DNA from: Liolophura sinensis
Taxonomy: Eukaryota > Mollusca > Polyplacophora > Chitonida > Chitonidae
Direction of reading: 5' to 3'
Length of the DNA: 64,000 bases
Assembly: GCF_032854445.1 (NCBI RefSeq)
Contig: NC_088295.1
Span: 22,121,385-22,185,384 of the forward strand
A program made the translations under genes and the position numbers. Below are positions 1-64,000 of the stretch, piece by piece. Numbering within the stretch: the stretch's first letter is position 1; each line of letters starts with the position of its first letter. The notes beneath the pieces were generated by a model. That model worked only from the letters and a program-made list of their open reading frames with translations. It was not told the origin of the DNA and did not search any database.

Positions 1-202
1 CTCAGTAATCGTCATCAATTTATTATTAAAGAGAACGGATAGATTACTGACTCGCTGCGGGTGATACACAGGTATGATTTTGAGTTAAGCCATTTCTGTC
101 ACCAACAAAGGCGGAATTCCCTGATGAGATGAGCAGCAGGTGTTAACTCAGATCGTCACTTGAAATCGTGCATGAAACACGTTTTCCCGCTGAGAAGGCT
201 TC

Positions 203-209
203 TATAAAA
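203..209 (+). promoter_or_regulatory. TATA box of array gene copy 1
   Basis: TATAAAA lies 78 bases before the ATG, placing transcription start at roughly 230-240. The same box sits exactly 78 bases before the ATG in copies 2-5 (4436, 7761, 11054, 14367) and survives in dead copy 6 (16972). Just upstream, copy 1 alone has TTTTCCCGC, which fits the E2F consensus. Copies 2 and 4 have one more C there, and copies 3 and 5 have a different sequence. Confidence 0.75.
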
Positions 210-280
210 CAAGACTTTTCACAGCCAATTCTTACATTATCTCATCACCGATTGCTGAGATCAGTCACTTCCATACGAGT

Positions 281-1195
281 ATGGACAGTTTCAACGACGA
301 TTCTTTACAAACCACTGCCTCCTCCATGGATTTTACCTTTGAAGAACCTCAATGTTTTACAAGTACACCGCTAAAAGTGGCTCCGGATTTTCTCCCAGAA
401 GCAGCCAACCCCAACCCCAATGGCTTACCACCTCCAAAGCCTACTGCACCTAAACCCAGGACCGTTATCAGACGTTTGACCATGAATGAGATCACGACTG
501 CTTTGTCACAGAATTCGAACACAACAGAACGAAGACTGAGAATATTGAGGTAAACACTTAGTGTATATCAGTAGTTTAAACTGTGAACATTTCTGTTGGG
601 CAAGAGTAGGGAGATTGATCCTTTTGGCTTTTATGACCGTCGATGTACAACCAAACCCAAAAGAACTGGCAGCATGTAAATAAAAGCTTCTGTCTTTTTT
701 CATTTCAGTTTTAAACGACAGAGACTACAAGTACGACTCGATCATCTGCAGAGAAAAACCCTAACCTTGAGCGCTCGAGACGAGGCCATAAAGAGACGTC
801 ATGCAGAGTTACATGATCAGCGCATAAGATTGGCGGCCAACTCCAGCGGAAGTTCCATCGATGACAGCTCTGGCGAGGAAGCCCTAGATACCAAACGTTT
901 GTTGCTGTCATCAGGGCGTACTCTGCCCACCTGGCGTTCTCAGAGACAGTTGGGGAAATTTCGCCGCAAGAGTGTGGTAAGAAGGGCCAGTGACAAGAGA
1001 CTTCGCCGATCACCGTCTGCTCTTAACAGGGCTCCGTCTCTCTGTCGGACGGCCAGGAGCCCCGAACCTGTCCAAATCAGCTTTGTGCAGACAGATCAAT
1101 CCCGCTTGATCAACAAACCTGTGCAGAGAGTGAAAAAGACACCCAGCTTACGGCTGAAGAGATTCGTGCAGAAGAAACTGAAGATGATTCTCTAA
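281..1195 (+). CDS. Array gene copy 1: unrecognised 251-aa basic Ser/Pro-rich protein, two exons
   Basis: CDS is 281-549 joined to 709-1195. The intron 550-708 has a gtaaac donor and a tttcag acceptor, and the split codon makes Ser90. I do not recognise the family. Residues 1-60 are acidic then proline-rich (FTSTPLK at 26-32; a Pro/Lys run at 49-60). Residues 84-131 are highly charged and probably helical. Residues 135-147 are Ser/Asp/Glu-rich. From 160 to the end the protein is strongly basic with proline-directed sites RSPSA (190-194), RSPEP (206-210) and KTPSL (233-237), and ends in a Lys/Arg-rich tail. No signal peptide or membrane segment is seen. The composition suggests a phosphorylated nuclear or nucleic-acid-binding protein, which is inference. 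The start at 281 is the first ATG, 78 bases after the TATA box. This copy alone has Asn at residue 80. Confidence 0.85.
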
Positions 1196-1349
1196 CAGTT
1201 TCCACAGTCCTTTTCAGTAAAGCCAATGTTGTTCAGGGCGTGCTACAAACTGTGCTATGCGGAAAGTGCTTTTCGATTTTTTATGTTTACTACTTTTTAT
1301 GTTAAGAACACGTATACAAGTTATAGATGTATATGCGCTTACGTGAGAG

Positions 1350-1355
1350 AATAAA
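1350..1355 (+). terminator. Poly(A) signal AATAAA of array gene copy 1
   Basis: AATAAA about 155 bases after the stop codon, followed by a GT/T-rich stretch (cacgtgtgtttttctc). The same arrangement is found at 8909, 12202 and 15515. Copy 2 has the weaker ATTAAA at 5584. An orphan copy at 2657 belongs to the unit that lost its gene. Confidence 0.7.
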
Positions 1356-1379
1356 CTCTACAGACGCACGTGTGTTTTT

Positions 1380-4233
1380 CTCTTAATTATGTGTCTTATT
1401 CATATTTAGTCACATACAGGCATGGTTACAGAGAATGCAAGGTAAATGAAGAGAGGTTAGGTCATTTTCATTTCAGCATTTTTTGAAACAATAATTCGTT
1501 CTCGAAATGAGGTAAATATAAAAAGAGATCTCCGAAACTGCTACGGTTTCAAGACATTTTAGCGGCAAGATTGAAAGCAAATCTTCTGTCAGTGTTATTC
1601 AACAGAAGTTTTCATGTATTATCTTCTAATCACCATTACAGAGTGAATCCGCCTGTCAAAAACCACAACTCATTTGTTATGACACGTTCATTATCAGTAG
1701 GAATTCAGCTTTACTGTTAAAACGCTGCAGGAGGAAGACGGTCTTATTCCAACGCAAGCATTCTTAACCTGTCACTTCATGGGAACTGTGAAAGTCTATT
1801 AGATAAACAGCAGGTGTGAGCTCATGTGATCCCTGAAAGTGCCTCAAGACCTTTAAGAATGAACGATATTAGTTTCTTCATCAATCTGATATATTCAGGT
1901 TTAAGTAGATGTCATATACAGTATATATATATATATACGCGAAAGTGGTATTCTTTTCTGTGTTATACCTATTTCAGAAATGCTGTATAAATTATAATCA
2001 CATTGTTGGTATAGCATTAGAAATCAAACAGGTTTTTGCGAATTGTTTATATGTCAGCTACTTTTAAATTTTTGTAAATTGTTTAGTTGTTGGGTTTTAC
2101 GGGCTAAATCGGGTGTCAGGTACGTCTCAAACTCTCAAGCACCATAATTCATGTTGAATATACTCCTTTAGGTTCAGCGCTACATATTACAGTAGTAAAC
2201 ACATGTCTGCAACATCTGACAATGCATCTGTTTATTTATAATTTTAAGAAGTAACCATTACCACAACCAGTTTAACTTGCTTAAACGTGAACATAAAGTC
2301 TACCACTGTATATACATAGAAAAAATTGATTATATGATACAGTTGTCACAGAAAAATATATCAAAAAATTCTGTAAAGTTTTAAAAGCAGAGAAGATGAA
2401 ATTCAGCATTGGGGATATGACACGGACGGACAATTTACAACCTCTAGCCATGTTGTCGAGGCCCTTATTAACATGGCCAATCACTAGCGCTGAAACCGTC
2501 AGGTTATATTTGGCTGTGAAGTCAAAAAAGCTATCAGCTCTCGATTGTCAGTGTGGTTTCTAATAGTGGTTTTCCAATCATGGAACAGTATATCTCACTC
2601 TGTTCAACATCAAAGACAGCTCAGTAATCGTCATCGTATATGGGTTTATGTGAGAGAATAAACTCTACAAACGCACGTGTGTTTTTCTCTTAATTATGTG
2701 TCTTATTCATATTTAGTCACATACAGGCATGGTTACAGAGAATGCAAGGTAAATGAAGAGAGGTTAGGTCATTTTCATTTCAGCATTTTTTGAAACAATA
2801 ATTCGTTCTCGAAATGAGGTAAATATAAAAAGTGATATCCGAAACTGCTACGGTTTCAAGACATTTTAGCGGCAAGATTAAAAGCAAATCTTCTGTCAAT
2901 GTTATTCAACAGAAGTTTTCATTTATTATCTTCTTATCACCATTACAGAGTGAATCCGGCTGTCAAAAACCACAACTCATTTGTTATGACACGTTCATTA
3001 TCAGTAGGAATTCAGCTTTACTGGTAAAACGCTGCAGGAGGAAGACGGTCTTATTCCAACGCAAGCATTCTTAACCTGTCACTTCATGGGAACTGTGAAA
3101 GTCTATAAGATAAATAGCAGGTATGAACTCATGTCATCCCTGAAAGTGTCTCAAGACTTAAAAGAATGAACGATATTAGTTTCTTCATCAATCTGATGTA
3201 TTTAGATTTTAGTAGATGTCACATACAGTATATATACGCGAAAAAGGTATTCTTTTCTGTGTTATACCTTTTTCAGAAATGCTGCATATATTATAATCAC
3301 ATTGTTGTTATAGCATTAAAAATCAAACAGGTCTTTGCGAATTGTCTATATGTCAGCTACTTTTAAATTTTTGTAAATTGTTTAGTTGTTGGGTTTTACG
3401 GGATAAATCGGGTGTCAGGTACGTCTCAAACTCTCAAGCACCATAATTCATGTTGAATATACTCCTTTAGGTTCAGCGCTACATATTACAGTATTAAACA
3501 CATCTCTGCAACATCTAACAATGCATCTGTTTATTTAGAATTTTATAAGGAAATAACCATTACCACAACCAGTTAAACTTGCTTTAACGTGAACATAAAG
3601 TCTACCACTGTATATACAAAGAAAAAATTGATACAAGATACAGTTGTCACAGAAAAATATGTCAAAAAATTGTATACAGTTTTGAAAGCATTGGAGACAT
3701 GGCACTGACGGACAATTTACAACCTCTAGCCATGTTGTCGAGGCCCTTATGAACATGGCCAATCACTAGCGCTGAAACCGTCAGGTTATATTTGGCTGTG
3801 AAGTCAAAAAAGCTATCAGCTCTCGATTGTCAGTGTGGTTTCTTATAGTGGATAGACATACATCGATGTAATAAATTGGATTTTGCTGTTAGTTTAAGCT
3901 TTAAACTGATACATTGTGGGATACACATTTATGAGCAGGGAACTGAGAACGGTAATCAATGATCTACCTGGTTTTCCCCCAACTTATCGCTGACGGCATC
4001 GTACGAGTGAAGTATTCTTCAGAATAGCCAGGAACATCAATTTGATCACCAATAAATATTATTTCTTTTAAATTTCAGTTGATCGCATTATCTTTGTCCA
4101 TGAGGTGGAAGGCAAAACAAGCTGTCAGACTTGCAAGCAGGTCTTGTCTCATTCGAAAGACGCTTCGATTAGAGACTATCCTCTTTTTCAGTCATGGAAC
4201 AGTATATCTCACTCTGTTCAACATCTAAGACAG
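1380..4233. repeat. Duplicated spacer of unit 1, including a unit without its gene
   Basis: Two spacer copies follow each other (about 1380-2590 and 2640-4233). Near 2635 the sequence passes from the unit start (ctcagtaatcgtcatc) directly to the gene's 3' flank (gtatatgggtttatg), so promoter, both exons and intron are missing. The orphan poly(A) signal at 2657 shows a gene was once there. Short ORFs in this spacer recur only because the DNA is repeated and are not called as genes. Confidence 0.85.
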
Positions 4234-4513
4234 CTCAGTAATCGTCATCAATTTATTATTAAAGAGAACGGATAGATTACTGACTCGCTGCGGGTGATAC
4301 ACAGGTATGACTTTGAGTTAAGCCATTTCTGTCACCAACAAAGGCGGAATTCCCTGATGAGATGAGCAGCAGGTGTTAACTCAGATCGTCACTTGAAATC
4401 GTGCATGAAACACGTTTCCCCGCTGAGAAGGCTTCTATAAAACAAGACTTTTCACAGCCAATTCTTACATTATCTCATCACCGTTTGCTGAGATCAGTCA
4501 TTTCCATACGAGT

Positions 4514-5429
4514 ATGGACAGTTTCAACGACGATTCTTTACAAACCACTGCCTCCTCCATGGATTTTACCTTTGAAGAACCTCAATGTTTTACAAGTACA
4601 CCGCTAAAAGTGGCTCCGGATTTTCTCCCAGAAGCAGCCAACCCCAACCCCAATGGCTTACCACCTCCAAAGCCTACTGCACCTAAACCCAGGACCGTTA
4701 TCAGACGTTTGACCATGAATGAGATCACGACTGCTCTGTCACAGAATTCGGACACAACAGAACGAAGACTGAGAATATTGAGGTAAACACTTAGTGTATA
4801 TCAGTAGTTTAAACTGTGCACATTTCTGTGGGGCGAGAGTAGGGAGATTAATTCTTTTGGCTTTTATTACCGTCGATGTACAACCAAACCCAAAAGAACT
4901 GGCAGCATGTAAATGAAAGCTTCTGTCTTTTTTTCATTTCAGTTTTAAACGACAGAGACTACAAGTACGACTCGATCATCTGCAGAGAAAAACCCTAACC
5001 TTGAGCGCTCGAGACGAGGCCATCAAGAGACGTCATGCAGAGTTACATGATCAGCGCATAAGATTGGCGGCCAACTCCAGCGGAAGTTCCATCGATGACA
5101 GCTCTGGTGATGAAACCCTAGATACCAGACGTTTGTTGCTGTCACCAGGGCGTACTATGCCCACCTGGCGTTCTCAGAGACAGTTGGGAAAATTTCGTCG
5201 CAACAGTGTGGTAAGAAGGGCCAGTGACAAGAGAGTTCGCCGATCACCGTCTGCTCTTAACAGGGCTCCGTCTCTCTGTCGGACGGCCAGGAGCCCCGAA
5301 CCTGTCCAAATCAGCTTTGTGCAGACAGATAATTCCCGCTTGATCAACAAACCTGTGCAGAGAGTGAAAAAGACACCCAGCTTACGGCTGAAGAGATTCA
5401 TGAAGAAGAAACTGAAGATGATTCTCTAA
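4514..5429 (+). CDS. Array gene copy 2: 251-aa basic protein, two exons
   Basis: CDS is 4514-4782 joined to 4943-5429, with the same intron position and phase as copy 1. It is intact. Compared with copy 1 it differs at N80D, E146D, A148T, K152R, S158P, L162M, K177N, L188V, Q220N, V243M and Q244K. Exon 1 shows only the residue-80 change. Pro158, Asn220 and Met243 are shared with copy 4 but not with 1, 3 or 5. The poly(A) signal is ATTAAA (5584) rather than AATAAA, so 3' processing might be less efficient. The TATA box is at 4436-4442. The function is unknown. Confidence 0.85.
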
Positions 5430-7558
5430 CAGTTTCCACAGTCCTTTTCAGTAAAGCCAATGTTGTTTAGGGCGTGCTACAAACTGTGCTATGCGGAAAG
5501 TGCTTTCCGATTTTTTATGTTTACTACGTTATACGTTAAGAACACGTATACAAGTTATAGATGTATATAGGTTTATGTGAGAGATTAAACTCTACAAACG
5601 CACGTGTGTTTTTCTCTTAATTATGTGTCTTATTCATATTTAGTCACATACAGGCATGGTTACAGAGATTGCAAGGTAAATGAAGAGAGGTTAGGTCATT
5701 TTCATTTCAGCATTTTTTGAAACAATAATTCGTTCTCGAAATGAGGTAAATATAAAAAGTGATCTCCGAAACTGCTACTGTTTCAAGACATTTTAGCGGC
5801 AAGATTTAAAGCAAATATTCTGTCAATATTATTCAACAGAAGTTTTCATGTATTATCTTCTTATCACCATTACAGAGTGAATCCGGCTGTCAAAAACCAC
5901 AACTCATTTGTTATGACACGTTCATTATCAGTAGGAATTCAGCTTTACTGTTAAAACGCTGCAGGAGGAAGACGGTCTTATTCCAACGCAAGCATTCTTA
6001 ACCTGTCACTTCATGGGAACTGTGAAAGTCTATAAGATAAACAGCAGGTATGAACTCATGTCATCCCTGAAATTGTCTCAAGACTTAAAGGAATGAACGA
6101 TATTAGTTTCTTCATCAATCTGATGTATTTAGATTTTAGTAGATGTCACATACAGTATATATACGCGAAAAAGGTATTCTTTTCTGTGTTATACCTATTT
6201 CAGAAATGCTGCATATATTATAATCACATTGTTGTTATAGCATTAAAAATCAAACAGGTCTTTGCGAATTGTCTATATGTCAGCTACCTTTAAATTTTTG
6301 TAAATTGTTTAGTTGTTGGGTTTTACGGGCTAAATCGGGTGTCAGGTACGTCTCAAACTCTCAAGCACCATGATTCATGTTGAATATACTCCTTTAGGTT
6401 CAGCGCTACATATTACAGTAGTAAAAACATCTCTGCAACATCTGACAATACATCTGTTTATTTAGAATTTTATAAGGTAATAACCATTACCACTACCAAT
6501 TAAACTTGCTTTAACGTGAACATAAAGTCTACCACTGAATATACAAAGAAAAAATTGATACAAGATACAGTTGTCACAGAAAAATATGTCAAAAAATTGT
6601 ATACAGTTTTGAAAGCAAAGAAAATGAAATTCAGCATTGGAGACATGGCACTGACGGACAATTTACAACCTCTAGCCATGTTGTCGAGGCCCTAATGAAC
6701 ATGGCCAATCACTAGCGCTGAAACCGTCAGGTTATATTTGGCTGTGAAGTCAAAAAAGCTATCAGCTATCGATTGTCAGGGTGGTTTCTAATAGTGGATA
6801 GACATACATCGATGTAATAAATTGGATTTTGCGGTTAGTTTAAGTTTTAAACTGATACATTGTGGGATACACATTTATGAGCAGGAAACTGAGAACGGTT
6901 CCGTGTGTCACAAAGCCCACACGTTGGACAGGATACTGTCGTAATTTGTCACTGCGAGCTGGCAAGAAAATCAGGCGTTTTTGATTGTTTTTTCTCCTTG
7001 TCACAATGTTTAATATCGATGGTACAGGAGGGCTCCTACGTTTTGTGACGTCGATCAAGATAGCTATAACATGACAAAATGGCCTCTCCAAATGAGTGTC
7101 TAGGTACTGACGATTGTTTGCTGTTTATTTTGTCGAAAAGCTGTGTAGAAATGTTAAAATATTTTTAGAACATTTCTGGAATATTATTTTATTAATTAAT
7201 TCAGCTTGAAACATCTATAAATCCACTTATTATTATTTCTTTTCATTGTGCTTGTCAGGGCTTCCAGAAACCTGAAGATAATCAATGGTCTACCTGGTTT
7301 TCCCCCAACTTATCGCTGACGGCATCGTACGAGTGAAGTATTCTTCAGAATAGCGAGGAACATCAATTTGATCACCAATAAATATTATTTCTTTTAAATT
7401 TCAGTTGATCGCATTATCTTGTCCATGAGGTGGAAGGCAAAACAAGCTGTCAGACTTGCAAGCAGGTCTTGTCTCATTCGAAAGACACTTCGATTAGAGA
7501 TTATCCTCTTTTGCAATCATGGAACAGTATATCTCACTCTGTTCAACATCTAAGACAG
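5430..7558. repeat. Spacer of array unit 2
   Basis: Non-coding spacer with 3' UTR and poly(A) signal at its left end and a transposon-derived block at 6511-7204. The ORF for a 66-aa peptide near 6093 is repeated in units 1-4 but has no coding signature that I can see, and it is destroyed in unit 5. Confidence 0.75.
6511..7204. mobile_element. DNA-transposon remnant embedded in the array unit (unit 2 copy)
   Basis: This block starts with a sequence like the terminal repeat of the element at 41,440-42,479 (ttaacgtgaacataaagtc here). It matches that element along much of its length, through to the shared attaattaattca near the right end. The right terminal repeat itself is not recognisable here. 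Related copies lie at about 9837-10497 and 13123-13808. Shortened ones lie at about 2279-2565 and 3587-3953 in unit 1. Unit 5 lacks it. No transposase is encoded, so it is non-autonomous. Confidence 0.7.
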
Positions 7559-7838
7559 CTCAGTAATCGTCATCAATTTATTATTAAAGAGAACGGATAG
7601 ATTACTGACTCGCTGCGGGTGATACACAGGTATGACTTTGAGTTAAGCCATTTCTGTCACCAACAAAGGTGGAATTCCCTGATGAGATGAGCAGCAGGTG
7701 TTAACTTAGATCGTCACTTGAGATCGTACACAAAACAAAGTGCCCCGCTGAGAAGGCTTCTATAAAACAAGACTTTTCACAGCCAATTCTTACATTATCT
7801 CATCACCGATTGCTGAGATCAGTCACTTCCATACGAGT

Positions 7839-8754
7839 ATGGACAGTTTCAACGACGATTCTTTACAAACCACTGCCTCCTCCATGGATTTTACCTTTGA
7901 AGAACCTCAGTGTTTCACAAGTACACCGCTAAAAGTGGCTCCGGATTTTCTCCCAGAAGCAGCCAACCCCAACCCCAATGGCTTACCACCTCCAAAGCCT
8001 ACTGCACCTAAACCCAGGACCGTTATCAGACGTTTGACCATGAATGAGATCACGACTGCTTTGTCACAGAATTCGGACACAACAGAACGAAGACTGAGAA
8101 TATTGAGGTAAACACTTAGTGTATATCAGTAGTTTAAACTGTGCACATTTCTGTGGGGCGAGAGTAGGGAGATTAATCCTTTTGGCTTTTATTACCGTCG
8201 ATGTACAACCAAACCCAAAAGAACTGGCAGCATGTAAATGAAAGCTTCTGTCTTTTTTTCATTTCAGTTTTAAACGACAGAGACTACAAGTACGACTCGA
8301 TCATCTGCAGAGAAAAACCCTGACCTTGAGCGCTCGAGGCGAGGCCATCAAGAGACGTCATGCAGAGTTACATGATCAGCGCATAAGATTGGCGGCCAAC
8401 TCCAGCGGAAGTTCCATCGATGACAGCTCTGGTGATGAAGCCCCAGATACCAAACGTTTGTTGCTGTCATCAGGGCGTACTCTGCCCACTTGGCGCTCTC
8501 AAAGACAGTTGGGGAAATTTCGCCGCAACAGTGTGGTAAGAAGGGCCAGTCACAAGAGAGTTCGCCGTTCACCGTCTGCTCTTAACAGGGCTCCATCTCT
8601 CTGTCGGACAGCCAATACCCCCGAACCTGTCCAAATCAGCTTTGTGCAGACAGATCAATCCCGCTTGATCAACAAACCTGTGCAGAGAGTGAAAAAGACA
8701 CCCAGCTTACGGCTGAAGAGATTCGTGCAGAAGAAGCTGAAGATGATTCTCTAA
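7839..8754 (+). CDS. Array gene copy 3: 251-aa basic protein, two exons
   Basis: CDS is 7839-8107 joined to 8268-8754; the intron has the same borders as in copy 1. It is intact. Differences from copy 1 are N80D, D114G, E146D, L149P, K177N, D185H, L188V, R206N and S207T. The last two change the RSPEP site to NTPEP, which is still proline-directed. Ser158, Gln220 and Val243 are as in copies 1 and 5. Its proximal promoter is of a second type shared with copy 5 (aaagtgccccgctgag in place of cacgttt-cccgctgag). The TATA box is at 7761 and AATAAA at 8909. The function is unknown. Confidence 0.85.
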
Positions 8755-10851
8755 CAGTTTCCACAGTCCTTTTCAGTAAAGCCAATGTTGTTTAGGGCGT
8801 GCTACAAACTGTGCTATGCGGAAAGTGCTTTCCGATTTTTTATGTTTACTACGTTTTATGTTAAGAACACGTATACAAGTTATAGATGTATATGGGTTTA
8901 TGTGAGAGAATAAACTCTACAAACGCACGTGTGTTTTTCTCTTAATTATGTGTCTTATTCATATTTAGTCACATACAGGCATGGTTACAGAGAATGCAAG
9001 GTAAATGAAGAGAGGTTAGGTCATTTTCATTTCAGCATTTTTTGAAATAATAATTTGTTCTCGAATTGACGTAAATATAAAAAGTGATCTCCGAAACTGC
9101 AACGGTTTCAAGACATTTTAGCGGCAAGATTAAAAGCAAATCTTCTGTCAATGCTATTCAACAGAAGTTTTCATTTTTTATCTTCTTATCACCATTACAG
9201 AGTGAACCCGGCTGTCAAAAACCACAACTCATTTGTTATGACACGTTCATTATCAGTAGGAATTCAGCTTTACTGTTAAAACGCTGCAGGAGGAAGACGG
9301 TCTTATTCCAACGCAAGCATTCTTAACCTGTCACTTCATGGGAACTGTGAAAGTCTATAAGATAAACAGCAGGTATGAACTCATGTCATCCCTGAAATTG
9401 TCTCAAGACTTAAAGGAATGAACGATATTAGTTTCTTCATCAATCTGATGTATTTAGATTTTAGTAGATGTCACATACAGTATATATACGCGAAAAAGGT
9501 ATTCTTTTCTGTGTTATACCTATTTCAGAAATGCTGCATATATTATAATCACATTGTTGGTATAGCATTAAAAATCAAACAGGTCTTTGCGAATTATCTA
9601 TATGTCAGCTACCTTTAAATTTTTGTAAATTGTTTGGTTGTTGGGTTTTACGGGATAAATCGGGTGTCAGGTACGTCTCAAACTCTCAAGCACCATGATT
9701 CATGTTGAATATACTCCTTTAGGTTCAGCGCTACATATTACAGTAGTGAACACATCGCTGCAACATCTGACAATACATCTGTTTATTTAGAATTTTATAA
9801 GGAAATAACCATTACCACAACCAGTTAAACTTGCTTTAACGTGAACATAAAGTCTACCACTATATATACAAAGAAAAAACTGATACAAGATACAGTTGTC
9901 ACAGAAAAATATGTCAAAAAATTGTATACAGTTTTGAAAGCAAAGAAAATGAAATTCAGCATTGGAGACATGGCACTGACGGACAATTTACAACCTCTAG
10001 CCATGTTGTCGAGGCCCTTATGAACATGGCCAATCACTAGCGCTGAAACCGCCAGGTTATATTTGGCTGTGAAGTCAAAAAAGCTATCAGCTCTCGATTG
10101 TCAGGGTGGTTTCTAATAGTGGATAGACATACATCGATGTAATAAATTGGATTTTGCGGTTAGTTTAAGTTTTAAACTGATACATTGTGGGATACTGAAC
10201 TGAGAACGGTTCCGTGTGTCACAAAGCCCACACGTTGGACAGGAAACTGTCGTAATTTGTCAGGGCGAGCTGGCAAGAAAATCAGGCGTTTTTGATTGTT
10301 TTTTCTCCTTGTCACAATGTTTAATATCGATGGTTTTGTGACGTCGATCAAGATAGCTATAACATGACAAAATGGCCTCTCCAAATGAGTGTCTAGGTAC
10401 TGACGACTGTTTGCTGTTTATTTTGTCGAAAAGCTGTGTAGAATTGTTAAAATATTTTTAGAACATTTCCGGAATACTATTTTATTAATTAATTCAGCTT
10501 GAAATATCTATAAATCCAATTATTATTATTTCTTTTCATTGTGCTTGTCAGGGCTTCCAGAAACCTGAAGATAATCAATGGTCTACCTGGTTTATCCCCA
10601 ACTTATCGCTGACGGCATCGTACGAGTGAAGTATTCTTCAGAATAGCGAGGAACATCAATTTGATCACCAATAAATATTATTTCTTTTAAATTTCAGTTG
10701 ATCGCATTATCTTGTCCATGAGGTGGAAGGCAAAACAAGCTGTCAGACTTGCAAGCAGGTCTTGTCTCATTCGAAAGACACTTCGATTAGAGATTATCCT
10801 CTTTTGCAATCATGGAACAGTATATCTCACTCTGTTCAACATCTAAGACAG
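8755..10851. repeat. Spacer of array unit 3
   Basis: Non-coding spacer like that of unit 2, with the transposon-derived block at about 9837-10497. That block carries two small deletions relative to unit 2 (around 10196 and 10333). I see no gene. Confidence 0.75.
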
Positions 10852-11131
10852 CTCAGTAATTGTCATCAATTTATTATTAAAGAGAACGGATAGATTACTG
10901 ACTCGCTGCGGGTGATACACAGGTATGACTTTGAGTTAAGCCATTTCTGTCACCAACAAAGGTGGAATTCCCTGATGAGATGAGCAGCAGGTGTTAACTT
11001 AGATCGTCACTTGAAATCGTGCATGAAACACGTTTCCCCGCTGAGAAGGCTTCTATAAAACAAGACTTTTCACAGCCAATTCTTACATTATCTCATCACC
11101 GTTTGCTGTGATCAGTCACTTCCATACGAGT

Positions 11132-12047
11132 ATGGACAGTTTCAACGACGATTCTTTACAAACCACTGCCTCCTCCATGGATTTTACCTTTGAAGAACCT
11201 CAATGTTTTACAAGTACACCGCTAAAAGTGGCTCCGGATTTTCTCCCAGAAGCAGCCAACCCCAACCCCAATGGCTTACCACCTCCAAAGCCTACTGCAC
11301 CTAAACCCAGGACCGTTATCAGACGTTTGACCATGAATGAGATCACGACTGCTTTGTCACAGAATTCGGACACAACAGAACGAAGACTGAGAATATTGAG
11401 GTAAACACTTAGGGTATATCAATAGTTTAAACTGTGCACATTTCTGTGGGGCGAGAGTAGGGAGATTAATCCTTTTGGCTTTTATTACCGTCGATGTACA
11501 ACCAAACCCAAAACAACACGCAGCATGTAAATGAAAGCTTCTGTCTTTTTTTCATTTCAGTTTTAAACGACAGAGGCTACAAGTACGACTCGATCATCTG
11601 CAGAGAAAAACCCTGACCTTGAGCGCTCGAGGCGAGGCCACCAAGAGACGTCATGCAGAGTTACATGATCAGCGCATAAGATTGGCGGCCAACTCCAGCG
11701 GAAGTTCCATCGATGACAGCTCTGGTGATGAAGCCCTAGATACCAAACGTTTGTTGCTGTCACCAGGGCGTACTCTGCCCACTTGGCGTTCTCAGAGACA
11801 ATTGGGAAAATTTCGTCGCAACAGTGTGGTAAGAAGGGCCAGTCACAAGAGAGTTCGCCGATCACCGTCCGCTCTTAACAGGGCTCCGTCTCTCTGTCGG
11901 ACGGCCAGGAGCCCCGAACCTGTCCAAATCAGCTTTGTGCAGACAGATAATTCCCGCTTGATCAACAAACCTGTGCAGAGAGTGAAAAAGACACCCAGCT
12001 TACGGCTGAAGAGATTCATGCAGAAGAAGCTGAAGATGATTCTCTAA
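11132..12047 (+). CDS. Array gene copy 4: 251-aa basic protein, two exons
   Basis: CDS is 11132-11400 joined to 11561-12047. An in-frame ATG 24 bases upstream (11108) exists because this copy lacks the stop seen in the others (tgtgatcag for tgagatcag). The downstream ATG is kept since it is the one conserved in all copies. Differences from copy 1 are N80D, D114G, I117T, E146D, S158P, K177N, D185H, L188V, Q220N and V243M. It shares Pro158, Asn220 and Met243 with copy 2. The TATA box is at 11054 and AATAAA at 12202. The function is unknown. Confidence 0.85.
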
Positions 12048-14164
12048 CAGTTTCCACAGTCCTTTTCAGTAAAGCCAATGTTGTTTAGGGCGTGCTACAA
12101 ACTGTGCTATGCGGAAAGTGCTTTCCGATTTTTTATGTTTACTACGTTTTATGTTAAGAACACGTATACAAGTTATAGATGTATATGGGTTTATGTGAGA
12201 GAATAAACTCTACAAACGCACGTGTGTTTTTCTCTTAATTATGTGTCTTATTCATATTTAGTCACATACAGGCATGGTTACAGAGAATGCAAGGTAAATG
12301 AAGAGAGGTTAGGTCATTTTCATTTCAGCATTTTTTCAAACAATAATTCGTTCTCGAATTGACGTAAATATAAAAAGTGATCTCCGAAACTGCTACGGTT
12401 TCAAGACATTTTAGCGGCAAGATTAAAAGCAAATATTCTGTCAATGTTATTTAACAGAAGTTTTCATTTTTTATCTTCTTATCCCCATTACAGAGTGAAC
12501 CCGGCTGTCAAAAACCACAACTCATTTGTTATGACACGTTCATTATCAGTAGGAATACAGCTTTACTGTTAAAACGCTGCAGGAGGAAGACGGTCTTATT
12601 CCAACGCAAGCATTCTTAACCTGTCACTAAATGGGAACTGTGAAAGTCTATAAGATAAACAGCAGGTATGAACTCATGTCATCCCTGAAATTGTCTCAAG
12701 ACTTAAAGGAATGAACGATATTAGTTTCTTCATCAATCTGATGTATTTAGATTTTAGTAGATGTCACATACAGTATATATACGCGAAAAAGGTATTCTTT
12801 TCTGTGTTATACCTATTTCAGAAATGCTGCATATATTATAATCACATTGTTGGTATAGCATTAAAAATCAAACAGGTCTTTGCGAATTATCTATATGTCA
12901 GCTACCTTTAAATTTTTGTAAATTGTTTAGTTGTTGGGTTTTACGGGTGTCAGGTACGTCTCAAGCTCTCAAGCACCATGATTCATGTTGAATATACTCC
13001 TTTAGGTTCAGCGCTACATATTACAGTAGTAAAAACATCTCTGCAACATCTGACAATACATCTGTTTATTTAGAATTTTATAAGGTAATAACCATTACCA
13101 CAACCAGTTAAACTTGCTTTAACGTGAACATAAAGACTACCACTGTATATACAAAGAAAAAATTGATACAAGATACAGTTGTCACAGAAAAATATGTCAA
13201 AAAATTGTATACAGTTTTGAAAGCAAAGAAAATGAAATTCAGCATTGGAGACATGGCACTGACGGACAATTTACAACCTCTAGCCATGTTGTCGAGGCCC
13301 TAATGAACATGGCCAATCACTAGCGCTGAAACCGTCAGGTTATATTTGGCTGTGAAGTCAAAAAAGCTATCAGCTATCGATTGTCAGGGTGGTTTCTAAT
13401 AGTGGATAGACATACATCGATGTAATAAATTGGATTTTGCGGTTAGTTTAAGTTTTAAACTGATACATTGTGGGATACACATTTATGAGCAGGGAACTGA
13501 GAACGGTTCCGTGTGTCACAAAGCCCACACGTTGGACAGGATACTGTCGTAATTTGTCACTGCGAGCTGGCAAGAAAATCAGGCGTTTTTGATTGTTTTT
13601 TCTCCTTGTCACAATGTTTAATATCGATGGTACAGGAGGGCTCCTACGTTTTGTGACGTCGATCAAGATAGCTATAACATGACAAAATGGCCTCTCCAAA
13701 TGAGTGTCTAGGTACTGACGATTGTTTGCTGTTTATTTTGTCGAAAAACTGTGTAGAAATGTTAAAATATTTTTAGAACATTTCCGGAATACTATTTTAT
13801 TAATTAATTCAGCTTGAAATATCTATAAATCCAATTATTATTATTTCTTTTCATTGTGCTTGTCAGGGCTTCCAGAAACCTGAAGATAATCAATGGTCTA
13901 CCTGGTTTATCCCCAACTTATCGCTGACGGCATCGTACGAGTGAAGTATTCTTCAGAATAGCGAGGACATCAATTTGATCACCAATAAATATTATTTCTT
14001 TTAAATTTCAGTTGATCGCATTATCTTGTCCATGAGGTGGAACGCAAAACAAGCTGTCAGACTTGCAAGCAGGTCTTGTCTCATTCGAAAGACACTTCGA
14101 TTAGAGATTATCCTCTTTTGCAATCATGGAAAGTATATCTCACTCTGTTCAACATCTAAGACAG
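12048..14164. repeat. Spacer of array unit 4
   Basis: Non-coding spacer like that of unit 2, with the transposon-derived block at about 13123-13808. A short deletion near 12945 removes part of a motif present in the other units. I see no gene. Confidence 0.75.
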
Positions 14165-14444
14165 CTCAGTAATTGTCATCAATTTATTATTACAGAGAAC
14201 GGATAGATTACTGACTCGCTGCGGGTGATACACAGGTATGACTTTGAGTTAAGCCATTTCTGTCACCAACAAAGGCGGAATTCCCTGATGAGATGAGCAG
14301 CAGGTGTTAACTCAAATGGTCATTTGAGATCGTACACGAAACAAAGTGCCCCGCTGAGAAGGCTTCTATAAAACAAGACTTTTCACAGCCAATTCTTACA
14401 TTATCTCATCACCGATTGCTGAGATCAGTCACTTCCATACGAGT

Positions 14445-15360
14445 ATGGACAGTTTCAACGACGATTCTTTACAAACCACTGCCTCCTCCATGGATTTTAC
14501 CTTTGAAGAACCTCAGTGTTTCACAAGTACACCGCTAAAAGTGGCTCCGGATTTTCTCCCAGAAGCAGCCAACCCCAACCCCAATGGCTTACCACCTCCA
14601 AAGCCTACTGCACCTAAACCCAGGACCGTTATCAGACGTTTGACCATGAATGAGATCACGACTGCTTTGTCACAGAATTCGGACACAACAGAACGAAGAC
14701 TGAGAATATTGAGGTAAACACTTAGTGTACATCAATAGTTTAAACTGTGCACATTTCTGTGGGGCAAGAGTAGGGAGATTAATCCTTTTGGCTTTTATTA
14801 CCGTCGATGTACAACCAAACCCAAAAGAACTGGCAGCATGTAAATGAAAGCTTCTGTCTTTTTTTCATTTCAGTTTTAAACGACAGAGACTACAAGTACG
14901 ACTCGATCATCTGCAGAGAAAAACCCTGACCTTGAGCGCTCGAGGCGAGGCCATCAAGAGACGTCATGCAGAGTTACAAGATCAGCGCATAAGATTGGCG
15001 GCCAACTCCAGCGGAAGTTCCATCGATGACAGATCTGGTGATGAAGCCCCAGATACCAAACGTTTGTTGCTGTCATCAGGGCGTACTCTGCCCACCTGGC
15101 GCTCTCAAAGACAGTTGGGGAAATTTCGCCGCAAGAGTGTGGTAAGAAGGGCCAGTGACAAGAGAGTTCGCCGATCACCGTCCGCTCTTAACAGGGCTCC
15201 ATCTCTCTGTCGGACGGCCAGGAGCCCCGAACCTGTCCAAATCAGCTTTGTGCAGACAGATCAATCCCGCTTGATCAACAAACCTGTGCAGAGAGTGAAA
15301 AAGACACCCAGCTTACGGCTGAAGAGATTCGTGCAGAAGAAGCTGAAGATGATTCTCTAA
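14445..15360 (+). CDS. Array gene copy 5: 251-aa basic protein, two exons
   Basis: CDS is 14445-14713 joined to 14874-15360. It is intact. Differences from copy 1 are N80D, D114G, H125Q, S143R, E146D, L149P and L188V. It resembles copy 3 in Pro149, Ser158, Gln220 and Val243 and in its promoter type. The TATA box is at 14367 and AATAAA at 15515. It is the last intact copy, and its spacer diverges sharply from the other units after about 16035. The function is unknown. Confidence 0.85.
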
Positions 15361-16751
15361 CAGTTTCCACAGTCCTTTTCAGTAAAGCCAATGTTGTTCA
15401 GGGCGTGCTACAAACTGTGCTATGCGGAAAGTGCTTTCCGATTTTTTATGTTTACTACGTTTTATGTTAAGAACACGTATACAAGTTATAGACGTATATG
15501 GATTTATGTGAGAGAATAAACTCTACAAACGCACGTGTGTTTTTCTCTTAATTATGTGTCATATTCATATTTAGTCACATACAGGCATGGTTACAGAGAA
15601 TGCAAGGTAAATGAAGAGAGGTTAGGTCATTTTCATTTCCGCATTTTTTGAAACAATGATTCGTTCTCGAATTGACGTAAATATAAAAAGTGATCTCCGA
15701 AACTGCTACGGTTTCAAGACATTTTAGCGGCAAGATTAAAAGCAAATCTTCTGTCAGTGTTATTCAACAGAAGTTTTCATTTATTATCTTCTTATCATCA
15801 TTACAGAGTGAATCCGGCTGTCAAAAACCACAACTCATTTGTTATGACACGTTCATTATCAGTAGGAATACAGCTTTACTGGTAAAACGCTGCAGGAGGA
15901 AGACGGTCTTATTCCAACGCAAGCATTCTTAACCTGTCACTTCATGGGAACTGTGAAAGTCTATAAGATAAACAGCAGGTATGAACTCATGTCATCCCTG
16001 AAAGTGTCTCAAGACTTAAAGGAATGAACGAAATTAGAGTCTTTATTTACCTGCTTTATTCAGATTTTAGTAGATGTCATATATGTTATATATATGCCAA
16101 AGGCTATTTTTTCCTGTTCCATATCCACTTATTAATTATAATGCCTATAATATAATTAAATTCTTACCATTGGAAAAGTAAATAGCTTTACACAGAGAAA
16201 ACTACCTGAATATTTTTTGTAAATTTTCTCGTTTGTGGGTTTTACGGGCTAATTCGGGTGCCAGGTACGTCTCAAGCTCTCAAACAATGCTTAATGTTGA
16301 ATATTTATGTTTTACCGCTACATATTACAGTAGTAAACACATCTCTGCAAATGGCTTTAGTTGACCTTGACTTTGTAGGTATATAAATATCTACCACTCA
16401 AGTTTTTATTATTTCTTTTCGTCGTGCTTGTCAAGGCTGCCAGAAACCTGAAGATAATCGTGTGAATCACCCATGAAGGGTCTACCTGGTCCTTTACCCC
16501 CAGCTTAACGCTGACGGTGTCGTAAAGGGGAAGTATTCTTCAGAACATCCAGGAACACCAATATAATAACAAAATAAATATTATTTCTTTTAAGTTTTAA
16601 TTTTTTGCCTTGTCCTTGTCTATGAGGTGGAAGGCAAAACAAATTGTCGGACAAGTATATCTTGTCTGCTTCAAAAGGCATTACGATTAGAGATTATCCC
16701 CTTTTCCAATCATAGAACAATAGATCTCACTCTATTCAACATCCAAGACAG
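15361..16751. repeat. Diverged spacer of array unit 5, without the transposon block
   Basis: From about 16035 this spacer differs from those of units 1-4. Where they carry the 0.7-kb transposon-derived block it has only a short AT-rich join (about 16350-16410) before the shared flank ttattatttcttttc. It is therefore either a pre-insertion site or a deletion. I see no gene. Confidence 0.7.
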
Positions 16752-16988
16752 CTCAGTAATCGTCATCAACTCACTATTAAAAAGAAGGTAGATATTTCGG
16801 ACTCGCTGCGGGTGATACACACAATATGACTTTGAGTTAAACCAGTTCTGCCACCAGCAAAGGTGGAATTCCCTGATGAGATGAACAGCAGGTGTTAAAT
16901 CAGACCGTCACTTGAAACAATGCTAAACTTACAGAAAATTGCATCAAACCGTGCCCTACTGAGAGGGCTTCTATAAAACAAGACTTTT

Positions 16989-18100
16989 TATAGTTGGTGG
17001 ATTAAAATCGGACCTGCTGTCACCAGATTTTGACATATTTGTCAGCAAGTATGACATTGGGATGTTGTCTGAAACGAAACTAAATGAGCAGGACGTTATT
17101 AACATTGAGAACTTTAATATACTGTCGCAAACGTCAGGAACCAGGAAAAAATATTCGCAAGTTATTGCAATGTTGGTTAAGGAAAATATTGCCATGTATT
17201 TTACTGGCATTTTACTGAGTCCCAGGATGGATTTAGGAAAGGCTATACGTGCATTGACAATATTTTTGTATCACATCATGCTATCGAATATTACTTGCGC
17301 ACGAAAAAAAAAGATGTATTGCTCATACATAGAATTTTCAAAGGCATTCGATACTGTCTGGAGAGGGGGACTGTGGTTCAAACTACTGAACGAGGGACTG
17401 GGAGGGAAATGTTTTAATTTGTTACGAAATATGTACCAGGCTATTAAGACTTGCATCAAAACAAAGAATTCCAAATCTGAATTCTTCCTATGTGAAGTTG
17501 GTGTGAGACAAGGAGAGAATCTTTCGCATTACTTTTTTCCCTCTACTTGAATGATCCAGAAGAGTTCATGACACATAACAGAGTTGTAGGTTTATCTCAG
17601 CTGTCTGAAGATATGACAGCCCATCACGAGGTGTTTATACATCTACTAACGTTATTGCATGCAGATGACACCATAATAATGTCAGAAACAGATAGAGGCC
17701 TTCAAATCGCACTGGATGCGTTCGAAAACTACTGTAATTTATGGGAACTAGACGTCAACACAAAGAAGACCAAAATCATGATATCCTGCAAACGTTTGCC
17801 AAAATCTTTACTATTGCTTTACTTCAATGGTTGTATGATTGAAGTCATTACCGAATATGTCTACTTAGGTATAGTGGTGAAAAATACACTAATCTACTCT
17901 GCAGGTAAAAAACACATTTTGTCTCAAGGCACGAAAGCTTTGTTTGGCCTCATTTGGTAAATGAATAGAGGTTATGTCATTTTCAATTCGTCGAAAAATT
18001 AAAACCCTACCTATTATTTTGTATGGCTGTGAAACATGGGGTTTTGAAAAATTAAATGAAATCGAGTCATTTAACCTACAATTTTGTAAACGTATGTTTC
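16989..18100 (+). mobile_element. Dead LINE (non-LTR retrotransposon) fragment replacing exon 1 of array copy 6
   Basis: The fragment begins in the middle of the array promoter (after the TATA box at 16972) and ends just before the exon-2 acceptor. Translations show an endonuclease-like start (GMLSETKLNEQD near 17060), then reverse-transcriptase blocks: SKAFDTVWRGGLWFKLLNEG (near 17335), VGVRQGENLS (near 17500) and the active-site ADD in LLHADDTIIMSET (near 17655). A C-terminal ILYGCETWGFEKL motif follows near 18020. Several frameshifts and a large internal deletion between endonuclease and reverse transcriptase make it non-functional. I cannot name the clade with confidence. Confidence 0.85.
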
Positions 18101-18111
18101 TTTAATTTTAG

Positions 18112-18592
18112 TTTTAAACGAGATAAACTGCGAGTGCGACTCGATCATCTTCAGAAAAAACACTGACCTTGAGTCCTCGAGACGAGGCCATCAAGGCACG
18201 CCACGCAGAGTTACATGATCAGCGCATAAGATTGGCGGCCAACTCCAGCGGAAGTTCCATCGATGACAGCTCTGGTGATGAAGCCCCAGATACCAAACGT
18301 TTGTTGCTGTCATCAGGGCGTACTCTGCCCACCTGGCGCTCTCAGAGCAGTTGGGGAAATTTCGCCGCAAGAGTGTGGTAAGAAGGGCCAGTCACAGGAG
18401 TTCGCTGATCACCGCCTGCTCTTAATAGGGCTCCATCTCTGTCGGACGGCCAGGAGCCCCGAACCTGTCCAAATCAGCTTTGTGCAGACAGATAATTCCC
18501 GCTTGATCAACAAACCTGTGCAGAGGGTGAAAAAGACACCCAGCTTACGGCTGAAGAGATTCGTGCAGAAGAAGCTGAAGATGATTCTCTAA
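18112..18592 (+). pseudogene. Array gene copy 6: exon 2 only, frameshifted
   Basis: The sequence matches exon 2 of the intact copies from its tttaatttta-g acceptor to the stop codon. It has a 1-base deletion near 18348, 2-base deletions near 18398 and 18438, and other changes, so the frame is broken. Exon 1 and the intron are gone, replaced by the LINE fragment. It carries Asn at the site equivalent to residue 220 but Ser158 and Val243, mixing the two copy types. Downstream, the poly(A) signal has been replaced by a long TA repeat. Confidence 0.9.
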
Positions 18593-18717
18593 CAGTTTCC
18601 ACGGTCCTTTTCAGTAACGCCAATGTTGTTTAGGGCGTGCTACAAACTGTGCTATGCGGAAAGTGCTTTCCGATTTTTTATGTTTACTACGTTTTATGTT
18701 AAGTACACGTATACATG

Positions 18718-18718
<1 letters not shown>

Positions 18719-18770
<52 letters not shown>
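18719..18770. repeat. (TA)n microsatellite
   Basis: About 26 uninterrupted TA dinucleotides replace the AATAAA region that follows the gene in the other array units. Confidence 0.95.
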
Positions 18771-18771
<1 letters not shown>

Positions 18772-19031
18772 TCTACAAACCCAACTCTGGTGTTTTCTTT
18801 AGTGTTTCTTGATCAGCTCCAGGTAAATAAAGAGAGGTTATGTCATTTTATTTCGTCATTCAACCATTATTGGAAACAATACTTCGTTCTCTAAATGACG
18901 TGAATATAAAAAGTGACGTCCAAAACCGCTAGGGTTCCAAGACATTTTAGCCACAAGATTAAAAGCACAGCTTCTGTCAACTTTATTCAGGATTTTCATA
19001 TTTATTGTCCTTTTTATCATAAGCACACAAA

Positions 19032-19349
19032 GAGTGAGTCATATGACGACAAAGGAATCCTTAGGGTGTATGTAATGTGCCTCCTTGTTGCAGGACTGAT
19101 TTTCACTGCTCTTTTATCTAGTGCTGCCTCACTGAGACGACTTACCGAAAGCAAGTAAGTTGCCCCGCCCGAGCCATTATACTGATACGGGTCAACCAGT
19201 CGTTGCACTATCCCCTTCACGCTGAACGCCAAGCGAGGAAGTTACAACTTCCTCTTTTGAAGTCTTAGGTGCGACTCGACCCAGGATTGATCCTGGATCT
19301 AACGCCCCTGAAGCCGACGCTCCATCAACTGTGCTATCCGGGCCTGTTC
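19032..19349 (-). mobile_element. tRNA-derived SINE with 10-bp target duplication
   Basis: On the minus strand the element begins with a tRNA-like head. It has an A box (TAGCACAGTTGATGG, near 19334-19320) and a B box (GGATCAATCC, near 19290). A body with no ORF follows. AGCACACAAA occurs on both sides (19022-19031 and 19350-19359), marking the insertion. It interrupts the decayed last spacer of the array, which resumes at about 19364. Confidence 0.85.
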
Positions 19350-19359
19350 AGCACACAAA

Positions 19360-19680
19360 AAATCTAGCTGTCAAAAAACTCCAACTCATCCATTATGACA
19401 TGTTTATTATGAATCGGGTTAAAGCTTTACTGGTGGAATTAATGGACACTAATTATAATTAGATTATTGAAACAGCATTAGAAATCAAGCAGATTTTAGC
19501 GAAGTGTTCGTATATTCACACCGGATGTATTTATTCTGACTCCTATGATTATATCTCTCTCTTTTTTTCACACAGAGAAAAAGCTACCTTTACTTTTTGG
19601 TACGTTTTTTTTTTTTTTGATGATGGGATTTACGGGTTGTCAGGTTCGTCTGGAACTCTCAAGCACCATATATTAGCACA
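19360..19680. repeat. Decayed right end of the array
   Basis: Short stretches still match array spacer (for example ctgtcaaaaaactccaactc and ctcaagcaccat). No match is visible beyond about 19680, so the array ends here. Confidence 0.7.
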
Positions 19681-21939
19681 TACAGATAAAAAGTAAATAT
19701 CCTGAATGAAAGTCACGATCTTTGACATGTTTTTTTCATCTTCGTATTCTTCAATAATTCACGGAACAAAATGCTGTACAGAGGGATAGTAAGTTTATTG
19801 TCACATTCACCATTGAAAAAAGCAACAGGTTTGCCAAAGTAGACAGATCAGACTTAAATGTCAAAGGTTTCGCCATGAAAAACACAGCAGAATCTCACAG
19901 GGTATGTACATCGTAATAGCCTCTTTAGAATCGATGCTCATTAAAGAATTACATCAAATGTAAAATGTGTCACACAGTAAATGCACGCTGTGGTGCCTGG
20001 CAACTCACACTTTACACCTGCATTACAACACTGACAGTGCAATGTAGGTTTGCAACTCTTCTCACTGTAACGCCACTGTAAACGAAAGCTTTACATATAC
20101 ACCACACTGGCAAACAGTTGCCTTCAAGGCTAGCTCAACACAAACCACGTAATCCACTACAGAAGGGATAAAAATGTCAGAGAATAAGTTAGCATTCCAC
20201 TAATCCATATCTGGCTACGGTTACATCACAACTGGCATCTCCATTCAGTATTGTTCCTGTCAAGACACCCACACATGCCACTGTTTCTGAACATGCAATC
20301 CAGTTGTGCAGTAGAACGTTTTCACCTCCACGGAGAGGCTGACATTGGGTACTATCTACCCTTCCAACAACCCTGCCTTCGTGCAAATGGAGTCACCTAT
20401 ACGTGTTAGCCATAGCATCTCCATCGAGACAAGCTGAACCATGTTTACCCCACAAAATCATGTTAAGATACATGTACATGCAATCGCATTTAATACATCC
20501 ATATGGTTCCTTCAAGGTAATTTACAGAAATCTGTATGCCTTCTCACTACCACAGAAAACAAACAAGTCTAATGAGTATATTGAGAGTAAACGAGTACGT
20601 GCAGCATGGTGATACAGTCTGTGCATCAAGGCACCACTATTGTTAGATTTTTCCTCCGCATATGCAATGATATAATGTGGCCCCCATTGGTTGGATATAG
20701 AAGGTATAAGTTTGCCCTACAACTGACCATAATAACTATTCCCCAGTGTTATTGAGTGTTTCATCTAATCAACTTCATTCCAGTTTACGCTACCTCAGAA
20801 TTACACAATAACATGTGTTAAAACCCTGGTCATTAGTAAAGAAAGATTGCACAGATGCGCCAATCGCCATCTGAAGATGCGATAACAATGCAACGGTACC
20901 TACCATTTTAACCCTGTATAATAGCACTCTTTTCCAAGGCTCCATTAACTACACGAGTATCTGCACAGTGGAATACAAACTATATGAACTGCACACAAAT
21001 TATCTTATATTGGAAAATTAAATACATTGTATACAGCCAAATAACGTAAGAGTAACTGTTCAAAAGAGAGTCGTAAATAAAACATGAAACAAATCAGTCA
21101 AGTCAGAAATCAGAACAATACTGACTGCTTTGTTTCTACAGCTTCTGTACAGGAAGTGTACCAGAAGCTTAAGTCCCACTTACAGAAAGCTTTTGCAAAG
21201 TTACATGCACTTGCTTTCCATAGCAATGCTACATCTTCACTTCTGGTTGCTATGGTAATAACGTAAACATAACGTTATTAGATGGATTCATGCTAGTGGG
21301 TTTGGTTAGTTAAAACTAAGGAATTCTAACCGAAATTTTATCATAAATTTTGAGTAAAGTCCTCTCTGCAAATTTTATTTTATTTTATTTTTTTTTTTGT
21401 AAGCATCGCATGAATTTTTTTCTACTGACTTTACTGTTTAGTGGCATACATATGATGTTCATAAAGCTCATATATATGCTAACAATGAAGGAACACAGGA
21501 TAGTCATGTTTGTACTAAATATACACATCATTGATGAGGACTGCCTTCTGAATCCTGTTTGAACAGGCACAAGCCCTAGAAACATTTTCACACAGAAAAT
21601 CATTTTATACATATTTATCCAAAAGGTGACAGATTATTGACGAAAAACTCTGCAAAATGTACACAAGTGTCAAACAGCATAGTTGGTAACAGTGTGCTAT
21701 GGAATTCCTGAATACTGCACAAAGTATGAGCAAACAACTTGAATGAAAACAGAAAGTCAAAATGTCACAACCACACAACTTGCAATCGAGCAGAAAGTAC
21801 ACTTTTTTCATAAACTAGGCAAAAAAAATATACAGAAATCTGAATGGCACACCAAACAAAACATTAGCTGGGGTCGAATGAACAGACTAGAGTCATAAAT
21901 ACTACATATACCTGATAATTATAAGCTCTGACAATAACA

Positions 21940-22195
21940 AACAGTTGGTTAGAGCGCTAAAGCATTGTAATGACCCAGGAGCCTCTCACCAATGTGGCTG
22001 CTGTGAGTTCAAGTCCAGCTCATGCTGGCTTCCTCTCTGGCCGTATGTGGGAAGGTCTGGCAGTAACCTGCAAATGGTCGTGGGTTTCCCCCGGGCTCTG
22101 CGCGGTTTCCTCCAACCATAATGCTTTCATTTTCGTATAAATGAAATATTATTGAGTACGGTGTAAAACACCAATCAAACAAATAAACAACAATG
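21940..22195 (+). mobile_element. Full-length tRNA-derived SINE
   Basis: A tRNA-like head (ggttagagcgc; B box gagttcaagtcc near 22006-22017) is followed by a body with cccccgggctctgcgcgg and a tail ending caccaatcaaacaaataaac. It belongs to the same family as the elements at 22375, 45246 and 50094 and several fragments. I found no clear target duplication. Confidence 0.75.
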
Positions 22196-22374
22196 AAGCT
22201 GTTCACATCAATCCTTACCACAAATACTTTCAAACCATACATCAAAAGGAAGGATAGTGACTAATTCACACACATAAAAGAAATGTCTAATGACTTGGAC
22301 CATGTTGAAATGTTTGCAGAGTGAAATTATTATTTGTTACATTTTCTGCAGGCCAGAATCTACATAATATGCCT

Positions 22375-22540
22375 CTGGCCATAAGTGGGAAGGATTGCAG
22401 GCAACCTGTGGATGGTCGTGGGGTCCCCCCGGGGGGTGGACTCTGCCCAGCCCCCTCCCACCATAATGCTGGCTGCCGTCGGATAAGTGAAATATTCTTT
22501 TGTACAGTGTAAAACACCAATCAAATAAATAAATAAATAA
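22375..22540 (+). mobile_element. 5'-shortened SINE with 13-bp target duplication
   Basis: This has the same body and (aaat)n tail as the SINE at 21940 but starts at ctggccataagtggg, without the tRNA head. ACATAATATGCCT is repeated at 22362-22374 and 22541-22553, so this is a genuine insertion boundary and not a later deletion. Confidence 0.85.
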
Positions 22541-23000
22541 ACATAATATGCCTGATAACAACTGGACCTAAACCAAACTGGACGATTTGCAAATTGTAAA
22601 AAATTCATTCATAAGCTTTAAGCTATAATAAGTTATGATGCATCAGCTAGAAGTCCAGCAGGCAGTAGTTGACACTTGCTACACATACACATAACATATA
22701 GCTGCACTGTTCATATGGTTATATGTGTCACTGGGTGGCTCCAAACATGACAACAATCATCAGTATATTTACATCATAATGCTATAGTATGGTCGGTATT
22801 ATGTCTGTCCTCACCAGTGGTATGTACCAGGAACTGACCTCGTACTGTGAAACCTGTACAGGACAATGTGGTCACACAGGAAAACATCACACTAGTCTAT
22901 CACACAGTGTTACCTCACTCCCACACTTACACGCAAAGCCTCACAGCATATCCTATGGTACTTGCGATAAAACTGAAATAAAAAATGTCTTGTGTAACGC

Positions 23001-26000
23001 CTATGTCAAACGGCTGTACATGTCTTCAATCTGGGTGTTGAAGAACTTCTTCAGTTCAAGACGTTTTGATTTCAATGTTGGTGTAAGGAGGCCATTGGCA
23101 ACTGAAAACTGTTCTGGATAGATATAAATATCTTTCACCTGAAAACAAAGCAAGCAACCATCATTATTAACGTGTGAAGGGACAAATACCTCACTCAAAA
23201 AATTAAGATTGATACAGGTGTTAAATTCTCACATTTTATTACCAAAATCAACTTAATCATTAAAACTACTTCCGGCATTTAGGCTCTTGAGTATTGAACT
23301 GCAAATAATGGTGTCCATAATTATACAAGAACTACATGACAGCACATGACAAATAACCTTGTTACCTGTTCAAATGACTGCAGGCCAGCCTTCTTTCCCA
23401 CCTCTGTAATATCTTCTAATATTGCTTTCTTGCATGCCTTAAACATAAAATTTATCAGTCTTAAGAGTTGTACAAAACTACAAAATGCCATATGAAACCA
23501 GGAGATAGTAGCAGAAAGTACCCTAATGTACAAACAAGAGAATATTTCGAACTATACATCAGGTAAATGCTTTTTAATTGCCACAAGTACTCTAGTTATA
23601 CATGAAGCCAGTCACTATTGACCACAACCACTCACAGGGTTAGCAGCTAAGCTCTCCAGGGTGCCCATAATCCCCAGGGATTTCTTGGCGAACTTGGGGA
23701 ATGTGTCTGCGTCTGGTACAGCTACACCAATCAAACAAGCCTGAAATCACACAACAGACAGGTGAACACTTTATACAGTAACAAAACATGGACACAATAG
23801 CTGCTTATGTGACATTGACAGTAACTCAATTATGCTCTATTTCTGTATCTCAGTTCAGCACTTGTACTGGTTTTTTCTGGGTAATAAGTCAGATGACCTA
23901 TGCTACAATAAAGATTCACTCACACCAAACAATCTCATTTCAACAAGGTTAATCCTTACAAAGTGGACATATACCTTAATTCTTCTAATTCTGGGGACAG
24001 ATAGTAGTAGTGTTGAAAGCAGAATATTTGTTTACCAGTCTTTTGGAAAAATAAAAATATGCGTATGTTTTTCATCAGATGCTCTAACCACATGAGAAAA
24101 AAATAAACTCAATATTCCTGCTACAATTAAATATATATTGGCGAAAGTGAGCAGGCCAGGTGTTCCAAAAATTGGAAGAAATATGGTAGTGTAAAATAAA
24201 GAAATAATGCTCAACATCACACCACAGAATCTTCATGTGTCAAATTTCATCCCGTGTGATATTTTACACTTTGGCAAATTAGTTTTGTGTTTTTATCACG
24301 TTTCGTTTCAAAATCATGTCAGGTGCCAAGTTTCAAATCACAGCAATGAACCGTTTAAGAAAAAAAAAAGAGTCTAGAAAACTATTACTCCCAAAACAAG
24401 ACAAAAAAAGGCTATAACCTGAAAAATGTATTAAATGGCCAGAAACTTGAACTTGGGTCTGTAACTCATCAGGGTAAAACAATGTACCAAATTTCCATTC
24501 AAGGTCTGATAGGGACTATTTAGTGCTTTATATTCCATATTTCAGGAACCTGATAAATGAAGGAGCCACACTTTAATCTTGTCTTGTGACAGACTGCTAC
24601 TGTGAACAGCCTTTACCTTCAAGCTGTCTCCGTGAACATACATCTGACACACCAGCTGGCTGCGAATGTAAATATTCTCTATCTTCTCTGGGGCTATATA
24701 TTCACCCTGTACACAAAAGAAAGGAAGGAGAAAGTCTTTACTAATGTGAAAATGTGATGTATTACATACATTCCACATTTAATGTGAAAGACAGCACCTG
24801 ACTAATGTTTAATGAAAGACTGCCATTCACAGTATATAAAAACAGCATTAAACATTTTTTAGATTTTTTCAACCCAGTAAAGGTTTAGTGAAACTTTGTC
24901 TTGACTTTGTCTCATTATTGACAGCAAGGTGATGTCACATTTACTCTAGCTCTCTAATGTCAAAGGTGTTTTCCGTATGTATAAATAGCCTAGCTGCTGA
25001 TGCACAGTCACGGTATTCCTGGTTCAGGTCATGGCCTATGGAGGGGTTGTGCTGGTGATTTTGATCCCTATTAAACGTTTACAAACTTACAATAGGACTG
25101 TTGTACAACTAGATTCATGCTCAATTCTGAAACAAATGGAAATAAATCTAAGCGCCACTGAGGCTGATCCAGGCATTCGATTGTCGCTGGATTTCATGCT
25201 TCAATTTTGCAGACGACGTTAAACCCCAAGCAATCACTCCCTCAATTTTGTAGCGGTGGCTTCTAAGATGAAAGCAGTGTTGACCTAGTTGTCGTGCATG
25301 TCAGAGAAAGCACCTCGCCTTTAACGAGACGTTTCAGTGATTTCATAAAAGAAAACATCTCTTGTATGCAACAAAGACAAAGAAGTAAAATTTAAATTCT
25401 TCAATTGTAATAAATTCTGAGAAAAAAAAACTATATCGTAAGATTTAACTAATTTTAAGCGTTGTTCGGTGAGAAGCCGTCTTCTCATTCCCATAAACCT
25501 TCGGCATACCTAACAAATCTGGAAGTGACTCTGATATTTGTTATTTAGAAACTGCTGACGAAATGCTAAAATGAACGACAACAAATGCATTTGGGGAGAT
25601 GAATGCGGCTCGGGCCTGAGACGGTATGCTACTGTCTGACATAAATTGTGATGCAGTTGTTGAATAATACACGTCTTGTAAATTAATTGATTTTCCTTCC
25701 GTAGTGGTGTGAAACGATAGAGACCTGCCCCATAACACTTTATGAAATGGCCCTTCAGCTACACGTAACTAAATCGCTGTAAAGGATCTCAATATGACGT
25801 CTTATGCAGTGGTTATGCATCTTCGTGGAGTGAATTAGTCCACGAAATCTGATAGCAATGTGTTTGACTGGATAAAATTTTCAAGATGGCTGTCTATCTC
25901 ACAACAGCCATTTGTGCAGTAGTGTCATTTTGTTCTACATGTTATTCAGTAAAATCTCATTACAATAATAAAGCATGATACTTTTTAGAAAGCTTGAGTA

Positions 26001-29000
26001 TCCTGCTTTCTATTGAAATAGGTTTCAGTCACGTGCTGTCCTGTCCTTTATGTACAGTAAGGTAAGCAGATAATATGCAGTGCAGCCATTTTGAATACAG
26101 CCATGATTAAGATAATCTTTTAGTAGAATATTCTTAACACTTTTTCTTTACCTCTTAATGCTCTCTTTGATAGGTGAAAAAAAGAAAAATATGAGACATC
26201 ATTTATTTAATTTAATATGAAATTCCTACTGCTGCACAACATCAGGAAGACAAATGTATCAAGTTTTGCAATTATACCATTACCTGAGCCAATTTGAAGA
26301 TATGCTTCTTTCTGTCGATGATTTTGAGGGTGCCATTCTGAAAGAGGAGAAATTATCAGTCACCGATTTCTAACCACCACTTACTCTTGTACAAATCAAG
26401 ATAACTCCAAAGGGGATTTCATACTATGGTTACATATAAAAAGAAGCTTTGAATATGATGTTCAGTAACATAGATTTGGTAGTAAAGGCTTCCAAAGGGC
26501 TTGCCTGTAGGAGACACATGAATGCAAAACTTCAGTTCAATGCACAAAGTACTGAGGTCATGAATGTCTTAATTAACAATAATTATTATGAACACAGACA
26601 CCACATGAGCAATCCACCATCCCCTCGTGTCATTGTGTTTTATATGCACATAAAACTTCACGTTAATACATGTTGTGCTTTTCAGATACCATTTCTAACA
26701 TTCATCTTATCAATGTGCAACATGTGAGCAAAATGAGAGGTCAATATATGAATTACTTTTTCAGATACCACCCCCCCCCCCCACCCCCACCCCCCACCCC
26801 CCACAATCTGTTTAACATTGCTGTTCCTTTTATCGGACGCCGATGCTCAAGGTATGTCACAAGGTACACCTGTACTATGCTGAACAGTTAGCCCTTACAG
26901 GCAACCATGTCCCGATGTCCCCTGTATGTAACCAGCCATCGTCATCAAGGGCCTCTCGTGTCTTCTTCGGATCTTTCAGATAGCCCTTGAATACATTTGG
27001 TCCTTTGATACAAATCTGTGTGGCAAACAAAATATAACCTTGATACCATCATTGATAAAGGGCAAATGAACAGCAGACACCAAAATATGCCTTGGAAAAG
27101 TGAAAAACAGACTAGGACCCAGTCAAGGAAACGCATAAGCTTGAAAATTTCATAAGATTCTGTGCAAAGTAAAAAAAAAACAATGCACTGATGCATGGAC
27201 CGATAGTATAAATATTATGACTTGGGACATTCGTATCCTTCAAATTCGCTTAGGAAATGGAAAGATGCAAAAAAGCATTATATTTAACAATTTACCTCTC
27301 CTTTCTGATCAGCTGCGAAGTAGTTCATGTCTGGTACATCAGCCAGTTTGATGTAATTACATGTGAGAGGTGGTCCAACATTACCTGAAATCAGTCATAA
27401 TACACATAAGACACAACTTGGAGACAAGATACGCCAAAGCAGAGCTATTAATCTACTGCCTGTCAGTCAGATTACCACCATCAGCAGCAGCTGTGGCAAA
27501 GCAAGGGAGACTACTCTAAAGGACAAATATTTGTTTGGACAAATACAAGCTTGATATAAAATGACTTTATATCACGCATATTTATTTGGAATTTTCAATT
27601 TGGCAGATCTCTTCCAATGCTTTAGATTAGTACGTTTGAATCTGAGTGTGCCGCATTACAGCCACTGATAAAATTCCATTTTAGTTCTACAGAAATTTTA
27701 GCACAGCAGGATTACCTTCCTGACATTCATTTTGCAGGAAATGTGAATTATTTACACGAAATATATAAACATCTGCGCTGTTCTGTTTTCAATAAGGAGC
27801 ACTCTTAAATTTAATAAGTTCTTACCCCAAAAAATTGACAACAAATGAAACATAACCTCTACCAAATATCTACTGCCATCTACAGATCAAGTCGGTAATT
27901 AAGGAGAAGCTACGTGTACTAGCTAAGGACATTTTCACCCCAAACCAACTTGAGACTATACCAGGAGTCCAGAATATACCAGATTAATTTCCAAAAATGT
28001 ATAAGCTCAGCAACATCTTAACTTTGTCATTTTGACTCTATGAATAGTACGGAACAAGCCTGACATTTACAGAAAGGCAATTATTTGAGCTATTCTTTGT
28101 AAATACAGAAAACTGAACTTGATTAGTGAATACAGATTTTTCCCTCAAAAAAATCTCTGGAGTACATTCTTTAACAAAAGCCTTACCTGCGACATGGTCG
28201 CCAGGTACTTGCAAGGTGGCAATGGCATGGCACTCTGTCTGCCCATAGCCTTCCAACACCTACAAAAAAGTCATGAACTCTAATTATAAACTTCTATTAA
28301 TGTCGCTTCAAACTTTGACAAAGCAATATCTACTACTTAAAAACAGAAATTTTAGAAATGATGTGTCACTTCCAGCTTGCTCCTCAAAGGAAAAAAATGA
28401 CAGCATTCACCAAAAGGAATGGTATGTTTTTGTCCCCCCCCCCCCCCAACAATGGCCACAAGTTATAAGGAACATATCTTAAGTCAGTTACTTACCACAC
28501 ACCCTGTAACACACCGGATAAAGGTTAGAACAGATGGGGAGAGTGGCGCGGAACCTGTTGAGATCAAACGAATACGGCCTCCCAATGACTCAGCCACTTT
28601 ACGGAATGCTAGTTTATCCCAGAACCCATCATTCCGAACAATACCCCTGCAGAATAACCAAACATAAGGTACCATCAAACTTTTAAACATAGTGTAAAGA
28701 GCACAACATAATTTCTATGAGCTGAAAAAACTCTTGTAATAAGGGGTCCACGTTAGTATCCTAGTGGGACACCTCTTGAAATCATTCAGATTATTAGGTG
28801 TTCACTCTGGTATCCTAGTGGGACACCTCTTAAAATCCCTCAGATTATTAGGGGTCCATGATAGCATAAAAGTGGGACCCCTCTTGAAATCATTGGGATT
28901 ATTATTATTATTAGTCAACTTGTAAAATTGCAATATCTCGAAAATTGGTTAAGGTAGAAAAATCAAACTCTGGAGTCTTAATGCGGAACATATGAAGAAA

Positions 29001-32000
29001 CTTCGGACGTTTGTGCTGTTTTATCAGTTCGATGATTTAGCAGCCATTTTGAATTTTACTGATAAAACAAAGCTTCTCCCAAACGGTAACTCCTATTGAG
29101 ACAAACTTTTCGTTTACAGTTTTTCGGTGGATTGGCCAACTCATATTGTAGAAAATTGGCCATTGAACTTGGCTCAAAAGCAGGCCAATTTTTTAAACTG
29201 CTCAAAATCATTAAACAAACGAACAATCTGGTGTCCCTTGATGTCATGATTACAAACTTGCAAGAATTATTTTTGTACTCTGTGTTGTTTTCATGTTATG
29301 ACCAAAAACAGAAAAAAATTTGACAAAACCATCCTATTTAAATAACATTAGTGCTTTGTGCTAGACTGCATGAAACCATTCACTGCTGTTTACGGTGGGA
29401 ATGGGCATCAGCTCTGCAACAATGTATTCTTTCTGTCTTTTGTCTTCCCCTATCAGCTGAAGATCAAAGCTGTCTAATCTTTATGCTTGTCTTCAATCTT
29501 GGCCAATTGTAAATGATGCTTGGCAGTGTAGAGTTTAAATCCGGTACATTCCTTTCCAATTTTTTTTTTTCGCCGTTTTTTTCCCCATCTTCATGAACTG
29601 TATAGACAACAGGCGACCAGAAGTAGTAAAAAACTAGTGGCGTGGACCTTGGCAATGCTGTTGGATAACAGCTTTAATTCATTTTAAGCAACTGTTTTCA
29701 TCAATCACTTTGCCCTTTAGTGCTTTTCCCTAGACAACATTCAGTTCCAAACCTATGAAAGTTTTGTGAAAGGTGCCCAAGAGTTTAAACTGTAAAGCCA
29801 TATCATTAAGGCCAATCACCTTCTGCAACCAAAGGAACCATAAATCTGCCTTCACAGTGGCCTAAACAGGGACTCGTACCATTTAGCCAACAATGCCCTC
29901 ATTACAACAAACGTACACCTGGATGTAGTGATATATTAATTACAAGAAAGTTGACAAAGAGAACAAAACATGATCACTTCATTCAGCTTCTGACAGATCA
30001 TTAAGAAGTAAGGCAAAAGCAAACATTTCACAGTTAAGTGACACATATCCATATCACACCTTTGTAATTCCTCTTCCTTTTTCCTCAGAGCCAAGTTGAA
30101 GATGTACTTTTTGATTGGACTGCTGTTAACTTGTGCCATTACCTATAATTGACATGTCACTGCGAGATTAGCAAACATTACATTTCATTACAACTGAAAT
30201 CCACACAATAAAACTCCGGAATACTTTGAAGTTTCATTCACACACAGGTATTGCCTTGCAATTCTGATTCTTATTCAATCAGACAAAATCCACATACGCT
30301 TTTTTTTTTTTAATAAACTTCAGTTTCAAGTAAATGATAACAGGCAACAGTTCATACAGTCTAGTAACAGTTACTTTAGGAAATTTGGGTTTCGTTGTCA
30401 CAAACTGTTGAGATACAAGGCTCAAACAGAAATTTCACGATTTCCCCTCCCACATTCTCACCTTATCATAAACTCTGTTCAGAAGCCTTGGTACTGTAGG
30501 AAATAGAGTGGGTTTAAGCTCCTTTATGTCATCCATCAATTTACGTACATCTCCTTGGAAAAATCCAATACGGCCCCCAAACATGTAGACATATACCTAC
30601 AAGCATAACCAGAATTATTAACACTTTTCCTAATATAATGCAGGTAATGGTACCCCAGTGAAAGGATATAATATCTGTGTAATATGCATCCTGAACTTCC
30701 TTAATTAAGGGAAAAAAATTCCAACAAATACAAAGTAATAATCAAACCCTTGGAACAAAGCACTTACTCTTCAGATTTTTAACAACTTACCTCTATCAGT
30801 CTTTCATAGGAGTGAGCCAGTGGCAAGTACGAGATCATTATGTCATCAGGTCCAATGTTCATAAAAGGCTACACAAAGGACAAAGCATACATATATTAGT
30901 CTAAAGATCATATCTGCACAAGCCAAGGGATAGTACGAAATACTACAATCCAAACAGTTCCTGTGCATAAACCACAATGCTGATGTTTAATTTAGATTTT
31001 GGTTTAATTCCACATTTTCATTTTTTAAAATCGTCTGTTTTATTTCTGAGGGAAAACCAGACTTTCACATGCACTAACTTGAAATCCATACAATGGTAAC
31101 ACTGCAAATGGCCTGTGCAGCATCTTAACCTCTTAACATGATCAATTCCTCAAAATGAATGCTGGAAAATCTACAAATTCCCTGAAGTAAAACCGAATAA
31201 AACTTGCATGGTTGACATTGTGCAGCTTACCCCTGAACACTGTCCCACTGCCAATACATTAGACATGCAGGCAACAGGACTTTTACATTACTGTTTGTTT
31301 ACATTATATTCAAACGAAAATGGGAATAAAACCACTTACAACTTGCAGGTAGCAGCCAACCACGATCGATATCAAGCCAGCATGTGTTAGCATAGCACCT
31401 TTAGGTAACCCTGAAAGCAGAACAAAAACATACCTGTAGAAATTCACTTGTAGATTACATAGGTTTATATTCATAGACAGTTGTACGTAAGATGAAATTA
31501 TAATTGTACTGCCCTCTGCTCAATACTGAGAAATAGGCTGCTTTGACAATCCACCTACCTGTTGTTCCACTAGTGTAGCAGACCATACAGTTATCATCAG
31601 GTTTAGCAGGCTGCAAACAAATAAAAACACAACTTAGACTTAATACTGAAACACTCACTTAGAAACTAAAGCATACATCATAAAACTGTCACAGAAAAGG
31701 TCAACAAATTTTACATTCTCTTAATCTACATTGGTTCATAAATTAATAAATATATATTTGCTGCTATCCAAAGAGGCTGGCAATTATATTCCTTGTTCTT
31801 CTATGTCTCAACAATAATAAATGAATTCTAGACATCCACATCCTCTGAAATATGTCATTTTGACTGAAGACTTTTTTGGTAGACAAATTTACATCATGAA
31901 GACATACAAGATTTTAGTTCATAAGAAGTAACAATTATCATATTCTTTTCATAGGATAGAAAAATGTCTAACTTACCACAGGTTCATGGGGATTCTGACT

Positions 32001-35000
32001 TCCAAGTTCCTTTAGAGAAAAACAATATTTAAACTGTTAGACCAGTAGATCTGGTTTGAACAAAGAACTTGTTACAGATTGCTTTGATTGATTTAACAGG
32101 TAAATGACAAATAACACAGAGTTGCTTCACCATCATCTTACACTATCATGCTTTTCAGTTTCTCACCCGAAACAAAAGATGCTACTTCATGTTCTATTTA
32201 TTATTTTTACTGATTACTATTTAACAGTGTGTGATGTGCACTAATAGAAGAGCACATCATAATTACTGCAACCTGAATTCTATCCAGATTCCACAAAATT
32301 GTCAAAGGCAATAGAGTGGATTATAACAGCCACATCCACATATGCCTTAAACAGATGTTGTTACTAGGCCTTAACCCAGAGTTGTTATTGTTATACTAGC
32401 CATATAATAAAATCCTCTCGGCCACCAACAGATTTGTGGAACAAGCTGAGTGTTCCATGCCAAACAAAATAATGTGCTTATATTACAGCAAAATCAAACA
32501 GAATTTATATATAACTGTTAATACACAACAGACAATAAATGTCAATGAATCCAAGTACCTCCAGCTGTTTGAAGGTCATGATGGTGACCTTGAGCTCCAT
32601 GGCCTTGACCAGGTTCTCTTGGCTGGGCTCTTCCATGACGACCAGGGTGTGCAGCAGTGGCAGGGCTGTCTTGTCATTCAAAAGGTTCTGCACCTTTGTG
32701 TTGTTATCACATATCACAATGCTGATCTCAGCTGCCATTCAAACAAAATGATGCTAATTTAAAGAACTCTGACTGGGGTGCGAAAACAAAATTTACAAAG
32801 AAGATGTAAGTACTTATAAACCAGGTTAGCATTTCACCATAACATGTCAAATAGCACATTATATACCGACAATAGCAACTTTAGTGACTCAGATGAAAGT
32901 ACAGAAAACTAAATTCAAAGAATAAGCCACTTTCGCATTTCAGAAGGCAGCCATTTTTTTAACAGGAATGTTGTGGGATCTTGCTGGGTGCTAATCTTCA
33001 CTCAACAGCCTATGTTTTAACATAGCAGCAGCAAGCTTGCTAAATTAAATATCTGCTTCAATGAAATTCTGCAATGGAAATTGTGTCCCCATTCACAGTA
33101 ACTTATATAGTAAAAACAATGGAGAAACTTAAAACACCAAGTAAAAGCCTGCCGTTTCATTGGCCGTGAAAAGCAGAAATTTCAAAGGCCACTGCGAATG
33201 GGTGCTAATATGATCAAGGCTGCTCTGTTCTGGAGGGTGTAGTGGTGCGTAAGTGGAAAGTTAAGAGTCAAGATCCTAATATTTTATGTTTCCAGAAGAG
33301 AACCAGAACCACCAAATACACGACAACAAAATACAACCCACCTTGATTGAGGATGAATTTGCAAGCCTCCCTGCCAAGTGTGTCGTACAGAGGTACCAGA
33401 ACCATAGAGAACATGTAACAGCCTTGTTCTGTAATCACATACTACAAACAAAGACAAATTACACACATTACATAATTCAATTGGCTGATTAGTGTCTTAC
33501 AATGGTGAGAGGAAACACCACTACTCCCCAGAAAGCTGACAAATAACCTGAAGTTCAAAGAAGCATACTTCAAAATGTAACATTATGAGAGTGACTGCAT
33601 AGTATCTACAGGAAAACTCAAGAGAAAAGAATGAACTAAGTTTCCAGATATTTATTTTATTTGAAAGGAGTTAAATTTTGTGTTCAGGAATACATGTATT
33701 TCAGTTAAACAACGCCAGTCTCCGTTTGTTTGGTGGCAGAAACCAAGCGAATTAAACCAAAGAGAAGTCCACTGATCTTCACCATATACCTGACAAAGCC
33801 ACACCTTGGCTTTAGTAACCGGCAAAAACTGGATTTGAACATGTAACCTCATTTGCCAATGTTTCCGATGAATGGGACAGTGAATGGCCAATTGACTTTA
33901 TTTATGCCATTACTTTAACATAAACAGGAGTCAACTACTCACAAACTCCATACACAAGAAAAAAAAAAAACAGGTTTATAAAAAGAGTCTTCCGTTTTGA
34001 TTTCCCAATGCCTTATTATCCTCCAAAACATCATAGTAGATGTTCTTGAAAAGTTGCCAATAACCTACCAGACACATTTAAAACAGTAACAGCAACATAG
34101 GGGTAACATTTGTGAATGGCACATACGTAAAACTGCCAGGATATGCACATAGCCACTATCAGCATGGCATTACAAGCTTGTTTTTCTCCAGAGTCAATAA
34201 AGAATGAGCTCTGTTTATAGTTTATCCTACCTCGGGTCTGTTCTGAGAATAGATCCCAATATGTGTGCTGTTCACTGGTTGTTGGCCTTTCTTAATCAAC
34301 CCACATCCCAGATCACCTGCTCTGGACAGTGCCTGAAGTGAAAAGAACAAATTCTTTCTCAAAACATCATACATGATAAGAGCCTGCCAACGATGAGCTT
34401 GTTACAGGTTTCCAATACAAATTATAGATTGCTAACCGAAATCTTAAGTTACAGGGTGACCCTCGCACTTTACAAAGTTAATGTATTCTTTTTGAAGGTT
34501 ACATAAAAAGGTACTATAAACGAAGAGTATGGTTTTAAGAAAACTGAAGAAAGATATGCCAAAAAAAAAAAGAAAAAAAAAATTTGTTTTTGCTAACCCT
34601 TTATTTTCATGCATATTTTCTGTCAAAGGTGGGAAATATTAAAAAATGCTGTCATCGATGAAAATACTGGGATCATGGGACAAGCTTAGCACCCCCAATT
34701 TAGGCTTGCACACCTCCCCACCCCCCACAAACTTGTTTTGACATTACCACAGCAGGTTACTTTAATTATTTAAAGCCATTTTCAAGCCCCAAGAAGGAAG
34801 TGGATAAAACCATTGTATGTAGCCCCATATCATATTCTCCATATTCAGAAATAACAATCAAGTGTTTCATAAATCCTTTAAACACTGACAGTTTCTTAAA
34901 GGAGGTACACTTTTAGTAAGGTTTTGTCGTACAGACATCTAAAGTTTCTGTCTTCAAATCACCTAAACAGCATCAGTGTTTTAACAGTGCATGCTCAGGA

Positions 35001-38000
35001 CTGGTGTTTGTCACATCAAGGTTAACAATGTACCATCATATCAAGATCTCCAATGTAAACATTTATAATGAATAAAAATCTTTTTTCCTCAACTCAACAT
35101 GCAGCTTACATGACAAGTTCGTCTTTGCCACTTAATATTTAAATCATACCCCACAAAACAAATTATCTGTAAAGAAAAATGTCTTAATTAAAATTTTATT
35201 TTCTTTCACAAATAATGAAAGTGTACCTGTTGTCTTGGACCATCTGCATCACTTGAGGAATTGTTAAAAAAAACTGTGCAAAATATCCATTATAAGCTTT
35301 CCCATTTAGTACTATACATGTAAGCTACAAACACATGTACATGCACCTGTAGATAAAAACATTTTGAAAGTTTTATGTAGTACATGTATTACTAAATTCA
35401 TACGTGTGGATTGAGAGCTTGGAGAGTTTCATTAAGTGTATCAGTTAAGAATATAAAAACACTGAACATCCGACACAGATACTATGCTTTACAACCAATG
35501 CCACGGATAGTACTGCAGATTTGGACCATTTCCAAAACACCAGAATCCGTGTGTGGGTGTAGACATGTGGAAGGGTTTGGATTCTTGACCAAACACTGCT
35601 TGTTTTTTCTGCACATCGTCTATTTATACCACTGTCATAACATCAATAGTACACAAATACCACAGGAAAAATCTTCCGTCCATGAAAACGATGTAGCCAG
35701 CATAATTTATGCATATAGAAAATTACAAACGAATTGACCAAACAACAGTGGAAATAAACATGGATAGACTGTTTTGTTTACAGCACACCTGGACTAGTTG
35801 ACCTTTCACAGTACAAGTGAACATGCACACCCACTGCCTCTACACAATGTACAGCCTGCACAGTCAGGTCAGACCAGCAAACACACATCTGTTTCAATAA
35901 TAATCCATTCAACATGCACAATCCCTTCACTCCCACAACATCATTATCATAGCGGTCAGCTGAAGTGCTATTAGAGGGTATTTGTTAATGTTTGTGTACA
36001 ATACATGTATGAATTTGTCCAATACTTATACATCTTTTTAACAGTAGGTTGCTTTTGTGTTATTAAGAGTTGTACCCAAGAGTTGTAAGGTGATAAGTTT
36101 CTTATCACCTTACATCTATTGGGTGAATCAGAAAAGCTCACCTCACTGTAAGACATCCACTGGTATGGTGTTGATGGTGTTGGTTTCCATCCCAAACAAG
36201 GTCCATTCTCTGCAAAATATCAAACAGTCAAAAGAGTAAACAAAAAACTTTACACAGCTTTCATATTTGCAAAGATTTAGTATACATCTACCTTGATAAA
36301 TGTACAAACAAATAGTAGAAGAAGTTTGTTGAAAAGGCAAACAAGTTGAAGAAAACGGAAACATTTCTTTTTCAAAAGAATTTACAGTGTGATTAAACTT
36401 CTATTATCTTTATATCATCGCAATTTACAGGAAGAGTAATTTTACGCAACACCTTGTCTAACTTCAATGACAACACTTAGTAAGGAGATATTTCAGCCTG
36501 GTAAATGAGCTTGGTGTACTCATCATGACAGCTTTGCAAATGAACTCCTGGAGAGTTAGCATTTGGGATATTATCAGATAAAAAAGCTAGAAGTGGATGC
36601 TACTCACTGGACACCCTTGATCCTCTCTGGAAAGCTTCCCTCAGAGTACGAACATCTTCCTCCAGATATTCAACAAGTTTGCCATTCTTACATAAACAGG
36701 ACACACGAGCTCTATCTTTGCCCTGGAAATATTCAGAGGACAAAGTTTCTCACATGGTGTTCCAGTATTTAATTACATGTACACACATACATCCTTTATT
36801 TTATGTTTAAAATCAACGCACTTCATACAGAATTACAGAAATCGTTGTAGCAGATTTCACCCAATGGCCCACATTTAACTCATAATGAGTGTAACTAGAC
36901 CCTAAATATAAAAAATTTATATAATATAAATAAATTACTACAACTGTATGTACGAGTCCCCCCCACAGTAACTTTACATCCTATTTCTGCAGAATGTTAA
37001 CTGTCTCCAGCCCTGAGCCCATTGCACATGCTCTAACCATCCATAACATGCTGTACACATTACATGTGCCTTCCACAGGCAACAGTTTAACAATAGCCAA
37101 CACCCTTAAGTGTAATGTCAGAGGTCACAGGACCATGGAATGCAGATAGCATGTGGTATTCCAACACCACTTCTGCCAAGCTCTAGAAACACTATGAGGT
37201 ACAGCAGTACACTTAAATATACTTACACTGTACTGTATATTTTTTTAACATGAAAATGCATGAACAAACACAATTATATCCATGGTGGCTGTGCACATAT
37301 TGATATTAGTGTAAACTGTTTATTAAATCTAAGATCAAGAAAACCTTAAGCGTTTGGTATCAAATTTGTTCAACATACAGATACAAAGTTAATGTCTTTA
37401 AAATGGTAAAAATTACCAAAGCCTGTTTAATTCATTTAATCTGGACAAAAATGCACATGTGCCTTCAATTTATCAGGCTTCAATTTATCACCATAGTCAC
37501 TCCTATAGATTTTACATGCATATTTTATAGGACATACATATATGGCATGTAGCCCAAACTTGCTACAAAGATCCTTAAGAATCTCGAACTAGATGGTGAG
37601 GATTTATAAGAAAATCATACTGAAACTTATCTGGACTGTCAATTAATGTTTTGGATTCAAGATTTCCAGTTAAAGACTTGACTATTGTCCTCCACATTCT
37701 TTTTTATGCAATTTATGCCTTTGTAGCCATAAAGAGTTTCCTTACATTATTTACAGGATTTGTTTCCCAAGAAGTGATGGGAAAAAATGCCAGTCTAGTC
37801 AAATCTAGTCCAGTCTGACAGGTTTTAATAACATTTATGATAAATGTACATGTGAGGGGGAAGAGGTGAAGTGCAAAGAGGACATGGAGACCTGGGTTAC
37901 TGTGTTGGTGATCTTTGGAAATGTGGCATAGTTTGAAATCAGTAGTACAATATATTTCTTGTCAGCTGTTGATAAAACAAGCTCATAAATGTTACTGTGC

Positions 38001-39893
38001 AAGTCTAGCTTGACAAGAGCCTGTCACAAGTGCATGGCAACCCAGCTGCAGTACATGTAAACCTGTCTCCACAACTCAGGTGATGATCCAGATCAAATGA
38101 CAGCTACCATAATGGCACAAATATGGAGGAGTGTGGTCAAGTTCACCATGACATACTCACAGATGAACACCTTCTATCAACAGGGTTGTGTGACATGTCC
38201 TTTGTCTGTCAATCAGTCCTGGCCTCAAGGAGCAGTGTTAACTTCATATGATATATACATGTACACCACACCTAAATCAAGGCTAGGCCCAGCTCTGAGA
38301 TGGCTTGGCCATGTTCCCAGCTCAGCTTCCACATTGACCGCTCCGAATCTTACATTCACTAACCTTGAACTTGGTCTTGTCACGTGCGCTGTCCTCAAAG
38401 TATCAAAACGGTTAGATCTGAGATCTGTTTCACTCTTCCCAGCTTAGCTTTCAGATAAGTGGAAGCTAAGCTGGGAACATGGCTAACCGATCTCAGAGCT
38501 ATAAAGCTGTATGCAACATATCACCTAATTATACAGGAACTCCATTATGTCACAATTAACACAAGTGTAACCAATGCATCCACTTGGAACTTCTCAAACC
38601 GCTATTTTCGAATAATATCAGTTCACTGCTGGGTGGATGTGGTTGCTCTTCCACAAAGATCATTTTTTTGCTCAACAGATGCTTTCAGTTCTTTCTGTTC
38701 GTTATTAAAAGACAAATCCTAAACAAGTGGTCAATCACCCTTTTAATGATGTAACTACATGTACCTTGATTTCAATCTGAACCCTTCTTGTGTTAATCTT
38801 TTTCTGTACGATAACAAGTGCAAACCGGCTCAAACGGAAAATGGTGGTTAGTGAAGTTTTGTTTGCAAATCCAGGTTAGTGAACTGAAAAGTACAACAAT
38901 GTATTTCTGAAAGCTGCAGAAGAATGATACAGATATCAGATCTACGCTAACGCTGTCCTGACAGTTTCCAGCTAGCATCAATAAAGATGCCATGACATTT
39001 ACATAGTGTCACCAGAAATAAATATTTTTGTTAAAATGAACTGGCATGCAGCCAAAATTAAAACATGAATGAGAGTCCACACACAATCACAGCTTTGTGA
39101 ACCTAAACAAAACATTCAAATGAGTGACATCCATTAAAATAGGTTAATTTTGCATTTGGCTACAGTTTCTTCAGAGCGTCTTACCGCTGACTGGTGCCCC
39201 TACTGACCAGTCAAATCGCATAGTAAAAGGTCGTATGAGTGTATACATTTGTATGCGCATAATTTCCATGACCACACAGAAGATGTTAGCATTCACGAAC
39301 CAAAAAAGAAATCAGCCAAAAGAAAAAAGATTTGTTATTCTTGGATGAAAAGTTCAGGCATCCTTTCAGGAAACATAATTTAAGCCATGTTATGTTAAGA
39401 AGCATAACTACACTCAATATAGACACAAAGACATCCATAAGCAAGGCCACATAGAGATCATTTTATTACACATACTATGGGCATCATTCAATAAAAAGGT
39501 TTTATTAATTAAAAATATTGTCCCTAAAATATTATAAATGTATTAGATGTATGGTACTTTTGGGCAATAGCAATTTTATTTTGTTTTATGGGCTAACAAA
39601 TACTAAAAAATCCAAAAATAGAAAAAAACCACAACTGAAAATCCACCTATTTATTCTGTATGATATTTAATATTTTTATATTTCTGCTTTTCAAGGCTTT
39701 AATATTATGATCGTGTGTATGTTTTCAACAGGAAAAACAGTCAGCGATAGTCCCCATTTCCAAAAAATAAAATGATTTTTACACCCTTCAAGAACACGAA
39801 ATAAAGATTCATCCCTAAACAAAAATTTAAATTGGCGTAGCCTTACTGGCAACACAGATTAAATAAATTGATCTCTTTCCCTTGCTCACAAAC

Positions 39894-39928
<35 letters not shown>

Positions 39929-40285
39929 TAGTCTAAGGGTTTTGTTTTTCAATAAATAAATTTGTATCCGATGCTGTCACAATTCTGAGTTCTTACATGT
40001 AATACTCCACGTCACAATGCTGTTATCCGAATATCAACTACATGTATGTCAGTGTGCTATCAGCAGTAATTTCATGGGTTCTATGAAACATATTTCATGA
40101 ATGGGTTACTTGATAGGTTTTCATACAGAGTACCCGTTACTTACCGGCACTTCAAGGGACTGATGGTGGATATCCACAGGCTGTTCTATAGGCTTGGGTC
40201 GGTTGAGGTAATACATGGCAGTAGCTGTTGTCACAGCTCCTAGAGTAACTGCCCCAGCCCCCAACAGCTTCAAATAGTCATCCAT
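23001..40285 (-). CDS. ACSL1/5/6-like: Long-chain fatty-acid CoA ligase (ACSL1/5/6 type), 21 coding exons
   Basis: The enzyme activates long-chain fatty acids to acyl-CoA (ATP to AMP plus pyrophosphate) on ER or mitochondrial outer membranes. Exons: 40285-40145, 36722-36608, 36209-36142, 34332-34231, 33441-33342, 32731-32559, 32009-31977, 31610-31559, 31410-31340, 30868-30791, 30596-30462, 30142-30060, 28646-28496, 28259-28187, 27384-27296, 27015-26899, 26337-26284, 24706-24617, 23740-23636, 23437-23366, 23138-23001. They total 2040 bases, 679 aa, with GT/AG borders and matching phases throughout. Visible features are an N-terminal hydrophobic anchor (about 8-27), AMP-binding YTSGTTGLPKG (256-266), YGQTEC (439-444), [10 protein letters not shown] (514-523), DRKK (535-538) and the C-terminal LTPTLKSKR with the catalytic-type Lys657. 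No break is seen. The length fits the family. Confidence 0.95.
26284..27015 (-). other. ACSL exons 16-17: hinge and ATP-binding motifs
   Basis: Exon 16 (27015-26899) encodes [10 protein letters not shown], whose Asp521 is expected to bind the ribose. Exon 17 (26337-26284) encodes the DRKK hinge (535-538) and FKLAQ at the start of the C-terminal domain. In the family this region rotates between adenylation and thioester formation. Confidence 0.9.
26768..26806. repeat. C-rich low-complexity tract
   Basis: A run of C with a few A bases in an ACSL intron. A shorter poly-C run lies at about 28434-28447 and another at 46251-46266. ORFs rich in proline here are artefacts of the run. Confidence 0.9.
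28187..28259 (-). other. ACSL exon 14: YGQTE motif
   Basis: This 73-base exon encodes [10 protein letters not shown] and following residues (435-458). YGQTE is the adenine-side motif conserved in long-chain acyl-CoA synthetases. The last codon (Gly459) is completed by exon 15. Confidence 0.9.
28742..28902. repeat. 54-bp tandem repeat, three copies, in an ACSL intron
   Basis: Three units start at about 28742, 28795 and 28849. Each contains a variant of gtgggacacctcttgaaatc and ends in gattatt. The third unit is the most diverged and runs into a short (att)n. Confidence 0.85.
31340..31610 (-). other. ACSL exons 8-9: AMP-binding (P-loop) motif split by an intron
   Basis: Exon 8 (31610-31559) ends inside the nucleotide-binding motif and exon 9 (31410-31340) completes it. 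The joined residues 256-266 read YTSGTTGLPKG, the signature that holds the ATP phosphates in adenylate-forming enzymes. The intron splits the Gly262 codon after its first base. Confidence 0.9.
32921..33222. mobile_element. Dispersed repeat, copy A (ACSL intron)
   Basis: This 0.3-kb stretch matches 59,021-59,361 at many positions, including cactcaacagcctatgtttt, aaaaacaatggagaaact and cgtgaaaagcagaaatttca. The start of copy A (aataagccactttcg) is close to the reverse complement of the end of copy B (cgaaagtcgcttatt). That suggests short terminal inverted repeats and a MITE. No ORF is present. Confidence 0.65.
38291..38500. mobile_element. MITE-like foldback element in ACSL intron 1
   Basis: Terminal inverted repeats of 42 bases lie at 38291-38332 and 38459-38500. 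The outer ends are agctctgagat and atctcagagct, with about five mismatches between the arms. The element is 210 bp long with no coding capacity. A further partial copy of the arm lies at about 38415-38455. I found no clear target duplication. The plus-strand ORF running through it is an accident. Confidence 0.75.
39893..39930. repeat. (TA)n-(CA)n microsatellite
   Basis: A run of TA dinucleotides passing into CACACACA. Confidence 0.9.
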
Positions 40286-40290
40286 GGTGG
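40145..40290 (-). other. First coding exon of ACSL with start codon in strong context
   Basis: The ATG at 40285 lies in gccaccATGG. It is preceded directly by ctcctttttccag, a good splice acceptor (AG at 40292-40291), so at least one noncoding exon lies upstream. An in-frame ATG at 40366 would add 27 residues if the acceptor were skipped. The family's usual N-terminus and the Kozak context favour 40285. Confidence 0.8.
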
Positions 40291-41439
40291 CTGGAAAAAG
40301 GAGGGAAAGATGATGAATAGAACGCCTCCAATTGGCTGGCTGGAGTAAGCTGTTACTCTGGCTCATGTATCACAATGGCTGCAATGTGACCTCAGGGTGC
40401 CAGGTGTTGGCTTCAGAGACAGTCCAGGTGCTGCTAGGGTTCACATCACTCATGGGTCACCATATGGTGCTGCACTCATACAAGGCAATGACAGTTACAC
40501 TTTGAATTTAGATAGATCAGGTCAACATTAATAAGGATGTTCTTTTCCGATTCTGCCAATGAACAAAACACAACATCAATCTACATGTACATGTATGCTA
40601 TCTACTTTCAGGATGTGGAGAATTCATGTAAAACAGTTTTTCTATAAGTGACAACTTAACAATACCTGTAACCTTAACCAGGAGAAACATTAATCTCTTA
40701 CCAGCCTTATTTTATGGCAATTAAGTTGCTGCAGATGTGATCAACAGGCAAGATATTTGCTTATAGCTGCATGGGCATGAATATTGACAACATTTATATG
40801 TAAGCTAGAATCACAATGTTCCTTGACCTTTAGTTATATAATGCATCCTAATCATGAAGCAACCTTGGCTGTTGTGTCACGCCATTGGTATGATTGACAG
40901 CTCACTTTTAGCCAAGGCCTCGACATGCATAGTATGCTGGTAGTATTACATATAAATGTACATGTAGTATCATAAAATAAAGCCTAACCCTTTGTTGGGC
41001 TTCCGGGGTGCAAGCTTAAACAGCCTACTGGTACTTACTATTAAGTCCCTATGGAATGAAGTTATTACATAAGAATAAGGTCAGCTGCCTTTTCACTGAC
41101 CTTCTGGTTTATATCAATAAGCTAAGTGTACAAAAGTAAGCAGGCTTATTAATGATGAAATCTCACTTACTTCTCCTTGACCGCTTAGAGGTGAAATAGG
41201 AGAACTTTAGCTGCAGGATTACCATAACTAATACGTACAATGACTTACAGCTTCATGAGCACGTACGTGTACAAGCATCACAGGGCACTAATATGACATT
41301 GTACTAGAGTTCATATCTGATTCAGTCTTTAAAAAATCTGGACTTCACACCCAAATAAAATGTAAGCCAAACATAATAGAGACCTGCTAGTAAAAAAGTT
41401 ATAATCAAACAATCTCTTTTTTAGTTCCTTACTTGAAGT

Positions 41440-42479
41440 TTCAAGTGATCATAAAGTCTGCCACTACATAAACCTTGAAAAAATTAAACGACATATATCA
41501 CAGAAAAATAATGTTATCACAGAAAAATATGTAAACAAAATTTTTATAAAGTTTTGAAAGCCAAGAAGATGAAGTTCAGCACTGGGTATATGGCACTGAT
41601 GGACAATTCACTTCGAGCAGCCAAGTTGTAAAAGCCCTTATGACCTTGGCCAATCACTAGTGCCGAAAGCGTCACGTGATATTTGGCTGTCACGTCAAAA
41701 AACCTAATAGATCTCCACTGTCAGTGTGGTTTTTTATACTGGATAACACATATCGATGTACTAAATTAGATTTTTTGCAGTAGTTTAAATGATAAACTGA
41801 CGCATTTTGAGCCACATATTTATGAGCTGGGAACTGAGAACGTGAATGTGGGACAGGATACTGTTGTAGCTTGTCGGTGAGCTGGCAACAGAACCGCTTC
41901 GAGAGTGTCATTGCTTGAACAAAAATATTGTGACTTTGCATTATTTTTCCTTATCAAAGTCAGATTTATTTCGAAAATATCTTCCCAAAATCTGAATGAA
42001 AGGGTCTGTTATCAATAAATATCATTTATTTATTTGAGTGGTGCTTTACGCCATACTCAAGATATTTGCTTGAAGTTGGTACAGTCAGCTACGCCAAATG
42101 CCTACACCTACGAAGAACGAGGTCAAGCAGGACCGCTAAAACACGATGCTTGTGTGATCAAACATCACCCTCACCAAAACCAAACTACAAGCAACATCGG
42201 CCCTTTGAACACAGAACAGCGCTTTTGTTTGTAGTTTCTTATTGTCACATTGTTTAATAAGAGATGGAACAGGATCACTCCTAGGTTTTGTAAGGTCAAT
42301 CTAGACTGTTATAACATGGTAAAATGGCATCACCACATGAATGGCTAGGTACTGATGATTGTTTGCTATTTATTTTGTTGATAAGTGATGTAGAATTTTT
42401 AAAATATTTTTAGAACATTTCTGGAATACTAACTTATTAATTAATTCACTTTTAGTGTCTGACTTTATGTTCACTTTAA
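41440..42479. mobile_element. Non-autonomous DNA transposon related to the block in the array units
   Basis: Terminal inverted repeats of about 26 bases lie at 41440-41465 and 42454-42479. Both contain cataaagtc, with about four mismatches. Much of the interior is similar to the array block (for example gacaggatactg and atttttagaacatttctgga). About 200 bases from 42028 are an insertion that begins with a SINE tail fragment. No transposase is encoded. Confidence 0.75.
42028..42064 (-). mobile_element. SINE 3'-end fragment
   Basis: The sequence atttatttatttgagtggtg followed by a short match to the SINE body (ttacgccatactcaag). It lies inside the DNA transposon at 41440-42479. Confidence 0.6.
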
Positions 42480-43499
42480 CACTAATATCAAGATTGTCTT
42501 TCAGCTATATCTTTTGACAAAGCTTTCACCTTAGTGTCCTCACTGGGACAGCATAAAAAAAAATCTATTTATTGGCAAAAGAATAGTCAAAAGAACAGTA
42601 TGACAATACCAGGTTGACCACTAATTTTTGAGTTCTCTGTGAGGGCTGTGACCACTAAGTGTAGAAGTGTCCAAACTGCTTAATTGTGTCACAGTCTTTG
42701 AGGTACATGTGAGAGGTAGGGTCATCCATAACTTGAATTATTTTTATATAAATATGTTGTGTATTCATGTTAAATAAACTTTCATTTTTGAATAAATGTT
42801 AAGAAATATTAATAAAATAATGTATTTACATGCGATTGTTATTTAATGACAAAATGTGATAGTCTAGAGAATTGAATTCAGACTACATCAAACCTGCATC
42901 TTTACGGTGGCTTAGTACTCTTATGTGGGGCAGTTCGAGATACAGTTCGATATATTTCCTTAACTCTGCTGCATTCTACGATGACGATAAAATCAAGGGA
43001 ACAAATAAATACCCTTATAAATAACTGCCACCTAATGTTGATCCACATGTACATGAACAACACGTGTATACCTCAATCAGCCACCGACAGTCAATGCTGA
43101 TCTGCATGCTATCCTTAACTTAAGCACATATCATATATGAACGAGTGTTTATCCATGCATTGTACACATATACTACATTACACAGCTGTGGTATATGTTG
43201 CAGGCAGGGGATATTGATTGGAGTAATATATGTACATATGCCAAGGCTGTTTCTCACCACAGAACACATAGCCAATGAGTGGCGTGGGTGTGTCCATACA
43301 GTCTAATAAGAGACCAATAGTCCACCATCATCATATGTATCAGGCCATCAGTAGAGTATACACAGACAAGTAGCTTTCAAAACTTATGTGTTTAATGACC
43401 ACTCCATGGCAAAGGTTAAGAGCAAGTAAGTGATGTGAAGATCTCACAATGCCATGTTCACAATAAAAAGAAAAAAAAAGAACAGAGCTGACAGGACCA

Positions 43500-43570
43500 T
43501 CTGCCTGTGTGTCTGTGTGCGCGTGTGTGCGCATGTGTGTGTGGGTATGTGTGTGAGGTGTCAATGTGTC
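43500..43570. repeat. GT-rich microsatellite
   Basis: Imperfect (TG)n with CG and GG interruptions. Confidence 0.85.
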
Positions 43571-45245
43571 ATGTAGTCCTATGTTGTATATAAGGTATTC
43601 CTGAGTATTGATCACTCGTAGGTGTAGAAAATAGCGATGAACAAATCTTCATTCAACGAACAGGGACGTTTCCCTAACTGAGCTACATTGACTGAGATTT
43701 CACTCTGCTACATCTGCTACCTCTGTACAGTCCAGACACCTGGCTTCTGTAATCTGATCAATGTCACAATGGACCTCAAATACATGCATGTCTGAATACA
43801 ACTTAGGAACTGTAATGTTGCTATTGCAGATTCATTTACACTGTCACAATCAAAGTCAAACGGAGACAAGCTGTGTCCAGTTATAATCATCAGATTACCG
43901 GAAGACAAACTCACACGTAACATGTTTCTCTGAAGTTTAATATAATTTCTGTGGGAAGCATGAAAGTTCATTCACATATGATAATCTTCTTATAGTGAAG
44001 TGCAGAGCTATCGTGCTGAAAGTTGACACTTGCCCGCTTGCCCTGGGCAAATGGTAGTGCATGAGGGCAAACAAACTGTCCCTCATGACTGCCCTTACGG
44101 ACAGGCAAATTTTTCCCACCAATGAAAAGCTGACAGCATTTCATTAGACTTTATTTCACTGCCCAGATATCACTTTTTGCTGGTGATGTGCAGCGATGCC
44201 CATGATGCCACATACACTGACATACATGTACTACTGGACTAATATGGGCGACCAATTATATTAACAAATCTTATATAGAGTAGTCATTTCACATTTCTCT
44301 TATAGCCGCCAAATGCTGGGCTATTAGTTCAGTGACTGTTGAAAGTTTCCTTCCTTGCTTGTATCTATCAATACAATTTTTGTCAGTTTGTCAACCTCTC
44401 AAAAAAATGTGTTCACTTGTGAAATGAAATGTATCATTTATGTTGGATATAGAGATAAATTTTAGGCAGCTACTATATATCCAGCTGCTGTGGATATCAA
44501 CAAAAATTATTTCATACTTACAAGCAGCTGTCAATATGAGCTAAAATGATTATTACAGAGATTTCTCTGTGATACATTTACCTCATCATCTAGCAACATA
44601 AACTGGACGCCTCACCCCATAAGGATAATAATTTACATTTACGTCTTTTTATATGTCCATACTGCATTGGCACTGCTCAACCATCTGAAAGTTTATGGTT
44701 TCCTCACTTAAAAATTAACATCAGGTCTGATCACGTCATGGACAAGTGGTTGGGTTGTCTTTATAGTAAAATTGCTCAATTTTTTCCCTTAAAGTGTATG
44801 TAATTTGAAACCTTTTACAGCATTATTTTGGGCACTCTTCAGTATATGTCAATATATGAGACCAGTTTTAGTCACACAGTAGCTGTTTTCGTGTCACCAA
44901 TTTTGGAGATCTGATTTATGTAGAGTTTGTGTATATACTCAGTATAACAAAGGTAGTACCCACTGAAAACATTTGTGACATCATCAACAATGAACTGGCT
45001 TGGGTCCTCAGCAATACACCACCAGGCTATGAAATTTGGCCCAAAAGAAACGATTGTTCGCATGTCCGTTAAGTGGAGTGTAATTGTGCAGACCGATAAA
45101 TCAGTTACACTGATCTTTTCTCAAGAACGTTTAACTTTAAGCACTTTAACTGCGTAGCGCTCAATGGTTATATTAGAGTTACCCACACAAGGTTGCCGGC
45201 CATCCTTAGCGTATGATATTACGACAGCTACATGTACCACAAGAT

Positions 45246-45409
45246 TTATTTATTTATTTATTTGATTGGTGTTTTACGCCGCACTCAAGAATATTTCACT
45301 TATACGACGGCAGCCAGCATTATGGTGGGTGGAAACCGGGCACAGCCCGGGGGAAACCCACGACCATCCGCAGGTTGCTGACAGACCTTCCCACTTACGG
45401 CCGGAGAGT
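45246..45409 (-). mobile_element. 5'-shortened SINE with 12-bp target duplication
   Basis: Same family as 22375-22540, in the opposite orientation. GTACCACAAGAT is repeated at 45234-45245 and 45410-45421. Its 5' end falls within a few bases of the same point in the element as the 22375 copy. Confidence 0.85.
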
Positions 45410-47127
45410 GTACCACAAGATAGAAGTTGTGTCTGTTGTGCTCTTCCCAGTTTGCTTCAATACTTGTCTGTTGGCAAATAACAAGCACCGGCAAAAAAAA
45501 TGCCATTAGTTAGTGCCGTGATGCTGCAAAGTGTTCTGTTCAACCGGAACTCAATGCCATTATGAACTACAAGCAGTCACCAGCTTTACTCTCTGAACAA
45601 ATTTCGTTGAGAACCGTGCTCTATTTATTTATCTGGTCAATGCATTTGCACTGTCTGCTGTCATCTGAGCCGTCAAGTATAGCCTACAAACCACCTATTA
45701 ACTCCGCTACAGCATATAGGTAACTCCGGAGAAGACTTCAGTGTTACGAGAAAATATTGAAACTTTTGGCTACAAAAGTACTATTCAATTTTCAGCCACA
45801 TCTTCCTGCCATGAGCATGCGCAAACACGTGCTTGCTAGTGGCATTCATCAGTCATGTATTGAGATCTAGGTGAGCTAGTGTTGGGCGGAGAAAAGTGAA
45901 CTTTAAATTTGAACTAAATTTAAACTTTCACTAGTCAACAGCTTTCCATGAGCTGGTCATTGTTTACATTCCCTCATGTGAATGTTTATATCATTTCACA
46001 ATGTAGATGAAACCAATTTATCAGACAGGGATGGTGAGGGTTCCATAAGCCAGCTGGATACTACATACTACAAATAGCTAACTATAAACTATGAAGTAAT
46101 TATTAATCATCAAAAGAAAATAAAAATACTCAGGAATAGAGCACATGCTACTCTGGCCTTGAAAGACATGCAATTCTCAGTGTGTATGACAAATATGCTT
46201 TATGGAGACTTCCTGATTAATCCTGATCTATACTGATCACCATGCTATGCCCCCCCCCCCCCCCCCATGTAACCATGTATGATGGTGGACTGTACTGCAA
46301 TACAACCAACCTCATATGCAAATTAATAGGCTTTGACGAAGTTACAGAGATAAAAAGTCTGCTAGAAAGCGCTGTAGATGACTTTATTAGCCACACGTTC
46401 ACGTAACCAATTTGCACGAACGACTGATCTGTTTTTCGCGTCGTGGCAAAATCGAACAATTGGTTATTCAAGGCTTAAAACCCATAACCTATTTTTGGGT
46501 TAAGTAAACCACCCAAATTTCATGGCCTGCATCACGCATGCATGAACTCAATTGGATGAAATGCTGTGAAGAATGGACCTACATGTACATATAGACAGGC
46601 AGACACAGACAAGAGACTCCTTCATGTTCACAGTTATGCTGAGGGGTTGCATGACCCACTTCTGGCAGTCATATTGGAGTACAATGGCTATACCAGACCA
46701 TGTTAACAGGGTTCCAATATGACTACCTAGCTATTGTTCTTCCACAGAGATGACATCATGTGAAACCTCTCTATAGTTAGATATTAATATATATGGAAAT
46801 TGTCAATAAAAAAAGAATACCTGATACTAAAACTGTTTAAAACAAATGATTGAGGCTAATGAGCAATCTATCACCAACAGTATACATCTCAAAGAGGCTA
46901 GAGCAGCAGAACCATTTTTAAAATGTGCTGGCTGAGCATCAGATTATGGTAGGTTTTGTAATAAACAGCCCCCACATCTTAAATTTAGCCCGCAAGCCCT
47001 CATCAAAGAAGGTGCTTACTACTGCTATTGATTTAATCTGGGAAAGTATGCCAAATAAAAACCTTTATACCTCTAGATGCCTCTTTAGCTTGTGTAAAAT
47101 ATATAGGCTTAGCCTACATGTATTGTA

Positions 47128-47205
47128 TATGTTCAGGAAACCAGAGTGCCTGGGGTAAACCACCGTCCACTGGTAAGTGACTGAAGAACTTTCCCAAATG
47201 TATTA
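47128..47205 (-). mobile_element. Fragment of a second SINE type
   Basis: It contains aaaccagagtgcctgggg and taaaccaccgtcc. A related but older copy lies at 55232-55400. Only the central part is recognisable. The identification rests on resemblance to SINE bodies I have seen in molluscan sequences and is tentative. Confidence 0.4.
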
Positions 47206-48939
47206 CACAAATATATGCACATCATACTGGTGAAAGACAAGTGGTCTTCAATGAATGTTAAGACTTTGAAACAACCATACAACCACTATCAATGGCTTCA
47301 TTATCACTGGGGCCCACAAACTATGACAAAGCGGACATCTGTTGATTCCCTGTTTATGGCCGTATAGCAAAGAAATTCGTGGACAAAACAGCTACAGTCT
47401 TCGTCTTAGAATAATATTCCTGTTCATTTAACCTGTTGTTACGGCTCTGTCCACTTTCACATACTTCATTTTACGCCAAAAACATTGTCTACTGTATACA
47501 TATGACATCTTGTACTATTTCATTTATTCTTTAAAACTGTTTAAATACAACTAAAATATTGAATCATGCACTGTCTTGTATCGTTTGTTGGAGTTACCAC
47601 AATACTCTACTTTAAAACATCTACTAAATTGCAAAACACCACTGCATTACTTTTTTTCACCTAATTCAGCGTAAGCCTTTGTGTGTGGGGTCGTGTAAGT
47701 TACTTACTATTTTAAGTTTATAATCATTTTCATCAATGGTTGGAATAAAACCCTTACTGTGCTAAACTGACAAGAGGCCAGAATCCACCACTTGCGCGTG
47801 ACCATTTACCAGCTTTACACTGCAGTCGCTGCTCTACTTTTAATCTCTATCTTGTAATCTGTAGTAGTTTATACATGTTGTTATGGTTGGTCTGACAAAA
47901 GTCGTTAGATCACCAAATGGTAAAAAAAAAAATGTCAACAATCACAAACCACAGTGATAAATTTTAATATATAAAAGTCTAAAAGAAGAGGTGACTGCAA
48001 TTTTCTTGAGAGGACTAAATTAGCATTTATAATCGCTGAGGCAGAAAGGCTATGGCTTACATAAGAACATGAACCAAAAAGAATGCGCATACATGTAGGT
48101 GCACAAAGTTCTAATTAGAAAGTATCTTGCATAACTGGTGTGCATGGGTGTCATTTACCTGGAACAGTAAAATTCTCAGGTGTAGGTATAAAAGACAATA
48201 ATACCATGGAATTTGGCATTAAGCCAGCATAAACTTAAGAGACAAATCTGACTGCTCAAGCATGTATGTATCTTTCAATATATGGAGATATGATCAACAC
48301 AGGTAGAAGACAAATAACTCCCCTTACCTACACCACAAGTCCTAACATGCTGTGGTTTAGCCCAAGGTGTAGGAGATTTATAATTAATAGTCATGTGTAC
48401 ATGAACTACCTTTACAGCATATTTGACCTTGTCTACTTACTGGGCTCCTATTTATCTTTATTATTAATACACTACTTCAGCCCACTATCGATATGTATTA
48501 ATAGTTCAAGAATGCCTTGTTCGTCTGTATCTTCAATTTTGTAGGTCAAATTTGTGTACACTCTGTTGGCCTACTGCACAGACAAGTGCCTTGTAGAAGT
48601 TGAAGCCATCATAAATTACCACACACATTGTACGACAATAACTGTATCTTACACAACGCGGCGTACATCATTTAGGCCCTGTCATGATCTTTATCACTCA
48701 AACTAGAACACGATAGAAACAAATGTAGGTTTACTTAAACCTGTGTTACCCGTAAATTGACCTTAAACATGAAATGGCCTACATCGGCATGTGAGGCGTT
48801 TTTCGCCCACTTCCGCCCATCATCACCGACGTGAATCCAGCATCACAAACCTGGCAACACCAAAATCATCACCCTCATCACAACCGCAACACAATATGTC
48901 TTTCAAAAATTAATAAAACACGACTAAATAGCAATAATA

Positions 48940-49160
48940 TTCCCTACCTGGATGTGGTGTGTTGATTCTGAGAAACAACCCAATTACTCAGTGTAAAAAT
49001 ATAGGCTAAAATGTGTTCTAACACCGGCAAATTCGTCTGACCTACACACTCACGAATGCCACAATCAGACCACCATTACGTTGAACACACCATTTGTAAG
49101 CTCATTGCTGATTGGCTCACAAGCAATACGTGGTGTCCTTACGTATAGAATGACTGTGGC
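48940..49160 (-). promoter_or_regulatory. Candidate ACSL promoter and noncoding first exon
   Basis: Read on the minus strand, a CCAAT box (gagccaatcag, near 49115) and a GC element (ttcccgccac, near 49163) are followed about 150 bases later by a consensus splice donor (cacatccag/gtaggg, exon end near 48950). This would give ACSL a first intron of about 8.7 kb. There is no transcript evidence. Confidence 0.25.
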
Positions 49161-49516
49161 GGGAAACAGTAGAAATCGATGGAAGTTTTCTGAACCAGGA
49201 AAGAAGCAGCTTATATTTGCTGCTGTTATGCTCCGAGCAATGATGTTCATTTAACCTATTTATTGTAATGAGAAAGGCAAATGTAGCTACAGATTCACAT
49301 CCTGAAGCCTATCCTTTAAACTGTGAAAAACAACAACCGCAAATAATTCAAAGTCTAAATATAGCCTGCATGACGAGCAGTAGGCCTATACACCCACTCA
49401 TAGTAGGCGTACATGTACATGTAGGCCTAGTCTCAATAAACTTGAATAAAATAAAGTTGGATGAGGACATTCACCTTTAATTAATAAGCTTTAGCACTAA
49501 AGGGAAAACTGAAAGA

Positions 49517-49572
49517 TTTATTTATTTATTTTGTTTTACGCTGTACTCAAGAATATTTCAGTATAAAGGGCC
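49517..49572 (-). mobile_element. SINE 3'-end fragment
   Basis: The sequence gatttatttatttattttg followed by ttacgctgtactcaagaata, matching the tail and end of the SINE body on the minus strand. Confidence 0.6.
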
Positions 49573-50041
49573 AAGAAGATGAAAAATGATGAAGATTATA
49601 TAGGCCTACCGGTATATATAGATAATCTAATATATTTTATACGTTTATTTCATAATGGTCAAGTATGTATGTCCACATGTAAATCTGTTTATAACTTTAC
49701 GGTATATATAGGACATATTGTTAGTATATACATAGTACCGGTAGGCCTATACAAATATGATTTGTGGCCGAACAGTGTTCGGTTTGAAATGACACAAGTT
49801 AAACGAAGTGTTAGATATACATACAGGCCTAGCTAATATCCAGAAAAAAAACAGAGAGACTTTTAATCGTAAGACATATTCCAGTGCACGTCAAGTGAAA
49901 GGAAGTATGAGTGCGTAGTATGAATGAAATCAACTTGTAGTAACCCTCACGCACATGCAGTGGGGACAGCTAAAGCATGAATATGAAATCATGATGTCTG
50001 TTGAGGTCCCAACTCATTTCAAAACTGTCACAAGACATAAA

Positions 50042-50248
50042 AATTGTTAAGTACGGTGTAAGACCCCAAGCATACATGCATACATTCCAAATCTGTCCAG
50101 GTGGTTAGAGTGCTATAGCGCAGCAAATGGGCCAGAAGCCTCTAACCAGTGCAGTCGTGTGTGCAAGTCCAGCTCGTGCTAGATGGAAGTGTAGTGGAAG
50201 GGCCCGTCAGCAATGGACGGTTGTGGTTTACCCCTAGGCTCTGCAAAA
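50042..50248 (+). mobile_element. Old SINE copies: a tail fragment followed by a tRNA-like head and body
   Basis: A tail-like piece (aagtacggtgtaagacccca) is followed at 50094 by a diverged head (ggttagagtgc; B box gtgcaagtcc) and body (ggcccgtcagcaatgg) of the same SINE family. The 3' end is lost after ctctgcaaa. Confidence 0.6.
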
Positions 50249-52300
50249 TAAATCATTTCAAATCCCATACATGCATAAGCAACAGGTAGATCGTATAAGC
50301 GCTAAATTGAGCTTGCGTAAAAAAAACGTACTTGATCAAAACATTTCGCTCTATTCTGAATTCTTTCTCATGCATATATTTCACACGGAATAGATTCCCT
50401 ACGTTCTTCCACGCAGACTTATAATGCATTCATCACAGTTATACATAGTGCAAACCGCAGTGCATGTTTACATGTATGGATAGTGACGGCCACATTTAGA
50501 AACAAAACTATATAAATGGAAACTAGGCCTATATGTAGGACGTATCAGGCCCGGCCTTTAGCTAAACTGTATGTGCTCGACATGCATGCTTAGATTCTTT
50601 GTACGGATATTAAATTACAAGAAATATAAGGTTGCATGGCCTTGACTTTGGAAATGACACCCTACAATAACATAGACGGTGTGCTGGACATACGTCCTCA
50701 TGAACTGATGGTTGTTGATTCTCTGTCATGGTGCCCTGCTGTATACGTAAGTCGTTACATGCAGGCCATGCGCTAAACACGCGTTTGTGTAGATTAAATA
50801 GACAGTCACGCATAGGCCAGACACTTGACCCAATTGACATGTAGGTTGTGTTGTGTTGTTTGAACAGGGGAGGTAACAATAATTAAACGATCTATACATT
50901 GTAGGTGTGCGATACACATGCGCTGGAGTGACTGCACCCGAAGTACCCATTATGTTGTTCTATACAAAACAGTTATACGCTTAGACGTATATACTTTTGT
51001 AGTATTGAAAATTAAAGGATAGGTTATACTTGAAAAGGGAACACTGAATTTCAGATTGTGCTTTCAAGGGAAATGAAGAAACTAATATAAAAAAAAATAT
51101 TATTGCTTGCTAAAAGTTTTATTCAAATTTTACGTCAGTCGTCATACAACTTTGGAAATGGCTTCATCGATCATCGATGAACATTCTGTATGCATGGGGA
51201 CGCGGGAGCAGTTTAGCGCACCCATTCGGGCTCAAATGTACAATATAGAAAGCCCTGACCATACACCTCAATAAGATGATCGTAGAGCTGGATTGTACAA
51301 GGCATAGGCTATTAGTTTGACGACTTGCATGTACCTCTGCCATATCTCGGACGAATATAACTAATGTAATATATTAGTCCCAGGCCATAAGGTTTTCCTG
51401 CATGAGGGGAAGACACCATGCAGGAATCACGCCACACCCGTGTGTGGTATAAAGGTATGAAGAGATACAGAGGCATTGTATTAACACGTGCATGCGTGGG
51501 CTGTCCATTTATTCATCACAGTATATAGGATGCCTGAAGTTGCATATCTTGCAGGAGTTTTAAAGGAGGTATATTTGCTTTTTCCACATGAGCCACATGT
51601 AAAAAAATCTCCCATGCACGACATTTATGCATGAAACAGTACGTTTCTTTTTTAATTAATGTAATCTTAAAGTAAAGTCACCTGTGCAGTACGTACATAG
51701 GTGTTGTATACTACATTTAGAATAATGCCCATTATAATTAATACCCATTGTTATTTTTCCGACCCAGTCTCAGTGCATTACCACGTACATGACAGGCTTT
51801 ATGGTCATAAGGCAATTAAGTATAACATCGAGTTGTATAAACTCATTTTTGCTCTTTCAAATCTGAAACAAAGCTGCATGCATGGGGTTATCTCTCCATA
51901 TATACGGGTGTGCATCAGTATGGTAATACTTGACACTGTATACTAAGCATATTATACTATTGTACCATAGATATATATTTAAGGTCATGAGCTCAACACT
52001 GGGACAAGGGCATCTATATAGAGATGTGGATCATTTTGCTAGAGTTCACGTGGTGCATGCGTGAAAAGTAAAAATTGGCATGTATATATTATGCAATATG
52101 GTCAGTGTATATTCACTTGTGTAGAAATTTCCACTCTCCCTAGTGAGATCCTCGCAAATCATTCCTTGCCCACTGACACATCCGTTAACTTGTTAATATG
52201 TTTTTTAAACATGGAAAGTCCTATGATGTTTCCCAATTACATTACGTGATCATCCCAGAGCTGCATGATAGGACTTCAGAACTCTGCATATATATCCATG
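50249..52300. other. No gene seen
   Basis: AT-rich spacer with many short palindromic words such as acatgtac and aggcct. The ORFs here are short and overlap on both strands without splice support. Confidence 0.5.
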
Positions 52301-52378
52301 AATTCGCGACTTTCCAGTTCAGCGCCTCCTAGCGGATGGTCGTACACGGACGACTGTCATGGCCGCGTATGGGGTCAT
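52301..52378 (+). repeat. Left terminal inverted repeat
   Basis: This is 78 bases, matching the reverse complement of 58004-58082. The middle (52337-52352) differs, and the two flanking blocks are identical. The right partner is one base longer. Confidence 0.92.
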
Positions 52379-52379
52379 C

Positions 52380-52836
52380 GGGCCGTCTCTAAGTTTTTTC
52401 TGTTATCAGGCCAGTTTCATTCCAAAGCCGCAAGAAAATCAAGGTAAAGTGAATTAACAGGACAAACTGTTTATAATGATTCACTGAATGGTTGTGAGAA
52501 GGGTATAGGACTTGAAATAGTACTGTTTACACAAAATACAACCAGCTAGCTTAGCCTCAACAACAACAACACAATTTACAATGTTCTAACCTTCGCAGTA
52601 CTTTGGCGTTTGTAAGATGGAAAGTCCCTCCCGAGAACTGCTTTGTAGTGTAATACGCCTTACTTTAATCCCGTAGAGACTTGTTTATGTATGCACATGT
52701 TGTAAGCTTTTAAAACATAATAGGCCTATCAGCTGTAATTTAGTTTATGGATAGGTAGACTTATTCATTTAAATGTGAATGAATACATGTATGATTATAT
52801 TCATTTTTCAATGATATTCTAATTTTGTTTAAACAG
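52380..52836 (+). other. 5' UTR exon end and first intron of the YqaJ gene
   Basis: A consensus donor (aatcaag/gtaaag, intron start near 52443) lies 65 bases inside the left terminal repeat. A good acceptor (tttgtttaaacag, AG at 52835-52836) precedes the exon carrying the ATG. So the first exon seems to include terminal-repeat sequence. This is inferred from splice signals. Confidence 0.5.
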
Positions 52837-52849
52837 TTCGCCTAGAGCC

Positions 52850-54701
52850 ATGAATTGCAAGAGAAAGAAACAAACTGTGGCTGAAGATATCAGTGATGCA
52901 AAAACCAGAAAGGAGGACATTCGCCTTTATTGTTTATGTAAACAATTAGATGATCCTGATAGAACAATGATCCAGTGTGATTTTTGTGACGAATGGTTCC
53001 ATCCTGCCTGTGTTGATCTGGAAGAGGGTGAAGTTAATGATGTTGGAAGATGGTACTGCCCACCATGTACAGATGTTATGGCACAAAATCCATCACTGTC
53101 GCGTAAAGGTATAGAAAACGGGGTCATTTTACTTCTACTTACTTTTGGGCACATTAATATTATATTGACTGTTTATTGTAATGACTTAATTGATCTGACA
53201 GTGTTAATATGTTAGGCTATTTTCAGTCAGCTGTTACAATCATATTTGTAAAGTAACACGTCAGGACAGAAAAAGTTAACCCAGTCATGTGGTAATTTGT
53301 CAAAACTGCGTTTCAGGTTTTCTTGGGTTTCAAGGGAGAGTAGCACCGAAAGAGGGATGGGGAGAAGAATTTTTGTTGGAGGACATCGATGAGTCTGTCA
53401 TTCAAGTAGAAACCAAAAGACATCGTGTTGAAGGCTGGAACCTGTTTCGAGAAGGTCGTGTTACTGGACTGAGCAGCAATAAAAACAGAAATTATGTATA
53501 TTTCCGTAGTCAGTGTCAGGCATCCATGAGACAGCTGTCCTATAATGTGTTTATCTGTTTCAAGGGCAGTCGAAGGCTTAAGTGGTCAACCTGTTCGTGC
53601 CCTGCTGGAATCGATGGCCAGGGTAAGCATCTTGTGGCAACTTTGTATTGTTTGATAGATCTGTACAGACTAGGGATAAACAAAATCCCAGATGCTAAGA
53701 CATGCACACAAAAACTTCAAATGTGGCATGTCCGAAAACCTGTGACAGACGAACCACTGCTTTTTTCTGACATAAACTTTGTTAAGCATGACCCAGAGAG
53801 ACCAGTAAAAGGGGACCTTGGTTGTAGTGTGAAGCAACATAATCCTGTACCTGAGTTTGCAAGCACTGTGACACAGGTAAAAATTCAGAAACTTGTTAAC
53901 TTATATGATTCCAGTTGTATTAAGTTACCAGTCATAGACACCATCAGGACCAATCAATGTATTCCAGTGTTGCCTAAACAGCAAATGGATGGAAGCCTTC
54001 ATTCTGAACTTTTTGAATTAATGAATGGAACAGAATATAACTTTAGTGTGGATGATTACACAACTAAATTGACTGCATCAGAGAAACAACACTACAGTTC
54101 CATTGTGGAAGTAAATATTGAAACATCTAGATGTATTGAAAAGAAAACTCGATTACAGAGTAAGAGTAAGTTTTGGTTTGACCAGCGCCAACATAGAATA
54201 ACGGCATCCAACTTTGGGACTTTCTGTAGACTAAAATCATGTACTAATCCAATAACAACTTTCAATAGAAAGCAGAAGTTTTTCACGTGCAGAAGTGTCC
54301 ACCATGGTGTAGATTATGAGTCAGCTGCATTTGCCAAGTATAGTGAAGTCCAACCCTGTGAAAGTTGCTCAGCAGGTTTAATAATAAATCCCAAAATACC
54401 ATATTTAGGTGTTAGTCCTGATAAAATTGTGCTTACCAACAGTGAATTGAAACTTGTAGAAGTTAAGTGCCCTTACAGTGTGTTTCAAAAGAAAGTCAAA
54501 ATTTGTCAACAAATTAAGGAAAATAATTTCTACTTAAAATATGTTGATGGAGAGGTGAAACTGTCTGAGACTCATGATTATTTTTATCAAATTCAAGGTC
54601 AGCTTAATATTACTGGTGTAAATATTTGTGATATGGTGGTGTTTGTGCCTCCAGATGATATTGTTATTGTTTCCATTAAAAAAAGACAAACACTTTTTTG
54701 A
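52850..54701 (+). CDS. PHD finger - SWIM-like - YqaJ nuclease protein of the transposon
   Basis: CDS is 52850-53108 joined to 53317-54701 (547 aa). The intron splits Gly87 and has a gtatag donor and tttcag acceptor. A C4HC3 PHD finger is at 28-73 (C28, C30, C43, C46, H51, C54, C70, C73). A SWIM-like finger is at 179-191 (C179-S-C181 then GKH191), where the third Cys is Gly189. The YqaJ (lambda-exonuclease-like) domain is at about 370-530, with RITAS (380-384), E421, D455 in SPDK, E468-V-K470 and QIQGQ (511-515). These make up the usual metal-dependent nuclease site, and none is missing. In the family such proteins degrade or process DNA ends. Its role in transposition is inference. PHD fingers usually read histone H3 tails, so chromatin targeting is possible. 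A poly(A) signal is at 55080. Confidence 0.9.
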
Positions 54702-55079
54702 AAACAAAATGCTCCCAAAGCTATCTGATATTTATTTCCATCATTTGTTGCCTAGCTTTGTTGATCGCCTCCAATACACTCATTTGTAGAAATATTAAGC
54801 ATTTTCAATTGTCATGTCAGAATTACATATTGTGGAGCAATGTTTTTCAAGAATGTCCAGTCATCATTTACTCTATTTACATGCACATGTGTATGACTGG
54901 AGAAATATGCCTACATACCATAGATTCGTTAATCACATTTCCATTTGTTATTTTCCCATGATACTAATAATGAAGCATTTTCAATCAAATTGTAAGAGAG
55001 TTTGAAGGAACTTCATCTATTATATAGAGCAAGTGATGATACATGTATATGTCTCCTTTGAGTATGATGAGTTTCCTTA

Positions 55080-55085
55080 AATAAA
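55080..55085 (+). terminator. Poly(A) signal of the YqaJ gene
   Basis: AATAAA about 380 bases after the stop codon, inside the gap between the two convergent genes. Confidence 0.5.
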
Positions 55086-55231
55086 AGTAAAGCCAAGTGA
55101 AACAAAATTTGTTCGCAGTGTCACATGATATGTAACAATTCCATCCCATGCCAATCCTGAATTGTTGTAATTCACTTCTTGAAGCCAGCCAATGTATTAT
55201 GAAATAATTTTTTTTTACTTATTATCAACTT

Positions 55232-55400
55232 ACATTTAGTTGATTGATAATGCTGTACTTAAGAATTTTTTACTCATATGAGGGCTCGTGAAGTGTATGG
55301 TTGAAGAAAACCATAGTTTATTGGAGTAAACCATCGACCTTCGCCAAGTACCTGATAACCTACTGACTCGAAGCTGCAGTTAAAGCCCTTTGATGTTCGA
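55232..55400 (-). mobile_element. Old SINE-like relic between the two transposon genes
   Basis: It contains tgctgtacttaagaattttt and gagtaaaccatcgaccttcg, resembling the fragment at 47128. If it is a later insertion it shows that the transposon has been resident for some time. A minus-strand AATAAA inside it (55317-55322) could serve the transposase gene. Confidence 0.4.
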
Positions 55401-55469
55401 GCAAACGAGACGCAATTCTAATCTTTAAAACCAGTTTACTTTAGACAAAGTGCTAACTGATCTAAGTTA

Positions 55470-56963
55470 CTAACCTGTAAAGTTTGACAAATGGCCACAC
55501 GCAAGCCAAACTTTCTCTATCATTGGACACAAAGATGTAGGAACAATGTTCCGAATGATCTCAAATTCCTTAACTTTTCTCACTGCTCGTTCTACATGAA
55601 CTCGCACAGCTGCAACTCCCCTTGAGAATTTTAACTGTTCATCTGTGAACTGCTGTTGTCCATGCAGAAATGTTGGAATAATAAGAGAAGCCCCCCTTCT
55701 TTCAACATCTTCGCGAATGTCAAATCCCCGATCAACCATGAGGCTATCACCATCTTCCAGTAAGTCTAGGAGCCCACAGTGACGAATAATCTTTTTGTCA
55801 GAACATCTCCCAGCATATAATGGCGAAATAAAAGTAAGTTGACCTACCGGAGAAATTGCAATGAGTCCCTTCGCAGTGTTGTGGTGTTTGTAAGATGAGA
55901 AAGTCTCTCTTTGACAGTCAGATGCAGATGGTTGTTCAATGAATAGTTCTGTACAGTCCACAATAGCACGTGTTGTTGAATAATGTTCTCTAAAGCATGC
56001 TGGCATGGTCTTTCACACTTGTTTAGCTTTTGGCCAGATTGGTAATGATCGAAATCTATCTGCTAAAAAAATAATCCATGTGTTGACAATTTTAGATACA
56101 TGACCCTCAGATATGCTATACAGATCACCAATTAACCTTTCTTGTAGTCCTTTACGAAGACGCACTAGTGTTATGAAGAGCTCTTCCATTGGTGAGAGTG
56201 ATCTAGATGGTCCACGTTTCTTTAATAAGTCATACGGTGTACCAGATGATGTGTTCTCTGTGCCCACATAATATAAAAAATTACATTCTGGCTGAAGAAA
56301 CTGAAAAAAACATGATAAAGATATATAAGACTGAAATCCTGTATAGTACTTTATGTCACTGTCAGAATTGCAAAATCTGAGCAAAGTAAACTTTTCTTCA
56401 TAGCGCAGTGTCATCAGATTTAAATTGGTCTGTAAAACAGAGGCTTTATCAGGTGAGACGCTAGGTTCATAATCTTCTAAACTGTCATCCCCACTACTGC
56501 TGCTCTCCAAATATCTTCTCAAAGTTGTAGGATATATAGTATACATAGCCCCATCAGTGTATTGGCGGGAATAAGAATGCTCCTCCACAGAAAACTGTTG
56601 AAGACCTGTAGCTGCTTTGTTCTCCTTGTTCTCGGATGCTACTGAGGAAATCTGTTTCTTAATCTTTCTCCTAGAATGCTGAGTGGAGGTGCCTTTACAC
56701 CAATGAAAAACTGTTGGAATGGCATCCTTCACAAGACGACGTCTTATGCCTTGGTGTTTTGGATAACAATCCTCTGTAAAATGTAAAGAGCACACACAAG
56801 TGTGTCTGTTTATGGCAAAATCTTTACCAATGTCTCTCCTTATGTTCACAATCCATTTTTTTACCAAATCTTTGTCCGAAGGGAAACTGTGAAATGACAA
56901 ATGTTTACAGCTCTCAAGTCTAGTGTCACTTGAACACAAAGGCACACAGCAATGATGAGGCAT
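55470..56963 (-). pseudogene. THAP-domain DDE transposase (HARBI1-like) interrupted by one stop codon
   Basis: One reading frame of 495 codons is cut once by an in-frame TGA (56015-56013, codon 317). Upstream, residues 1-316 hold a THAP zinc finger (C5, C10, C58, H61; AIPTVF at 81-86), which in this class binds the terminal repeats, and a helix-turn-helix region (about 250-310). Downstream, the DDE_Tnp_4 catalytic domain has D334 (in DCTE), D409 (in VDRGF) and E456 (in HVERAV). No other lesion is visible. The TGA could have come from CGA by CpG decay. The minus-strand acceptor ttgcttccag stands 12 bases before the ATG. Readthrough, or an internal start at 56006, could only yield partial proteins. 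The function is integration and excision, probably lost in this copy. Confidence 0.9.
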
Positions 56964-56978
56964 TTTAGATTCTTTCTG

Positions 56979-58003
56979 GAAGCAAACAGAAGAATAAGTT
57001 GTCAGTATAAGTGTAGATCTAGCATCCCTTCGTCTCTTTTATACCATTCTTTATGTACAAGAACATGAATAAGGTTTATTAAGTCCAAAATATTTCAAAA
57101 ACATTGAATACCAATAGTAAACTATACATTTTAACAGGCCTATATTTAGCTGTGAACCTAAATGAACACCTAGATTGCACATGCATTCAAAACATGCTAA
57201 ATGGATATATTTTTCTTAGAGCAATTTATGAACTAGTCAGAAATTACTACCTATGTATTTTATGCACTATGCATTACAAAGTAACCTTAAAATTTAAATT
57301 CAAAATTCCCCAACCAAGACTACATTGGTTAATGTAATTCTGAAATCAAGCAACACATTCATGAGATTTACGGAAGCAAACAGCTCCAGATATGTTGGAT
57401 TGATCATGAGCGACATGTGCCACAGTTCACGCAGACATTAGAATTGTTGTCAATCCTCTGCCCTCTGTAAATGCCTATGAGCTAAAGTTTTCACGGCAAT
57501 CATGTCTGTTCGTGAAATAATCCCATTTTCCTAGTGTATAGGATTTATTACCTTATCAAGATGGTGGTAGACCCTGAAAGTGTTACTGCCATAGTCCATG
57601 TTTGTCAAGGTCAATATAAGATTAAGTTAGATAATGTGTAAGAGCGTGAGGTTCGCCAGGGAAGACGAAATTACTGTAGACAGCGGTAAAAGTCGCTTAC
57701 TGACAATCCGACACATTTGGGGATGTACTTTCTGTTAGTTTCACAGCTGTGTTGCTCGATCTCAGAGTGTTACATTCTGCATCTAAGAAACATTTACTGA
57801 ACATGAAAGTGTTGTTGTTGTTTCAACGAGTCCGCTGCATCTACGTTGTCGAAGTATTGTATTTTAACACTAAATATGAGTTTCATGCAAAACACACGTG
57901 AGTATATAGATACATGGTTATTTCTAATCCCTCACCTCAATCACGCAGATGTCATGAAAAGAAAAAGACGACAGCTTTTGTGGAAAACAGGCGAAACTGC
58001 TAC
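56979..58003 (-). other. First intron and 5' UTR exon of the transposase gene
   Basis: Reading the minus strand, a donor (attgag/gtgagg, exon end near 57936) lies about 70 bases inside the right terminal repeat. An acceptor lies at about 56976. This mirrors the plus-strand gene at the other end. I see no further ORF of note in the intron. Confidence 0.5.
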
Positions 58004-58082
58004 ATGACCCCATACGCGGCCATGACATTCCTCCGTGTGCGATTCACCCGCTAGGAGGCGCTGAACTGGAAAGGGGCGAATT
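58004..58082 (-). repeat. Right terminal inverted repeat
   Basis: This is 79 bases and the reverse-complement partner of 52301-52378. The spacer between the conserved blocks differs by several substitutions and one indel, which suggests that the insertion is not very recent or that this part of the repeat is not constrained. Confidence 0.92.
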
Positions 58083-59020
58083 GCAGCGTGTCTCATAATA
58101 TACATTTTTTTTTTTGGCAAAATTATCATGTATTCAAATATATGTACAAGCAATATATATCAACGGTATCAAACGTGAATTTTTTTTTGGTATCTGGCGT
58201 TATATAACAAAGACATAAATGCAAAAATCCATGGACTTGTCTTCTCGACAAATCTCAGATGTCACTGAATATCTTTCTTATGTCATACATGTAATGTGTG
58301 TAATCCAATCAAAATCTTATTTGATCACCTGTTGTTGGATCCCAACTAGCAGCTCAGTGATGGTTGAGCGAGGCCACGTGTTATCACAGTTGATCTCACG
58401 ATCCTGGCCCTAAACACGCAACTCTGCATATGTGCATGTATATATGCATACTCAAGGGGGATCGAGACAGCCCATTTTTACTTTGACTCTTGTCTTTCCT
58501 TTAATGCTTCTTTTTCTTATTACTACCATGTAAGTTTTCTAAAATGAGTACATGTTTATGTGAGCCATTTTATGAAGTAACAATATTTAAATATATGACC
58601 CATATGTTTGCAGTTACACGTGTTACAGGTAGTGAGAGATAAATTTGTTTTTATATTGTTACATACAGCTGAACGCAGTGTTTTCGTGAATTTCTTATAA
58701 ACTGTCAAGTCCATTGTCGACCAATGGCTTGAAAGTCCATTGTCGACCAATGGCTTGAAAGTCCATATTTCACATCGCTCTTCAGCACAACAGTGAGAAC
58801 GGTAGTTGCATTACGGTATTATTATATGACGCCTGCACACCAAATATTCATAGTTGTTTCTTTTTCTGCGATTGACTGCAATGGAAGCATGCATGGGCGC
58901 TTAATTCTGATCTGGAAGTGTGAGGGGGGGGGGGAGTGTTTCGTTTCAGTATACATCTGAAGTATAGAATTCAATAAACACCTCATGCTTCGTCACGGTT
59001 TTTCATTGTATGAAATCAAT
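58083..59020. other. No gene seen
   Basis: Spacer with a 27-base tandem duplication at about 58708-58765 (unit contains cattgtcgaccaatggctt) and a poly-G run near 58924. Confidence 0.6.
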
Positions 59021-59361
59021 TTTGCATTTCAGAGGGCGGCCATTTTTTTAAACATATATGTCTAGGGGTCCCGTATTACACGGGAGCTGGGTGCTAATTT
59101 TCACTCAACAGCCTATGTTTTAACCTAGCGGCAGCATGTTTGCTACATTAAATATCAGTTCATTGAAATTCGGCACTAGAAATCGTGTCCTCATTCGCCG
59201 TAACTTAGAGTAAAAACAATGGAGAAACTGAAACCACCTCGTTAAAAGTGTTACTTTGAAAGCTTGTCGTTTTATTAGCCGTGAAAAGCAGAAATTTCAA
59301 AAGGCCTCTGTCCACGATCGAATGGATGCTAATTTGATCACGGCTACGAAAGTCGCTTATT
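59021..59361. mobile_element. Dispersed repeat, copy B
   Basis: Same orientation and overall sequence as 32921-33222, with extra bases after 59052 and near 59250. It ends in cgaaagtcgcttatt, the probable terminal inverted repeat. Confidence 0.65.
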
Positions 59362-60343
59362 AAAAAAGCAAAGTTTCCAAAATGACTGTGATTGTCGTCA
59401 GCAGTTAACGTATGATTAATGGGAGGTAACTCAGTTGTAATGTTACGGCTCTGTATAGTCCAGTATCTGGACCTTTGTTACTTCCCCTGTTCTAATTCGG
59501 CCACGCGTCTGGACTACGCCTCTGTAGGCAGCCCATACTCCTAACAGTACGTACATGTGCCGCTCAATACGCTGGCTTTACATCACTGCCACCACTAGAA
59601 AACAATTGACCTTTGCAGCCTGTGCAATGCACGTATAGGGTCTATAGGCTTAGCCTCATCACTGGTATCCTCATGCGAAACTTCTTGATCAGAATGCATC
59701 AATAAAATCGTTTCTGGTTTTAGTTGGAATCATATAAACAATTATGCATACTTTAGATGAAGAGAATGTGTGTGTGTGCATTGTATTATTATTATAAAAG
59801 TTTGAGACAGAGTTTTACTGATTTCTGACACATTTGGCCCTATGCAGTGACCACGGGGTTGATCAAAAATGGTATTTGTTGATGCCTCGCTAAGCGCTCT
59901 TCAGTTAGCTTTGGACCATCTGCAGTGAGCAAGGAAACGTGACAAGTTGGCCCAATGCCAGCATAATGTGACTGGGGGCATGGGTGTGTCAGTTGCATGC
60001 TTGGTATCTTCGACCTGTTGCTTCAGTGGCAGCAGCACTTTACCAGCTCGTTGTCGAAAATCAGACTTTCAGATACCGGTGTCAAATGATCTGGTTACCC
60101 GAACACGAGCACCATTTATTGTGCATTTTTGAAGATTCCAGCGGCGATAGACGGTCACATGTACGTTCAAAATCACGTGACCCCCAAAATTTGTTTCACA
60201 GCTTGTATTTAGTGTGATTCCCGGACGTTTTCGACAGTAGTTCACTGCCAGCAAATGTTTGTCCGTGTGCACTGGGCTTTGAACCAAAGCATACATACAA
60301 TAGCTCTGTAGGCTGTGATTACGTATACTATCACAGCCCTGTG

Positions 60344-61033
60344 TTGTTCCATAAGCTTATCTTGAGCACCTCTGTGCTTCTCTTGCTAGCTTCAGTATAA
60401 TACTGCTGGGCACCAAATAATTCGTCTGTCCGTAGTCACTTTCATGCCAGTTATCAATTCCAGGTAGTTTGTTCCTATGTGTCATCTCTGGTAAAATCCA
60501 CACAAGCGTGAAACTATAGTGGAAACTGTATAAATTCCAACTGTCATGTTTGAATGCATACTCCTCACATCCAATACAGGGGAGATAACTACTGGCGCTT
60601 CTAGCATATTTTGTACTTGTTTAATCTTTTTTCTTCAATTTTGTTTAATTTGTTTGAGAAATTTTTTAGCGATCAGTGCTGATTATGGTTCCCTCTAGGT
60701 CATTTCTGGTGAGACTGATCCTAAACAATTCGCCAGAATGCGTGTCAAAAGGTTTAACTTGCCTATTAGTGGCATTGGTAATTGTATAAATGAATCCTCT
60801 CACTGTGAGGAGTATGCATTCAACCGTGGTGGTTGGAGTTGGAATTTATCCAATTTCCATTACTCTTTCATGCTTGTGTGGGTTTACTAATGATGACACA
60901 TGGGAACACCTTCCTGGAATTGATAGCCGAGACAACTGTGACTATGGAGAGACACATTATTTGGTTCCTTGCAGTAGTATATTAAAGCCAGCAAGGGAAG
61001 TACAGAGGTGTTCAAGGTAAGCTTATGGAACAA
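60344..61033. repeat. Imperfect inverted duplication, arms of about 230 bp
   Basis: The left arm 60344-60570 and right arm 60805-61033 are reverse complements with scattered mismatches and a few indels. Shared words include aatgcatactcctcac, atcaattccagg and ttgttccataagctta. The spacer is about 234 bases. The right arm is part of a possible exon (60790-61016), and the left arm carries a decayed inverted copy of it. Confidence 0.8.
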
Positions 61034-61349
61034 GACGTAATGCACGTCCCTACAGAATCTAACAATACATACATATACATACATTCATACTTTTCATCTA
61101 TATTCATAGTTTTGCAGTGATGTCATAGCTGCTCTGGGTCAATCTTCAAAACACTTTTTGGTCATGTGTCTAAAGTACTGGAGAAAACAAAGTGAATTTA
61201 ACACAGGTGACATAGGCATTGAAGACGATTATAGCATAAACAAGAAAAATATAGCTTTTAGTTACGAAATTCTTTATGAAAAAGTAATCAGAATGTATCC
61301 AACCTTCTCATATGATAGTTTCAGTGTCCTAAAGTACTCTAAACTGTAG
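60790..61349 (+). CDS. Possible two-exon gene for an unrecognised 152-aa protein
   Basis: CDS is 60790-61016 joined to 61118-61349. The donor is ttcaag/gtaagc, the acceptor cttttgcag-like (catagttttgcag/tg), and the phases agree (the split codon gives Ser76). Without the splice both frames close. I do not recognise the product. Residues 9-31 are hydrophobic (VVVGVGIYPISITLSCLCG) and could be a signal sequence. The middle is acidic with Cys at 27, 29, 48, 61 and 74, and the C-terminal half is rich in Tyr and Lys. The short intron (101 bases) and lack of a clear promoter leave doubt. It could instead be an exon pair of a larger gene, or chance. Confidence 0.4.
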
Positions 61350-62189
61350 GAATTGCCAAAATCAACACTTCGCCTATTTAGCTTCATATGTTTTAGTCAC
61401 CTCCCGCTCGATCCTCGCGAGGAACTAGGATGGTTGAAACAATGTATAGGCCGCACTTACACTACTATACACTCATGATAACTTCTGTGATTAAGGTCTG
61501 AGTTATACATTCATATTTTTAAAAAAAAAGGGCGAGGAGGAAGGAGGTGTATAATAAGACTTTAAGAGCCACATTGTCCATGTACGACCAAACCATGGGA
61601 GTTCGCCATGACTAAACCTAGGCATTATCTCCCTTGGAAGAAGTCTCGATTGTTTTGTCCTCTGGCGAACAGCGTGGTCTACGCTGATGAAGTCTTTTTG
61701 TGTTTGACGCAAGAATTAGCGATATATTGTGACACATGTGGTATGATTTGTTCTTAACCGGTAAAAAAAGTATGTGTTTTATAACATTAACTGATACTCT
61801 CTTCTTCAAATGAAATGCATTGTCCGTTTTATTGACCTTTTTCTGATCAGTCACGACAGCCATTTCTCGAGGTTGCTTTGCCGGCATTTTTCACCACGGG
61901 TCGTGCCAGAGGCCTACGTAATATCTTTTCTTTAAGTGGAGTTACAAATTACGTTTGCCTTTTTTGTGGATTGCAAATTTAACCCCAGTGCTGGTGAAAC
62001 TTGAATTATATTTTCTTAAAGAGTTTATCTTACGCCTTATTTTTAAATTGCTGCAATATTACTACAGTATCCAGGCCTAAGGAAAACTGAAGGGCTCCAA
62101 TTATGACTGCAAAAGGAAGTATCCTTCGTTTGGTGTGGTCTTATTCAGTGAAGAGCCATGGATAAGGGGTCAGCGTTCCAGCACAATGC

Positions 62190-62330
62190 AATGACTGGAG
62201 GCTCTGACCAATGCGATTATCCATCCTTCCTTTCTTTTCATATCTGGGAAGATCTGCCAGCAAGCAACAGATGATTGTGGCTTTCCCTGGCCTCTGCCTG
62301 GTTTCCTCCCTCCATAATATGGCAAGGGCT
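62190..62330 (+). mobile_element. Degraded SINE
   Basis: It keeps the order of the SINE family at 21940: gactggaggctctgaccaat, then tctgggaagatctgccag, then ctctgcctggtttcctccct. Another small fragment (cctgcagatcgtcgtgggtt) lies at 62604-62640. Confidence 0.6.
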
Positions 62331-62803
62331 TCTTTTCAGGGTTAACACACATGTACTGTCCATGAACGAGAACTCTGTCCGGACCCAAAAGGCCATAAGG
62401 AGTTGTTACTGTGATTTTTGTATTTCGCACTTAAACAAACCAAAGCGACTATGTGGTAAACAGAACATTTTATCGCATATTATGATTTACTGGAAAAAGC
62501 ATATTTAGCCAGTAGTGAAGAGTACAAAGAAAATGCTCCACAGACAGGATAATAATAGAAATAGCTGTTACAATTAGTCAGAACACGGTACAGTCTTCCA
62601 GCAACCTGCAGATCGTCGTGGGTTTCCCTTGAGCTATGTGTGAAGGAGCAATGTGGTAGAAAAATACCCCTCTGACCCTAAGAGGGCAAATCACAAGAAA
62701 CACAAAATTAACTGAACATGGCCTAACTCTGGTTTTGCTGTGGTTAACATAAAATGGCCCCAGCTTCAACAATGTGTTGCATGAATTTGAAGCTGGATTT
62801 CCA

Positions 62804-62851
62804 CAACTGCTCAGTTTACAAGAAGCCCCAGAGTAAGGTATTTCAAGTATG
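62804..62851 (+). repeat. Duplicated 47-bp segment, first copy
   Basis: aactgctcagtttacaagaa and the bases after it recur with three changes at 63795-63842, about 1 kb downstream in the same orientation. Confidence 0.8.
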
Positions 62852-63392
62852 TGAGGTGTTGCATGTACGGCATAGAGCAAAGGTTAAAGCCACAGTTAAG
62901 AAAGGGATTTCAACTTCAAAGGCACCATCTACAATTACAAGTCTCACAAATCTGTAAAAACCTGTGTCACAGAAAGGTGGGCACATTTGAGATCATTTCC
63001 CGCCTGAATCCGATTCATGGGTAGATTGACGATCTGGTCAATTCTATACATACCTGATGTGTCAAAATTGTAGAAGTATTTTCCAAGAATTTGATTTAAG
63101 AATTTGCTCTATTTAGAAATTTAGTGATTTCTCAACAAATACTTGTCCAGTGTTACATTTGACATATACATGTAGCTTATGTACAGACAAGACAAGTAAA
63201 TGTAAACATGATAAAGTTTGTTTTGTATAAATTTTCCCAGCCTTTATGGCTTACGCCCCAGATTGCCATTTAATTTTGTGATAGTTCATCAATAGTCTAT
63301 CGGAAGAGTGAAGTCTATTTAACATGTATGTACGTGTATTTGCTACAAAGTACTCGGTCTGTAATCTCTGTATTTGCTGTAATGTGTTTCAG

Positions 63393-63476
63393 GAACTGTT
63401 AACAAGGGGTAGACAACAAAAGCTTATCACCATGGCTGATGTTGAAATGACTGAGACAGTTGATGATGTGGCCAAA
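63393..63476 (+). CDS. First coding exon of a gene that continues past the right edge
   Basis: An acceptor (aatgtgtttcag, AG at 63391-63392) opens an exon with ATG at 63432 in near-ideal context (tcaccATGG). The reading MADVEMTETVDDVAK ends at a consensus donor (gccaaa/gtgagt). Fifteen codons are too few to name the gene. An acidic, Met-Ala-Asp-type N-terminus is common in housekeeping proteins. The rest must lie beyond 64,000. Confidence 0.45.
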
Positions 63477-63794
63477 GTGAGTGATCCTGTGGAGAATCGG
63501 GTGAGCAGTTAGTTGCAGTTCATGGTGATGGCATTTCACTTTCGTTAGCTGTGGGTGTGGGTATACTTTTGTCCCCGCCATTCTTTATTCATGGATTAAA
63601 ATTAATTAAATACACATTAACAGTGTTTCTGCTGATCCTAAGTTTTGCTGGATGTGCAAACAGGCAACCTGATTAGCCCCTTCAAACTTCAGTTGGTTCC
63701 TTTTTTTTTTTTTTTGTTTCTTCACATTACCAGCATATTTTTAAAAAATGCACCACAGAACCAACCACTGCACTGAAGACACCACTGATATGGT

Positions 63795-63842
63795 CAACTG
63801 CTCAGTTTACAAGAAGCCCCAGTGTAAGGTATTTCCAGTACA
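63795..63842 (+). repeat. Duplicated 47-bp segment, second copy
   Basis: Partner of 62804-62851. The wider surroundings do not match obviously. Confidence 0.8.
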
Positions 63843-64000
63843 TCTTCTTCATGAACATGCTTTGAAGATGTACACCTATTTAAAGGGGCATACTGCCAAC
63901 GTCCAAAAAAATTGTGCTGTTATTTTAGATGTCATTTACCTAAAGTTTAGACTTCTCCTGTTGCTGAATTTAGAAAGCATGATTGTTTTTTTTTGTCCGT

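Follow-up and report, generated by a model that had tools for sequence, protein, structure and literature searches.

A young ISL2EU-type transposon family in the chiton Liolophura sinensis with a predicted spliced PHD-YqaJ protein

A whole DNA transposon of about 5.8 kb was identified at positions 52301-58082 of the window, which is the entire stretch of 64,000 nucleotides analyzed from the chiton Liolophura sinensis (contig NC_088295.1, positions 22,121,385 to 22,185,384). The features of the element are listed in Table 1. ORF1 and the transposase gene are convergent and lie between terminal inverted repeats of about 87 bp in the window copy. Both repeats had been claimed in a preliminary description of this DNA and are present, with 92% complementarity in the outer pair (52301-52338/58045-58082) and 84% in the inner pair (52340-52389/57993-58042). 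The transposase is recognized by Pfam through its THAP (2.4e-18), HTH_Tnp_4 (5.6e-14) and DDE_Tnp_4 (1.6e-39) domains. The window copy has an in-frame TGA in the transposase, at 56013-56015, and a 15-bp deletion close to the end of that gene. In ORF1, the nuclease gene, the tail is frameshifted by a 1-bp insertion near 54678. With its genes damaged in this way, it would need the proteins of other copies.

Table 1. Features of the transposon in the window, with positions counted from the first letter of the window.
Feature	Position	Strand	Remarks
Left AATT target-site context	52301..52304		AT duplication at 52302-52303 if A|AT|T
Left terminal inverted repeat	52304..52389		Identical end in 12/12 copies
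ORF1 exon 1 with PHD finger	52850..53108	+	Pfam PHD 52931-53068, 6.2e-11; homologous exon in sister element
Inferred intron, GTATAG...TTTCAG, 208 bp	53109..53316	+	In-phase joining of exon 1 and exon 2 predicted; identical borders in 11/11 copies
ORF1 exon 2	53317..54701	+	SWIM-like motif 53592-53630; YqaJ nuclease 54174-54620 (Pfam 5e-14)
Transposase gene	55470..56963	-	THAP 56706-56951; HTH_Tnp_4 56049-56201; DDE_Tnp_4 55482-55961
Right terminal inverted repeat	57993..58079		Inverted pairing; both ends present in 12 copies
Right AATT target-site context	58079..58082		AT duplication at 58080-58081 if A|AT|T

The genome was searched with the left 120 bases of the element, and at least 25 matches were obtained; the counts given here are lower bounds. 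Twenty-four of these end matches pair into 12 two-ended copies, and the remaining one is the end of an older sister element. The assembly holds at least 11 copies besides that of the window, ten near full length and one internally deleted. Lengths range from 5.68 to 5.80 kb in 11 copies, the window copy included, while the twelfth (L006) measures 2.5 kb and is devoid of the PHD-intron region. Mean pairwise divergence is 0.485% (66 pairs from the 12 copies), and the family is therefore young. The 500-base flanks of the 12 copies have only short dispersed-repeat matches in common, four in total. ORF1 stays open through YqaJ in seven of the 11 copies, and the other four contain a frameshift or stop. 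A transposase frame of 502 aa is open in five of 11 copies, and one more has an open frame of 488 aa, from which an internal part is deleted. Both frames are open, without the deletion of the 488-aa transposase, in four of 11 copies; one of these four resembles the window copy in its ORF1 tail and in the replacement of the SWIM Cys by Gly, and in two of the four ORF1 is shorter by one deleted residue. The element is a member of a young, low-copy, recently active ISL2EU-type transposon family.

The preliminary description had proposed a Harbinger-like transposon with two genes, one of them for a YqaJ partner, to be judged by whether other copies share both terminal repeats and the genes. Eleven other copies share both ends and ten of them hold both genes, and the proposal is upheld by these recurrent copies as well as by the Pfam domains. 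That the two genes are separate insertions lying together by chance is hardly credible, since both ends and both genes recur as a unit at 11 places and the twelfth is an internally deleted copy; we found no point that supports such an origin and rejected it.

AATT flanks both ends in all 12 copies, in differing surroundings. One copy (L005) sits inside a dispersed repeat, and an empty-site query was built by placing its flanks on either side of a single AATT. Two of the 40 matches listed are the flanks themselves, and 37 of the 38 others listed run across the junction. Six empty sites of this repeat were fetched and aligned, and each possesses a single tetranucleotide (AACT in three, AATT in two and ATTT in one). 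A second copy (L002) is placed in an array whose units read ACACAATTTGGG or ACACAATCTGGG. The single tetranucleotide at the empty sites, together with the array units, indicates that the site was duplicated upon insertion. A 4-bp duplication of AATT and a 2-bp duplication of AT within A|AT|T leave identical letters in this family. The ends of a related locus, CAAT|ACACC...GGTGT|ATTG (L014), favour the 2-bp AT duplication, which is the reading given for ISL2EU.

According to a 2015 survey (PMC4482050), ISL2EU elements of the PHIS (Harbinger-like) superfamily encode a THAP-HTH-DDE transposase and a YqaJ protein, target A|AT|T, have an average length of 4840 bp, and usually, as a tendency, start with GG, whereas PIF/Harbinger elements proper encode a Myb/SANT partner and make a TWA duplication. 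ISL2EU elements with both proteins are also known from PMC9179366. Like those of the survey, the chiton element has a THAP-HTH-DDE transposase, a YqaJ second ORF and an animal host; its inverted-repeat length falls inside the 6-259 bp given for ISL2EU, and its AATT context fits A|AT|T, with the same letters expected from a 4-bp AATT duplication. It differs in its ends, which begin with TCGC and lack the GG start, and in its length of 5.8 kb. Judged by the features described in the survey, the element fits the ISL2EU group and not PIF/Harbinger proper, because its partner is YqaJ and its target fits A|AT|T. The relatives of its DDE domain that were compared are YqaJ-paired ones from the chiton genome itself. 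The link between YqaJ and ISL2EU, named in the preliminary description, agrees with these features. Its label of a PIF/Harbinger-type element is right for the Harbinger-like superfamily and wrong for PIF/Harbinger in the proper sense. A PIF/Harbinger element proper with a TWA duplication would have a DDE_Tnp_4 domain alike, though this domain is common to the superfamily; it is a very improbable identity in view of the YqaJ partner, the absence of Myb/SANT from the Pfam answers for the four frames searched, and the AATT site in 12 of 12 copies. We rejected it for want of a TWA duplication and a Myb/SANT partner.

The intron borders in ORF1 are identical in all 11 copies holding the region, the PHD exon is open in all 11 copies that hold it, and splicing of exon 1 to exon 2 in silico is in phase. 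We infer that the two exons are spliced into one PHD-YqaJ protein. The fusion asserted in the preliminary description is retained in this form, with PHD and YqaJ on separate exons joined in phase over a 208-bp intron in 11 of 11 copies. The older, decayed sister element was found at C8:3635893-3642285 (loci L012 and L032), with its parts in identical order and AATT flanking it on either side. Its PHD exon shows 56% amino acid identity over the whole exon, from the start codon to the splice point, and now contains stops. Judging from the sequences, the PHD exon is element DNA: its frame is open in all 11 copies that hold it, its splicing in silico is in phase, and it occupies the same place in the old sister. 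The dN/dS ratios between the two families are 0.47 (0.25-0.90) for the PHD exon, 0.21 for the middle part and 0.44 for YqaJ; within the transposase, THAP has 0.34 and the remainder 0.38. The PHD finger alone gives 0.86 (bootstrap 0.32-2.75), which does not differ from neutral and is inflated by a frameshifted stretch of the sister.

It would also be conceivable that the exon with the PHD finger was captured from the host, or is a small gene of its own, and rides along outside the YqaJ protein. No transcript was seen across the splice, the ratio of the finger alone (0.86, 0.32-2.75) does not differ from neutral, and PHD and YqaJ are found in separate open frames at one further locus (L021). We nevertheless regard it as improbable, given that all 11 copies have in-phase splice sites and an open frame, and given the exon of the sister, at the same place and 56% identical. 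Moreover, the nearest PHD outside the family and its sister is just 43% identical. PHD matches with this level of likeness to the window PHD lie at C2:18.67 and C2:18.70 Mb; around the former no YqaJ was found, and a DDE match there is merely at chance level.

YqaJ searches of the chiton genome were merged into 40 loci. A PHD match lies within 10 kb in at least 13 of them, comprising 11 family copies, L021 and one locus on C3; the PHD model scored 150 of its 176 candidates and missed the decayed sister. The PHD match at C3:11.37 Mb, 7 kb from a YqaJ match, was rejected as not tied to one element. Among the 29 loci outside the full-length family copies, L021 is the only one with a tied PHD match among the 150 of 176 candidates scored, and PHD is thus no general need. 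At L021 (C11:112 kb), BLAST found a YqaJ piece (49% over 49 aa) that Pfam does not recognize, and a PHD finger (Pfam 1.6e-07) follows some 300 bases downstream. At another locus, L024 (C8:9.225 Mb), PHD scores 22.9 bits, below the threshold of 24, and the stretch before it is similar to the YqaJ tail on visual inspection only. As read from these loci, PHD and YqaJ adjoin in two apparent arrangements, with PHD before YqaJ or after it. Nine of ten other YqaJ-DDE pairs in the genome are convergent by eye, as in the present element.

A PHD-SWIM-YqaJ protein had been described at first. Its PHD and YqaJ parts stand, and the Pfam check that had been suggested also returned THAP and DDE_Tnp_4. For SWIM, the window copy gave no Pfam report at E<=1, and a sibling copy with the full motif reached 16 bits, below the cut-off of 19.6. 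The third zinc ligand is Gly instead of Cys in two of 11 copies, among them the window copy, whose motif is broken; the cysteine codon is retained in nine of 11. SWIM-type CxC...CxH motifs also precede YqaJ in loci L013 and L020, and the SWIM-like part is therefore probably ordinary.

The YqaJ domain possesses the nuclease motif SPD...EVKCP. A profile of seven YqaJ sequences from the chiton genome matched LHK-Exo (6.3e-19), mimivirus R354 (1.8e-13) and lambda exonuclease (4.3e-07) in a PDB search. The AlphaFold model of the YqaJ part has a mean pLDDT of 55.5, with only the core usable, and a fold search with this weak model agrees with LHK-Exo and lambda exonuclease. These three proteins resemble the chiton YqaJ in the core with its SPD...EVK motif and differ in their phage, bacterial or giant-virus context; none of them is known to have PHD or SWIM. 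A scan of IMG/VR viral contigs gave no relative of the ORF1 protein. The functions of second ORFs in this superfamily are called unknown in the 2015 survey (PMC4482050). The YqaJ protein may act in end trimming or help with repair during transposition.

The closest solved relatives of the PHD finger in PDB are those of PHF2 (7e-12), PHF8 and JHDM1D, which are of KDM7 type, with E-values of about 1e-11. Fingers of this type are fused to JmjC demethylases. Tyr, Met and Trp, which we take to be residues of the trimethyl-lysine cage, are common to the element and these relatives in all five alignments shown. The PY tyrosine of PHF2 and PHF8, presumably near the cage, is replaced by Asp in the element. 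The AlphaFold model of the PHD exon alone (pLDDT 42) is unusable. A role as H3K4me3 reader is plausible at most.

Taken together, with a probability of roughly 0.8, the element belongs to a young ISL2EU-type family that has convergent THAP-HTH-DDE and PHD/SWIM-like/YqaJ genes, would make a spliced PHD-YqaJ protein, and would move by cut-and-paste, perhaps with PHD targeting. THAP would recognize the element ends, and the DDE domain would cut the element out and insert it into A|AT|T. The YqaJ protein, with its likeness to lambda exonuclease, might trim DNA ends or assist repair at the donor or target, and the PHD finger, which is nearest in sequence to H3K4me3 readers, might bring the nuclease, and perhaps the transposase too, to active chromatin. 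Transposition would then be coupled to both end processing and chromatin recognition, as the preliminary description had suggested. Such a young family, with open copies and a YqaJ protein that has a likely chromatin reader, makes the function of the second ORF testable, whether it lies at DNA ends, in the choice of target or in both.

ISL2EU elements with THAP-HTH-DDE and YqaJ proteins are known, and the PHD exon on the YqaJ gene is what sets the chiton element apart. No description of PHD with YqaJ or ISL2EU was found among the papers listed by a literature search outside Repbase, Dfam and subscription papers; it returned no paper with both ISL2EU and a PHD finger, and a co-mention of YqaJ and PHD finger was unrelated. 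PHD on the YqaJ protein is thus undescribed in the literature searched. More tentatively, the YqaJ protein of ISL2EU may have taken up PHD in its two arrangements (before YqaJ in the family and its sister, after it in L021 and L024), possibly twice independently, and PHD might guide nuclease and transposase to chromatin with methylated H3K4, which would parallel RAG2 in a transposon superfamily unrelated to it.

The PHD finger of RAG2 reads methylated H3K4, according to PMC7204232, and provides a parallel if the chiton PHD does likewise. RAG-like (RAGL) transposons, as described in that paper, also occur in molluscs and resemble the chiton element in that the gene for a DDE enzyme is convergent with a PHD-bearing partner. 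Membership among them, with a RAG1-like enzyme and a kelch-PHD partner, was considered and rejected, as Pfam gives DDE_Tnp_4 and YqaJ. In RAGL elements the partner is a kelch protein and no nuclease, the duplication is 5 bp, and the transposase belongs to a different family (PMC7204232).

At L014, an ISL2EU-like locus elsewhere in the genome, the DDE match lies on the opposite strand and is flanked by SWIM-like pieces on one side and by YqaJ on the other. This layout can be read either as a transposase gene nested in a SWIM/YqaJ gene or as a later insertion. At L033, the locus around another PHD finger, a second PHD match was found 30 kb from the finger, and a search for YqaJ around the finger found none nearby.

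Features at the related loci (locus-internal positions) and in the window
Feature	Position	Strand	Remark
L014, ISL2EU-like locus	125-5837
L014, SWIM-like pieces	188-1045	+
L014, DDE match	1829-2362	-
L014, YqaJ	3591-4184	+
L033, PHD finger	3753-4148 (C2:18.665 Mb)		43% like the element's PHD
Direct-repeat array	window 1-18735		unit about 3.3 kb
Reverse transcriptase fragments	window 16963-17960		Pfam RVT_1 match
Tandem repeat	window 58707-58766		right of element; 26-bp unit, perfect, 2.3 copies

Within the element, a 30-bp segment inside the transposase gene (55868-55897) has an 87% match in the left arm upstream of ORF1 (52590-52619), perhaps left over from an older rearrangement. The array repeats are spaced by 3325, 3293 and 3313, and five of them possess an Arg/Ser-rich open frame of ~170 aa; the one frame scanned matched no Pfam family above the cut-off. 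The reverse transcriptase fragments likely represent a decayed LINE.
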